Source: Geosiphon pyriformis (Eukaryota; Glomeromycota; Glomeromycetes; Archaeosporales; Geosiphonaceae). From it: 64,000 nt of DNA. The stretch spans positions 1 to 64,000 of the forward strand of contig JAAOMT010000384.1 in NCBI GenBank assembly GCA_016748015.1, in the 5' to 3' direction. The notes beneath the pieces are model-generated. The model ran no database searches. It was not told the origin of the DNA and worked only from the letters and a program-made list of their open reading frames with translations. The translations under genes were made by a program, and so were the position numbers. Positions 1-64,000 of the stretch are shown here, piece by piece. How positions within the stretch are numbered: position 1 is the first letter of the stretch; each line of letters begins with the position of its first letter.

Positions 1-100
1 TGGTGACTTTCTTTGTTTGCCAGAGGTATAGAGGCGGTTATCCTGCACGAACGAACGGATTATTTAGATACGAACGCTCGAGCCAGGAGGAAGTTATTCA

Positions 101-126
101 GAATGCTGGATACGTCTCCAGCATTC
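101..126. other. Perfect 10-bp hairpin in GC-richer leader
   Basis: The arms GAATGCTGGA (101-110) and TCCAGCATTC (117-126) are exact reverse complements around a 6-nt loop. They lie in the only clearly GC-rich stretch of the left end (about 1-240). No reliable gene is visible there: the open frame at 3-242 has no recognisable domain. The stem could belong to a small structured RNA or be the tip of a repeat cut by the window edge. I recognise no RNA family. Confidence 0.5.
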
Positions 127-268
127 TCATTTTTCCAAAACTCACCCCCATACTATACGCGGGGGGCGCACGGGTGATCGCAGGTGCAAAGGTGGTCGTC
201 TTGTCACATATACAATCTCAACTTACTGCTTGTTTTAATTAAACAAAAACAGTTTACATAGTAATTTG

Positions 269-660
269 ACCTTTTTTTTAGTTTTCAAATTTCGATCTCG
301 CCGTTTCTCTCCTATTTCCCTTTTTTTGTTTATATTTATCCCGCACCCTGGTTTGTTATTGTATTACCAGATATTAGCCTATCATTTAAGACATGTTTGA
401 CGATGCTGAAGCTTCACCCCTGTTTGCAAAAGGTCCTGATCAACGTCCCGTCATCACGTCGTTATATCACCTAAATCGTAGGTCACGTTTGATCACGTTT
501 GATCACGTTTGGTCACGTTTAATCACGTTTTGGTCACGTTTGGTCACGTTTGTCGATCATAACTCGTTCTTTTTTGGTCACGTTTGTCGATCATAACTCG
601 TTCTTTATTGATTTATTCATTATTAATTTAAAATTTAAAATATTTAAATTGGGGGGATAA
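269..660. repeat. Dispersed repeat, copy 1 (long GRTCACGTTT array)
   Basis: This block is repeated in direct orientation at 1115-1380. The two share a T-rich start, a stretch with CCCGCA and GGTTTGTTATTGTATTACC, the phrase GATCAACGTCCCGTCATCACG, and a closing ATTTAAAATATTTAAATTGG. Copy 1 has a longer internal array of GRTCACGTTT. No convincing ORF or terminal inverted repeats are seen. It may be a non-autonomous mobile element or a satellite seed. The two copies differ mainly by substitutions and by array length. Confidence 0.75.
481..585 (+). repeat. Tandem 10-bp array GRTCACGTTT (8 units)
   Basis: Units start at 481, 491, 501, 511, 521, 532, 542 and 576, each a variant of GGTCACGTTT, GATCACGTTT or AATCACGTTT. 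The last unit follows a duplication of a roughly 34-bp segment, so the phrase GTCGATCATAACTCGTTCTT occurs twice (552-571 and 586-605). The core TCACGT resembles bZIP/bHLH-type binding cores, but that is only a resemblance. The second copy of the parent repeat has just two units (1306-1325), so the array has expanded or contracted. Confidence 0.85.
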
Positions 661-1114
661 AAAATATTTCTAAAATTGTCTAAACTACTTTTTTTTCCTA
701 TTAATATTTGTGAATAATACAATTTAATTAATAAAACATAATTATTTATTTAGACAAAATATTTTAATTATATTTAATTATATTTATTTTAATTATAAAA
801 TATACATAATATATGTATTTATCTTATAAATACAGAAATTAAAAAATAAAATTTGTTAAAAAAAGACGATTTATAATTGAAAAAAATTTCTTACTATTAT
901 TATTAATCTTATATACATTATTTAATAATATTATAAATAACTAATTATATTTATACAAAATAAGTAATTACAAAAAAATTCATTTAATTACTAATATTAA
1001 TTTAATTAATAAAGCTGTTAATTAAAATATTTATCATTTATTCCATAATAATTCCTTTGGTAAATAAAATAATAAAATTTTAATAATAAAAATTCAATTT
1101 AATCTATATTTTTT
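661..1114. other. AT-rich spacer, nothing recognised
   Basis: The sequence is almost pure A/T with short homopolymer runs. I see no coding frame, RNA gene or repeat boundary. It separates the two copies of the dispersed repeat. Confidence 0.6.
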
Positions 1115-1380
1115 ACCTTTTCAATTTTCGATTTCGCCATTTTCCTTTTTTTGTTCATGTTTATCCCGCATCCCGGTTTGTTATTGTATTACCAGATATT
1201 AGCCTATTATTCAAGACATGTTTCACGATGCTGAAGTTTCACCACTGTTTGCAAAAGGTCCTGATCAACGTCCCGTCATCACGTCGTTATATCACCTAAA
1301 TCATAGGTCACGTTTGGTCACGTTTGTCGTTCTCCTACAATGTAATATCTGACTGATTTAAAATATTTAAATTGGAAGGA
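1115..1380. repeat. Dispersed repeat, copy 2 (short array)
   Basis: Direct copy of the 269-660 block, colinear over most of its length. It carries only two GGTCACGTTT units at 1306-1325 and lacks the duplicated ATCATAACTCG segment. Several CG dinucleotides of copy 1 appear as CA or TG here, for example the start of the T-rich leader and the base before the array. This fits cytosine deamination. Confidence 0.75.
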
Positions 1381-2046
1381 AAAAACCAATTTTTTTTTCT
1401 ATTGTTTTTAATCATTTTTAATATTTAAAAAGCTTTTTTGATAATTAAAACACTTAAACAACATTTTTTAAACTACTTTTCTTAAATAATAAAGATACAA
1501 AATAGTTTTAATTATTAATAAACCATTTTTTTTAGCTTTAAATAAAAATTTTATTTTATTCAAGGTTTTTTAAAGCAATTAATTAAAATTAATCTTAATA
1601 TAATTATTATTATTGTAAAAAAAATCTCAAAATCTTTAATTTTTTTATAACCATTTTTTTTTTATTGTTTAAATAGTCAAAAAAAACAAAAAACTAATTT
1701 TTTGTTTTTTGTTTTTTGTTTTAATCTTTTAAATATTTTATAAAACATTAATTTTTTTTTATTAAATATAACTATTATTGTTAATAGTATTATAATTAAC
1801 AAAAAAGATTACTTATAATCTTATTAATAATATTTTGATTTTAAAAAAGTTTATAATTAGTGTTTAAATTAAACAATTTAAAAATTCTAATATAAAAATA
1901 AAAAAAATACAATAATTAATATTAAATATAAAACAAATAATAAAAGTAAAGTTTCTTAAACTTTTAAACAAATATTCTAAAAACAAACAAAATAAATATA
2001 AACAAATTAATAGTTTTTTTATTTAATATTATTAACTTTAAAATAA
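1381..2046. other. AT-rich spacer with GTTTTTT repeats
   Basis: There is no coding signal. At about 1700-1722 a short tandem run of TTTTTTG units stands beside its reverse complement (AAAAAACAAAAAA), giving a low-complexity inverted pair. The right edge is the 5' truncation point of element A1. Confidence 0.5.
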
Positions 2047-3925
2047 GCAGTTGCTTGCCTCTGCTATTATTACACCGAACCTCTTTGTGGTTCCCAATGA
2101 GATCTTAGATGAGATCTCCATAGCATCATCCAGCATGTTATCCAAGATGGGCTTAGATCAACTACTGGCTGTGTTGCCAAATGTGGTGTCTTTTGATAAA
2201 TCATTACCAGTTTTAGAAGCAAAACAATCTCCTCCTGTTGGGTCATCTGTTCTTGAAAACTGGGCTGATCAAATAAAAACTAAATCATCTTCTCCTCTAA
2301 TTTCTGGTGCTACTTTTGGTGGTGCTTAGAAAACTATTACTAGTCGTCAAAGATTTGCTGAGTAAGTGGCCTCCATTCTAGTGCCTAGTGCTACTTTTAA
2401 AATCAAATTGGCTTATGTTAAGGCTGTTTTTCAGTCTGTACATGGTTTTTTGGGTGCCAAGTCTGTTTCAAAAGACAATGTGAAGCTTTTTTGTGTGAAA
2501 TTTGCTTCTCAAACCTCTTTAAATGCTGCATTTTTAGTTAAGCCTACAAGCTCTATTCGTCTTGCCACTCTTAAAATTGCCAAGTCTTTGGTGGTTTCTG
2601 AGTCTGGATCCCTTTTTACTGCTATTGTGCTGCATGATATGCCTTTGGGTGTGTCTGCTGCTGATATTAAGACAGTTCTTAGTGTTTTTGGTATGGTTAC
2701 TCATGTTGTGTTGAAGCCTACTGGTATTTGGCAATATGTGATGATTCATTTTGAGAAGTTAGATTCTGCCATGTCTGTTTTGAGTCATTGATCAGTATTG
2801 GTGGGCAGGAATAGTGTTAGAATTCTTCTCTTGGTGAATCAAAATGAGACTATTTTGTCTCGTGATAGGTTTAAGACCAAGTTGGTCAACTTTCCTTTTG
2901 GTTGTACTGCCTTTGAGATCAATAATATGATTTCTTAGATTGGTGGCTGGTCTTGTTTCATTTCTTGGTCTCCTGATTCTGGTTATTGTCTCCGCTTTAC
3001 TCTAGTTATGTTTGGCTTCCAAGCTGATTTGGACCTTGCTGTTGCCAAAACTAGTACACTTAGAAAGTGCTATATCTGGTGGGAAATTCCTAATTGTCAG
3101 TGTTATTTTCAGTGTCAAGAAACAGATCACTTGGCTGTAGACTGTAAAGTTGCTTTATCTTCCTTTTTTATGGCTTCCAAAGTGTTCAAACCATATTTTG
3201 TTGGTTCTTTGTCTTATGCTAAGGTGTCTGCTCCTCCTGTTATGTCTGAGTTTTCTCTTTTGGTGGCTTCTACCCTTCCTGTGGCTGTTGTTAATCTTGC
3301 TGTTGGGTTCAGATTGGACTCTTTGGAAAAGCAAGTTTCGGATTTGGCTGCTTTGATAAAGTCTATTGTTGAGTCTATTGGCTCTTTGGTTGTCTTAGTA
3401 TTTTATCTCCTTAATGATAATGCTGTTAAGACTGTTTAGTTAGAAAAAAATCTCCTTTCTATGAAATATGCTTCTAACAATTTTGCCAATCTTTTGATTA
3501 GTGTGTCTAAGAATATTGTTTGTCTTAGATCTAAAGTTGACTTTGGTGGCATGAATTATAATGACATACAGGCCACCAAACCTTCTCTTTTGAGTGAAAA
3601 TACTATTGAGTGTGTTATTGCCTTGTGGCGAATGTCGAATGCTGAAGTTAGAAGTAATATTGAATCTACTAGATTATTTCTTAGTGAGTTTATCTTTAAT
3701 TCTAGGAATCTGAATGGTGTGATTGAAAAAATTTGTGGATTGGGATTATTTCTATCTTCTATTGTTTTAGCTTAGTTAGTGCCTTAACTGACTTGAGTGG
3801 TTTGTCACATGTAGAAAATGCATGATTCATGTCTAATTTGTAATCTCTTAGTAGTACATAGTATTAGATAGTGTTTGGGCACACTTTGTTAAAACATAAA
3901 AAAAATAAAATAAAATAAAAGATAA
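2047..3925 (+). mobile_element. Half-LINE family A, copy A1 (5'-truncated)
   Basis: From CAGTTGC near 2047 it aligns with copy A2 from about 35407 onward, so roughly 400 bp of the 5' end is missing, as expected of target-primed LINE insertion. It contains only an ORF1-type frame. After the stop at 3775 it goes directly into the 3' UTR shared with the full LINEs (CACATGTAGAAAATGCATGA at about 3808) and an A-rich tail near 3895-3925. No endonuclease or RT sequence lies between. Confidence 0.8.
2051..3775 (+). pseudogene. Family A ORF1-like protein, decayed (A1)
   Basis: One continuous frame of about 575 codons with no frameshift. It is broken by five stops: TAG 2327, TAA 2363, TGA 2789, TAG 2936 and TAG 3437. 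Comparison with A2 puts four at Trp codons and one at a Gln codon. The product would have an RRM-like fold around 2630-2780, a CCHC knuckle near 3103-3147 and a coiled-coil region near 3310-3370. The first knuckle cysteine seen in A2 (TGC) is TAT (Tyr) here, so the zinc site is lost. The role is probably gag-like RNA binding. The 5' end and any start codon are missing. Confidence 0.75.
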
Positions 3926-4330
3926 TAAAATTTATCTTTTATTTTTATGTCTTATTATACTAAAATCTAAATAGTTGACTTTTATAATTAAAAAAAAATT
4001 TTGCTTTAAATATTAATTTGTTTATTATCAAAAAAAATTATAAAAAAGATGTAAATAATTAAAAATTTATTTTTTTTAATAAATAATTTTAAAAAAATCA
4101 TTACTTTTTGAAATTTTAAAAAATTAAAAAATTTATATTTATATTAAAGATTAATTTGATTAATTTGATTAAAATTATAGTATTAATTACTAAAAAAATA
4201 TTTTAATAAATAATAATTATTATAAAATATTTTAAAAAAATAATTATTGTAATTTTTTTCAAGTTAATTTAATTGTAATTAATTGATTTATGATTAATAA
4301 ATTGGAATCTTAAATAAAATTATAAAAACT
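3926..4330. other. AT-rich spacer
   Basis: Low-complexity A/T sequence between the tail of A1 and the 5' end of LINE-B. I recognise nothing else in it. Confidence 0.5.
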
Positions 4331-4334
4331 CTTT

Positions 4335-4364
4335 CTTTCGTTGATTCCCTGATCACAACGAAAG
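4335..4364 (+). promoter_or_regulatory. 9-bp hairpin at LINE-B 5' end
   Basis: CTTTCGTTG (4335-4343) and CAACGAAAG (4356-4364) are perfect reverse complements with a 12-nt loop, immediately at the start of the element and about 90 bp before the ORF1 ATG. A TATAAAAA string lies just upstream at 4321. A structured 5' leader could matter for RNA packaging or translation; this is inference. Confidence 0.45.
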
Positions 4365-4453
4365 CTTTGAATCGTCACTTAAATAGCCTTCCTTTTCCCT
4401 TTCCCCTTCACTTTTCTCCAGTTATTTCTTCAGACATTCCCCTTTTTGTGGCT

Positions 4454-6408
4454 ATGGAACCGGTGGGCTTTGCTGCTGGTGGTTCTGGATCCGTTTCGGC
4501 TGGGTTGGGGACCCGGTCTGGTGTCAAAAATAAGCGTTCGGTTGGTTCTCAATCTCGCGGTGCGTCCTATAAGAAGCCAAAGAAACCTGTGATGGTTGAC
4601 AGTTTGGTGGAGTCATCTGCTGGTGTCTCAAACATTATGGATGAAAGTGGTGATGGACTTAGTATTGGGTGATCGTGGGCTAGCGAGGTCAACAGCGAAG
4701 TGAACAGCGTAAGTGGCATCTCAGACTTGGATAACTTGGAAAACGTCATCGCTGAGGAAACTAGCTATGCAGAGTCAGATGTTTCAGGCTTGGATGATGA
4801 CATGAACGATGTCACGCCAAGGAAGACACATACCCACATCTATGTTCTGAACAGTAAGCCACCACCTTTCTCTTTCAATGTGCAAAGTGATGGTGAAGAC
4901 ACTCTGCCTCTTCCGAGTCCTAAATTTTGTGGGTCCAATCATCTTCCTCCAGTCGGGTCATATGCTCCGGAAAAACGGAGTTTTATTTCGTCAAAATCGT
5001 TTGCATTGAATATTAAGCTATCTGCTGTTCCTGGCAAAACTATTGGTGATAAGTTGGTTTGTGTGAAAAAAATTTTTTATCAAGTTGATGGTTTTGGGGG
5101 GGCTTTGACTCCCTCAAAATTTCCTGGAATAATAAGATCGTCATTTACATCTGAAAAAAGTTTGTTTAAGGCGAGGGAAATGGCAATCAGTAAAAAATAT
5201 TAGTAAATGATGATCTAAGAAAGGTAAACAGCCATTCAGATCGGAAGGTGATCGTTAAAGAAATCCCAGTAGATCTTCCCAAATCGGCAATTGAGGCAGT
5301 GTTCTCCAAGTTTGGCAAGATTGTTTCAATTAAAGTGCAGCTTATTGGTCTTTGGCAAAAGGTTCTGGTGGAATATGATTTATCTGAGATGGCTGATTTG
5401 GTCGCAGCTAGATAGTCTGTGTTCATGGGAAAAAATTCTGTCCATGTGACAAAGGCAAATATTGATAAACAAACGTGGGTATCGAGGGATCAGCATCGGG
5501 CTTTGCTCTATACTCTTCCAGTTGGCACCAATGCTCATGATCTCTCCAGTTTGTTGGAATCATATGGTGGGAAGACTTGTTATATCGGCCGTAACCCTAG
5601 TTCATATGTTCGTGATAGATGTGCTGTAATTTGTTTTGGTGATGAGGCATCCAAGTTGGCTGCTATTGGTACTGTTCCAGTTTTCAGAAATGTGAGTTTG
5701 CATTGGGCTGGTCTTTCTTTGGCCAGTTGTGCTCGTTGTAAACAATTCGGTCATGTTTTGGTCAACTGTTCCTTGGGTGAGTATTCTGGTGTTCGAGGAA
5801 AGAGGGTGGTTTCTGAGCAAGATCAGGTTCGTCTAGCTGGGATATATAAGAGGAAGTTGGCCCCTGTCGCTTGTCCAGTTTCTTTTGGTGGAAAGACATG
5901 GGCCCAAGTGGCAGGCCGTTCTCCCTCTCATGTTGTCTCTTCAGATGCTCCTGGTGTTGGTTTGGTCTCTGGTTCGAAGACTTTCTCAGTGGATTCCTCC
6001 TCGTCTGGTGCCACTGATCTAGGTGGTTGCCTAGCTGTGCTGGAATGCTCCGTGGAAATTCTCGCAGACCAAGTCTCACTCATTTTAAAGAAATTAAGTT
6101 TCATTGACTTGGTGCCATTGGCGCCTTCTTCCTCAGCTCTTCCTTTGGTGTTTCCAACTGCCGTCGTTTCAGATATGGACTCAGGTTTGGATTTGGATAG
6201 CACGTTGTTGTTGTCTGCCTCTTTTTCTCCCAATGTTGGTGGGTCAGTTGTTGATTTCAGTCCGAGCAGTTCTAAAGTTTTGACTGCCAAGATTGGCAGT
6301 TTGGAGTCAAATATGATGGCTCTTGAGGCTTCAGTTCACTCGGTCTTAGATAGATTGGATCATCTGCATTCTGGATCGGGTTCGTTGGCTTTTCCTCCAT
6401 CTCAATGA
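4454..6408 (+). pseudogene. LINE-B ORF1 (RRM + CCHC nucleic-acid binding protein)
   Basis: The likely start is ATG 4454. Lesions are a TGA at 4670, a one-base loss in an A-run near 5190-5198 and a TAG at 5413, where related copies suggest TGG. The N-terminal 150 residues are Ser/Gly/Asp rich and probably disordered. An RRM-like domain spans about 5245-5420. A CCHC zinc knuckle (C-x2-C-x4-H-x4-C) is encoded at 5728-5769. A C-terminal coiled coil is encoded near 6280-6365. The stop TGA overlaps the ORF2 start as ATGA (6405-6408). LINE ORF1 proteins bind the element RNA in the RNP; that role is inferred by family. Confidence 0.8.
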
Positions 6409-9400
6409 GTAGTTTGGTTTGGAAATTTGCTACGTGCAACGTTCGGGGTATCAATGTTCCTGCGAAGCAAGCGGATGTTGTTCGTTGGCATGTGAGCTCG
6501 GGAAATATGGTTTTTTTTATTACTGAGACTAAGTTGAGGTCCTCTTCTGGGCCATGGATAAAGAATAAATTTGATGGAGTGCGAATATTTTCTTCTGGTT
6601 TGGATAAGGGTTTCATGAGTGCTGGGGTTGCAATTGTTATAAACACTTCTTTGGCCCGTCATGTATCTAAGGTGGAGGAGATTCCTGGTCGGGTTATTTC
6701 TGTTCAGCTCCTGTTTAAGGGCAAGCTCTTGGTTACTGTTTTGGGGTTGTATGCTGGTGCCTCCTCTGGGGCTAGATTTGGTCAGGCTTCTGAAGTTAAC
6801 ACCCTCATTGCAAAGGCGGTCAACTCCAGCAATTTTGTTATCTTGGGTGGGGACTTTAATGAAAATGGATCTGGTAGAAGTGCTAGTTTCAAGTTTTGTT
6901 TGAGTTTAGGTTTAGTCAATTTATTTGTTGATCATTATTTGGCTAATTCTTATACGTGGAGCAATTTGAGAGGGGTTGGGAAAACAATTGATTACATTTT
7001 TGTTGGTAGTGATTTGTCTACTACTGTTGCTAGCCATCAAGTTGTCTCTGTTTCAGATTTCTTTGATACCAATCACAAGGCTGTTGTAGTTTCAGTCAGT
7101 TTGGGTGGGCTTCTAGATGTACAATTGAACAGTTTGCACAAGCAGGCGAATAAGGATTGTTGGAAGTTCAAAATCAAGAATGCTGACTGTGTTGGATGGG
7201 CTAAGTTTAAAGATCTCTCGTCAGCTAAACTTTTGTCTTTGGGTGAGGTGTTCTCTGGTGCCGAAATACGTGGTGATGTGGATGCTATGTGGGCAGTTTT
7301 GGTGGGAGCTGTGGTAGATTCTGCTGATGTAACATTTTCAAGGCATTGGTTTAGTGAATTCAAGTGTTCGAGAAACAAACATTCTTCTAGGTTTTTTGGT
7401 CTGGAATTGTTGGTGGCCAAGATTGTCAAGAAATTTTGCTCTGGTGACTTGCTGGGCGCTGATCGTCTTGTAAGTAAATGGTCAACTCTGGATGACGCGA
7501 AGGCTCATGCTTTCAAGGACTTGGTTGGCTCGGGTGTTAAATCTGATGTTGTTGTTAGGCATTTGTCATTGGTTCACAGAGATTACAGGAGGTCAAAGAT
7601 GTTTGAGTCAAGGTTGGCTGAGGAAGCTTCGATTAGGAAGGCGATTGAGAAGTGCATGGATAATTTCTGTTCGGATAAGGGTGGTATGATCAGGAGTGTA
7701 TTAGAAAAGCCTTTTCGCAAGGTTGTGTTGGATCACTTGATAGTTGATGATGATCTGGTTTTGTTGCCTAAAAAAGTGAAGTCCAGTGTGGATAGAATAA
7801 TGGAGGGTTGGACGAGGAAACGCTCCATGCAGTCAGTGCTTCCTGGTCTTTGGGTTCATCAGTACGTGCCTTTGGACTATGTTCGGGATGATGCTTTTTC
7901 AGGTGTTATGAGTGCAATCAGTATGGGCGAGTTACTTTCTGTTGTTGGTGGTCTTCCTGATGACAAGGCTGCTGGTTTGTCTGGTGTTCCTAATGAGTTA
8001 TGGAAACATGGTAGTGAGGTGGTTTTGGGGTGCCTGTTGGCACTGTTTAATAAATGTTTGTCTGGTGGTGTGGTGTCTGTTTTGTGGAAGAGGGCTTGGG
8101 TGTCAATGATTCCTAAGCCTTATGACTGGAATGGAGTTCTTACAAACACTCGGCCCATTGCTTTGATTGAGACTGCCAGGAAGATTCTTTCCAAGATTCT
8201 GTCTGACCGTATTTCAATGGCTTGTAGCAAGTTCAATGTTCTTCAGAGTGACAACTTTTCGGTGCTGAAGGGTATGTCAACACAATCTCTGGTGTTTGCT
8301 GTCAGTTCAGTAATTAAGGATGCCATTGAGAAAAATAGGGAGTTATGGTTGGTCTTGCAAGATATGCAGAAAGCTTATGATTCAGTTGGGTGGCATTATT
8401 TAAGAGCTAGTTTGTAGCATGTCAAGATGTGTGAGAGGTTCATAAGGTTTTTTGGTGGTATTCATGAGGATAGAGTTAATAGGGTGATGACTGACTTTGG
8501 TTTGTCTGGTGGTTATAAGGTGCATGATGGGCTGGATCAGGGTGAGGTCTTTTCGCCACTTCTTTGGAGAATTTTTTACGATCTGCTTTTGTGTGAGGTT
8601 AAAAGACACGAACAATTGTGTGGGTACTGGATTAATACTAAGTTTGTTTCAAAATCTGGCAGAATTGAGGGCAGTGGTGGTTTGACATCATATTTTTCGG
8701 CTGATGTGTTTGTCGATGATACGATCTGGGTTGGAAATTGTCAGGCTTCTACTTAATATGCTCTGAACATTGCCAGTGAATTTTTTGTGATCAATGATAT
8801 TTCTATCAATAGTGAGAAGACGGTAGCCATTCCCATCAATCAGGGCATTAAAGTTGCTTTACTGAACATTTGTGGTCAGCCAATTTCTATTGCCAAGAAA
8901 GGGGAAGCACATCGGTATCTGGGTATTTTTCTGTCGACTGAAGGGCTCTCCAAGCCGAGTGTTGCTAAGGCTCATGCGGATGTACGTTTCTTCGTCAATG
9001 TTGTGCTTAGGAAGGCTATTACAGACAAACAATTCTCCTATCTGGTGTCGGCTGTTTTGCAGCCTATTGTTAGTTATCGTACTCAGTTCAGTTTTGTCTC
9101 ATCTAATGTTTGTCGCAAGTGGGATGCCTTGGTTAGAAAGGGTCTTAGGTTCAAGACTTGTCTCCCCCGTGATTTTCTTGACACTGCTTTGCATCATCCC
9201 TCATTGTATGGCCTAAAGTCTTTTGAGCAGGTGCAGTCAGAAGGGAAGGTTGCTGCTTTGATGGCGTTCTCTAATGCCTTTGGCATTCTTGGACGTTTGT
9301 TTAGACATAGGTTTTTGGACCTACAGGTTTTTGGTTGGGCTCCTTTGGATTCTTTGTAGTTTCCAGTCAGGTTGCGTGTTAGTCCAGTGAACAATTTTTT

Positions 9401-10506
9401 GGCTGGGATGGTGAAGATCTTTCTGGGCAATGAGCTTACTTTGGTGAACAACCTCTCCACTGCTTTTTGTAGTTTTGGTCGGTTCCCGTTGTCCTCTGTT
9501 CTTGGAAAGTCTCTGTATTTTGATTCGGTCAAATCTCTTAAACATTTTGATGTCACTTTTGGTGATCGGCTTTTTAATAAGAAAGGTGTTTTGTTGGATT
9601 GGAAAACTTTTTGTCATTGGAAAAGGTTGGATCCGTGTGGCCCTGTGTCTTACTGGTTCATGGTTTCTTCTGAGTTTTTGAAAGGTCAGGGTTTCTCATT
9701 TTCTGGTTCTGTTGGCTCTGCAGAAAAGCTTGGTTTGGACATTTTGGGGTCTGGGGAATTTTCTGCGGTTAAAGATGGATTGCATGACATTTGGTCAGGC
9801 TTTTTTGAAGTTTTCACGGATGGGTCTTTGAGGAATGCAGGCTCTGCTGAGGTCACCTGTGGTGCTGCTACATACTTTTCGGTCTTGGATAAGAGCATTG
9901 GTATTGCTGTTTGTGGTCTTTTGTCATCTACTATGGCCAAGTTACAGGCTGTCACTTTGGCTTTGGAGTGTGTTTCTTCTTCAAGTACTGTGGTGTTATG
10001 TCTTGACAGCCAGGCTGCCATTGACGCATGTGTGTCTGAGATGTCTTTGGTTGCCCTTGATTTCCGTAATCAATGCTGGCTAAAAAGGTGTCATATTTTC
10101 AATTTGGTCAGGGATAAGGATCTCAGCATGAACATTTTTTGGTTGCTGAGGGTATCGCTGTTTCTGGTAATGCCTGTCATTTTGTCAGGAATAATTTTCG
10201 ATCAATTTGTTGTGTTCGTTGGGAAGCTGGGCCTGGTTGTAATGTAGTTCCGGGTGCGATGATTGGTTGCATAGACTGGGTTGTCACGGCAAAGGTGTGG
10301 CATCCTGATTCTCATATGCTTGCTGGGTTCACTAGCCGCACATCCTCAACGCTTTGCACTTATGTTATGAAGGCTGTGCACAGGAGGTTGCCGGTGGCAG
10401 TAAGGAAGAGGTTGTATGATAAGTGCTACCTTAGTGTGTTGTGTTTGTTTTGCAATGAGATGGAGTTCTCTGACCACGTTTTTACTTGTGTTCATAAGTC
10501 TGGCAT

Positions 10507-10510
10507 TCGT
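10507..10510. repeat. Target-site duplication, left (TCGT)
   Basis: TCGT at 10507-10510 is repeated at 11383-11386, immediately outside the TG...CA termini of the inserted LTR. Removing the LTR and one TCGT restores the ORF2 frame (His-Lys-Ser-Gly-Ile-Arg-Gly-Glu). Confidence 0.85.
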
Positions 10511-10612
10511 TGTTATGGTTTAAGAATTTAGCAAAAAGAATCATAAAAATAATACAAACTATTCAATCATAATATAGCACAGTAATAATCTTAGAAAGGT
10601 AATGATTAACAT

Positions 10613-10704
10613 AGTAGCAAACACCATCTCGTGATAGTGACAAGCACCAGTTCACAATAGCAGCCAACACCAACTGGTGATAGCAGCAAGCACCAGGTTG
10701 AAAT
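10613..10704 (+). repeat. Four 23-bp tandem repeats in LTR U3
   Basis: Exact 23-bp periodicity: 10613-10635, 10636-10658, 10659-10681 and 10682-10704. The shared pattern is AGYAGCAARCACCA followed by a variable part ending near GAT. Unit 3 contains CACCA-AC-TGGTG, an inverted pair. They end 39 bp before the TATATATA box. The layout resembles an upstream activator array of an LTR promoter. Confidence 0.85.
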
Positions 10705-10743
10705 ATCAAAAAGAAAGTATTTTCTCGTAGAACTACAAACATG

Positions 10744-10751
10744 TATATATA
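10744..10751 (+). promoter_or_regulatory. TATA-like box of the inserted LTR
   Basis: TATATATA, placed downstream of the 23-bp repeats and upstream of AT-rich sequence and the gap. The position is consistent with the U3/R boundary of the LTR; the start site itself is not visible. Confidence 0.5.
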
Positions 10752-10810
10752 CAGTAGTTTTAATATTGGGAAAGAATCAATCAAGTAATAAAAATCATAA
10801 CTTATCAAGC

Positions 10811-10945
10811 NNNNNNNNNNNNNNNNNNNNNNNNNNNNNNNNNNNNNNNNNNNNNNNNNNNNNNNNNNNNNNNNNNNNNNNNNNNNNNNNNNNNNNNNNN
10901 NNNNNNNNNNNNNNNNNNNNNNNNNNNNNNNNNNNNNNNNNNNNN
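10811..10945. other. Assembly gap (135 N)
   Basis: A run of N inside the LTR. The true size and content are unknown, so the LTR length of 872 bp is provisional. Confidence 0.99.
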
Positions 10946-11009
10946 TTAAAAAACTTACTTGTATTATTTATTGAATGAAACTATCATTCATCAACTGAAT
11001 CCCTTGGAA

Positions 11010-11034
11010 GAATAATCCTTGATCAAGATTATTC
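11010..11034. other. 25-bp near-palindrome in LTR
   Basis: GAATAATC and GATTATTC flank a CTTGATCAA centre, almost symmetrical with a one-base offset. It lies in the 3' half of the inserted LTR. A second short inverted pair, GAATGA/TCATTC, lies just upstream near 10972-10988. Possible protein-binding or RNA-fold signals. Confidence 0.5.
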
Positions 11035-11857
11035 ACATTGTTACTAATTGATAAAAGCTTTATTGTGAGAATTAGAAAAGCGCTAAAGACCATTAACATT
11101 CTGTGTTTCTAGATTAGAGAAACACATCAGGCAATTGCAAGGATAGCCTCAAAGAAGACCCCAGACAGTGGGTAGATTTCAGTTTAGCCTCTGAGAAGGA
11201 GTACATAAACACACACAACAATCAAGAATTAAAGAATAACTTACATTGCAACAGTAAAAAGAAAGCCTTCAGTGTAACAGTGACATTATCACACAAATAG
11301 AACTGAGGAACTCACGAAAGACTGATTGCAATTAAAGCGGGATATCAGCAATTAAATATAACAAGAAAACCATCCCGTAACATCGTGGTGAGATTTTGGC
11401 AGAGACTTCTGCCCGTTGGTCAGCTTTGGCTGATGGTTTCCCTGCTTTTGCTGTGTTGCGGGTTTTGTCTCAATGTTCTATTGATATTGGGCTGTACACT
11501 TTAGTGTACAAAGGGTTTGTGCTGAAGAAGTAGTATGAGGAAGCTTATAATGTTTTTGAGGATAGAAAGGTGGCCACTGCTTGGATTGTTGATTATGTCA
11601 GATTCATTGTTGGATTACATTATGCTAAAGTATGGTTGGCTAGAGCCAGCCACTGGGTGGTGATGGAAAAGGCTGGTCTGGTCTGTGACATTGGTGTTGT
11701 TTCTGGGCTCTCTTATGATGTGTCTTCGGTTTTATCTGACAGTGTTGTGAGATTGCTTGGTTTGGCCAATTCCTTTGCTGTTAGCTTTGGTCGTCAGAAG
11801 CCTTATTGTTTCTTTTCTGGTCTGGATGGCAGTGTGCGGATAGTTATAGATGTGTAG

Positions 11858-11985
11858 TGTTGCCTTGTCTGGTCTGAGTGGCTACCCACATGTAGAAAGT
11901 GCATGAGTCGCGTTTAGTTTGAGCCTCTTAGTTTGGTTCTATGTACTAGATAGCAATTGGGCTGCACTCATTAAATGGGTTAAAA
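11858..11985 (+). promoter_or_regulatory. LINE-B 3' UTR with family-wide tail motif
   Basis: Contains CACATGTAGAAAGTGCATGA and, further on, TACTAGATAGCAATTGGGCT before the A-run. The same order is found at the 3' end of A1, A2, A3, C, D, E, F and I. In LINEs such a tail is commonly what the RT recognises when it primes at the target; here that is inferred from conservation across both families. Confidence 0.75.
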
Positions 11986-12559
11986 AAAAATTAATAAATT
12001 TGGTAAATTAAATTAAATTAATCTATTAACTTTCAATTAATTCTTTTTAATTAATAAAAATTTAATATATATAACCAAAACTATTAAAATTAATAAATTT
12101 AAAACTGTTTTATTTATTTTGTTTATAAGTATTATTATTTATAAACTTGAAAATATTTTGAATAAAACCAATAAAAAAACTTGTATATTAATTATATTTT
12201 TATTATTGACAATAAAATAAAATATATTATTGTTTGTTTTAAATTTAAAAAAATTTTTGAATAAAATTTACTATATAATTTTTGTTTTAATAAAATCAAT
12301 TTATTATGAGTTAAATTAAATTTAATTTGTTATAAAAATATAAAAATTTTAAAAATTCTGAATTAAAATATAATTTTCTTAAAAATTACTATATTAATCA
12401 TTATTTTTTTAAGATTATTATTGTCTTATATTATAATTGAATAATTTATATTATTTTATAATTCTTTTACTAAATTTTAAAATCATAATAATAATTAATT
12501 TTAAAATAATAATAATTAAGAAATTGTTTTTCAAAATGATTTTTATTTAAATTAATTTG
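11986..12559. other. AT-rich spacer, possibly start of a decayed LTR
   Basis: Almost pure A/T. The part after about 12329 may be the left end of the decayed LTR recognised from 12560, but the match is too weak to place the edge. Confidence 0.4.
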
Positions 12560-12900
12560 TAATAAAAACAAAATATTCTAAAATAATTAATTCTAACTAA
12601 GATATTTCTTAGTAAGATATATTTTTTTGAAAAAAAAACTTTTTTTTTATACAACTTATTATAGTATTATTTTATAATTTAATACTTTTTTTTAATATTT
12701 TGACAAATTAAAAATATATTTTATTAAATTACATATTATTTTTATGAATTATAGATTATTTAGTAAATTATTAAATATTTTATCAAATTTCTAAATATTT
12801 AATAAATTTTAAATATTATATAGTTTGAAATATTATATAATCTAATAATTCAATTTTTTGTTAGTAATAATATTATAATTAAAATTTATAACAAAATTTT
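12560..12900 (-). mobile_element. Heavily decayed copy of the 980-bp solo LTR
   Basis: Colinear with 38930-39190 (the LTR in LINE-C): a TTTATACAACTTRTTATA block, then ordered relics of the ACAAATT/CTAATTATTT-type phrases, and TTATATAGTTTG near 12820. It is nearly all A/T, so the older sequence has lost its CG and most GC. Edges are uncertain; the orientation is that of the LINE-C copy. Confidence 0.6.
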
Positions 12901-13329
12901 AAACTTTTTATTTTTTATTATAAGTAAAAAATTTTTTATAAATTTTGGAATATATTTTGTTAATATATTTATAAAATTATAAAATTAATAATAACTAATA
13001 TTTTGTTTGAACTTTTTGTAAAACTTTGCTTTTGTAAATTTTAAATTGATTGTTTTTTTTAAACTATATTTAATTTTTTATTAATATAGAAATTAAATAC
13101 TAATTTTATTAAAAAATATTTAGTAATTAAATTTAAGTTTTTTTAAAAGTATTTATATAATAATTTTGCAAATTTTAGATAATTGGTTTTTATAAATTTT
13201 AATTTTGTTATTTTTGCTAATAGTTTTTAGTAATATTTCTATTTTTTGTAAAAATATATTTTACAAAAAACACCAAATATTTTAGTTAAATTTTTAGTAT
13301 TTAGTTAATTTTATAATTTAATATTATAA

Positions 13330-13700
13330 TAATATTAATAATCTAAAAAGGTTAATAATTTGAAGATTTTTGGTAAATTAAATTTTTGTATAATAGATAA
13401 AAATTTAATAGTAATAGCAGATAATACTTGGTATTTTTTTTAATTAATTTTATATTTATTTTTGTATTTTTTACCAAGCAATTTTTACTATTATAATTTT
13501 AGTACTTTTTAATTAATTAATTAATAAACAAAAAACAAATAAAAAAAATATAAATTAATATTTTGTTAATAGTTAATATATAATAATTTTAATAATTGGA
13601 TTTTTATTGAATATTTTAATTATTAAATATTTAATTATTAAAATAACAATAATAAAAATAAAAATAAAAATAAGAAATTAAAAATTTTTTTTTCTTGCTT
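13330..13700 (-). mobile_element. Decayed LTR of the Gypsy family seen at 59-62 kb
   Basis: Order of phrases matches the LTR at 59029-59842: AATTTGAAGATTTT, TTTTGTATAATA, TTTTTTACCAA, AATTAATTAATAAA with an A/T run, and a TTNGTTAATAGT block. Only local similarity is visible by eye. The element to which it belonged cannot be read. Confidence 0.45.
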
Positions 13701-13899
13701 CTAAAGTTATTATTATATATATATTTTTTTGTAATATAAAATTTTTTAAAATTTTTTGTAATTTTTATGTTTTTTTTAAATTATTAATAAATTTTTTGGC
13801 ATTCTTAAAATTTTTAATATTATATGCTTAGATAATTTATACTATATTATTAATTAATTATATTATATTTTTATTTTTTATTTCTTTTTTGTCTTATTT

Positions 13900-14303
13900 T
13901 ACAAGTAATAATAACTGGAATTTTTTTTTAAATACTATTAAAAATAATATTAAAAAACTAAAAAAAAAAAATTAATTTGATTTTTATTTAATTAGTTTAA
14001 TTTTTAAAATTAAGTAATTTAATAAGCTGATTTGCTTTTAAAATTAACAATAATTTGTTAGAAAACATTATATTTAATAATACAACCAATGATTAATCTT
14101 AATTTATCTTAAAAAACATATTATTATTATTGTTATTTATATTAAAAAGAAGATTAGTTGTTATTATAAAGATTTTATTTAAAATTTTATCTAAAATTAC
14201 AAAAAAATTTGATATAATAATAACAAACATAAGCAATTATTGCTGTTTTTTAAAGTTTTTAACTTTTTTAGCTATTTGTAAAATAGTAATAATACTAATA
14301 ATA

Positions 14304-14359
<56 letters not shown>

Positions 14360-14690
14360 CCAGTTTATTAATTGGCTTATTATTAAAAACTCTAAGACTT
14401 TTAGAAAAAATATAAACAATACTAGAACTAATCTTAATGTGTTTTTTGTAAAAAAACTCTGATTAAAAAAAATTACCAATTAAAGATGAAAAAATATTTT
14501 AGAAATAACCAAAAACAGCTTTTTATTATTAATATTTAAAAAAAAATGTTATCAAAACATTTTGTTTAACTGTTTTAATAACAGAAAAATTCTTTCTTGT
14601 TGAAACTTTATTAATTATTATAAGAAAAGCAATATTTGAAACTTTTTTATTCTTTGCTTTAGTTATAGTCATAAAATTAGAATAAAAAAA
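13900..14690 (-). mobile_element. Half-LINE family A, copy A4 (5' portion fossil)
   Basis: The 5' end of family A on the minus strand. The relic of its start codon (CAT in GTCATAAAATTA, near 14667-14675) and the following codons match A2 at 35004 onward. Matching continues through the phrases complementary to 35120-35400. Nearly every C and G has become T or A. A TAA microsatellite has expanded within it. The lower-coordinate side fades out near 13900. It shares the same 5' boundary as A2, which supports a defined family start. Confidence 0.6.
14308..14359 (+). repeat. (TAA)n microsatellite
   Basis: About 17 TAA units without interruption, lying inside the fossil A4. It is read as long Ile runs in two frames, which are artefacts of the repeat. 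Confidence 0.9.
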
Positions 14691-14879
14691 TAATATTTTA
14701 ATTACAAATTACTACATATAAATATTCATTAATTTTTTTAAATTGTTTTAGTTTTTAGATGTTAAAATTTTAATGTAATATATAATTATTTGAATAATTA
14801 ATTAAAAATATAAAAAAATACATTAATTACATTTTTTAAATTTAAATATTATGTATGTTTTTTTTGTTTTTTTTATTTC

Positions 14880-14965
14880 GCAATAACGAATATGGCCCAA
14901 CCACTACCTATTATAATATGGTAAAAACTACCCTAAAATAGGTGTCGTTCATGCCTTATCAATAA
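14880..14965 (-). mobile_element. Possible isolated LINE 3' tail
   Basis: The string GGCCCAACCACTACCT followed by TGTCGTTCATGCC matches, in order, the reverse complement of the LINE 3' UTR (compare CAGTCCAACCACTATCT at 38280 and the complement of the GTGCATGAGTCGCGT part of B). It keeps some CG, so it may be a fairly recent very short insertion. Weak evidence. Confidence 0.4.
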
Positions 14966-15426
14966 AATAATTATATATTAAAAAAATATTATTTCATTAA
15001 CATAAAAAACAATAAATATATAGTTTTTCAAGATAATTTTCTATTTGGTATAAGAAATAATTTATTTTCACAATCTATAATTATTTTTAATTAAACAATT
15101 GAAATTTTAGATTACTGTTCCACCAAACTTTAATTTCTTAGAGTACAAACCGCGATAAGATATGGTGGGAAAAATTTCCTTTTAAGATTATGGTTTTCTC
15201 TACAGGAGAATTGTTGCGAGACCAAAGGCTAATATCTCATTTAATGATCTATTTGCTAAATGGATTCCCTCGTAAATCTAAACAAGATATTTTGAGAACC
15301 CGTTTTAACACAATATGATAAATTAATTAAAATTTTTACCCACTTGGAAACTTTTATCCAAAAAAAAAGAATTACCGAAACAAACAATAATCCCAATAAA
15401 ACTATTCCTTCATATACTATTTTAAT
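14966..15426. other. Downstream region of the channel gene
   Basis: AT-rich with a stretch of more balanced composition at 15120-15320 that holds no long frame on either strand. It follows the 3' end of the bestrophin-like gene (minus strand), so it probably includes its 3' UTR. An AATAAA overlaps the stop codon (complement of 15426-15431). Confidence 0.4.
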
Positions 15427-16932
15427 TTATTCAACTTTCACGGTAAGACTAGTAGGAAGTTCTGGTGGTGCTGACTCATTTGGATTTTCTTGACGTATTA
15501 TATCGGCGGAAGATCGTTCGGCCTTTTCTGTGATCGAAAGTAGAGAGCGTACGTCCTCTTCTGGTAATTTTCGTGCATCCTTTGCGCTAAGTCCCTTCAA
15601 ACCAAAAGGATGATTGAACTCATTGAATACCCATTCTTCGATTGAGGGGGGAGGTCGAGAGGTAACTTTTGCAAGTTCATCATTAAGGGTTCTAATATCA
15701 TAAAAAACATCAATGATTAATAATGATAAGTGAAGCAAGATTAGCAGAAAAAGAAATTAAATCAAAGAGTCAAGCAACTCAATCCAAAATAATTCCTCAT
15801 CAATACTTACTCGCAGAAATGATCCAAATCCAAGTCATTATCGTCACGACCAAAAGGATTTTCAATTTCTCCTCCAATTTTTTCAATACCAAATAATACC
15901 AAGGAGCAAAAGAAAACCATGGGTATGGTAACCCAATGAAGAAGAGCAACAAATTGAAATGGTAAACTCAGACAATAAATCCAAACAGTTTGTGATAAGT
16001 GAATCGAGTAAGCGAGAGGTATGGGGGTGTATAAGATTCGTTCAAAAGTTGATAAACAATCAACCATCGTATTAATCCCATTAAACATTGCCGTGGTAGT
16101 TGGAGCATCAATATTTTTACGATCAAACGAGGTTCTTACATAAGAAGATAGGTAAAGAGAAATTTCCAAAGGAATATTATAATTATTTGGGTCACAGCCT
16201 TCTTGCATTTTGGTATGAGATTTATGTGGTTTAGGACTTCGCGTAGATTCTGAACTGATTCGTTCAGTTACTTCCGACACATTCTGATCAGGACTTGGAA
16301 GTCTTGATTGAATGTTTGTAATAAATGGTTTCAACTCTTCATTACCCGTATTACATTCGTGACGAAGATAAAGTTTTGTTGCAATGGCGAACCCCAATAA
16401 TAAATTTATAGCTGTTTTTTTTTCCAACATATCTTCCGTACTATCTCCATGAACATTCACCCAAATTGCTCGTGATACACCTCGTATAGATGTTACCATG
16501 TTTGACCAAGTACAACGAGCTGCCCAATATCTTTAAAATGAAAATGAAAGTGAGAGTGAGTAATGGTGATGATTATGATTTTAAAATTAATGGGAAATGA
16601 TGGCATGGAAATCAATACAATGTAACGGTTTATACAATAAAAGATAAATACCTATCATAAGCGGTATTAGTACGATATGTTAAAAGTAGACCGACCACAA
16701 AACCAAGGACGGGAACCAAAGTTGATTGGATACCCAATCGTAATTTTGACTTTTCGAAAGTAGCGGTAACAATGACTGCAAGAGCGGTGCAAACTAAGGC
16801 GGAAGGCAAAGCTCTTTTAATAGCTGAACCATGCCATCGAAGAGCGTTTGGACGCATACGATCTTTGTACGGATTATAAATCTTAATCCTACGATTTGTT
16901 AGAGGCATTGTGGTGGTTGGTTGGTATGCCAT
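15427..16932 (-). CDS. Bestrophin/UPF0187-type anion channel, three exons
   Basis: Exons 16932-16652, 16530-15811 and 15691-15427; introns of 121 and 119 bp. Donors are GTATTT and GTAAGT, acceptors TTAAAG and ATTAG, and both joins keep frame, giving 421 aa. Membrane segments lie at about 41-59, 70-85, 276-292 and 295-307. The motif NTAYDRYW (89-96) spans the first splice and is typical of the family. ENPFG followed by an acid-rich NDLDLDH (317-331) matches the bestrophin calcium clasp/cytoplasmic motif. Residues 170-220 form a hydrophilic Ser/Lys-rich loop. The C-terminus is hydrophilic. Fungal and bacterial members are chloride/anion channels of the plasma or organelle membrane; substrate is inferred. 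ATG at 16930-16932 is the only suitable start. Base composition is normal, in contrast to the surroundings. Confidence 0.9.
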
Positions 16933-17238
16933 GTTATTGTGTTGTTCTGTTCTGTTATTGTTATTGTTATTGTTTTTATTTTTTATTTACTACTCAATCG
17001 CCCGGAGTGAGGTGAAGCTGTTACTGATAAGAAAGGTTGAAAAGGTACAAAGTTCAACTACCCTTTTTATTATTATTTTTTTGTAAATAAGTATCATAAT
17101 CTGAAACTAACACAAAGTTGATCATAATCAAGAATAATACGCATTTAAAGTGACACAAATTAAATAATATTAATTTTGCGACAATGATAACTAAACTCGA
17201 CGGGAAAAAGACCTGGGACACTTTATTTTATTTAATAC
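16933..17238. other. Upstream region of channel gene
   Basis: Contains a (TGTTAT)n-like run at 16951-16980 just before the gene's start and unique sequence behind it. It probably includes the promoter, but no specific box is convincing. The part 17150-17238, ending AAAAAGACCTGGGACAC, may be the 3' terminal region of the Tc1 remnant. Confidence 0.4.
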
Positions 17239-17560
17239 TTAATAACTAGTTGGTCCACCCTCCTTTCTAATACATTCTTCAATACGTCTAGATACACTAG
17301 TAACCAGATATTTCGTGGAATTGCTTGCCATTCTTCTTGTAACGCGAGGAATAATTTGTGATTATTTTCGGGGGGGGGGGATTTCGTTTTTTGAGTTGTT
17401 TTTGTAAATAATCCCATAAATGCTCTATTGGATTCAAATTGGGTGATTATGCTGGCCATTTAGAGATGTTTCTAAGCCATCCAAGTCTTTAACATCTTTA
17501 GTTGTATAAATTGGGACATTATCTTATTGAAATAAATAATAGATTCCTTACTATTTATAG
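17239..17560 (-). pseudogene. Tc1/mariner transposase C-terminus fossil
   Basis: On the minus strand, pieces in alternating frames read as a DDE transposase end: an FQQDN-like start, SPNLNPIEHLWDYL (the family's catalytic third region), LFLALQEEWQAIPRNI, and finally TSVSRRIEECIRKEGGPTSY ending at 17239-17241. At least two frameshifts are needed; one is at an 11-G run (17370-17380). The N-terminal half is missing. Tc1 transposases cut and paste DNA at TA sites; this copy is dead. Confidence 0.85.
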
Positions 17561-17639
17561 ATATTTTTATCATTCATGGGAACACAAAATAATAAAAATG
17601 TAAAGTATCCCATGACTTTTCGTTTAAAACCGAGACCCT

Positions 17640-17799
17640 GAATCTTAATTAGGTTAAAAGTTTATTATTTGTTAAAGCTTTAATCGGTTAACCACTTAAA
17701 AAAGTTTTAACCAGTTAAGATTTTTATCAAAGTGGTTTAACCACGGTTAAATAATACTTGCCATATTTAGAAATAGATTAAAAAATTATCATAACAATA
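17640..17799. other. GTTAA/TTAAC-rich flank, possible hAT terminus
   Basis: Repeated motifs CGGTTAACC, TTTTAACCAGTTAAG and GGTTTAACCACGG. Related motifs (TTAAACCGATTTTAACC) recur inverted near 18228-18262, on the other side of the hAT fragment. They may be imperfect terminal inverted repeats of a small non-autonomous hAT element about 0.6 kb long. Confidence 0.4.
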
Positions 17800-18096
17800 A
17801 TGTCTCGAAAAAAAAACACTCGCAAAAAGAATAGTCCAGTCTTTGAAATTCTTTAAGCTATGAACCAACATAGCGAAAGATTTGAAAAAAAAATGTCAGT
17901 AATAGTAAAATCAATGAGACAGTTCAAAGACGAGATTCTTCTTCTGTATTGGAAATTATAGCGCGTTATTATATTTCAATTCCAGCAAGTTCTGTTCCTT
18001 CTGAACGTCTTTTTTCAGTAGCTGGAAATACTTTAACTGAAAAACGTAACCGACTTAGTCCAATAACTTTTGTCTGATATTCTTTTTCTTCCTAAA
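17800..18096 (+). pseudogene. hAT transposase dimerisation-domain fossil
   Basis: From about 17931 the frame reads [20 protein letters not shown] then [20 protein letters not shown], the hAT C-terminal dimerisation domain, with a frameshift before the final ILFLPK. Upstream, an ATG at 17800 opens a different frame of basic residues (MSRKKNTRKKNSP) followed by EIL[16 protein letters not shown], which looks like a coiled coil and is not a known hAT part. The catalytic centre is missing. It is either an internally deleted element or two fused fragments. Confidence 0.8.
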
Positions 18097-18260
18097 TAAA
18101 ATTCAAATTTTTTTTTGGCAGTATATCCTAAATAAAATTAACATATTACGTTTTATATTATTATAAATCATATATTTATTATTTAGCCAATTATAAATTA
18201 ATTTCTATATAGGGAAATTAATCAAATAAGTTAAACCGATTTTAACCATTTAATTTAATC

Positions 18261-18263
<3 letters not shown>

Positions 18264-18300
<37 letters not shown>

Positions 18301-18302
18301 TA
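18264..18302 (+). repeat. (TAA)n microsatellite
   Basis: About 13 TAA units directly after the inverted GTTAA motifs that may end the hAT remnant. Confidence 0.9.
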
Positions 18303-19179
18303 AAAGTTTTTATTAAATCTTATTTTTTTTAATAATAATTATTAAAAAATTATAAAATAAAACAATTATTGACTTAAAAAAACAAAATTACTAATTAAAA
18401 ATTATATAAAAAATTTAATTAATTTTGTTTTAAATATATTATAAAAAATAATAACTTTCTTAATTGACAAAAAAAATTTATAAAGTTTTTTTTCATATTT
18501 TTATTTTTAATATTGTTTTTATTAATTCTAATTTTTAAAATTTTTTTTTAAAATAAAAATAATTACTTTTTTAAAATGTTTTTTTTTTAAGTAATATAAA
18601 ATTAAAATAATTTTTAGCTGTTATTAAAACACTATTTTTGGTTTTAAATAATAAAAATAAAAGAAAAAAAGTATTTAATAAGTTTAAAATCTAGTTATTT
18701 AATAATTTACAAAAAACAAAGTATTATTAAATAATTAACAAAAATAACAAAATAAAATACATAAAAACAAGTTACTTTTTGTTTACAAAAATTTTATAAA
18801 ATTACTTTGAAAAAAAAATTAAAATTATTACATAATTATATTCTAATAAAATTAGCTTTTAGTTTTTATATTTATAAGTAAATACAACAAATTTAAAATC
18901 AAAAAAAATACAAATTCTATAAAACAAAGTTTTTACAAAAAACTTTAATATTATATTAATAAATAAAAAATATCTTAAAAAAACTTTTTATTAATACTTA
19001 AAAATATTAGAAAAAACTTTAATTGCAAATTTAATAATTATTTCAAAAAATTATTTTATTTATGTAAAAAACAATAAATTATTTTATTTAAAAAATTATC
19101 TTATTATTAAAATTATCATTTTTATTATTATATTTTAAATTAATTGATAATTAAAAAAAAATTTAAAAACTTTTTTTTC
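18303..19179. other. AT-rich spacer
   Basis: Homopolymer-rich A/T sequence with no readable frame, before the 5' end of LINE-D. Confidence 0.5.
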
Positions 19180-19291
19180 TCCTATATCCAAAATTCTCTA
19201 AAGAGCAATTTTTTAAAAAAAGAAGTTTTTGTTTTTAATTTTTTAAGTTAATAATTTTTTTGTAGACTTAAAAACTGCTTTAAATAATAAT

Positions 19292-21139
19292 ATGTCCAAG
19301 AAAAAAGTGCTTAAAAGAGCTTTCTATAGTCTTGTTAATGGTATTTTCTCTCAGAAAAAAAGAGTATCTGTGAATAATATTAAGTATTTTAGTAATAAAA
19401 GAAAAATCTTTTTGGTTAAATCTGGTCTTGATAATAATATATATTCAGATATAAATAGTGATTCAAGTAATAATAAAATTAGTAATGTTTTAATAGGGAC
19501 TGGTAGTGGTTTTTTTCTTGGCTTAACTGTAATGACTTTTAAAGTTAAAAAATTTAATATTAATTTAAATTGTGATTTCCTTATTAATATACTTAACTAT
19601 AAAATAGATAAAGATAAGAAATTCCTCTTTTTTTTTCTTAATATCTCTTTGGAAAAAAAGTGAATAGATTTCAAAATTATGAAAACTCAAGTGAAAGTAT
19701 TTGTTAAAAAATTTTTTGTTTTAGATATTAACTTTTTAACAGTTGAAAAAAAATCAGTAACAATAAAAATTCAAGTGGTTAAAAAATTTTTTTTAACAAT
19801 TAATGGTTTTGGAAAAGTTATTATCTCTTTAAATTTTAAAAAAATTATTAGATTAATATTTGTTTCAGAAGAAAATATAAATAAGGCTGTATTATTGACT
19901 AAAAAAAGAAATTAAAATAAACAATAATTTTAAAAAACAAAAAATACACTTAGATTGGGCTGTGATAATTAAAGAAATTTCCATAAATATGCCAAAAAAA
20001 ATGATTACTACTATAATATCCAAATATAGTCAAATTGTGTTTATTAAATTGTAACTTATTGTACTATAACAGAAGATTATAATAGAATTTACCAAATTAG
20101 CTTAAACAGATTAGTTGACAATAAAGTGGTCATTCTTAATCAAAAAAAATTCAGTACATATAGCCAAAGCCATAAAAGATCATAATTATTAAATGTTAAA
20201 AAATTGGGTTAGAGTACTTTTGTTTACTTTGCCAATAGGAACAACTGTTTATAATCTAGGTAATTTATTAAAAAAAGCTGGTAGAAAAACTTGTATTATC
20301 AATTAATCATTTAATACTAGCAATAAAATTTATTGTGTTGTGATTGGTTTTAAAACAAATAAGAAACTTGAATCTGCTTTTTACATAAAGTTAATTTTTG
20401 GTAATATAAAACTTTCTTAGATTAAGTTAAATTTGGTTTATTGTAAAAAGTGTGGGCATTTTAGATATTTGGCTTTAAGTAATATATCTAACATATTTGT
20501 TTTGCTTTTTATAAAAATTTATAAAAAAGTTGCTTCAAAAAAAGATTATTTTTAGTTGGCCAAGTTATATGTTAAAAAAAGTGGTTCTATTTTCTGTCCT
20601 ATTATATTTGGCAGCAAATCTTAGACTTAAATAGGTTTACTTGTTGTTTTTTTTAATAATACTTGCTCTGATTTTGGTTTTGGTTTTTTTTTGGTATATT
20701 ATATGTTAAAGAAAGTCTTTTGGTTATTTAAGACATTTCATTTATTAGTGTTTATTTGGCATTTTTGAAGTGTTTCTTAGAGCTTTTGGCAGATTAAGTA
20801 TTTAGTATTATGTAAAAATTAATCTTTATAAATTTGATACTTCTGACATTTGTTTTTTAATTTTTTTTTCCTATTATATCTGTATTATCAAATTTGAATT
20901 TGAATTTAGATATGGTTTTAAATATGGTTTTGGATAATCTATTTGCATTATTTGTTTTTTTTTCAATTGTGAATAAAAAGATCTTGGATTTGAATTTAAG
21001 TAAATCAAAAATTTTAACCACCAAAATAGGCAGCTTGAAATCAAAAATAATAGTTTTTAAAGTTTTAGTTAATTTAGTATTGGTAAGATTAGATTAGTTA
21101 TATGTTGATTTAGGTTCTTTTGTGATTGTTTTATCTTAA
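19292..21139 (+). pseudogene. LINE-D ORF1 fossil
   Basis: ATG 19292 opens MSKKKVLKRAFYSLVNGIFS, homologous to MSKKKALKDIFYGLIGGTFS of C. An in-frame TGA follows at 19661, then a one-base slip in an A-run near 19900. The RRM-like region covers about 19965-20120. A reduced zinc-knuckle relic (CKKCGHF) is near 20440. The C-terminal coiled coil relic TKIGSLKSKI is near 21020. Stop TAA is at 21137. The original ORF2 ATG at the junction appears as ATA. Confidence 0.7.
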
Positions 21140-24100
21140 TAATTAATTTGATATGAAAAATTGCTATGTATAATGTTCATAATATTAACGTTTCTATTAA
21201 ACAGAAAAACATAGTTTGTTAACATATAGAATTAAGTAATATGATTTTTATTATTATAAAAACAAAATTAAAGTTTTATATTAAGTTATAGATAGTAAGT
21301 AAGTTTGATAAGATAAGAATTTTTACATTTGGTTTGAACAAAATTTTTTTTGGTACAAGAGTAACAATTATTATAAATAATTATCTGGCTTGTTATGTTT
21401 TAGAGATAAAAAAAATTTCTGGTTAAATTATTTTAATACAGCTTTTGTTTAAAAGTAAATTATTAGTTACAATTTTGGGTTTATATACAAGTGTTTCTGC
21501 TGAAGCTAGGTTTGGTCAAGTGCTAAAGATCAATTTCTTCATTGTTAAGACTATTAATTCTAGTATTTTTGTGGTATTGGATGGAAATTTCAATGAAAAC
21601 AGTTCAAAAAAAAGTATAAATTTTAAGTTTTGTGTGGATTTAGACTTAATTAACTTATTTAATAGATATTTATTAGCCAAAGTTCATATTTAGAGTAATT
21701 TTAGGAGCATTAAAAAAATTATTAATTTTATTTTTGTGAACTAAAACCTGACATTTGTGGTCACTGGTTATGAAATTGACATTGTGTTTAAGTTTTTTGA
21801 TACTAATTACAAAACTGTTTTAGTTGCAGTCAGCTTGAATAATTTTTTAAATGTTTGTTTTAATAGTGATTGTAAACAGACTAATAAGAATAAATAGAAG
21901 TTCAAAATTAAGAATGCTAAGATTAATAAATAGTTATAATTCAAGGAGTGTTTGTTGAACAAATTCTTGAAAAAAATGGTTGGATTTAATAATGCAAAAT
22001 GTTGTGACAATTTAAACATTATGTGGAAGATTCTGAAGGAAATAGTGGTAAATTTTGCTAATAAAATGTTTTTTAGACTTTGGTTTAGTAAGTTTGAATG
22101 TTCAAAAAATAGGCAATTATCTAAGTTTTTTAAGTTAAAATTGTTGATAACCAAAATTATAAAGAGTTTGAACTTGAATCAAGATTCAAAAATTGATTGC
22201 TTTATTAATACTTGGATTAACATTAACGAAAAAATTGCAAATTATGATTAATAATAGTATAAATTTGAAGAATATTCTATATTACTTATTAAAAATCAAA
22301 AAAAAATACTATAAATTCAAGTATTATAAATTTAAGATTGTCCAAAATAATTTCATTAAAAAATTATTAATAAGTATATAAAAAATTTTTGTTTTAATAA
22401 AAAGAAAATGATTAGGAGTATTTTGGATTGGCTATTTCGAAAAGTAGTACTTAACTATTTAATAGTTAATAATAAATTGATTTTAGAGTCACATAAAGTC
22501 AAGTTTATAATTGACACAATTATAAAAGAATGGATAAAAAAACATATAGTGCCTAATACTCTATTTAATAAATAGTTTAATTAATATGTTCTTTTGAATT
22601 ATGTCAATAATAATGTTTTCTTAAAAATTATAAGCAATATTAAATTTAATAAGTTTTTACAAGTTGTTAAAGATTTACCTAATAGAAAAGCCACTGGTCT
22701 TTTTAGTATCTCTAATAAATTCTGAAAGCATAATAATATGCAAGTTTTGAATGACTTATTAAATATTTTTAATATGTGCTTAGCATTAAGCATGGTTTTT
22801 ATATAGTAGAAAAAAGCATGAATTTCTATAATACCAAAATTATATAATTGAAAAAAGACTCTTACAAATACCAGACTAATAGCTCTGATTAAAACAGCCC
22901 AAAAAATTTTATTTAAGATTTTTTACATAGAATTTTTTTAACTTGTAGTAATTTTGATGTTTTATGTAGTAATAATTTCTCAGTTTTAAAAAACATATCT
23001 ATTCAAACTCCAATTTTTGCTGTTGGTTTTATTATTGAAAACATATTGAAAAAAAACAAGAAGCTGTGATTAGTTTTTTAAGATATGTATAAAGCATATA
23101 ATTTAGTCAGATAATATTATTTAAAAAACAATTTAGCTAAGATTAAAATATATTTTTATTTTATTAAATTTTTTGAGAGTATATACAATAATTAAATCAA
23201 CTGAGTAATAACAGATTTTGGGCTTATAAAAGAGTATACTGTTTATGATGAACTGGATTAATGTAAAATATTTTTATCTCTGCTGTAAAAAAATTTTTAT
23301 AATTTTTTGTTCTGTAAGATTAAAAAGCATAACAGTTTATATGGCTATAGGTTGAATTCAAAATTTTTTATGTAAATTAACAAACAAGATCTTAGAAATA
23401 GTATAATATTTTTTGGCAGCAAATAACACAATTTGAGTTGGAAATAGTATGACTACTATTCAGCATATTTTGAATATAACTAATAAATTTTTACAAATTA
23501 ATAACATTTTAATTAATATAGATAAGATGGTTGCCATATTTATTAATTGAAGAGTGAAAATTTCTTATTTAGTAAAAACTAGATCAAATATTTTAGTAGC
23601 TAAAAAAAGTAAATTACACAGATACTTGGACATTTTTTTGTTTACAGACAGTTTTTTCAAGCCAAGTCTTACTAAAGCTTACTTGAATGTTAAGTTTTTC
23701 ATAAATCTGGTTTTGAGAAAAGTCATATTTAACAAGCAGTTTTTGTACTTAGTGTTGACTGTGCTACAACCAATAGTTAATTACAGATTACAATTTAGTT
23801 ATGTTTTAGCAAACATATGTGAAAAGTAAATCAGATTGTTAAAAAAAAGGCTTAAATTCAAGACCAATTTACTTAAAATTTTTTTTAATAAAGCTATTGC
23901 TTATTTTGAGTTATATAATCTAAAATTATTTAAACAATTGCAAACTGAAAATTTTTTGGCAAATTTAGTAGTTTTTGCCAATTCAAAAAACATTTTCAGC
24001 AGATTGTTTAAACACAGAACTATAAATCTACAAATTATTAGTTGAATACCTTGACAATTTCTTTACTTTCTAATTATGTTGTCAATTAATCTTATAAATT

Positions 24101-25790
24101 GTTTTCTAACTGATGTAATCAACACTTTTGTATTGTGTGAATTATCTTTAAGCAATAATCTGCTTAATGTCTTCTGAGTTGGTAGTAGTATTGCTATTGT
24201 GAATGTTTTGGACTTGGAATAATATTTAAGTATAGTAAGTTTGCTAAAGAGATTTGGTCTTGTTTTTACAAACCAGTTTCTAAATTGTTATAATATGTGT
24301 TTTATGTAAAATATATTTTACAAATGGAAAAAAATGAATCCCAAAAAACTGGTTTCTAGTTGGTTCAGTTTACTGGTCAAGTTTATTAAGAATAGTAGTC
24401 TAAATAATGATAGTGCTCTGGCTTTTTATTTCACTTCTGTTTAAAGCTTAAATGTATTTGGTTTTGTTTATAAATGTTTTTCAAAAAGTGGATCTAATAG
24501 TATAGTTATTTATATAGATGGTTTAATTAAAAATTTGGGATTTGTAAGTGTTTACAATAGTGCTGCTGCTTATTTTTCAAATATTGACATAAATATAAAA
24601 GCTAGAGTAAACAGTTTGTTTTCTTTAACTCTGACAAAACTGCAAGTCATTGTTTTTGCTTTGAAATGTATTCTGATATTTAGCTTAATTGTATTATTTA
24701 TAAATAGTTAGACATCATTAAATATGAATGTTAAAATATTAATCCCAATTTTTGCAATAAATACTGAATAGAAAAGAACCATATTTATTATATTATTATG
24801 TTTAAAAATCTGTTAATTAAGTAAAACAAAGTCAAAAGTTATTCTGGAGTTGTTGATAATAAATGTGCTAATTTTTTTGCCAATGTTGCTATCATGTTTG
24901 ATTTTATATTGTCTATTAGAATGCTATGTTACTTTCTTGCTATTAAAGACAGATTTGTTTTTAAAAATGTTTGCTATTTCATTAGGCATCTTTTTAAAGC
25001 TATCAGTTTTGTTAATTGAAATTCCAAATATGTTAATAATATTGTAAACAAGTCTTTATGTAGCCTAATCAATATGCATAGAATCTTTAATATGTAGTAT
25101 TTTAATAGTTAAGTTTACTCGAATTTTACCAGTTTAGTCTCTGCAATGCTTTAGTCTTACTTTATAAAAATTCTATACTACCAATTACTTATAGCCAAAA
25201 AAAAGAAATTATATGATTTGAGTTATCTTAGTATGTTGTGTATTTAATATAAATTAGTTAAAGACTCTGATTATATGTTTTTTTGTGTTTATGATAACTG
25301 TATTAGGTTGGATTTGATTTTGAAAACTATTAAAATGTAGATTAGTTTGCTAAGTACTTATACTATTAATAGTATAATAATTTGGTCTCTATGTAAAACC
25401 AAATCTTCTAATTATTTATATATGTTACTGATCAAAAACTTTGTGATAAAAAAGTGGATAATGAGCACAGTATACTTATTGGGTAATAGATTTGATAATG
25501 TATTGTTAATTACTAATTTGGTTTAGAGTTTTGTTAAAAGTTACAGATCTACTATATAATTATTAACTGCCAAACTAAAAGTATATTATAAAAAACATAA
25601 TTTTCTGCTATGTAATAAATTTATGATTCCAACAGTATTTAGTTTGACATCTATATGGTCTCTTAAAATAATTCATGATTTTGGTTTTAAATTAGATGTT
25701 TATATTTGTTTTAATTTATATTCTTATTTATTCAGTATATATTTTGGTTTTTTGTAAGACTTTTTTGTTGTAAGTAGTTTAAATATATAG
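21139..25790 (+). pseudogene. LINE-D ORF2 fossil
   Basis: Endonuclease relics: LDGNFNENSS (equivalent of GGDFNENG) at 21578-21607, and a KFFDTNYKTVL end near 21793-21825. RT relics: LIALIKTAQKILFKI near 22878-22920, and AANNTI-stop in place of the FVDDTIW motif near 23420, so both catalytic Asp are Asn. Parts of the connection domain are still colinear at 23554-24045 (KPSLTKAYLNVKFF, LYNLKLFKQLQTE). The RNase H start reads YIDGLIKNLG near 24515. The stop TAG is at 25788. Many stops lie at Trp and Gln positions. Confidence 0.7.
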
Positions 25791-25925
25791 TATTGTTTTA
25801 ATTGTTCTAAGTAACTGGTCATATATAGAAAGAGCATAAATTATATTTAATATAAAATTTTATATGGTTTTATAATTTTAGATAGTAATTGGACTGCATT
25901 TGTAAAACAATTAATAAAAAAATAA

Positions 25926-27299
25926 AAATAAAAATAATTAAAAAAACAATCAATTAAAAATATTAAAAATTAAAAAAATATAGAAAAAAATTAAATTTAA
26001 ACTTTAAAACCAATTTATTATTTTAAATTTATTATATAAATACTAAAAAATAATATTTTAATTACATTAATAAATTTATTATTAGTAATTTCAAAAATAT
26101 TAATTTATAAAGCTTGTTTTTTATTAATTATATTAATAATATATATATTAATCTTTAAATTAAAAAAAATTTTTAATAAAAAAGACAATACTTAAATATA
26201 ATTAAATAATATTAAAAAACCATTATTATTAATTATTAAATTATTATTAAAGCCATGTAAACAATTTTGTATTTTTTTTAAAATATAATAAATTTGTAAT
26301 ATTAAAGCTTAATCATAAAATTAGTTAATTTTAACATATTTAATATCATTTTTTTACAATTTAAATAGTATTATTAAATTACAAAACCAATTTAATATTA
26401 TTTAAACAACTTATTTAATATATTATATTATAAATTTTAAATTAATTTATTAAATTATAAAACAGTATTTTTTAATAAATATGTTTATTTTACTTTAATA
26501 ATTTTTAAAAAGTTATTATATTAACCAAAAATTTAAAATTAATCAATTATATTTAAACTATTAATCTAATAATAAATAAATTATTTTAATTTAAATATTA
26601 ATTGAAATAATTTGACAAATTTTATAAAAAAATATTTAACTAATAATTAAGTTATGTATTAATTATTATAATAAAAAAAACCAATTAAAATAATATATAT
26701 TTTTAAAATTAAATACATTAATAATCTTAATTTTAATAATATTTACAAAATTATTATATTTATAATTATTGTTAAAAGCAAAAACATATTAAATTAACTA
26801 TTAATTATAATTAATTAACCAAAAACAAAAAAATTAATTTAAAAACACCAACAATTAATATTAAATTTTAATTTATAAAATTAAAATTTTATAAAAATAA
26901 TATCAATAATAATTATATTATTTATTATTATTTTAATTATTAATATATATATTTTATTAATAATATTTATTTATATATTAAATATAATTATTTAAATTAT
27001 TATAATTACAACAATTTTTGGTTTAATAAAAAAATAGAAATTTAAAACTAAAAAACATTAATTATAAAGTAAAATAGAAAAAAAAATAGTAAATAAAAAA
27101 TATTATAATTAGTTAATAATATAACATAAATTATCAGAACATATAATATTAAAATTTTTAAAAATACTAATAAGAATTTCAGAAATTCTAAAAATATTAA
27201 AAATATCAAAAAAATTAACAAAAATATTAGAGATTTTAAAAATGTTAAAAATTTAAAAATTATAGAAATCATTAAAAATTATAAAAATCATATATTATA
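25926..27299. other. AT-rich spacer
   Basis: Nearly pure A/T. From 27060 to 27290 there are imperfect AAAATATTA-type repeats. A phrase near 27085 (AAATATTATAATTAGTTAATAATAT) resembles 29700-29730, so a scrap of the Gypsy LTR family may be here. No gene is visible. Confidence 0.4.
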
Positions 27300-28430
27300 A
27301 AAATTTATTGATTAGGGATAAGGATCTTACTGTGAATTGAATTAAGATTAAGGGTTATTCTGAAATTTGTGATAATATTAAGACTAATATTGCAACAGGT
27401 GAGGCTGCTCGCACTTTTTTCTCTTTGTTAGTGAGAGTGCAGAAATGTTTTTTGGTGGCTAAGAACACTTTTGTATCTGATAATGTTCACTATTTTGTTA
27501 GGAATTTATTTCAGTCTGTTTGTTGTGTTTGCTGAAAATCTGAGTCTGGTCATAACATGATTCCAGATACATTAATTATGAATATAGATTGGAATGCTAC
27601 TGCAAAAGTTTGGCATCTTGACTTGTATATATTTATTGGTTTTATTAATTGAAAGTCTTCCAATATTTGTATGTATGTAATGAAAGCTATATACAAACAG
27701 TTATCAATAGTAGTTAGGAAAAGATTATACAATAAAAGATATTCTAATGTGCTGTGTTTGTTGTGTGATAAGGTAGAGTTGTCAAATTACTTCTTCACTT
27801 GTGTTCAGGATTCTAGTGTTCAGAAAAAGATTTTAACTGTGGCTTCTGTATGATAGACCACTTTGGTAGGTGCTTATAGTACTTCTTTTTTTTTTGCTGT
27901 TTTGAGAACACTTTCTAGTTGTTCTTTAAATGTTGACATATATATAGCTGTATATAAAGAGATTGTGCTAAAAAACTAGTATATAGAAGCTTTTAGAATT
28001 TTTAATAAGAAGAAGAAAGCTGTTTTTGCTGTTGTTGATTTTGTAAGAGCTTTAGTAAAATTATATTGTTTTATGGTCTGGCTAATAAAATTTAAATATA
28101 AGATTAAGATAGAAAAAGCTGGTTTAATTAGAGATGACAGTCTAATATTAAACTTATTATATTTGGTATTCAGACTGTTTGATAGTATAATTAGAATGCT
28201 TGGTGTTATCAAGGCTTTTACTGTTAGTTTCAGTTATTGCAAACCATGTCTCTTTTTTTTTGGATTAAATTATAATGTATATGTTAATATAGGTGTATAG
28301 TGTTGTTTTGTCTGACTTAAGTAACTAGCCACATATAGTAAGTATATGAATTGTGTTTAGTTTAAGCCACTTAGTTTGATTCTTTGTACTAGATAGCAAT
28401 TGGACTTTACTTAATAAATGCATTAATAAA
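27300..28430 (+). mobile_element. 5'-truncated LINE, copy I
   Basis: Begins inside the RNase H domain (LIRDKDLTVN) and runs to the shared 3' UTR (28302-28420) and A-run, about 1.1 kb in all. Closest by motif to B. Typical of incomplete target-primed reverse transcription. Confidence 0.85.
27302..28300 (+). pseudogene. LINE-I ORF2 C-terminal fragment
   Basis: Reads the end of RNase H (IKGYSEICDNIKTNIATGEA, the part deleted in B), then NIDWNATAKVWHLD, the zinc finger CLLCDKVELSNYFFTC, and the terminal domain ending NIGV-stop at 28298. Internal stops include TGA in 'DLTVN-stop-IK' and 'CVC-stop-KS', where other copies have Trp or Arg. The frame is otherwise continuous over most of the length. 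Confidence 0.8.
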
Positions 28431-28639
28431 AAAAAATTATATATTTATAATAATAACTGTAAAAAAAAGTTAAATAAAAATTTATTAAAGTAATTTTAAT
28501 AATTAAAAATCTAATATTTAAAATAAATATCTATTTAATAAATTATTGTTTTTAAAATATTTAATATTTAAACTTTTATAAATTTATATTTGTCTTATTA
28601 AATACTACTTATTTGTAAATTATTGTTAATAATATTAAT

Positions 28640-28870
28640 ATTATTATATTAACAACTTTAAAATAATAACTTTTAATTACAGTTATTAACAAAATATTAA
28701 TTTATATTTTTTATTATTTTTTTTTGGTTTTGTTTCTTGTTTACTAATTAATTAAAAAAATATTGAAATTATAACATTAAAAATTATTTAATAAAAAACA
28801 TAAAAATAAATATAAAGTTAATTAAAAAAATTTTAAACCAATTAAATATTATTGTTAATTTATTTAAAAC
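28640..28870 (+). repeat. Gypsy-family LTR fragment, first direct copy
   Basis: The stretch from TTATTAACAAAATATTAATTTATATTTTTT to the following TAAAAATAAATATAAAGTTAATT recurs at 29770-29930. It is the reverse complement of the LTR type at 13330-13700 and 59029-59842. AT-rich; boundaries approximate. Confidence 0.5.
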
Positions 28871-29739
28871 TTTTTAATTATTATATAGTTATTTTATTAA
28901 CTATAAACAAAAAATTTTAATTATAAATAGATAAATATACAACAAAGTTTTTAAAAAATTAAGACAAAAACTAATTAAAATTTTAGTCTTAATTTATTTA
29001 AATTATAATAAATTATTTATAATTGTAACTAATATATTTAAAACAATATTAAAAACAGTATTATGACAATAAAAATCTAATAGATAAGAATATTTAATAA
29101 TATATATTAACAAAGTTAAAGTTTAATAAAATAAAACTATAAAACTTCAATATTAAAATATTTAGAAAGTTATAAAATAAAAAATATATCTTAATAAGTT
29201 ATTTAATATTATTACCAAAAAAATTAATTAATAAAAAATAAACTAAATAAAAAACAATATTATCACAGTTTAAATACAAAATACACTATATAAAAAAATT
29301 AAAAATACTAATAGTTTATTATAAATAAAACAAATATAAAACCATTAATCTAATTATTATTAATATAATTAAATTAAAAGAATATTTAACAAATTATTAA
29401 TACAACAAATAAAGCATTTTATTAAAAAAAATAACTTAATAACTTATATATTGACTATATATAATATTCTATAAATATAATAAAATATTACTATATCTAA
29501 TTATAAAAATATTAACAACAAATTAATTAAAAAAAATAACTAAATTGCAGTTTAAAAAACTAAGAACAGAAATTTTTAATATTATAATAAAAAAATACTT
29601 GAATATATTCCAAAAATTTTTAGAAAATTTTATTAGAACTTAATATTAAAAAAAAATATTATTACTTATAAAATAAAACAAAAAATAAATAAAAAATATT
29701 ATAGTTAATTAATAATATATCATAAATTATTAATATTAT

Positions 29740-30065
29740 TATATTAATAACTTTAAAATAATAATTTTTAATTATAACTATTAATAAAATACTAATTTAT
29801 ATTTTTTGGTTTTGTTTTTTGTTTATTAATTAATTAAAAAAACATTAAAATTATAATATTAAAAATTGTTTAATAAAAAATATAAAAATAAATATAAAAA
29901 TAAATATAAAATTAATTAAAAAAATTACTTATTAAAAAAATAAAACTCACTAAAATAAACTGATTATTATGTTAAAAAAATTAAATACCAAGTGTTGTTT
30001 ATTATTATTATTAAATTTTTGTTTATTATATAAAAAATTCTATTATTATTTTTTTAAAAAATCCA
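29740..30065 (+). mobile_element. Gypsy-family LTR fragment, second copy (5' LTR?)
   Basis: Direct repeat of 28640-28870, extended to the right by an ACCAAGTGTTG...TTTTGTTTATTATA block that is the complement of the 13380-13440 phrase. A retropepsin-like frame follows on the same strand at 30430, so this may be the 5' LTR of a Ty3/Gypsy element reading to the right. Confidence 0.45.
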
Positions 30066-30429
30066 AAAATTTCAGATTTAATTAAAACTAAAATCACTAA
30101 TTTACAAATTAATACTTAAATTAATTATCTAAAATATTAATTTTTAATAAAATTAAAAATTAAAAATTATTATTTATTAATTTATTTTTACTATTATTAA
30201 TAATTAATAAAAAAATAATGTTAATATTTTAAAAAACTTTTAATTTTAATATTTAATCTAAGAAAGTTATTTAAGTTTTAATAAGACTTTAAATACAGAA
30301 ATTAATATTATATTTAAAAACCAAATAATATTAATTAATTAACAATGTTGTTTTATTTATTACTATTATGAAAAACAAAATATTAGTTATAATATTTTTT
30401 GATTTAAATAAGAATAAATTAAGTAAATT

Positions 30430-30900
30430 ATCATTTAATAAAACTGTTTTAAATTTAAAAAAACTTATTATAATTATATATATTAATACAAAAATTAATA
30501 GTTAGTTTATTAAACTTATTTTTAATAATAATTTAAGAAAAAATATTATTATTAAACAGTATATAAACCAAATTATTAAGTTAACTACATATATTATTAT
30601 TGTTAATAAAGTTATAAAATATTTATAAACAAAATTAACAATTTTTTATAAAATTATTACATTTATTAAAATTTTTATTATAGAAATTATATGGTATTAA
30701 GTATTATTAATAATAATTAACTATTTAAAACTAATATTATATTAGATTAAAATATTTAAAAATTATAAATATATTATAATAGATAATATATACAAATATT
30801 AATAATTTATAATTATTTTTAAATTATAATTACTTAAAATTAACTATTTATTAAATTTAAAAAACCAAAAAAAACAACCAATTATTTTTTAATACATAAT
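30430..30900 (+). pseudogene. Retropepsin-like (gag-pol) fossil
   Basis: One frame of about 150 codons reads SFNKTVLNLKKLIIIIYINT, then KIN-S-stop-FIKLIFNN, and ends with IEIIWY-stop-VLLIIINYL. The order resembles the aspartic protease of fungal Ty3/Gypsy elements (strand, catalytic loop, then an EATQYQALVGNDWL-type end). The DSG catalytic triplet is gone (FNNN). The recognition is from memory of the family and the sequence is extremely AT-biased, so confidence is moderate. Confidence 0.4.
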
Positions 30901-31099
30901 TTTAATTTATAATTAAATACAACAAAAAACACTATTTAATATTATTTATAATTATATTTTAATTAAATTAAATAAATATTTACATAATAAAAAAAATTTG
31001 AAAAATAATAAAAATACAAATTAATAATATTAATTTAACTAAAATTTTGATTATTAAACAAGTATATTAATAAACAAATATCATTTAATTTTTAAAAAT

Positions 31100-31870
31100 T
31101 CAAAGATTATTTTTAAGTATTTGCTTTAATTAAAAAAAGCAAAAACAATAACTAACTAACTTAAATATTAAATTTTGTAATCACTATTTTATGTTATTTT
31201 AAATATTATAATAATTGTAATTTTGTTTATAATTTATTATTATGCATTATTTATTCAATTTTTAAGCTTAAAAAACTAATTAATAAAATGAAAATAAAAT
31301 TGAAATTGAAAAACAATTCTAATTTAAACATTATTCTTAAGTTTAATATGAATTTAAACATTATTTTAAATATTAAATACTATATTGTACTTTTGAATTT
31401 ATTTAAAAAATTAAAAATTTAATAATAAAAAAAGTATTAAACCAAAAAAACACATAAAATAAATACAAGATTTGATTTAAGATATTTTTGTTAATTTTAA
31501 AATCTTATATTTTGACAAAAATAAATTTAAAAATAGCTTTAAAAATTTTTATTATCATAATAGTGCAAATTGCATTCAAATTTAATTTAATAAAAAAAAT
31601 TCAGTATAAAAAAAAAATAATTAATGCTAAATATGTAAAAATACTATTATTATGTTATAAAATAATTTAAAAAAGATTTATAAAATAAAAGCAAAAAGAT
31701 AACATAAGTTATATTCTTATTTTTAATAAAAATAACACAGTTAGTTTCAATAAATACAAAAAAAAATTAAAAATTACTGCAAAAGAAATACAAAAATTCA
31801 GATCTACTAGTAGAATTAACATATTAGTAAATTTAATATATGAGTAATATTATTAATAAAAAATAATTAT
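31100..31870. other. AT-rich spacer
   Basis: No supported gene. The frame at 31488-31670 is Ile/Lys/Leu only and looks like composition, not coding. Confidence 0.45.
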
Positions 31871-31873
31871 AAA

Positions 31874-32050
31874 CCCAATTTTTTAAAGTAATAAGACAAA
31901 GTTTCTTTAATTTGATTTTTTATTTCTTGTGTAATTAAAGTCTTTTTTTGATGTTTAGAAGATAAAAAATTTAAATATTTCTTTAAAATATTATTAAATC
32001 TTTCAAGAGCAATAAAATTGAATTCATTTTTAAAATAAACACATAATATG
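31874..32050 (-). pseudogene. Unidentified short coding relic
   Basis: The minus strand reads FNFIALERFNNILKKYLNFL and then a Lys/Gln-rich stretch ending KKLGL-stop near 31874. The mixture of residues (Glu, Arg, Ser, His, Gln) is richer than the surrounding A/T-driven frames. It could be the tail of a mobile-element or host protein. I do not recognise the family. Confidence 0.3.
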
Positions 32051-32244
32051 TATGATTTTTAACCAATCAAATTAATATTATATTACCCAAGATATTGCTA
32101 GTTGAGATAAAATCAAAGTTTTTATTACCAAATTAAATTTTCATTTGACAATTAATAGTGATCTTAACTATGAAGTTGTACAAAAATCCCCCAGAAATTA
32201 AGAAGTTCCTTTATCTTAACTTCGAAACCAAATTAAAAACTACT

Positions 32245-33261
32245 ATGGAGTCCAACAAAACACCAATTCCACGGTTTCTTTCCGATTTACAAGTATCAGA
32301 CCCGAAAGCCCTTATCTTCAAATTTCGCAACTTGACCAATGAAGAATTAGAACGACGTAAAAGTCAGAATGATTCTCAAGATAAGTTCAGTGTATCTGTG
32401 GCAGCAAGTAGAAGTGCAGACGATTTTAATAGATACTGTGACATTCTCCCTTTTAATTACAATCGTGTAAAACTCTGCGCTAAACGTTCACATAAAAATG
32501 ACTATATAAATGCAAGCTATATCGAGGCTCCAGGAAAGGTGCGGAAATACATTGCTACCCAAGGTCCACTGGATGAAACCATAGATGATTTCTGGTTGAT
32601 GATATGGGAGCAAAATACGGCAGTGGTTGTGATGCTAACCAAAGAAGAGGAGAAAGGTGCAAAAAAATGCTCCAAATATTGGCCTTTGAATAAAGATTTG
32701 CCTATAGAATATCCCGAGACAGGAATAAAGGTCACTTTGGAATCAGAAGAATTAGATTCAAACACTGTTTGTATCATTCGCACTATCAGACTGACAAAAA
32801 CTTCTCCGGTAACTACCACTTTTATACGTGATCCAACTATGAATATCGATAATCAAAATTCCCAAGCGCCTTCTTCCCCAGAAAACCGAACTATTAAACA
32901 ACTTCAATTTATTGGATGGCCTGATCATGGTGTACCCGATTCTCCAGATATGATATTGCAATTAATTCGAAAGACAAATGAGCTACAACAACTGTCCATA
33001 AATCGAGATGATCTAGGGAACGGGAACGAGATCGGTCCGGTAGTTGTCCATTGCAGCGCTGGATGTGGGCGCACTGGTGCCTTCTGCACAGTGGATTCTG
33101 CTTTAGCCTTATTACCTAATATTCAGGATGATTCTAATGACTTGATCTATCATTTGGTCAGGCATTTTAGAGAGCAAAGGACCACCATGGTACAGACGCT
33201 TGGTCAATTCCAGTATTGTTACTTGGCAGTTCTACATAAACTTGTAACTGAGGAAAATTAA
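32245..33261 (+). CDS. Classical protein tyrosine phosphatase
   Basis: Intact single-exon frame that can also start upstream at 32158. I prefer ATG 32245 because the preceding 29 codons follow directly on AT-rich sequence, but the longer form is possible. In numbering from 32158, motifs in order are: the pTyr-loop type NRYCDILPF (91-99), DYINASYI, KYIATQGPL, the WPD loop WPDHGVPD (254-261, acid Asp256), the signature HCSAGCGRTG with nucleophile Cys299 and Arg305, and the Q-loop QTLGQFQYCYL. It removes phosphate from tyrosine and probably acts in the cytosol or nucleus, since there is no signal peptide or membrane segment. An insertion rich in Thr/Asn/Ser (TTTFIRDPTMNIDNQNSQAP) sits between the core and the WPD loop. 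It resembles fungal Pyp-type phosphatases that switch off MAP kinases; that link is inference. Confidence 0.95.
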   Translation: MESNKTPIPRFLSDLQVSDPKALIFKFRNLTNEELERRKSQNDSQDKFSVSVAASRSADDFNRYCDILPFNYNRVKLCAKRSHKNDYINASYIEAPGKVRKYIATQGPLDETIDDFWLMIWEQNTAVVVMLTKEEEKGAKKCSKYWPLNKDLPIEYPETGIKVTLESEELDSNTVCIIRTIRLTKTSPVTTTFIRDPTMNIDNQNSQAPSSPENRTIKQLQFIGWPDHGVPDSPDMILQLIRKTNELQQLSINRDDLGNGNEIGPVVVHCSAGCGRTGAFCTVDSALALLPNIQDDSNDLIYHLVRHFREQRTTMVQTLGQFQYCYLAVLHKLVTEEN

Positions 33262-33650
33262 AACAATAAGTTTCTATATTACTGGAATAAGGTTCTTGCT
33301 TGATCATTTAACATTTCAGATGATTACATTTAATTTCAACCACAAGAGAAATATGAAAGTATTCGGGTTTTAAGCCTAAGGGTATATTCTAGCTTTTTAA
33401 AATTCGGGAGTTAATTGGAATTACGAATTACGTTCTTGAACAAAATACAGAATATTTAACATTAATTAAAAATGAGTGATATAGTTGATTTAATCTCACA
33501 CCAAAAACCTGTTTTTTATTATAAAGTGAACGATATATAATTTGTTTATTATTACTAAAAACAATATTATTGAACAAAAAATAATAAATTGATAAATACA
33601 TGAAATAATGTTTATTAAATGCCTTATATACTGTATAAACATAGTACATA
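33262..33650. other. 3' flank of phosphatase gene
   Basis: Mixed composition for about 170 bp after the stop (likely 3' UTR), then AT-rich. The minus-strand frame at 33428-33649 shows no domain and is probably chance. Confidence 0.4.
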
Positions 33651-33654
33651 TAAA

Positions 33655-33715
33655 CATAAATTATGCATTTTTTATGTGTAACTAGTCATTAAGATTAAAT
33701 TAAAGCACCAGTATT
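33655..33715 (-). mobile_element. Isolated LINE 3' tail relic
   Basis: AAATTATGCATTTTTTATGTG, then TAACTAGTCATTAAG and AAAGCACCAGTAT, match the reverse complement of the shared LINE 3' UTR (compare 38340-38390). The coding part that should lie to the right is no longer readable. Confidence 0.55.
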
Positions 33716-34504
33716 TATAATTATATTATTAACTTATTCTTTAGCTTTACAAAAAAAAATTTCTTGAACAAAAAAACAACTTTTTTTCAAAACTATTATT
33801 ACCAATTCTTTAAAAATACTTAAAAAAAATGTTTCTTTTAATATTTTTTAAATATTACTTTTAAATTAAAGTTTGTCTTTTTTTATATAAAAAATAAAAA
33901 ATTGGGTTTTTTTAGTTTTTTGGTATTTATATTAATCTTAATACAACTGTATTAATTATGGTATTCAATTTAAATCTGGTTGTAAACAATAATCTTTTTA
34001 TATAAATAATAATAGTAAAAACATATTTATTAAAGCTAATTTTAATTAATTTATAATTAAGTTGCTTAATATATCAATTATTATCAATTTTAAAAACAAA
34101 ACAGATTATATTTTTACATATAATTTTATTTAATTAACTTATTAAATTACTTAAAAATTAAAATTAAATAAATAAATAAAAACTAAAATTTTTTTTTTGT
34201 TTTTTGAAAATATTATTAATTTTAATAATACTTAAAAAACAATATAAGTTGTTAAAATTTTAAGTAAATAGTATTTATTTTGGTGCTTAATAAACTTTAA
34301 AAATTAAATTAGTTTATATTAAATTTGTTTTTTAGTTTTTATATGGTTTTATTAATTTAAAATTAATTATAAAAAACAATATTAAGCTTTTTTATATAAA
34401 TTTGTATAATAAATTTTTTTAAATACTATTGCTTAAGTTATTTTTTATTATTATTTATAAATACAGTTTAATTATTACTTATTATAATACAATACAATTA
34501 TTAA

Positions 34505-34590
34505 AAATTTTTAAAATAAACATAATTTATGTTTATTTTATACATAGCTAGTTATTTAAGTTAATTAAAACAATATTATACAGTTATACA
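34505..34590 (-). mobile_element. Isolated LINE 3' tail relic
   Basis: ATAATTTATG..TATACATAGCTAGTTATTTAAGTTAATTAAAACAATATT follows the same order as the LINE 3' UTR complement. The element is AT-decayed and ends close to the 5' end of A2 on the other strand. Confidence 0.55.
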
Positions 34591-34989
34591 ATTAAAATTA
34601 TTATAAAATTTACAAACTTTTTTAAAAAACAATTACAAATTAACAGTAAAACCAAAATTAATATAATATTTTTTAGCAAAATTTTTACTATAAGTTAAAT
34701 TATTAAAGTTAACTATAAAAAATTATTTATATTAATTCTAACTAATTTATTATTAATAATAAAATCTTTTTTTATAAATAATTTTAAGCTTAAAATTTGA
34801 TAACTAAATATTAATTTGTATATAACAAAATTTTAAATTAAAATTTATTACATATAAATTAATTTTAATAATATTACTAAAAACTAAAAAAAACTAAAAA
34901 AATTAATTCTTAAATATAAAACTTTTAATTAAAATTATATAAATATAATTTATATATATAATATTATATATATTAGAAATCAATTCTTT

Positions 34990-37250
34990 GTCTCCTTAAT
35001 TTTATGACTACAATCAGAGCAAAGAGTAAAAAAGCTGCACCTGATATTTGTCCTAAGATATCTAATAAAATTTCAACCAGAGAAGCTCTCTCTGTTGTAG
35101 AAGCAACTAGGCAAAATGTTTTAGAAGTCTTTTTTTTACCCAGTAATCGTGATAAGCTGTCTTTGATAGCCACTGAAGCAATTTCCTCATCTTTGACTGG
35201 TTTCTCATCAGTTAAAGTTCTCTCAAAGAGACACATTTGGGTTAGTCCCAGTGTTGCCTCCACCCCAACCAAGAGCCCAAAAGTTTTTAATAATAGACTA
35301 GTAAATAAGCTGGTTTTCCCCTTTATAGATTCAACACTTGATGCTGTTAGTACCACTTTTTCAAAAAAAATGGTCAAAAAGACCAAAAGTTCAGAAAAGT
35401 GGGAGCAGTTGCTTGTCTCTGCTATTGTTACACCAAACTCCTTTGTAGTTCCCAATGAGATCTTAGATGAGATCTCTATAGCATTATCTGGCACGTCATC
35501 CAAGATGGACCAAGATCAACTACTGGCTGTGTTGTCAAATGTGGTGTCTTCCGGCAGATCATTGCTGGTTTTAGAAGCAAAACAATTTCCTCCTGTTGAG
35601 TTACCTGTTCTTAGGAACTGGACTGATCAAATAGAAACTGATTTATCTTCTTTTCTAGTTTCTGGTGCTCCTTTTGGTGGTGCTTGAGAAACTATTACTA
35701 GTTGTCAAAGGTTTGCTGGATGGGTGGCCTCCACTTTGGTGCCTGGTGCTACTTTTAAGATCAAATTGGCTCATGTTAAGGCTGTTTTTCAGTTTGTACA
35801 TGGTTTTTTAGGTGCTAAATCTGTTTCTAAAGACAATGTGAAGCTTTTCTGTATGGAGTTTGCTTTTCAACAGTCTTTGGAAGCTGTGTTTCTGGTTGAG
35901 CTTACAAGCTTTATTCGTTTGACCACTTTCAAAATTGCCAAGTCTTTGGTGGTTTCTGAATCTGGTTCCTTTCCTGTTACTGTTGCACTGTGTGATATAC
36001 CTTTGGGTATATTAACTGCTGATATTAAGATGGCTCTTGATGTATTTGGTGGAGTTACCTGTGTTGTGTTGAAGCCTGCTGGTGTTTGGCAGTATGTGGT
36101 TGTTTACTTTAAGGAATTGGATGCTGCTACTGCTGCTCTCAATCATTAGTCAATTCTAGTGGGCAAAGATAGTGTTAGGATCCTTCTAGTTATTAATCAG
36201 AATGAGGCCATTCTGTCTTGCAATAGGTTTAAGGCCAAGTTGGTCAATCTTTCTTCTGGCTGCACAGCTTTTGAAATTAGTGATATGATTTCTTGAGTTG
36301 GTAAGCGAACATGCTTCATCCCTTGGTCTCCTGATTCTAGTTGTCATTCCTGGTTTGCTTTGATTACATTTGACTCTCAAGATAATTTGGATTCTGCTGT
36401 AGTCAAGACTGGTACTCTAAAGAAATGCTGTATCTGATAGGAAACTCCTGGCTGCTGGCACTGCTTTAGGTGTCAAGAAATAGGCCATCTGACTGCAGAT
36501 TGCAAGGTTTTCCTGTCTCCCATTCCCAAGGTTCCCAAGATTTTCAAGTCTCATTTTGTGAGTTCTGCTTTATATGCCAAGACTGCTGCTTCTTTTGGTC
36601 TTTCTGAGTTTCCTTCTTTGGTGGCTCCTTCAGCTGCTTCTGCTGCTGATCCTGCTGTTGGTTCTAGATTAGACTCTTTGAAAAAGCAGATTTCGGATTT
36701 GGCTGCTTTGGTTAAGTCTGTTGGTTTTTTGGTTGCTTTGGTGTCTTGTTTTTTTTATGATAATGCTGTTAAGACTGTTCAGGTCAAGAAAAATATTATT
36801 TCCATGAAGAGTACTGCTAACAATTTTGCTAACCTCATGATTAGAGTTTCTAAGGACATTGCTTGTCTTAGATTTAAGGTTGACTTTGGTGATATGGATT
36901 ATAATGGTATGCTGGCTGCTAAGCCTTCTTTTTTAAGTAAGGACACTATTGAGCATGTTATTGCTTTGTGACAAATGTCTGGTGCTGAAACCAGGAGCAA
37001 TATTGAATCTACTAAATTGTTTCTTAGTGAGTTTATTTTTGATTCTAGGAATCTGAATGGTATTATTGAGAGAATTTGTGAGTTGGAGTTATTTTTACTT
37101 ACTTTTGATTCAGCATAGTGAGTCTTTGATTGGGCCGAGTGTCTGATCACATGTAGAAAATGCATGATTTATGCCTATAATGTAATCTCTTCTGTGGTAT
37201 CATAGTTTTAGATAATATTTGGGTCTCACTCATTAAAATATAATAATAAT
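34990..37250 (+). mobile_element. Half-LINE family A, copy A2 (full length)
   Basis: About 2.26 kb: a short leader, a 705-codon frame (35004-37118) and the shared LINE 3' UTR with CACATGTAGAAAATGCATGA near 37149 and an A/T tail. There is no endonuclease or RT. The start region equals that of A4 and of the displaced 5' end of A3, and the 3' end equals that of A1 and A3, so the family has fixed ends. Confidence 0.85.
35004..37118 (+). pseudogene. Family A ORF1-like protein (A2), 704 codons with six stops
   Basis: ATG 35004 to TAG 37116 in one frame without any indel. Stops are TGA 35685, TAG 36147, TGA 36294, TGA 36435, TAG 36438 and TGA 36969, all at inferred or observed Trp positions. The first 230 residues are Ser/Lys/Thr rich with no clear domain. 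Next comes KIKLAHVKAVFQFVHGFLGA (from about 251, conserved in A1), an RRM-like unit (about 328-384, CDIPLG...VYFKELDAA), a CCHC knuckle at residues 487-500 (CFRCQEIGHLTADC), and coiled coil from about 552. It is likely an RNA-binding, gag-like protein. It differs from LINE ORF1 in its C-terminal 150 residues (LRFKVDFGDMDYN...), which I do not recognise. Confidence 0.8.
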
Positions 37251-37379
37251 AAAAAAATATTATATAATAATTAAAAAATTAGATATTTATAATTTTAAGA
37301 TTGAATATTTTTTTTAAAATATTAATAAATAAGACTTATATATTATTTAATATTATATATCAAATTAAATAATCTAAAA

Positions 37380-37450
37380 CCAAATATAAATTATGTACTT
37401 TTTATATATAATTAGTTATTTAAATCAATTAAAACAATATTATATTGTTA
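37380..37450 (-). mobile_element. Isolated LINE 3' tail relic
   Basis: AAATTATGTACTTTTTATATATAATTAGTTATTTAAATCAATTAAAACAATATT repeats the order of the LINE 3' UTR complement. It is oriented opposite to A2 and tail-to-tail with it. Confidence 0.55.
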
Positions 37451-38254
37451 TTTTTATTAAAATATTATAATTTACATAAAAAAAAATATATAAAATTTAT
37501 ATTAATTTTAAATAATATTAAATACCTTAATAATATTAAGTATTTTTATTATATTATCAAAAAATAAAATAACAAATCATTAATAATTAAAAATACAAAA
37601 CTATTACATAATACTAAATTTTTTTTTTATAATTATTTTATATTTAAATTTAATTAACCATATTATTATAATAAACAATATTTATATTAAATATAAAAGT
37701 AACAATTTTGCTGTTAATAACTTTAATTTTACTAAAAACAAACAAAATCTTATTATATTAATTCTTAAAAATAATATTTTTACATAAAACAATATATATT
37801 ATATTATTAAATACAAAAAAAAAACAGTAATCATAATATATAATAATAAAATATATGTTTTTAATAAAAATTTTTATTAAAAAACAAGTAAATTTAACAA
37901 ATTTACATAAATATTAGTATTTATTATATATATAAAAACATAATTCAAAAACTTAATCTTATTACAATAAAAATATTAAATATTAAAATATTTTTTGTTA
38001 TATATATGTTTTTAAACTATTATATAAAAACAACAATATAAGTTTTTATAAAATAAAAATATAAACCAATTATAAATTTACTTATAAACCCAAAAATTAT
38101 ATATTGATTAAAATATTATATTAAAAATATTTAAATTTAATTAATATTTTTAATTATAGTTTTATTAATTATATTATAATTAGATTTAACTTCTTAATAA
38201 ATATGGCAAATTATTTTAAAAATAAAATAAACAAAATATTAAGTGTTTTTAAAA
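37451..38254. other. AT-rich spacer
   Basis: No readable gene. It may contain the erased body of the LINE whose tail is at 37380-37450. Confidence 0.45.
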
Positions 38255-38385
38255 ACTGTTTATTTTATTTTACAAGTACAGTCCAACCACTATCTAGTAT
38301 ACAGATACAAAACAAGTAAATCAAACTAAATATGACTCATATATTTTCTACATATGACTGGTCATTTGGACCATTCAAAGTAGCA

Positions 38386-41300
38386 CTATACACTGTTATC
38401 GGAGATTTTTGGTCTCTTTTCTGTAATGTTGTTGATACTTATTTGCTGTGAATTCACGTTTTTAGGAAGTAGTTGGACCTCCAGTAACTGAATTTATCTT
38501 TAAATTATCTCTTATAATTTGAATTTGCTGGGCTTATAAGTGGAATGGCCAATTCCGTGCCAGTTGCTTTATGTAGTTACGTTGTAGTAAACGTCAACTC
38601 TTTCCCAGGAATTGCTCGTTTGGAAGCTTACTAAAAATGTGTAGTTACTTTGCTGTGAAAGTCAACTCTTCTACAGGAATTTCATCTGTAGACTACCCTA
38701 ATTATTGTAATAAGAAAAGAAAAGAAAAATGAAAGAAATGTAAAAGAAATAGGATTTTATCAAGGGAAACGTTTTCTATCCAGGCCTGGAGTCACTAACA
38801 GTTTACTGAAATTGGTAGCTAATCAATTTCGAAATGTTAGTTGGTTTTTGGGGATTTTCCAAGGGCAATAATTAAAGAATTTGGTTTTTCAAGTTATTTG
38901 GTATTTATTTCTTTTTGTGTGTATAGAAATGGTTCTAAGTAATAAATCTAAAGTAAGATATATTTTCTCGAAGAGAGAAGCTCTTCTTTTATACAACTTG
39001 TTATAACACTATTCTATGAACTTGAACTTTGCTATTTTCTACAATTTCGCTGAACTAAAGATACATTTTGGCAAACTACAAGTTATTTCGGCAAACTATT
39101 AGATATTTCAGTGAACTATCAATTATTTCGGCAAATTTCTACAAATTTTGGCAAACTTTTGAATGTTATATAGTTTGGGGTATTGCATGATTGATCATTG
39201 CAATTAGGTTACATTTGTGTTGTGTACAATTTGGAATATTAATTAAATGATAATTTCGGACATTTTTGCTAATGTAATAAGTGATTATTTGAAACGATAA
39301 TATATGCTAATTAATGATAGAAATTATAAGATAATTTTATGCTAAATAATATCTCTAATTTTGTCTGGTAACAACACCTACCAAAACTTCTGCATTATTG
39401 TTTAAGCCAGAAAAAAACAAACATGGCTTGCATAAACCAAAATTGACAGCAAAAGACTTAACCAAATCAAGCAAATGAACCACTCCTTCCAACAGCAAAC
39501 AGGATTTGCCATGCAACAGATCAAACACCACACCCACATCACACACTAGACCAGATTTCTCCATTGAGACCCTAAACTTAGATTTTAGCATTTATAACTT
39601 ACTATAATGTTTATCAACTAGATAATAAACAAAGCTTATCACTACCTAATGAGTTTTTTTTATTTTTAAAATACAAAACTGCTTCCACCACCCAATCTTT
39701 AAGAACAAAACCTTTGCACAAGATTGTATAAACACTAATATTCAAAGAATCCAAAGACAGAGTACATAGCATCACTAATGAAGTTGGAAAGCATCCTCCA
39801 ACTAAAGATTTCCACAAACCAATGTGATCCAAGATAATGTCAGAATGCACAGAGGCATCTTTTACACAGGTAAAAGCATAATTAGGTAGCTCCATATCAC
39901 TACACATTAAGCACAAAACACCTAGATAATTTCTGTTATACAGTCTTTTGTAGACAGCCACTAATAATCTCTTAAGTATGGCCTTTATCAAATATGTTTG
40001 CAGTATGGCTAATTTCTTGTTAGTAAACTCAGCCAACATGTGAGAATTCAGATACCAAACTGAGGCAGTACAATTCCAATCAATGTGTTGAATGAAAAAG
40101 TTCTCTAAGACATTAACACTTAAAACCATCTCTTATAAGGCCCAGCAAACAATATGATAGACATTACAAACAAAATAGTGAATATTGTCTAAAATTACCT
40201 GACTGTTTACCATGAGAACCTTTTTGCAAACTTTGATAAGAAGAATGAAATGTAACCCAGCAGCTGTCCAGACAAAAGCATCAGCCTAATTATTACTCAC
40301 AACCCCTAAATGACTCTTAACTTTCACTCATCTTATAAAAATGTCTTTTGAATTAATTAAATTAGAAACATAATGTCTTTCTACTCAACACCTATTCTGA
40401 AAATTAGGCTGGCATAGATTACACTTCAACAAACATGCATTCAAAACTGCCTGGCTGTCTGTATGCAAAACTACAGAACAAGATGAGAAAACACATTTCA
40501 GAGCCAAAGCAATAACCTGCAATTCAAACAATGTCAAAGATAACAAGCCATTCACCCAAACATCCACACTAATGCCAACATCAGAAAGGTATACTGCTGT
40601 ACTACAAGAAACCTGTGAGGTCTTTAAACTTTTTAAGAAATCATTAGTGTAAACATTAATTGCCTCTTCCCATATTTTATGCAACTACTTATGTATCTCT
40701 ACAAATTTAGCAGAGGACAGAAAATTCAAACTGCCCAAATAAGCACTATTATTGAAAGACTCCACCAAAAAATTATTCATAAACTTAAATGCTTTGTCAA
40801 ACTAAAAAGGTACAAAACTCCTTAGACATAATCTCTTTCAATATTAGAAAGTTTTTCAGTCCATAACCAAACCACTTTTGTTCAGTAAAATGTCTCCAAA
40901 AGCAACACCAAACTACTTTAAAGAACAGACTATGTTAAAATAAAAAACATGTCCTAATATTTTGAACATCAGATAGCAGCCAGGTAAATGGAATGCATTA
41001 AGCAAATTATTAGCCAGAGACATCCTGGTGTCTAAAAAAATCCTTACAATACCAGCCAGAAAGTTATTCCTTAGATTGACTTTCAACTTGGCAGGAAATT
41101 GCAGAGAGTTCAGATGTGCCCACTCCAAAATCTGTAAATCTAAAACACAGTACTCAAAAAACTGGTCAAGAATACCAGAAGTATTAGAAAATACAACAAC
41201 TGAAGCCACTTTGAACTTAGCCTGAATCTGTTCAAAAGATTTCAAACCATACAAAAATGGGTGGTACAAAGCCTCATTAGGGAAGTTTCTTGACAGATTG

Positions 41301-44049
41301 GGTTTAGACTTAAGTCTTTTTCTTATTAAAACATTCTATTTGCGACATACACTCTTGAACACAAAGCTAAACTGTGTATGATAACTGATAATAGATTGCA
41401 AAACTGCCAAAACCAGATAAGAGAACTGCTTATTTGACACTAACTTTCTGAAAACTATATTCAAAAAGAATCTGACATCTGAGTAAGTCTTGACAAGACT
41501 CAGTTTAGATAAACCCTTTTTTGATAAAAAAATACCCAGATATCAGTGAGATTTTCTATGCTTGGCAATAGAAATAAGTTGACCACTAATATACAAAAAA
41601 GCATCAGCAACTCTCTGATTGATAGAAATAATTACCATTTTGTTATTATTAATGAATATGTCATTAATACTAAAAAACTCATTAGCAATATCCAAAATAT
41701 ACTGAATTGAAGCCTAACTGTTCTCCACCCATATTGTATCATTCACAAAAGCACCAGCTGCGAAGAATGAGAATTTGTCTCCACCAGCCTCTACTCTCTC
41801 TGATCTTACCACAAAATTAGAGTTGATTCTGTATCCACACAAATATTCCTGTCTTTTGATCTTGCACAATAAAAGATCATAAAAAATCTTTCAAAAAAGA
41901 GGAGAAAAAACTTCACTCTGATCTAGCCCATCATGAATCCTGTAACCAACCAAGAAACCAAAGTCAGTTATTACCCTATTAAACCTGTTCTCATGAATAT
42001 TCCCAAAAAATCTAATGAACTTATTACACATTTTAATATGCTTTAAACTCAATTTTAAATGATGTCATCCAATTGAACCATAAGTTTTGTGCATGTTTTG
42101 CAAAACCAACCAGATTTCATGGTCTTTTTTAAAAGTATCTTCTACAATTGAATCAACAGCAAAAACTGGAGACTGAGTTGAAATATCCTTAAGAACTAAA
42201 AAGTTGTCACCACAAAGAATATTGTGCATGCTACAAATAGACAAAATCTGGTTTAATAGAATTTTAAACAAAATTTTTCTTGTAGTTTCAATTAAGGCAA
42301 TAAGCCAAGTATTAGTCAAAACACTCTCCTATTCCTAAGACTTGGAAATTATTGAAACCCATGTTTTCTTTCAGAAATCAGGTATATTACTAAGCTTTAA
42401 ACAAGAATTCAACAGATTCAGAAGACAAATTGTCATTTCATCACCACAATGCTTTTAAAGCTCATTTGGTATGCCAAAAAAACCAGCAGTTTTATTATCA
42501 AGCAACCCACCCAGCACTGCAACCAATTCCTCTAGACTGATGTCATTCATAACACTAGAAAAGGCATTGTTCTTTACATATTCCAAAAGTGCATATTGAT
42601 AAGCCTACTTATCAGGCAGAAAAGATAGGATCTTGCATTTTCTTGTTTAATTCATCATGATATTGTCAACTTCAGACTTTACCTTTTCAAGCTTTAGAAT
42701 CAAGTCATCACCAACCACCAAATGATTTAAAACAACTTTGTGAAAAGGTCACTTAAGAATACTTTTTATTATGCTCCCCTTATCTGAACTAAAATTCTTT
42801 ATATGTCTCTTAATTGTTTTTTTGATGACCATGTCTCTAGCTACTTCTGATTTATAGTACTTAAACTTTTTGTAACTTTTTTTGATCATTGACAATTGTT
42901 TGACAGTTTCCAATAAAATTGCATCATTCTGAACCATAAAGTCAATCATAAAAGTCTTTCCACTGTCTATGGTTTACCATTTTCTAAGAAGACACTCATA
43001 TTTAAGCCCATTATTCACTTTCAAGGTCTTAGTAACTTTGGCAACAAGCAAATCCAAACCAAAAAACTTTGATGAATGTTCAAACTTTTGCCAGTCAAAC
43101 TCATTGAACCACAGTTTGGAAAATACAATATCAACTGAATCCACTATTATCTTTTTTACACTTTTTTATATCTTATCCAAATTACTAAGAGCTTTAGCAT
43201 TGGCAAATTCATCCAACTCTTGTGAAATTTTACCTAAAACACTGTTCTTAAAGCAATCTTATTTAGCACTATCTGCATTGTTAAAATTGAACTTCCAATG
43301 GTTCTTGTTCACCTGTTTTCTAACATTATTAAGACATATATCCAACAGACCACTCAACCCAACTAAGACTAATACAGCTTTGTGGTCAGTATTAAAAAAT
43401 TCAGACACAGTCTCAACCTCATACACTGTAACAATTGAAACCAAACTTTTAGAGACAAAAATGTAATTAATAACTTTTTCAGATTTTTTAGAGTTATATC
43501 ATATAAGAATTTTGATCAAAGAATGGCCTTTAAATAAATTCACAAGGCCAATTTCTGAGCATCTATTAAAACTTGCACTTCTTTTGGTGCTATCCTTATT
43601 GAAATTGCCACCCAAAATGACAAAAAAGCTGGAATTAACCACTTTTAATATCATAAAATTAATGTCTGATGTCTGGGAGAATCACATACTAATAGAAACT
43701 CCAGTATACAAACCCAAAATAGAAACTGAGAGCTTGTTTTTAAACAATAAATACACCAATATCAATTGGCCAGAGATCTCCTCTACTTTTGAAATATGCC
43801 AAACCAATGAATTGTTCATGATAATTGCTATCTTAGCACCAAGAAATTCTTTGTTTAAACCAGAAAAGAATATTCTCATCTTATCAAACTTATTTATTAT
43901 TTATGGCCTAATACTAGACTTTAACTTTGTTTCTATAATAATTAAAATCATATTTTCTGAATTTTTATGCCAATAAATAATGTCTTCTTGTTTGGCAGAG
44001 ACATTGACACTTCAAATATTGCATGTGGCTATTTTCCATACTAACTTAC
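38386..44049 (-). pseudogene. LINE-C ORF2 (EN, RT, RNase H, zinc finger), decayed
   Basis: At the ORF1 junction the expected ATG reads ATA (CAATAAGTA where B has CAATGAGTA). The RT motif FVDD reads FVND near 41740-41758. The RNase H start reads VYTNDFLKS (Asp to Asn) near 40640. The zinc finger CLMCSDMELPNYAFTC is at 39855-39905. The C-terminal domain continues to VLVGV, where the solo LTR breaks the frame; the original stop TAG lies beyond it at 38386-38388. Most stops are at Trp/Gln codons. Confidence 0.8.
38394..39373 (-). mobile_element. Solo LTR (980 bp) in LINE-C
   Basis: Read on the minus strand it starts TGTTACCAGACAAAATTAGA and ends CTCCGATAACA, with the 4-bp duplication GTGT (ACAC at 38390-38393 and 39374-39377 on the plus strand). 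Removing it restores GTAGGTGTATAG of the ORF2 end. A TATAAAAG box with AGAGCTTCTC downstream lies near 38984-38995 (complement) and an AATAAA near 38908. No internal region, so a solo LTR left by recombination. It retains many CG sites, so it is younger than its twin in E. Confidence 0.92.
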
Positions 44050-45828
44050 TTATTGAGAAGAAGAGTTGACAAAAAAAACTGAACCAGCACACAATAAATC
44101 TAACTTTGCCAAAACTGAACCAACAGAGGCCTCAAGAGCCACCAATTTCAACTCCAAGCTACCAATTTTGGTAGTCAGTATTTTTGAACTACTCAGACCC
44201 AAAACTGAGATATTTACAGTAACCAAAGAAAGAGGCAGAGGCAGAATCTTCAAATTATCCAAAATCATGTCAAAAGCAGTGTTCAATTTAGTGGCCAATG
44301 GACAGATAGGGGCACAAGGGGGAGGAGAGACAGCCAAAGGCACCAATTCTATGTTACTAAGCTTGCAAATAATATCAGAAACCTGGTTGGCCAAAAGCTT
44401 TAAAAAGCATTCCAAAGAAGACAAATAAGCACTTAAAGGGGACTCATTCAACAAAACAGAAAGAGAGGTCCCATTAGAACCCAAGACATTAAATGAAAAA
44501 GCACCAGAACCAGAACCAGCAAATGAATCATGAGAAACAGATACCACCAAAACCACTTGAGCCCATAATTTGCCACCAAAAGCAGTAGAGCAAGCAATAG
44601 AAACATTTTTCTTGACATACAATCTTGCCAGCTAAAAATGAATTTTATCAGAAGAAGACCTTTTAAATGAGTTTGAGATGTTGGAGATAAGTGCAGTCAG
44701 TACATCATATTTTAAAGCAGAGTGACCAAAATTTCTATATTTGCCACATCAAACTAGATCCAATCTTGTCCAAAAGAGTTTGACACCACTCAAAATTAGC
44801 TCCATGTGAAAAGCAGACTTCAATCCCACATTAGATTCAAAACCAACAACAGCACAACAAAATCTAGTGCCAGTATCTAATAACCAATTTATGATACAGG
44901 TTTTTCTACCAGCCATGTCCAATAAAGCGTTATTTTTACAGGTAAAGTAAACAGCAATGCCCTGAACCAATCTTTGGATGCCCAAGTTTTATAATCTCTC
45001 ATGGCCATGACTACACACACAGAATTTTTTTTGATTAGAAATGACTACTTTGAGACAAGCTGCTTAGTCTAACCCAATTTGGTGAATTTCACCACAGTCT
45101 TTTACTATATTCTAATCAGTTGAATTTTGATTGACTTAATATTACCAAACTTAAAAACTATGGTGACAATCATTTCTTTAGGTGTATTCATAAAAATTTT
45201 CTTAATAACAATAGCCCAATCTAAACAAATTTCTTGTTTCTTAAGATTGCTATTTACATTGATCTCTTTTTCTCTGGCCAATGATGCAGTCTTAATCATG
45301 TTTTTTCTCAAAAGTAAATGTTAATTGGATGATCCTCTCAAATTTTGAGAGAGTAGTGGCTCCCCCAAAACCATTGATTGAAGAAAAAACTTTTCTAATG
45401 AATTGAGTCTTTGTTGTCACTAATTTTCCTTCTACAGCACTAAGATTGATATTAACTTACTTCCTGTTAAGAGAGATTTTAAGAGGAGGAGGGAGAAGCC
45501 TATTATCTTCATCTATACCATAATCAATTAAGCCAAGAAGAGAGCCACAAACCAGATCAGTATTTACTTTTTTAGCTTTAAGAGTATTTACTGCCGAATT
45601 AAAAAGAGAATTATTGTCAATACCAAGAAAAACATCATCATTACTACTATCTCCAAATACACTGTTCATATCCGAATACACACCACTACTAGGACCAAGT
45701 TTGACTAAAGAGATATCCTTCTCATCTCCAAAATGCTTGACATTACCAATTGAAACTTTTTTCTTTTGAGAGAAAGTACCACCAATAAGACCATAAAAGA
45801 TATCTTTTAGAGCCTTTTTCTTAGACAT
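44050..45828 (-). pseudogene. LINE-C ORF1, decayed
   Basis: ATG at 45826-45828 begins MSKKKALKDIFYGLIGGTFS. The N-terminal half is acidic/Ser rich. An in-frame TAA is at 45457 and a one-base gain in an A-run is near 45300. The RRM-like part covers about 45230-45110. The zinc-knuckle region lies near 44740-44700 (CGKYRNFGHSALK). A Gly/Ser-rich stretch and the coiled coil TKIGSLELKLVALEASVGSV end at TAA 44050. Confidence 0.78.
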
Positions 45829-46095
45829 ACTACTACTTAAAGCAGTCTCCAGGTTTATCACAAAAAGATTATTGGCTTGAGAAATGTTGAAGATAATGAA
45901 ACAAGTAAGATAAAAAAATAAAAACTTTTTTTTCTAAAATTTGCTCTTTGGGGAATTTGGACAAAGGAAAAAAACTGTTTACTTTATTAATTTTAATATT
46001 TTTCTTTTAAACATTAATAAAAAGCAATTAAATTGAACAAAAAATAAAATTAACAAATTTATTAACTTTTTTATTATTTAAAGCACTTAAATAGC

Positions 46096-49000
46096 CATCT
46101 CAAGAATAGTTTGGTTAGGATCAAAATGTGTAGCAAGTTTATCCAATTTTTTGGAGATATTCATAATGGTCATTGTTACCAGACAAAATTAGAGATATTA
46201 TTTAGCATGAAATTATCTTTATAATTCCTATTATTAATTAGCATATATTATTATTTCAAATTATCACTTATTACATTAGCAAAATGTCCGAAATTATTAT
46301 TTAATTAATAACCCAATTTGTACATAACACAAATGTAACCTAATTGCAATGATCAATTATGCAATACCCCGAAATATATAACATTCAAAAATTTGCCAAA
46401 ATTTGTAAAAATTCACTAAAATAATTAATAATTCACTGAAATATCTAATAGTTTGCAGAAATAACTTGTAGTTTGCCAAAATGTATCTTTAGTTTAGCAA
46501 AATTGTAGAAAAAAGCAAAGTTCAAGTTCATGGAATAGTGTTACAACAAGTTGTATAAAAGAAGAGCTTCTCTCTTTGAGAAAATATATCTTACTTTAGA
46601 TTTATTACTTAGAACCATTTCTATACACAAAAAGAAATAAATATCAAATAATTTGAAAAACCAAATTCTTTAATTATTGCACTTAGAAAATCCCCAAAAC
46701 CCAACTAATATTTTGAAATTGATTAGCTACCAATTTCAGTAAAACTGTTAGTGCCTCCAGACCTGGATAGAAAACGTTTCCCTTGACAGAATTCTATTTC
46801 TTTTACATTTTTTTGATTTTTTTTCTTTTATTTTTTTCTTATTATAATCATTAGAGTAGCCTACAAATGGGATTTTTGTAGAAGAGTTGATTTTCACAGC
46901 AAAGTAACTACACAATTTTAGTGAGCTTTCAGATGAGCAATTCCTGGGAAAGAGTTAACGTTTACTACAATGTAACTACACAAAGCAACTGGCACAGAAT
47001 TGGCCATTCCACTTATAAGCCCAGCAATTCAAATTATAGAAGATAATTTGAAGATAAAATTCAGTTATTGGAGGTTTAAACACTTTCCATAGTCATGAAT
47101 TAACAGCACTACAACAAACATACAAGAACTAAGAAGAGACCAAAAACCTTTGATAACATCATACCAACTGGGTTATGACCAATTTTGGGTTAATAAGTGG
47201 TTATCATGTGCATGATGGCTTGGACCAAGAGAAGGTTTTCTCACCTTTCTTTTGGCAGATATTTTATGATCCTCTTCTGTGTGAGATTAAGAGACAGGAA
47301 AGTGTATGTGGGTATAGGTTGAATTCTCATTTTGTTTCTAGAACTGGTCATGTGGAATCTCAAGCTGGATTAACTTCATTTCTTGCTGCTGGCACTTTTG
47401 TGGATGATATGATCTGAGTTGGTAGTAGTTAGGTGGCGACACAACATATTTTAGATGTTGTTAACAAATTTTTCAGAATTAATGACATTTCAATTAACAA
47501 TGATAAGACCATGACCATTCCTATCAACTGCTGAGTTGTGAATCTCTCTTTTTTGATAAGTGGAATGCCTATATCTGTGGCCAAAAAAGGGGAATTTCAT
47601 CAGTGTTTGGGTATCTTTTTGTCCACTAAGTGCCTTTTTAAACCCAGTCTTGCTAAAGCTCACTTGGACATCAAGTTTTTTGCTAATTTTGTGTTAAAAA
47701 AAGCCATCTCTAATAAACAATTTTTGTATTTGGTGTCTTCAGTCCTCCACCCTATTGTGAATTACAGAACTCAATTCAGCTTTGTTCTTCCTAGTATGTG
47801 TAACAAATAGAATACTATAATTCACAAGGGTTTGAAATTGAGATCTGGTCTGCCTTTGAATTTTTTCAATGATGCATTGCATTACCCCTTATTGTATGGC
47901 TTGAAAACTTTTGAACAAATCCAGGCTGAACACAAAGTGGTGTCTGTTGTTTGTTTTGCAAATTCGGTTGGTATTTTGGGTCATTTGTTTGCTCACAGAT
48001 CTCATGACTTGTAAGTTTTGTGTTGGTGTCTGATCCATCCACTGAGTTCCCTTACTCGTATTGGTGTTGGTACTTCTGATAATTTTTTGGCAGGTTTGGT
48101 TCATATATTTTATGATTATAATCTTTCTCTGAGTGGCATTGGAGCCAATGCTTTTTGTCTTCAGAAAGAGACTCCTATAGTATCTGTTCTTGGTAAGTCT
48201 AGATTTGTTAGATGTCTTCCGTCTCTTCTACTTGGGCAATCTTTAAATGTTGAAAGCAGTTGGACCCATGTGGGCTGGTTCCTGTCTGGTTTGATCTTTC
48301 AGTTTCTTTTATCAACATGGTGGCTCCCATTTCCATCACGTCTTCTGCTGTTAGTAAGGTTGCCTCTCGAAATGTCCTGGATTTGATTGATTTTGTTACG
48401 ATTTGCGATTGTCTGCTTGGTGTTGATACTAATAGTATTTCAGTTTATACTAATAGTTCTTTGGCTGGTTTGGGTACTGTTGGCATGTGGGCTGGTGCTG
48501 TCATTTTTTTTGATGGTGTTGATTTGGGTTTGGGTGTTGAAGTCTCTGGTTTGGTGTCTTCTACTATGATGGAGTTGCAGGCTATTGCTCTGGCTCTTGA
48601 GTGTGTTCCCCCCTCTAGTTCTGTTTATTTGTTCTCTGACAGTTAGGCGGCTTTAGATGCATGCAAATCTGAGCTGGGTCTGGTGGTTCCGAACTTTCGA
48701 AATCGATGCTAGTTAGAATACCATCACATTTACAACTTGATTCATAATAAAAATCTGAATATCTGTTGGTTTAAAGTCAAAGGACATTCTGGTGTTGTGG
48801 GTAATGAGTGTGCAGATGCTCTTGCTATGGCTGCTGCTATGTCTAAATATTCTCTTCCTTTGCGTGTGAATGTGTGCTATATTTTGGCAGGTGGTGTGGC
48901 TATTTCTGGGAATTCTAGACATTTTGTTCATGATATTTTCTGTTGTGTTTATTGAGCTCAATGGGAGATTGGTTCAGGTTCTAGGGTCTTGGTTACCAGT

Positions 49001-49726
49001 TTGCATGGTAATGTAGACTGGCGTAGGTCTTCTCTCATGTGGCATCCTAATATGCATATGGCCGCTGGTTCCACTGGTAAATGTTCTGCTGATGCTTATA
49101 CTTACTTCATAAAGGCTTTACATCATTGACTGCCTGTTACTGTCCACAAGTGCCTTTATAGTAGATCTTATCCCAGCATTTTATGCTTGTATTGTGGTGA
49201 AATCAAAGTTTCCGATCATGTTTTCTTTTGTGGTTCTGATACTGCTATCTGTGCCCAGCTGTTGGACATGCACGTGGCTATCTGGGGAGCATTCTCAGAT
49301 TTACTCTGGTCATCATCACAATTTATGCAGCTTATGCTCTTTTGTGTTTCTGATATTTTGTTGTGTTTGGCATTTTGTAAGGGCTTTATGTTTAAACTTT
49401 GTTTTCAGGAAGTGGTTTCGGTTTTCAGGAACTCAAAGATTGCTTGTCAAAGGGTGGTGGAATTTGTGTGAAATTTTTGTCTTGCTTTTAGGGATAAGGT
49501 TTGGCTGGTTCATGTGAGTCACTGTGCTTTAATAGAAAAGTGTGGCCTGATCCCTAGAAATGGCTCTGTTCCTGGCCTAGTGCATGGTCTTTCTTCATTA
49601 TTTTCTGCAGAGATGATAAAGATGTTGGGTATTGCAGAGGCTTTTGGCATTAGCTTTGGCTTTCGTGTATCTTGTTTATTTTTTTCGGGTATTGGGAATT
49701 TTGTATTGGTTATTATAGATGCTTAG
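46096..49726 (+). pseudogene. LINE-E ORF2 fragment (RT end to C-terminus)
   Basis: RT motif FVDD is intact near 47395-47408. The RNase H start TDGS reads TNSS (first catalytic Asp lost), but MELQA keeps the Glu, FSDS keeps the Asp, and VKGHSGVVGNECADALA (deleted in B) keeps the last Asp. Zinc finger CLYCGEIKVSDHVFFC at about 49185-49235. Final stop TAG 49724. It has several stops at Trp/Gln sites and a few frameshifts. It serves as a reference for the domains missing in B. Confidence 0.8.
46174..47158 (+). mobile_element. Solo LTR (985 bp) in LINE-E
   Basis: Starts TGTTACCAGACAAAATTAGA, ends CTTTGATAACA, flanked by TCAT at 46170-46173 and 47159-47162. TATA box TATAAAA at 46554-46560, followed by GAAGAGCTTCTCTC; AATAAA at 46636-46641. 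Colinear with 38394-39373 on the opposite strand. It has lost many CG sites that the other copy keeps. Confidence 0.92.
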
Positions 49727-49959
49727 TGTAGTTTTGATCAGCCTGAGTGGCTGGTCACATGTAGAAAATGCATGATTCATGCCTAGTTTAGATCTCTTAT
49801 GATGTATTGTACTAGGTAATGTTTGGACCTCACTCATTAAACAATAAAAAAAAAAAAAATAGCTTTTGATTTTAGATTATATATTATTTAATTTTTATTT
49901 ATTTTATTTAATAAATAATATTTAAATACAATTTTATATAATATATTAAACTAAGTAAT

Positions 49960-50030
49960 TTTAAACATAAATACATATTTTTTATATATAATTAGTTATT
50001 TAAACCAATTAAAACAACATTACAAATTTA
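49960..50030 (-). mobile_element. Isolated LINE 3' tail relic
   Basis: The phrase TTTTTTATATATAATTAGTT then ATTTAAACCAATTAAAACAACATTAC matches the LINE 3' UTR complement. It is squeezed between the tails of E and F. Confidence 0.5.
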
Positions 50031-50243
50031 TCTTAACACAAATAATATTACTAATATCTATAAAAAATAAGCACAATTTACATGTTTTAAAATAAATAAT
50101 ATTAAATATATTTTTTTTTATTAAGATTTAATGAGTGCAGTCCAATCACTACCTAAGTACATAAAATCAAACAAAATTCTAAATTAAATGTGGCTCATGC
50201 TCTTTCTACACATGACTAATTACTCAGGCCAGTTAAAACAGCA

Positions 50244-53200
50244 CTATGTACTTAACAGATCTGATAAAGAAATACTACACAAAAAACCAAAGTTCAAACC
50301 AAATAAATAAGGATATAAACCAAAGCACATATAAATATCCAATCTGACATTGAAGCTGTGGATGACTCCAACAGCCCAAAAGTTCAACAAACCAGCAACC
50401 AATAGTATAGCAGATCTATCACATGGCAAAAGATTGTGCTTCTTATAAAAAGCTTTCAATTTGGCAGCAGACAACCAAATATTAAACCTATGAGTTTCGA
50501 CAAGACCACAAACCAACTTAATGATCAAACTGCCACCAGATACAAAGCCAAAGTGAAAGATAACATTAGCCACTCAGCTTTTCAAGACAAATCTCTTGGC
50601 CAATAATATGTACAAATTACCAGATAATTTAGCTTTATGCAGAGATTAAACAACTATATTTCTCAAAGCAGGCCCACCAGCCAGCTTATACCACTTTATA
50701 CCAATGTTTAATAGTAAATTCTTGCTAGCATTGTTATTATGTATACATAAAAACAAGTGGTCAAAATCCTCAATTATCTCACACTTAATGCATACTATGT
50801 TAGAATATTTAGAATCATATAATCTCTTTCTTATAACAACTGGCAGACAATAGAGCAAAGTCTTTATTAAGTAGAACCACAGAAAAGTTGAAGATAAACT
50901 GGTAAAACCAGAATAGATCTTATTATTAGAATGCTAAACACCAAAGAATTTGGCTGTATTAACATTACCAACAATACTTACATCCATAAAGCTGGCAACA
51001 CACTTGGATTTTCAACTGACAAAATTGACAGCATCAAATAAACTCTTAACAAAATAATGTGCATTCTCAAAGACAGGCCTGTCTTCAACACTAAAAAAGC
51101 AACAAGACATGCTTAGGGACAGTATAGACTTAGAAGAAACTGCTATATTGGCAAAAAAATCCACTTGCTCATTCCCAATAACACTTGAATGTCTCTTAAA
51201 CTTTCTCCACATGACTGACAGATTCTTTTTTGAAATAGTGTGACAAATATGCTTTTTCACACTTATGGTGAAAATCAGGACCAGACATACTTACATCAAA
51301 TTTGCACATATCCAATAATATCTGACTGTCTATAAACAAGATAACAGCATTAGAAACAGGTATACACTCCAATGCCAAAACAATAACTTGTAGCTCCACC
51401 AAAGTAGAGAAAAGTAAGCCAAGAACTTTCACACTAATGCTTATGTCAACCTTTGGAAAATAAGCAGTAGTACCACTACAGGCACCAATAAACCCCAAAC
51501 TTCTAACAGAACTATCAGTGTAAACATTAATGGAGCCTTGCCCAAAGGCAAGTAAATGCTCAGAAACAAAACCAATGTCACATAAAAAATTGGTGGGAGT
51601 AAAATAAAACATCACAGCCACACTATTACCCAAATTACCATTCTTAACAAAATTAGTAATAGAGACAAACCAGGCAAGAATTGGACTCATAGGGTCAAGT
51701 CTTTTCCATCTGTAAAAAGTATTCTAAGTAAAACACAAGCCACAACAATCCAGAAGTTGGTTAGCAAAAATGAGACCAAATTTTTTGAGAGAATTCCTTA
51801 CATCTAAATAACCACTTAAACTTAGAACATCCAAAATTAACACTCCAATTCCAGCTCAAAAAACATTAAAAAAAGCACCACCCAAAGACATGCTACACAA
51901 AGTGAAAGCATAAATAATATTAGCCAAAAAACAATTTATAGAATTAATAGATAACTTGACCAGAAAACAAAGAGGATGCCAGGGCATTCAGCTGGAAGTC
52001 TGCAAATCTATTACTTTATGTTCAAAAAACCTGCCAAAAATCCCATTAGCATTACTAAAATTAACCAGATTGGCTATTAAACTCTCAGTAAGCATTTGCT
52101 CAAAAGACTTCAGACCATATAACTTAGAATAATGCAGTGCTTCATTAAGAAAGTTTTTAGGCAAATTTGTCTTGAACTTAAGCTCTTTTCTCAACAATTT
52201 GTTCTATTTTTCACAAATATTCTTAGAGGCAAAGCTAAACTGAAGTCTGTAATCAATGATAAGCTGCAAAACAGCAGAAACTAAATACAAAAATTGCTTT
52301 TCAGTAATGGTTTTTTTTAAAACCACATTCGAAAAAAATTTGACATTGACATAAGCCTTGGCCAAACTTGGCTTAAATAAAAAAATTCCCAAATACTAAT
52401 AAGACTTGTTCTTTTTCACCATTAAGATTTTTGACCCACTAATAGACAATACAGTCTTTTAAACACCCTGGTTAATAGGGATAGCAACAATCTTCTCAGT
52501 ATTTATTGAAATGTTATTAATAGAAAAAAATTTACTGGCTATGTTTAAGATGTTTTGCATCACTGTTAAGCAGTTTTCCAATCCAGATTGTGTCATTTAC
52601 AAAGGCATCTGTGGCAAAAAATAAAGTTTTGTTATTACTTGAATCAGGTTTGTCAAACTTAGTGTAGAACTTTGAACACATTCTGTAGCCATACAATTGT
52701 TTATGTTTTTTGATCTCACAGAACAGCAGATCATAGAAAATTTGCTATAGTAACAGTGAGAATACTTTTTCTTAATCCAAATCATTGTGTACAACATAAC
52801 TATCAGATAGACCAAAATCTGTTATTATCTGATTGAATTTGTTATTGTGTATACTACCAAAAAAGTCTATAAAATAAGGACACATTTTGATTTTTACTAA
52901 ACTATTGAGCAAATAAAACCATTTGACAGAATCATAAGCCTTATGCATATTCTGAAAAACTAGTCACAACTCCCTGTTTTTCTCCAAAGCATCTTTAATA
53001 ACTGAATCAACAGTAAAAATTGGGAATTATGTAGAAGTGCTTTTTAATACTAAAAAATTGTCATCATACAAATATCAAACCTACTGCAAATCAGAGAGAT
53101 TTTGTCTAAGAAGATTTTAGACAAAATCTTTTGTGCAGTCTCAATCAATGCTATCAGCCTAGTATTGGTGAGAGTATCTTCCTAATTATATGGTTTAGGA

Positions 53201-54885
53201 ATCATGAAAATCCAAGACTTTCTCCATTGCTTAGGAACTTTTCCAGAAATTAAACACTTGTTAAAAATGCTCAAAAAACCATTAAAAACTAGAAGATTAC
53301 TATGTTTCTAGAGTTTATTAAGAATGCCAAAAAGCCTAGCAGTCTTCCCATTAGACAAGTTCTTAACAATCTGTAGAAATTCATCTATATTAACATTGCA
53401 CATAACTTCTAAGAATATATTATCATCAATGTAACTTAAGAGAGCATATTAATCAGACCAATGACTTGACAGAGCACTGGAAACCAAGCACTTTCTCATT
53501 CAACTCTCCATTATTGTATCAATTAAAAACTTAACAGTCTAAGGCTTCAAAATGAGCTCATCATCAACAATTAAATAATTAAAAACCACTTTTCTAAAGA
53601 GCCAGTTCAGAACACTCTTTATTATCTTCTCTTTATTCAAACAAAAATTTTTCATGCATTTTTTCACAGCCTTCCTTATAGAATCATCTCTGGCTACCTT
53701 AGATTCATAATATTTGAACTTGTAGTAACTCTTCTTAACAACTGAGATGTGGTACAAAATATTCTTAATATTAATATATTCATTAATCATTAAACAAACT
53801 TTGGATGTCTTTTTTTCACCTATGCTTGTCTAAGTACCAACAAAATGGTTAGTCTCCAAACTTAAACCTGAGTTTACACTATTGACAATCTTGGATATCA
53901 ACAACTCTAACCTATAAAATTTTGAAAATAGCTTGTTCTTTGCACAATTGAACTTACTGAACCAAAGTTTGGAAAAGATTTCATTGGCAGAATCAATCAT
54001 TATCTCTTTGAGAATCTCCTACATAATATCCAAATTACCATTGTGTCCTACAGCATGAAACTCAACTAATCTCTTTAAAAATTTGTCTGAAGTCATAAAA
54101 TGCTTTTACTCATTAACATCCACATTTTTCAATTTGAACTTCCATCAATTCTTATTAGCATGTTTGTGTATGCTATTCAATCAAATATCTAAAAGACCAC
54201 CTAAGTCCATTAAAACCAAAACAGCTTTGTAATCAGTATTAAAAAACTCAGACACAGAATTAACCTTATAACCAGCCACAGCTAAGATCAGATTCTCACT
54301 AACAAAAATGTAATCAAGAACTTTTTCAACACCCCTTGAGTTGCTCTATGTAGAAACACTAACCAAAAAATGTCCATCAAAAGAATTAACCAAACCCAAA
54401 TCTAAACAGAATCCAAAACTTGCATTCTTCTTAGACCTGTCCTTATTGAAATCACTGCTCAAAACAACAAAACTACTGGAATTGACTACTTGAGCTATAA
54501 AAAAATTAACACCAAAAGCCTGGCTGAATTTGTCACCAGAAGAAATATTAGTGTATAAACCAATAATTGAAACTGAAATTTTGCTTTTGAAAAAAAGATG
54601 CATTGAAACAATGTGACTAGGAATCTTCTCCACCTTGAAGACATGTTTAGCCAGAGAATTGTTTATGATTATTGCCACCCCAGTCCCAAGAGAACCATTA
54701 TTTAGGCCAGATGTGAAAATGTGTACTCTGTTAAATTTGTTTATAATCTATGGTCTGATGTTAAATCTTAATTTTGTTTTTGTAATAATAGATATTATAT
54801 TCTCTGATTCTTTGTGCTATTGAACAATGTCTTCCTGTTTTGCAGATATATTGATACTACAAACATTGCATGTAGCAAATTTTTA
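50244..54885 (-). pseudogene. LINE-F ORF2, decayed
   Basis: Opens at ATG ATA AGT CTG in the junction TAATGATAAG near 54885, with a TGA/TAA soon after. Endonuclease relics include LSSDFNKDRSKKN (54440-54480). The RT motif reads FVNDTIW near 52590, so the first Asp is Asn. RNase H reads VYTDSSVRSLG near 51500 and RHSSVIGNEQVDFF near 51180. The C-terminal finger CIKCEIIEDFDHLFLC is at about 50740-50790. Stop near 50244. Confidence 0.78.
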
Positions 54886-54889
54886 TATC

Positions 54890-56770
54890 AGACTTATCAT
54901 TAGGAGGTATAAGAAGTAGGTGCCAAACTAGCATTGTCTATTTTGGCTAACAGGCTTATAACTGTAACTGATAAACTGTTTATTGTGTTTTTCAATTTTG
55001 ACATAACAGAAGAATTAAAACCTACTGCTTCCACAATAGTTCTACCACTAGTGATCACATCCAAACTCTTACTTATCACTATATTTACTCTTTAATTCTG
55101 TAATAAAAGGGTTACCAACAGCTAATGTCCAAAACTAGGCTGAGAAACCATTGGTCCAGGTGTGTTCAATCTCTTAGCCAATTTGTTAACACATTTTATG
55201 AGGCTGGCAAGACTATGCTCAAAAGTGATAAACCTACTATCCAATTCCAAGACAACAGCAGAATAGGTATTATCTCTGAAAAAAAACCAGAGTCAATTAA
55301 GCCATTTTGTACAAGAAAAAGAGAGAAGGAGGACTTACCAATAATCTTGGCCCAAGAAATACCACCAAAAGAAACCAGATGAGCAATTAGAGCTGAACAT
55401 TTAGCATATATAGATGTCAGTCTGCTTTTATCCATTTTTAACACCCTATAGAGTGAGTTACCAGAAGAAATTTTTCTATCTACAAAGCAATTCCATAAAA
55501 TATGACCCAATTTACCACACTTTGCACACTTAGTAGAGTCTAAATAAGATCAATACAGATTGACTTCTTTTAAAACAGATGTGGTTCCCATAATAGCATT
55601 TAATAATACAGCCAAGTCAAAACAAACAACAGTGCACCTGGCCTGAGCATATGTAACTGAGTAACAATTAATAACACATGTTTTTCCATCTGCAGAATCA
55701 ATAAAATTTCAGATGTCATGAGCATTAGTATCTATTGACAGTATGTAGAACAGTGCCTTATGTTAATTCCTTAAATTTCATGTTTTTTTGTCTAAATTAG
55801 TCTTAGCTACTTATATAATGTCTTTTTTAATCAAGATAGATCATCCAGAGGTGACCAAATTAGCATAATCAACTTGTTCAAATTTCACCACAGCCTTCTG
55901 CCAAAAACCAAACAACTGCATTTTGATTGATATTATTACATCAAATTTGGATAGTGCTGCACACACAGCCTTAGTTAACGTCCCAATAGGAATTTTTTTT
56001 AACACCACAGTCTAATCTGAATGCATAAAAAATTTTTTTAGATCAGTGTTTACCAAAACATTAATAGCTCTTGCCTTTTTCATAGCCTGTGCCAAACTAA
56101 ATTCAGAAATAAAAGAGGCATAGATAATCTTAGCAAATTTTGAGGGGGTAGAGACCTTTCCAAAACCATTAACTTTTGAAAACAACTTTCTAATAGCCAC
56201 AAACTTGTCATAAGATAATTTTTCAGCAACTTTGTTCAGACCAATATCCAAAGCAAAATTTTTTTTAACAGACACATTGACCAGATTCTTTAGTGGCAAA
56301 GAGAAAAATACAGGAGCATTCAAGAAAATATCATTATCATCAACATTACTCAAGAAATTGATTTTCTCTAATGGCATATTTAAAGCCTTTTTTGCAACCA
56401 ATTTTGGGCCCTTTGACATCTGAGTAGAATCATCTTTATTGAACACATTTCTTTCTTCATAATTCATGCTGGTTTTCTCTATTAAACACATTTTTTTCAT
56501 ATTAACACTATTAAATTTGGTGGTATTACCAGCTTCAAACTTCCAAGAATTACTAAATACCTTCTTAAACAGTACAGTCTCACTAGCAGCACTATTTTTT
56601 AGAACACTTCCCTTTCTCTTTTTTCTAGAGGCAATATCTTTACCAGCAGTATCAGCACCAAAGTTTTTGACAGACTTCTTAATCACAACAATACTACAGC
56701 CAATGGTGGTCTCGTAACCAAGCAAAAAAGGTTTGGATTTATCATACTGAATTATAAAAACTTCTTTCAA
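54890..56770 (-). pseudogene. LINE-F ORF1, decayed
   Basis: Readable from 56770 for 252 residues without stop, but the original ATG is not visible. Basic, Ser/Lys-rich N-terminus (VLKNSAASETVLFKKVFSNS), then KVNGFGKVSTPSKFAKIIYA, the conserved pre-RRM motif. RRM-like stretch 56010-55850 after a TAG (55999-ish). Zinc knuckle CAKCGKLGHILWNC (55520-55480). Coiled coil toward 54920. Unlike B, C, D and H it has no slip in the pre-RRM A-run. Confidence 0.75.
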
Positions 56771-56889
56771 AAAAACTTTTAACTCTTTTTTGAGAATTTT
56801 GGATGAAAGAAAGAAAGAAGCTTTTTATTAGATATTATAATATAAATATAATTTATATTTAAATACTTAAGATTATTAAAAATATTTTT

Positions 56890-59025
56890 TTTTATTATAT
56901 ATTTAATAAGTATAGTTCAATTGCTATTTAGATATTAAAAACAAATTAAGTATTCTATAATTAAATATAATTCATGCATTTTCTATATATAACTAGCTAT
57001 TTGAACTAATTTAGACTATATTATATTAAAGCTTTTTTAAAAAAAACTTATTTAAAAAAGACATCTTTTAAACAATTTTAAATAAAATAGCACTATTATT
57101 AATCAATTTGATCAGTTATTTAACTGTTTTTAAGACATTAATCTTAATATCAACAGATTTATATTTTTATAGTAATATAAAATTAGAAAACATATTATCA
57201 TTAATTGTAAACAAATTTACATGAAAACTAATTATATCAATGTTTTTATAGTTATATTCAGTTTTTAAAACAATTATCTTCTGTTTTAACTTACTAATAA
57301 TCTTGCTAAAAATATTTATATATATTAAAATTTTATTAACTCTAAGACCAAATACATTATTTGAAACCAAATCTTTATTAACAAATTGTTTAAACACATT
57401 AATTAAAAAACCAACTAACTTAACAATAAACTTGATCAAAACAAAAAGCTTGACCAAATTAAACTTCAAAAAAACTAATTAAAAAGAAACTACAAAAATA
57501 TCAGTTATTATATTAACAAAAAAAGCAAAACCAATTAGAGAGCTAAAAACTAAAAGAAACACAAAAGCAGCAGTTTTAGCATAAGACTTAATACCAATAA
57601 TATAAAGAACATAAGTTTTGAAAATCTTAAGAAAAAAAAGTGAAAATATTTTATAATTAAGAACCAAATAATTCAAGTCTTAGCACTTAAGATAGTGTTA
57701 GTATCTAGAAGTTTCTTACCAAATATAATACTTCTTAAAGTACTAGTTTTAATAACAACACTATTTAAATTATTCTATAAGTCAAATATAATCAGAGCAA
57801 ATTAGAAATAACCAAAATTAGGCAAGTAAAAAATAAAACAACTTTAATCACTAATTTAAAAAATCATATTATTGATTTTAAAAGCAGTACAGCCAAAAAA
57901 AAGATTAATCAACTTAAATTTAAACTTATTATAAAATAAAATAATCTTATTTTAATTTACTAAAAAAAAATTCTAATATTATTCTTGTTCAACAAAATTA
58001 ACCAATAATTTAAAGCAGATATAACAGCATCTAAATTTTTAAAATAAATAATTATATATTGCCAAACACTAATAGGCTTTAATATAATATAAACAACTTT
58101 GCCAAATACATTAAAAACTATTTTAATATTAGTAGTAAATATACTTAAAAACATATTACATAGTATAACAATAGCAAGAGAAGAACTAAACTTAGAAATT
58201 ATCAAAAATTTAGCAATTTTGAGAGTGGTCAAATAAAAAAAGCTTGTAAGCTTAACCAAAAAAACAGCATTCAGAGAATTTTAAGAAGTAAATTTTATAT
58301 AAAAGAGCTTTATATTGTTTTTTATAATTAATTTTATATTTAAAAAACTATATACAAACTGAAAACAGTTTTAATATAATTTAATTTGATCTTAAAAATT
58401 GCACTAATATCAAAGTAAAGACTATTTATCTAGTAAACTTTTAACAATCAATAATTTTTTAAGTATTACTAGTAATAATACCAAAAACTAAAAAAAATGA
58501 TTCAGTTTCTATCTAATTAATTTAGTTTTTAAAAACAAATAATTCAATAAAAAAGTTTTGTTTTGTTTTCAAAACCAGTAAAAATCTACTAAAAAACATT
58601 ATATTTGATAATACAATTAATAATTAATCTTAGTTTATCTTAAACAAAATGTTAAATAATACAATAGAGATTTTATTTAAAATTTTATCTAAAATTACAA
58701 AAAGTTTAGTGTAATAATAACAAAAGCAAATAACTGTTTCTATTTTTTAAAATTTTTGGTCTTTTTGGCTATTTTCAAAAAACTGGTACTAGTAGTATCA
58801 GATATAACAGCAATAGTTAAAAAAACCAGTCTGTTAATTAGTCTACTATTAAAGACTTTTAGACTCTTAATAAAAATAAAAACAATATTGAAACTAATTC
58901 AAGTATGTTTTTTAAAGAGAATTTTGACTGGTAAAAAACCAGTTAAAAATAAAAAAATGCTTTAAAAACTATTAAAAACAGTGTTACAAGTAATTATTTG
59001 GAATGTTGATATAAATAACAAACTT
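56890..59025 (-). mobile_element. Half-LINE family A, copy A3 (main part)
   Basis: Minus-strand copy. The 3' UTR and A/T tail lie at 57010-56890, and the frame reads upward. The segment 58259-57960 (KLTSFFYLTTLKIAKFLIIS, then FGKVVYIILKPISVWQYIIIY) matches the A1/A2 RRM-like region. 58756-58965 is antisense to A2 35250-35460. Matching stops abruptly near 59025, where a Gypsy element begins. Strongly AT-decayed. Confidence 0.7.
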
Positions 59026-59028
59026 ATA

Positions 59029-59842
59029 ACTTGGTGTTTAATATTTTGTTGATGGTGGTAATATTTAAAGATTATCATAATTTGAAGATTTTGTTGAGTC
59101 TTTTGTATAATAAACAGAGAATCAATTGTTGGTTTCTTTTATGAATTTTTTTTTTACCATGATGACCAGTTTAATTTAGTAGTCATGCCTTTCTAGTAAG
59201 CTATTTTTAAATTTCTACTCTTATTTCTGGATCTTTTACCAAACTATCCTTAATGTCAATTATTCAACACTTTAATTCCTTTAATCAATTAATAAAACAA
59301 TAAAATGAAACAAAAAAAATAAAAAAAATAAAAAAAAATAAAAAATAAAAAAAAATTAGTATTCTATTAATAGTCATAATTAAGAGCTATTGGTCTAATA
59401 TAATTAAATGTTGGATTTTATTAACATAGAATATTAATAAAATAAAAATAATTAATATTTTTTAATTGAGTAATAATAACATGAATTCAGATGATAATTG
59501 ATATTTTATTAATTTGTAACTTGATTTCACTTTAAGTTGTAGAAAACTACCTTTTAAAAAAAGTAATATTGAATAATTAATTAATTATTAGTATTAATTT
59601 TGTTTTTTTTGCTCTTAATATTTTCATTATATATACATAATTCTTGTTATATGAGATTTTATATTTTCTTAAGCAATATGCCTTATTTTTTTTAACAATG
59701 CTCTTATTGCTGAGCAATATGTTATAATTTACTAACAATATGTACATTGCTAAGCAGTGTGTTCTAATTCATTAATAATGTGTTATAATTTCTAACATAG
59801 TACTTACTTGCTAAGTACTATTCTCTTATTGGTCTATTTTTT
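59029..59842 (-). repeat. Gypsy element 3' LTR
   Basis: Direct repeat of 61030-61843 (about 814 bp each), colinear over the whole length, including an A/T tract near 59300-59350 and repeated AGCAATATGTTATAATTTA-type phrases near 59700-59790. TG/CA ends are not clear. The integrase relic reads on the minus strand, so this is the 3' LTR. Confidence 0.75.
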
Positions 59843-61029
59843 TTATCTGTTTTTTCTACTTTTTTTCTTTGTATTTTTCTATAAGTAATATTATTTTCTT
59901 CTTTTTAATATCAAGTTTCATCAAAATTTTCATTTTGAATCAAGTCTATTACTTGTTTTTCTAGTATTGTTTATTTAATTCTGTTCCTTATTTTTTTACA
60001 TTAAGAGTTGTTTATTTTTCTTTACTGGTTAACAGTTATTGTTTTTATTTCTTGGTATAGTAGTATTTCTGAATAGTTTTGAAATATTGTGTATAGTCAG
60101 TAAATTGTTTTGATATATAGTCTGGAATTTGTTTTCTTTCCAATAAAATTTTCAATCTGTTGTACTATTTCTTAATTAAATATTCTTTTGGATTTATTAA
60201 TATATAATTCTTGAATATTCAGTTTTTGTCTTAACTGATAATAATTTCTATGTCTAATTATTGTTAATTTACAGCCTAAAATAATTGTTGAATCATCATG
60301 TAGATGTGGTCTGAGATTTCTATTTTTTTTGTTGTTTTTGTTGTATATACTATTTCTTTATATACTATTTTGTAGATCAATTTGATATGTTTGTATTAAT
60401 AATTATAATTGGTTCTAGATCTTGTGAAATCTTATCTGGTTAAACTAGTATTTATTGTACTTTTAGTTATGGAATATTATTGGTAAAAAATGATGCTATA
60501 TTGTGATATGGTTTTAGTTGATTTCTATATGCTGCTTTAGCTAAGATTTTGTTATTTTATCTTAATTTATAAGCTTTTATTTTCTAGAATTTTTTCAATA
60601 TAAAATAATCTGTCTTATTTGGGGTCAAATTTTCTACTCTATTGTTTTTCTATTTTGGTATAATATAAAAATACTTTGTCTTCAATTCTAAATTCAATTA
60701 GTTTATCTGGTAATTAGTTATCATATTGTTTTTTTTATTTTGTTTATGACTTTTGTATATTATTAACTGTTGTTTATCTTTTGTTTTTTAAAGTTTCTAT
60801 TAACTTGTATGTTTTTTTTAGCAATATTTTTTGAAAGTTGGCTTTTGTTATTGGTTCCATTGAATATGTATTGATATTTATTTCAACTAGTAATATTGCT
60901 GTTCTATTATAAACAAGTTTGAATGGTATTGTTTGTGTAATATCTTGCTTTATTGTCTAATAAACAAATAATACTGATGGTATAAACAAATCTTATTTGT
61001 TCTGGTTTTCTTGGCTAATCTTGGCTAAT
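59843..61029 (-). pseudogene. Ty3/Gypsy pol fragment (integrase C-terminus)
   Basis: Minus strand, reading down from 61020: FIPSVLFVY, then TQTIPFKLVYNRTAILLVEI (the TPF..YGRE..LP.E-like region), KKQYDN, EFRIEDKVFLYYTKIEKQ-stop-SRKFDPK-stop-DRLFYI and further basic, His/Gln-rich C-terminal sequence to about 59900. This is the integrase C-terminal region of a fungal Gypsy element. Gag, protease, RT, RNase H and the integrase core are missing, so the element has a large internal deletion. Trp codons have become stops, as in the LINEs. Confidence 0.75.
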
Positions 61030-61843
61030 ACAAATAACAAATTTATAACTTGATGTTCAATATCTTGTTGATGATAGTAATATTTAAAGATTTCTGTAAT
61101 CTAAAGGTTTTTATTGAGTTTTTTGTATAATAGACAAAAAATTAATTGTTAATTTTTTCTGTGAATTTTTTTTTCAGCATGGTAGCCAGTTTAATCTGGC
61201 AATTGTGCTTTTTTAGTAAGTTATTCTTAAATTTTTACTCTTATTTCTGGATTTTTTACCAGGTTATCCTTGATGTCAATTACTTAACACTTTAATTTCT
61301 TTAATTAATTAGTAAAACAACAAAATAAAACAAAATAAATAAAAAAAATAAAAAAAAATAAAAAAAATAAATAAAAAATTAGTATTCTATTAATAGCCAT
61401 GATTAAAAGTTATTGGTTTAGTATAATTAAGTATTAGATTTTATTAACATAAAGTATTGATAGAGTAGAAGTAATTAATATTTCTTAATTGAGTAATAAT
61501 AATATAAATTCAGATAATAATTGATATTTTATTGATTTGTAACTTGATTTTACTTTAAGTTGTAGAAAACTATCTTTTCAAAAAAGTAGTATTGGATAAT
61601 TAATTAATTGTTAGTATTAATTTTGTTTTTTTTGCTCTTAATATTCTCACTATATATACATAATTTTTGTTATATAAAATCTCATATTTTTATGAGAAAT
61701 ATGCCCTATTTTCTTTGACAATACTTTTATTGTTAAGTAATATGTTATAATTTATTAACAATATGCATATTGTTAAGCAATATATTATAATTTTTAATAT
61801 TGTGCTTATTTACTAAGTACTATTCTTATATTAGTTTATTTTT
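61030..61843 (-). repeat. Gypsy element 5' LTR
   Basis: Partner of 59029-59842 in the same orientation. Similarity ends at 61843, where sequence complementary to the start of family A (TTTGCTTTAATTATGATTATAAAATTA, start-codon relic TAT for CAT) begins. The element is therefore nested in A3. Confidence 0.75.
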
Positions 61844-61880
61844 TGCTTTAATTATGATTATAAAATTAAAAAGATAAAAA
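61842..61880 (-). mobile_element. A3 5' end, displaced by the Gypsy insertion
   Basis: Matches the complement of 35004-35030 of A2 and of 14650-14680 in A4. About 130 bp of A3 between 59025 and this point are not found on either side, so the insertion was accompanied by a loss, or the flank is too decayed to see. Confidence 0.55.
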
Positions 61881-62599
61881 GTTTACTTGTTATTAAATTT
61901 TTTTTTATAATAATTAATAGTTTTTTATAAAAAACTTTATAATATATATATAAAAATCACTAATAGTACAGTTTAAAAATCTTGTTGCAAAATATTTATT
62001 AAAATATTATATCAAATAAGTTTTTAAAATATTTAATTCTCTTATTAAAAATTTATTAACAAATTTATTTACATATTTAGCTTTTTATTTAGAAAATTAA
62101 CCAAATTAAAGTTTTTTATAAAATAATAAGTATTATTAAAAATTACTTAAATAATTTTTTATTTTAACTTATTTAATATTTAATTTTTTATTAAAAATAC
62201 ATTATTTTTTTATTTAATAGTAATTACAAAAATTAGATTTAAATAAACTTAACTTTATCTTATAAATATTTAAAGTTATCTAATTATTTAATTTAATAAT
62301 TATTATATTAAAAACTAAAATATATTTTATTATTAAAACAATAACTTATAACTTAATTAAAATTAATAATATTAAATCATAAATATTTATTTTAATATTC
62401 AAGTCCAAATTCAAAAAATATGTAAATATCTTATTAATAATATTTAAAAAGTCTAAATTCTTAATAAAGTTATTTATATTAATAAATATTTTATTTAAAA
62501 AAACATTTTTTAATCTTTTCTAAATTATATCAAAGTAGCTTAAAATAATATAAACACATTTTTATTAATAAAACTACTTATTTTAATAAAATTTATTAT
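61881..62599. other. AT-rich spacer
   Basis: Low-complexity A/T without recognisable frame or repeat unit. LINE-H begins at its right edge. Confidence 0.45.
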
Positions 62600-64000
62600 A
62601 ATATTAAATTATAAAAAATTGGTGCTTTCAGTACTTAAGTTTTTAGAATCCAAAAAATTGCCATTTTTTGATTTACATATTAGAGATATTAAGAGTTTCA
62701 ATTTAAAAAAATTTTTTGTACTAGATGTTGAGTTTTCTGCTGTGTTTGACAAGACTTCTGAAGTTAAATTGCTGTTTATTAAAAAAATTTTCTATTGTAT
62801 CAATGGTTTTGGGAGAGCATCAACTTTTTTAAAATTTCTTGGCATTGTTAGATCTTTTTTTATCTTTAAATTAAGCCTAAGCAAGGCAAAAAAATGGCTG
62901 TCAGTAAAAAAATCATGGTTAATGTTGATATTAGAAAAGCAAATAGCCATATGAATCAGGAAATTATTGGTAAAAAAATTCTGGTTAATTTTTTCAAATT
63001 GGCTATAGAATCAGTTTTTTAAATTTAGTAAAATAGTTTTTATTAAAATACAGCTAATTGATCTTTGGTAAAAAGTCTTAGTTAAGTTTAATTCTTTTGA
63101 AGTTGCTGATTTGGTTGTATCTAAGTGGTTGATTTTCATAAAAAAAAATTTTGTGCATGTAATATTGGCTGTTAATGATAAACAATTATAAGTGTCTAAA
63201 GATTTTTATCAGACTTTGTTGTATATTTTGTTTGTTAGTACTATCACTCATAATCTTACTGGTCTATTGGAATCATATGGTAAAAAAATCTGCTTTATTG
63301 GCCATAATCTGAGTTCATATATGCATGATAGATGTGTTGTAATTTGTTTTGCTAATAAGACTTTCAAATTAGCTGTCATTAACTTGACTTTAGTTTTCAA
63401 AAGTGTGAATTTGTATTGAGTTGGTTTTTTTTTGGCTTGTTGTGCTTAGTGCAAACAATTTGGTCATATTTTTAATGTGTGTTTGATGAGCAGAAAGTTT
63501 GGTGGTTATAGTAAATAGGTGGTCAATTTTCAGGATCAAATTTAGTTGGTGTTATTATATAAAAAAAAACAGAGACTAATTGCTTGTCCAGTTTCTTTTG
63601 GTGGTAAAACTTGAATGCAGATTGTTAATAACTTTACTTCTTGTGTGGTGCCTTTGGTTTTTTCTATTTTCAAATGCTAAAGCTTTTCTGCTGGTTTACT
63701 TGAATATAAGTAATAGGTTTGCTATTTTTGAACACAGTCTTGTTAACCTTATAGAGCAAATAAACAAGCTGTCTAAAAAGTTGGATGTATTTGAGCCAAC
63801 AGTTTCTCAGCCTAACTCTAAATGTTAACTATTGGTGATTTTTTCATTACACAATCAAAAAATCAATACAGTAATAAGTAAGAGTTTGAGTGTTGTTACT
63901 AGTAGTGAGACTGTGATAAAAGTGGTAAGTTTTAATTCTTTAATTGTTTTAAAATTGGAAGAGACTTTAAGCAATTTGTTGAACATAGTTATGAGTTTGT
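62600..64000 (+). pseudogene. LINE-H ORF1 fossil, cut by the window end
   Basis: Reads FVLDVEFSAVFDKTSEVKLL, INGFGRASTFLKFLGIVRSF (pre-RRM motif), then after a one-base loss in an A-run at about 62888-62894 MAVSKKIMVNVDIRKANSHM. The RRM-like region spans about 62950-63140. LLESYGKKICFIGHNLSSYM near 63260 matches B. Zinc-knuckle relic CCA-stop-CKQFGHIFNVC near 63438-63482. Coiled-coil relics near 63750. The rest, including ORF2, would lie beyond 64000. Closest to B by motif. Confidence 0.75.

Follow-up and report, generated by a model that had tools for sequence, protein, structure and literature searches.

How can an element that encodes a Gag protein, and neither an endonuclease nor a reverse transcriptase, form and maintain a family in a genome? 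This question is raised by four related copies, A1 to A4, which lie in the same stretch of Geosiphon pyriformis DNA as several LINEs. The stretch, 64,000 nucleotides long, is referred to below as the window and corresponds to contig C292 of the genome searches. The genome of this fungus is reported to measure 129 Mb, with 64% of repeats and a G+C content of 29% (PMC9453076), and the assembly that was searched comprises 124.7 Mb in 406 contigs. The observations described here make it very probable that family A, as the group of copies is called, is a long-lived, non-autonomous, gag-only branch of LINEs, which would be moved in trans by the LINEs resident in the genome. The positions of the elements and of their parts are given in Table 1.

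Table 1. Gag-only elements, LINEs and their parts in the window
Feature	Position	Strand	Basis
A1, gag-only, type T2; begins at A2 position 415; tail 3773-3897	2046..3906	+	
LINE family B; ORF1, ORF2 with endonuclease and RT; tail 11854-11979	4328..11990	+	
A4, gag-only, 5' part only, strongly decayed; far end approximate	13900..14690	-	
LINE family G; tail 25787-25911	21134..25922	+	
A2, gag-only element copy, type T1, full length, decayed	34983..37257	+	genome matches, fetched-copy alignment
5'-terminal pyrimidine-rich motif of A2; commonest family form ACTCTTTGTCTCC	34983..34996	+	
Gag-like frame of A2 (708 codons in the intact relative L008)	35004..37118	+	
RRM-like domain of A2, approximate	36240..36405	+	from L008 residues 415-468, PF00076 E 3e-6
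CCHC zinc knuckle of A2	36462..36503	+	L008 residues 486-501, PF00098 E 5e-5
Folded 3' RNA tail of A2, common to LINEs	37115..37241	+	
Simple-repeat (TAA/A-rich) 3' end of A2	37238..37257	+	
Family F 3' tail, taken as LINE	38264..38389	-	groups with ORF2-following tail in L012
LINE family D, 5'-incomplete; tail 49723-49845	47170..49853	+	
LINE family E; tail 50123-50247	50111..54905	-	
A3, gag-only, C-terminus of T3/T4 kind; begins at A2 position 168; tail 56898-57024	56885..58981	-	

The element of family A is about 2.27 kb long and has sharp ends, a 3' tail rich in TAA or A, short target duplications and a single frame of about 708 amino acids. As read from the fetched copies and A2, it most commonly starts with ACTCTTTGTCTCCTTAATTTTATG. 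The commonest end is TTTGGGTCTCGCTCGTTAAA, in which transitions occur, followed by TAA or A repeats that vary in length. The preliminary description had placed A2 at 34990-37250; the element itself is confirmed, but its real start lies at about 34983 and its repeat tail extends to about 37257. As the query made from A2 ended at 37250, the 3' boundary rests on the alignment of the fetched copies. The frame of A2 is interrupted by six stops (four TGA and two TAG), and A2 itself is therefore dead. Intact frames of about 700 residues, which the preliminary description had proposed to look for, nevertheless exist: 3 of the 63 scored family A places are free of stops, and the Gag-like frame of L008 is intact over 708 amino acids.

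A Pfam search with the L008 Gag finds an RRM_1 domain (residues 415-468) and a zf-CCHC knuckle (residues 486-501), both above cut-off, and finds no endonuclease, reverse transcriptase or RNase H in this frame up to E 1. Together with the reading of the individual loci, these results bear out the earlier view that family A has one gag-like frame, with RRM and CCHC, and lacks both EN and RT. The AlphaFold model of Gag is poor, with a mean pLDDT of 36.9; with caution, it may be read as an RRM-like fold at about residues 324-393 combined with long C-terminal helices.

The four copies in the window are alike to different degrees. A2, A4 and A3 had been thought to share a start, which is true of A4, matching from A2 position 8, but not of A3, matching only from position 168. 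Since the match of A1 begins at position 415, A1 and A3 are both truncated or interrupted at the 5' end. The end said to be common to A1, A2 and A3 is real to the extent that all three carry the tail, but the tail and C-terminal types of A1 and A3 differ from those of A2. Beside the broken 5' edge of A3 there is a direct repeat of about 0.83 kb with 83% identity (59009-59842 and 61028-61844). Two other ORFs of the window resemble, by eye, a bestrophin-type channel protein (15807-16499, minus strand) and a tyrosine phosphatase (32158-33261, plus strand).

In a DNA search of the genome with A2, the best 40 of 1629 candidates were scored. All of these, A2 included, are near full length and run from query base 1 or 6 to base 2248-2261. 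The other best-scored places are 85-89% identical to A2, and one 169-bp fragment stands beside them. Sixteen copies were fetched with flanks of 800 bp and aligned to A2 in blocks of 50 columns. Conservation of the blocks is 0.84-0.97 within the element versus 0.11-0.54 outside of it. It falls from 0.89 to 0.32 within one block at the 3' edge and climbs through one mixed block at the 5' edge (0.36, 0.73, 0.90), and beyond these sharp ends the flanks of the 16 copies and A2 are unrelated.

When the genome was scanned with a degenerate pattern for the 5' end, 307 exact matches were obtained; a second pattern, made for the A2-type (T1) 3' end, gave 73, and the reversed controls gave none in either case. 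On the contigs up to C293, for which both lists are complete, 16 of 19 T1 3' ends are paired with a 5' end at a distance of 2.0-2.5 kb, and most of the well-preserved T1 copies on these contigs are thus full length. In the reverse direction, 16 of 100 listed 5' ends pair with an A2-type 3' motif, and 77 are unpaired with such a motif and lie outside the known places. The constant ends in the best 40 of 1629 candidates and the 307 matches to the 5' end establish that A1 to A4 belong to a real family rather than to a set of random truncations, and that this family has a high copy number and is sharply bounded on both sides.

The insertion of these copies has left marks in the flanking DNA. Repeats between the two flanks of the same copy exceed those between flanks of different copies (mean 9.07 versus 7.68, a difference reached in 0 of 1000 permutations), as measured in 29 of 31 copies, L008 and L029, whose ends could not be placed correctly, having been left out. 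Repeats of at least 10 bp are present in 13 of the 29 copies, versus 24% of 812 cross pairs. The best target duplications are 10-14 bp long, often with a few extra bases between the repeat and the element. As the flanks are nearly pure A/T, single target duplications are weak, and it is the excess over the 29 copies that answers the earlier suggestion to look for such duplications.

After insertion, the copies decay almost freely. Private changes were counted in ten T1b and eight T1a copies at codons with a clear group majority, and codons with several changes were set aside (35 among the private changes and 8-19 per contrast). The 470 private single changes comprise 303 replacements, 144 silent changes and 23 stops, which gives an N:S ratio of 2.10, somewhat less than the 2.51 that the mutation spectrum would predict. 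Between subfamilies, N:S is 37:55 for T1b/T2 (Fisher p=1.4e-6) and 13:19 for T1a/T1b (Fisher p=0.003); the contrasts with T3 are weaker, with p values of 0.03, 0.03 and 0.13. As the private changes are near neutral and the differences between subfamilies are not, the source copies of the subfamilies have kept the Gag frame under purifying selection. C to T and G to A changes account for 373 (79%) of the 470 private changes, which come from A2, L001-L016 and L029. This decay towards A and T fits the very AT-rich intergenic stretches.

It is the 3' end that connects family A with the LINEs. A tail fold of about 125 nt is found on gag-only elements and on LINE families B, D, E, F and G, and the tail is thus not limited to the copies of family A. 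Eight LINE tails (B, D, E, G) and eight gag-only tails were aligned, and the fold derived from this mixed alignment has 28 pairs, 17 of them with changes on both sides. In shuffle controls that leave the relatedness of the rows in, and with each fold derived from its own alignment, the mixed fold pairs 92.1% of cells versus 83.9% when shuffled (sd 1.0), and has 54 doubly changed cells versus 21.9; neither value is reached in any of 500 shuffles. When the partners are slid in the 16-tail alignment, pairing falls to 30-38%. The 17 doubly changed pairs are reached by 6 of 500 shuffles, and the pair types, reached by 49 of 500, are not clearly above the shuffled ones.

Applied to 14 gag-only tails, the mixed fold pairs 84.6% of cells versus 79.4% shuffled (reached by 0 of 500; pair types by 214 of 500), and a freely predicted fold pairs 92.9% versus 87.0% (0 of 500; pair types 322 of 500). 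On the mixed alignment the freely predicted fold gives 87.0% versus 81.8% shuffled (0 of 500), its doubly changed pairs being reached by 84 of 500 shuffles. The two rival folds have the central helix in common and differ around it; as both of them covary, only the core helix is settled. It is concluded, on these comparative grounds, that the tail contains a conserved RNA fold whose outer part is unsettled.

The compensatory changes bear on the manner in which the RNA is recognised. It can be imagined that the LINE enzyme accepts any A-rich end in a relaxed, poly(A)-type fashion, that the folded tail is mere baggage and that Gag serves otherwise. The tails do finish in repeats, A-rich or of TAA, whose length varies, as such recognition would have it. 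Compensatory changes, however, keep the fold across LINEs and gag-only types alike, and an inherited piece of baggage would show none, which makes relaxed recognition a very unlikely explanation.

A covariance model made with the 16 aligned tails has 13 matches in the window, nine of them above 50 bits. The tails matched are those of A1, A2 and A3, those at 11854, 25787, 49723 and 50123(-), and those at 28297 and 38264(-); the last two are taken as LINE ends because the tails with which they group come after an ORF2 in L006 and L012. Altogether, the model gives 69 matches in 44 sources and recognises 30 of the 31 gag-only loci, the exception being L036. No Rfam 15 family matches the window, L017 or L030 at gathering scores. 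Weak and very AT-rich matches to the model flank A2 at 34449-34579(-) and 37317-37443(-), with 27 and 29.7 bits; they are alike by eye and are perhaps very old tails. Neighbouring elements frequently have tails only a few hundred bases apart, and many of these are arranged tail to tail, as at 640-765(+) and 809-934(-) of L008, at 49723(+) and 50123(-) of the window, and in L033, L006, L012, L002 and L011. A count by eye of the tail-model matches gives no clear excess of any orientation.

The resident LINEs possess the enzymes that family A lacks. LINE B, as read in L017-L022, has Exo_endo_phos and RNase_H domains above the Pfam cut-offs and an RVT_1 domain below its cut-off (26.5 versus 29.6 bits, E 6e-6); it also has a repeat end, and a CCHC knuckle that is visible only by alignment with Gag. 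I-like LINEs combine an ORF1 with CCHC, an ORF2 with APE endonuclease, RT and RNase H, and an end of the TAA type, and LINE B is a candidate for this group. The 5' ends of LINEs and of family A are similar as well. LINE B begins with ACTCTTTCTTTC in two of five copies and with near variants in the other three, and LINE D begins with ACTTCTTTCTTTC in one of three copies, which is much like the gag-only start (both judged by eye). In the window, a tract of C plus pyrimidines at the 5' end is seen at 4328 (LINE B), at 34983 (A2) and at about 56820 on the minus strand. Such a start resembles the 5'TOP motif, and it might tie the translation of LINEs and gag-only elements to growth control.

The relationship between the tails was examined in trees of 58 of the 69 tails (those shorter than 110 letters or with GC below 0.18 being dropped), of 54 tails (four long or decayed ones being further dropped) and of 75 of 84 tails (unlabelled ones and those with GC below 0.185 being dropped). 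The gag-only tails fall at several points among the LINE tails. A single origin of them nevertheless stands in the AU test, with p 0.32 for 54 tails and p 0.36 for 75 tails. The closest gag-only and LINE groups are T5 and LINE D, at 72.2%. T6 tails are placed with LINE B in the 75-tail tree, and are 66.7% identical to T3 and 63.1% to B. A separate LINE donor for each tail type was considered and is not upheld by the AU values, nor by T6, which is nearer to T3; for these reasons polyphyly of the gag-only tails is not claimed. The 3' UTR of family A had been described as the same as that of the full LINEs. The fold is indeed common to both, but the mean identities between gag-only and LINE tails are only 50-72%. 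The search for a donor subfamily therefore ended with no closely matching LINE tail, and no helper LINE is named.

If the gag-only structure were due to losses from complete LINEs, the gag frame would be expected to run on into an ORF2 in other copies. Thirty-one sites were read behind 5' ends that are without the A2-type 3' motif. Ten of them were picked from the 77 unpaired ends for their well-preserved motifs, 20 were drawn at random from the 64 that remained after 13 already read or found had been set aside, and one is L066. All ten chosen sites open with a family A Gag, and nine reach the tail, L036 being broken. Among the random sites, 12 have the tail at the expected distance, two have it after an insert of about 1 kb, and six have no tail within the 750 bp read; ORF2 is seen in none of the 20. 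L066 contains two parts of Gag that flank an insert, then the tail, and then a separate ORF2 fragment. In total, 24 of the 31 sites reach the tail without an ORF2 and seven did not reach it; a junction of gag to ORF2 occurs in 0 of the 31. As judged from the sites read, the copies thus do not normally continue into ORF2. Fragments of ORF2 are present in 12 of the 31 gag-only loci, always outside the element. In L037 the gag-only copy sits within the ORF2 of a LINE, the matches to which end at residue 512 and restart at residue 511.

Three sites had at first a different appearance. L036 was considered as a gag-ORF2 chimera and rejected: the sequence that follows the Gag is a repeat of about 1 kb which recurs in the window, in L021 and in L023, and the locus is therefore a nested insertion. 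Its own 3' end was not found, and there is no tail in a further 4.6 kb of sequence (L038). L053 and L059 were considered as elements with a longer gag and rejected, as longer reads (L065 and L064) reveal an insert of about 1 kb followed by the tail. The 1-kb repeat is present in the window at 38394-39374 and 46173-47158, with 89% identity between both copies, as well as in the tail of L021, in L023 and in L036. It interrupts LINE and gag-only copies and looks like a DNA transposon, to which class it is putatively assigned.

These readings bear on whether the copies have no life of their own and are the products of internal deletion or 3' truncation of living LINEs. The Gag is homologous to the LINE ORF1 in the RRM-CCHC region, and both the 5' motif and the 3' tail are LINE-like, as would be expected of such products. 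However, the Gag is only 26-36% identical to the LINE ORF1s, over residues 153-514 only (some of the LINE copies being decayed), versus 33-44% over long stretches among the ORF1s themselves, so that the gag-only branch is either ancient or fast-evolving. For the C-terminal domain of Gag past the CCHC, the LINE loci give no match below E 0.01. Furthermore, 5' ends of the family number in the hundreds, the loci that were read agree in structure, the subfamilies have a selected frame, and run-on into ORF2 is absent in the sites read. An origin of the copies as deletion products is thus very improbable.

Within family A, the two portions of the element have different relatives. A search with L030, of type T3, finds 18 further long matches at 89-91% identity and 21 T1 places that match the first part only, at 87-89%; the T1 matches end at base 1761-1768 in 20 of the 21 and at 1646 in one. 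In windows of 150 bp, the identity between T1 and T3 is 81-90% up to position 1350, 72% at 1500 and 40-57% from 1650 on, where T1 and T2 are 68-84% and T3 and T4 68-78% identical. A tree computed for the 5' 1640 bp groups T1 with five of the seven T3 copies at a support of 100/100, and L032 and the decayed L034, both T3, fall outside this group. For the same 1640 bp, a clade of T1 and T2 is rejected (log-likelihood 81.75 lower, AU p 0.001), and a clade of T1 and all T3 stands (AU p 0.38). The C-terminus of T3 has 29-34% protein identity to that of A2 (T1) and A1 (T2). L033 has a T2 C-terminus, yet its tail is only 60-62% like the T2 tails, and on the whole there are five or six tail types on two C-terminal types. 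The drop in identity and the rejected T1+T2 clade demonstrate that the family is a mosaic, in which the 5' two-thirds and the 3' third (the C-terminus of Gag and the tail) have different histories.

A tentative proposal can be attached to this mosaic structure. Gag-only parasites may persist by reassorting their 3' modules, thereby switching between helper LINE families that are stringent for their tails. The conserved 5' body of Gag would repeatedly gain new 3' modules, in L033 possibly the tail alone. The proposal is a possible one that should be held with some doubt. Another very improbable explanation is that a domesticated host gag gene (compare L1TD1 of mammals) had its mRNA retrocopied by LINEs into processed pseudogenes. 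Intact frames and purifying selection in the sources would be expected equally from such a gene, but against it stand the constant 5' ends of the copies, the LINE tail fold and TAA/A repeats in which they finish, and the coexistence of several source lineages that differ in C-terminus and tail.

By combining these results, a life cycle can be outlined for family A as a gag-only LINE branch moved in trans. The RNA would start at a LINE-like pyrimidine-rich 5' end and would carry one Gag (RRM region, CCHC knuckle and coiled-coil C-terminus), the folded tail of about 125 nt, and TAA/A repeats. Gag would then coat its own RNA and form a particle with it. ORF2p of a co-resident LINE would recognise the folded tail and, by target-primed reverse transcription, would copy the gag-only RNA into a target that has been nicked. 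This last step is suggested by the shared tail, the repeat tail, the target duplications, the extra bases at the 5' junction and the 5'-incomplete copies. The exchange of the 3' third between lineages would most likely proceed by template switching or by recombination, in either case between RNAs or copies that are related. Family A would in this manner be mobilised by the ORF2p of LINEs while using its own Gag. As the Gag is under purifying selection, it presumably has a function for its own RNA, since without such a function the tail would be enough, as it is in SINEs.

Family A is an abundant gag-only LINE parasite, with some intact frames, in an early-diverging symbiotic fungus. It offers a system in which two questions can be tested, namely whether a Gag supplied in cis is sufficient to let a parasite RNA recruit a foreign ORF2p, and whether the fold of the LINE tail decides which RNAs are copied. 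The exchange of modules suggests, in addition, a route by which such parasites may change their helper. Gag-only derivatives of LINEs are described from mammals and flies in the sources consulted (PMC5753468, PMC4161310, PMC4467039). A literature search by titles and abstract openings gave no gag-only LINE family of Glomeromycotina, which is not a claim of absence from print, and the main text of a paper on transposable elements of Rhizophagus irregularis (PMC11075540) has no mention of ORF1, gag or non-autonomous.

The parallel that had been drawn is to HAL1, a non-autonomous derivative of LINEs which codes for ORF1p only and is likely served by the L1 machinery; it derives from mammalian L1 and is reported to have arisen several times (PMC5753468, PMC4161310). 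Family A is like HAL1 in that it codes for Gag/ORF1 only, without endonuclease or RT, and forms a family with constant ends. It differs in three respects. Its Gag has RRM and CCHC, and APE, RT and RNase H are present in the partner LINE B; family A and the LINEs have a common, covarying folded 3' tail; and the Gag lineage of family A is divergent and has had its 3' modules reassorted. Mammalian L1 is not known to have RNase H or a CCHC knuckle. As the Gag carries RRM_1 and zf-CCHC, and LINE B carries RNase_H, the descent from L1 that marks HAL1 is not seen here, and family A is not filed as HAL1. The parallel thus holds for the ORF1-only structure and probably for the way of working, but not for the descent.

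HeT-A is a gag-encoding non-LTR element that uses the Pol of another element, and conservation of its gag is reported to suggest negative selection (PMC4467039). Family A resembles it in that Gag is the only protein seen to be encoded and Pol would come from another element. HeT-A, however, serves telomeres; the copies of family A that were located lie on many contigs, in AT-rich or LINE flanks and sometimes within or beside LINEs, and the family is not filed under HeT-A either. SINEs, finally, are reported to share a 3' tail with their partner LINE, often with a stem-loop and simple-repeat ends, stringent LINEs need their own 3' end, and the I element ends in TAA repeats (PMC3747384). Like these SINEs, family A has a 3' tail in common with resident LINEs. 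Whereas these SINEs are short, do not code for protein and use a promoter derived from a small RNA, the element of family A extends over 2.27 kb and carries a selected Gag of about 708 amino acids.
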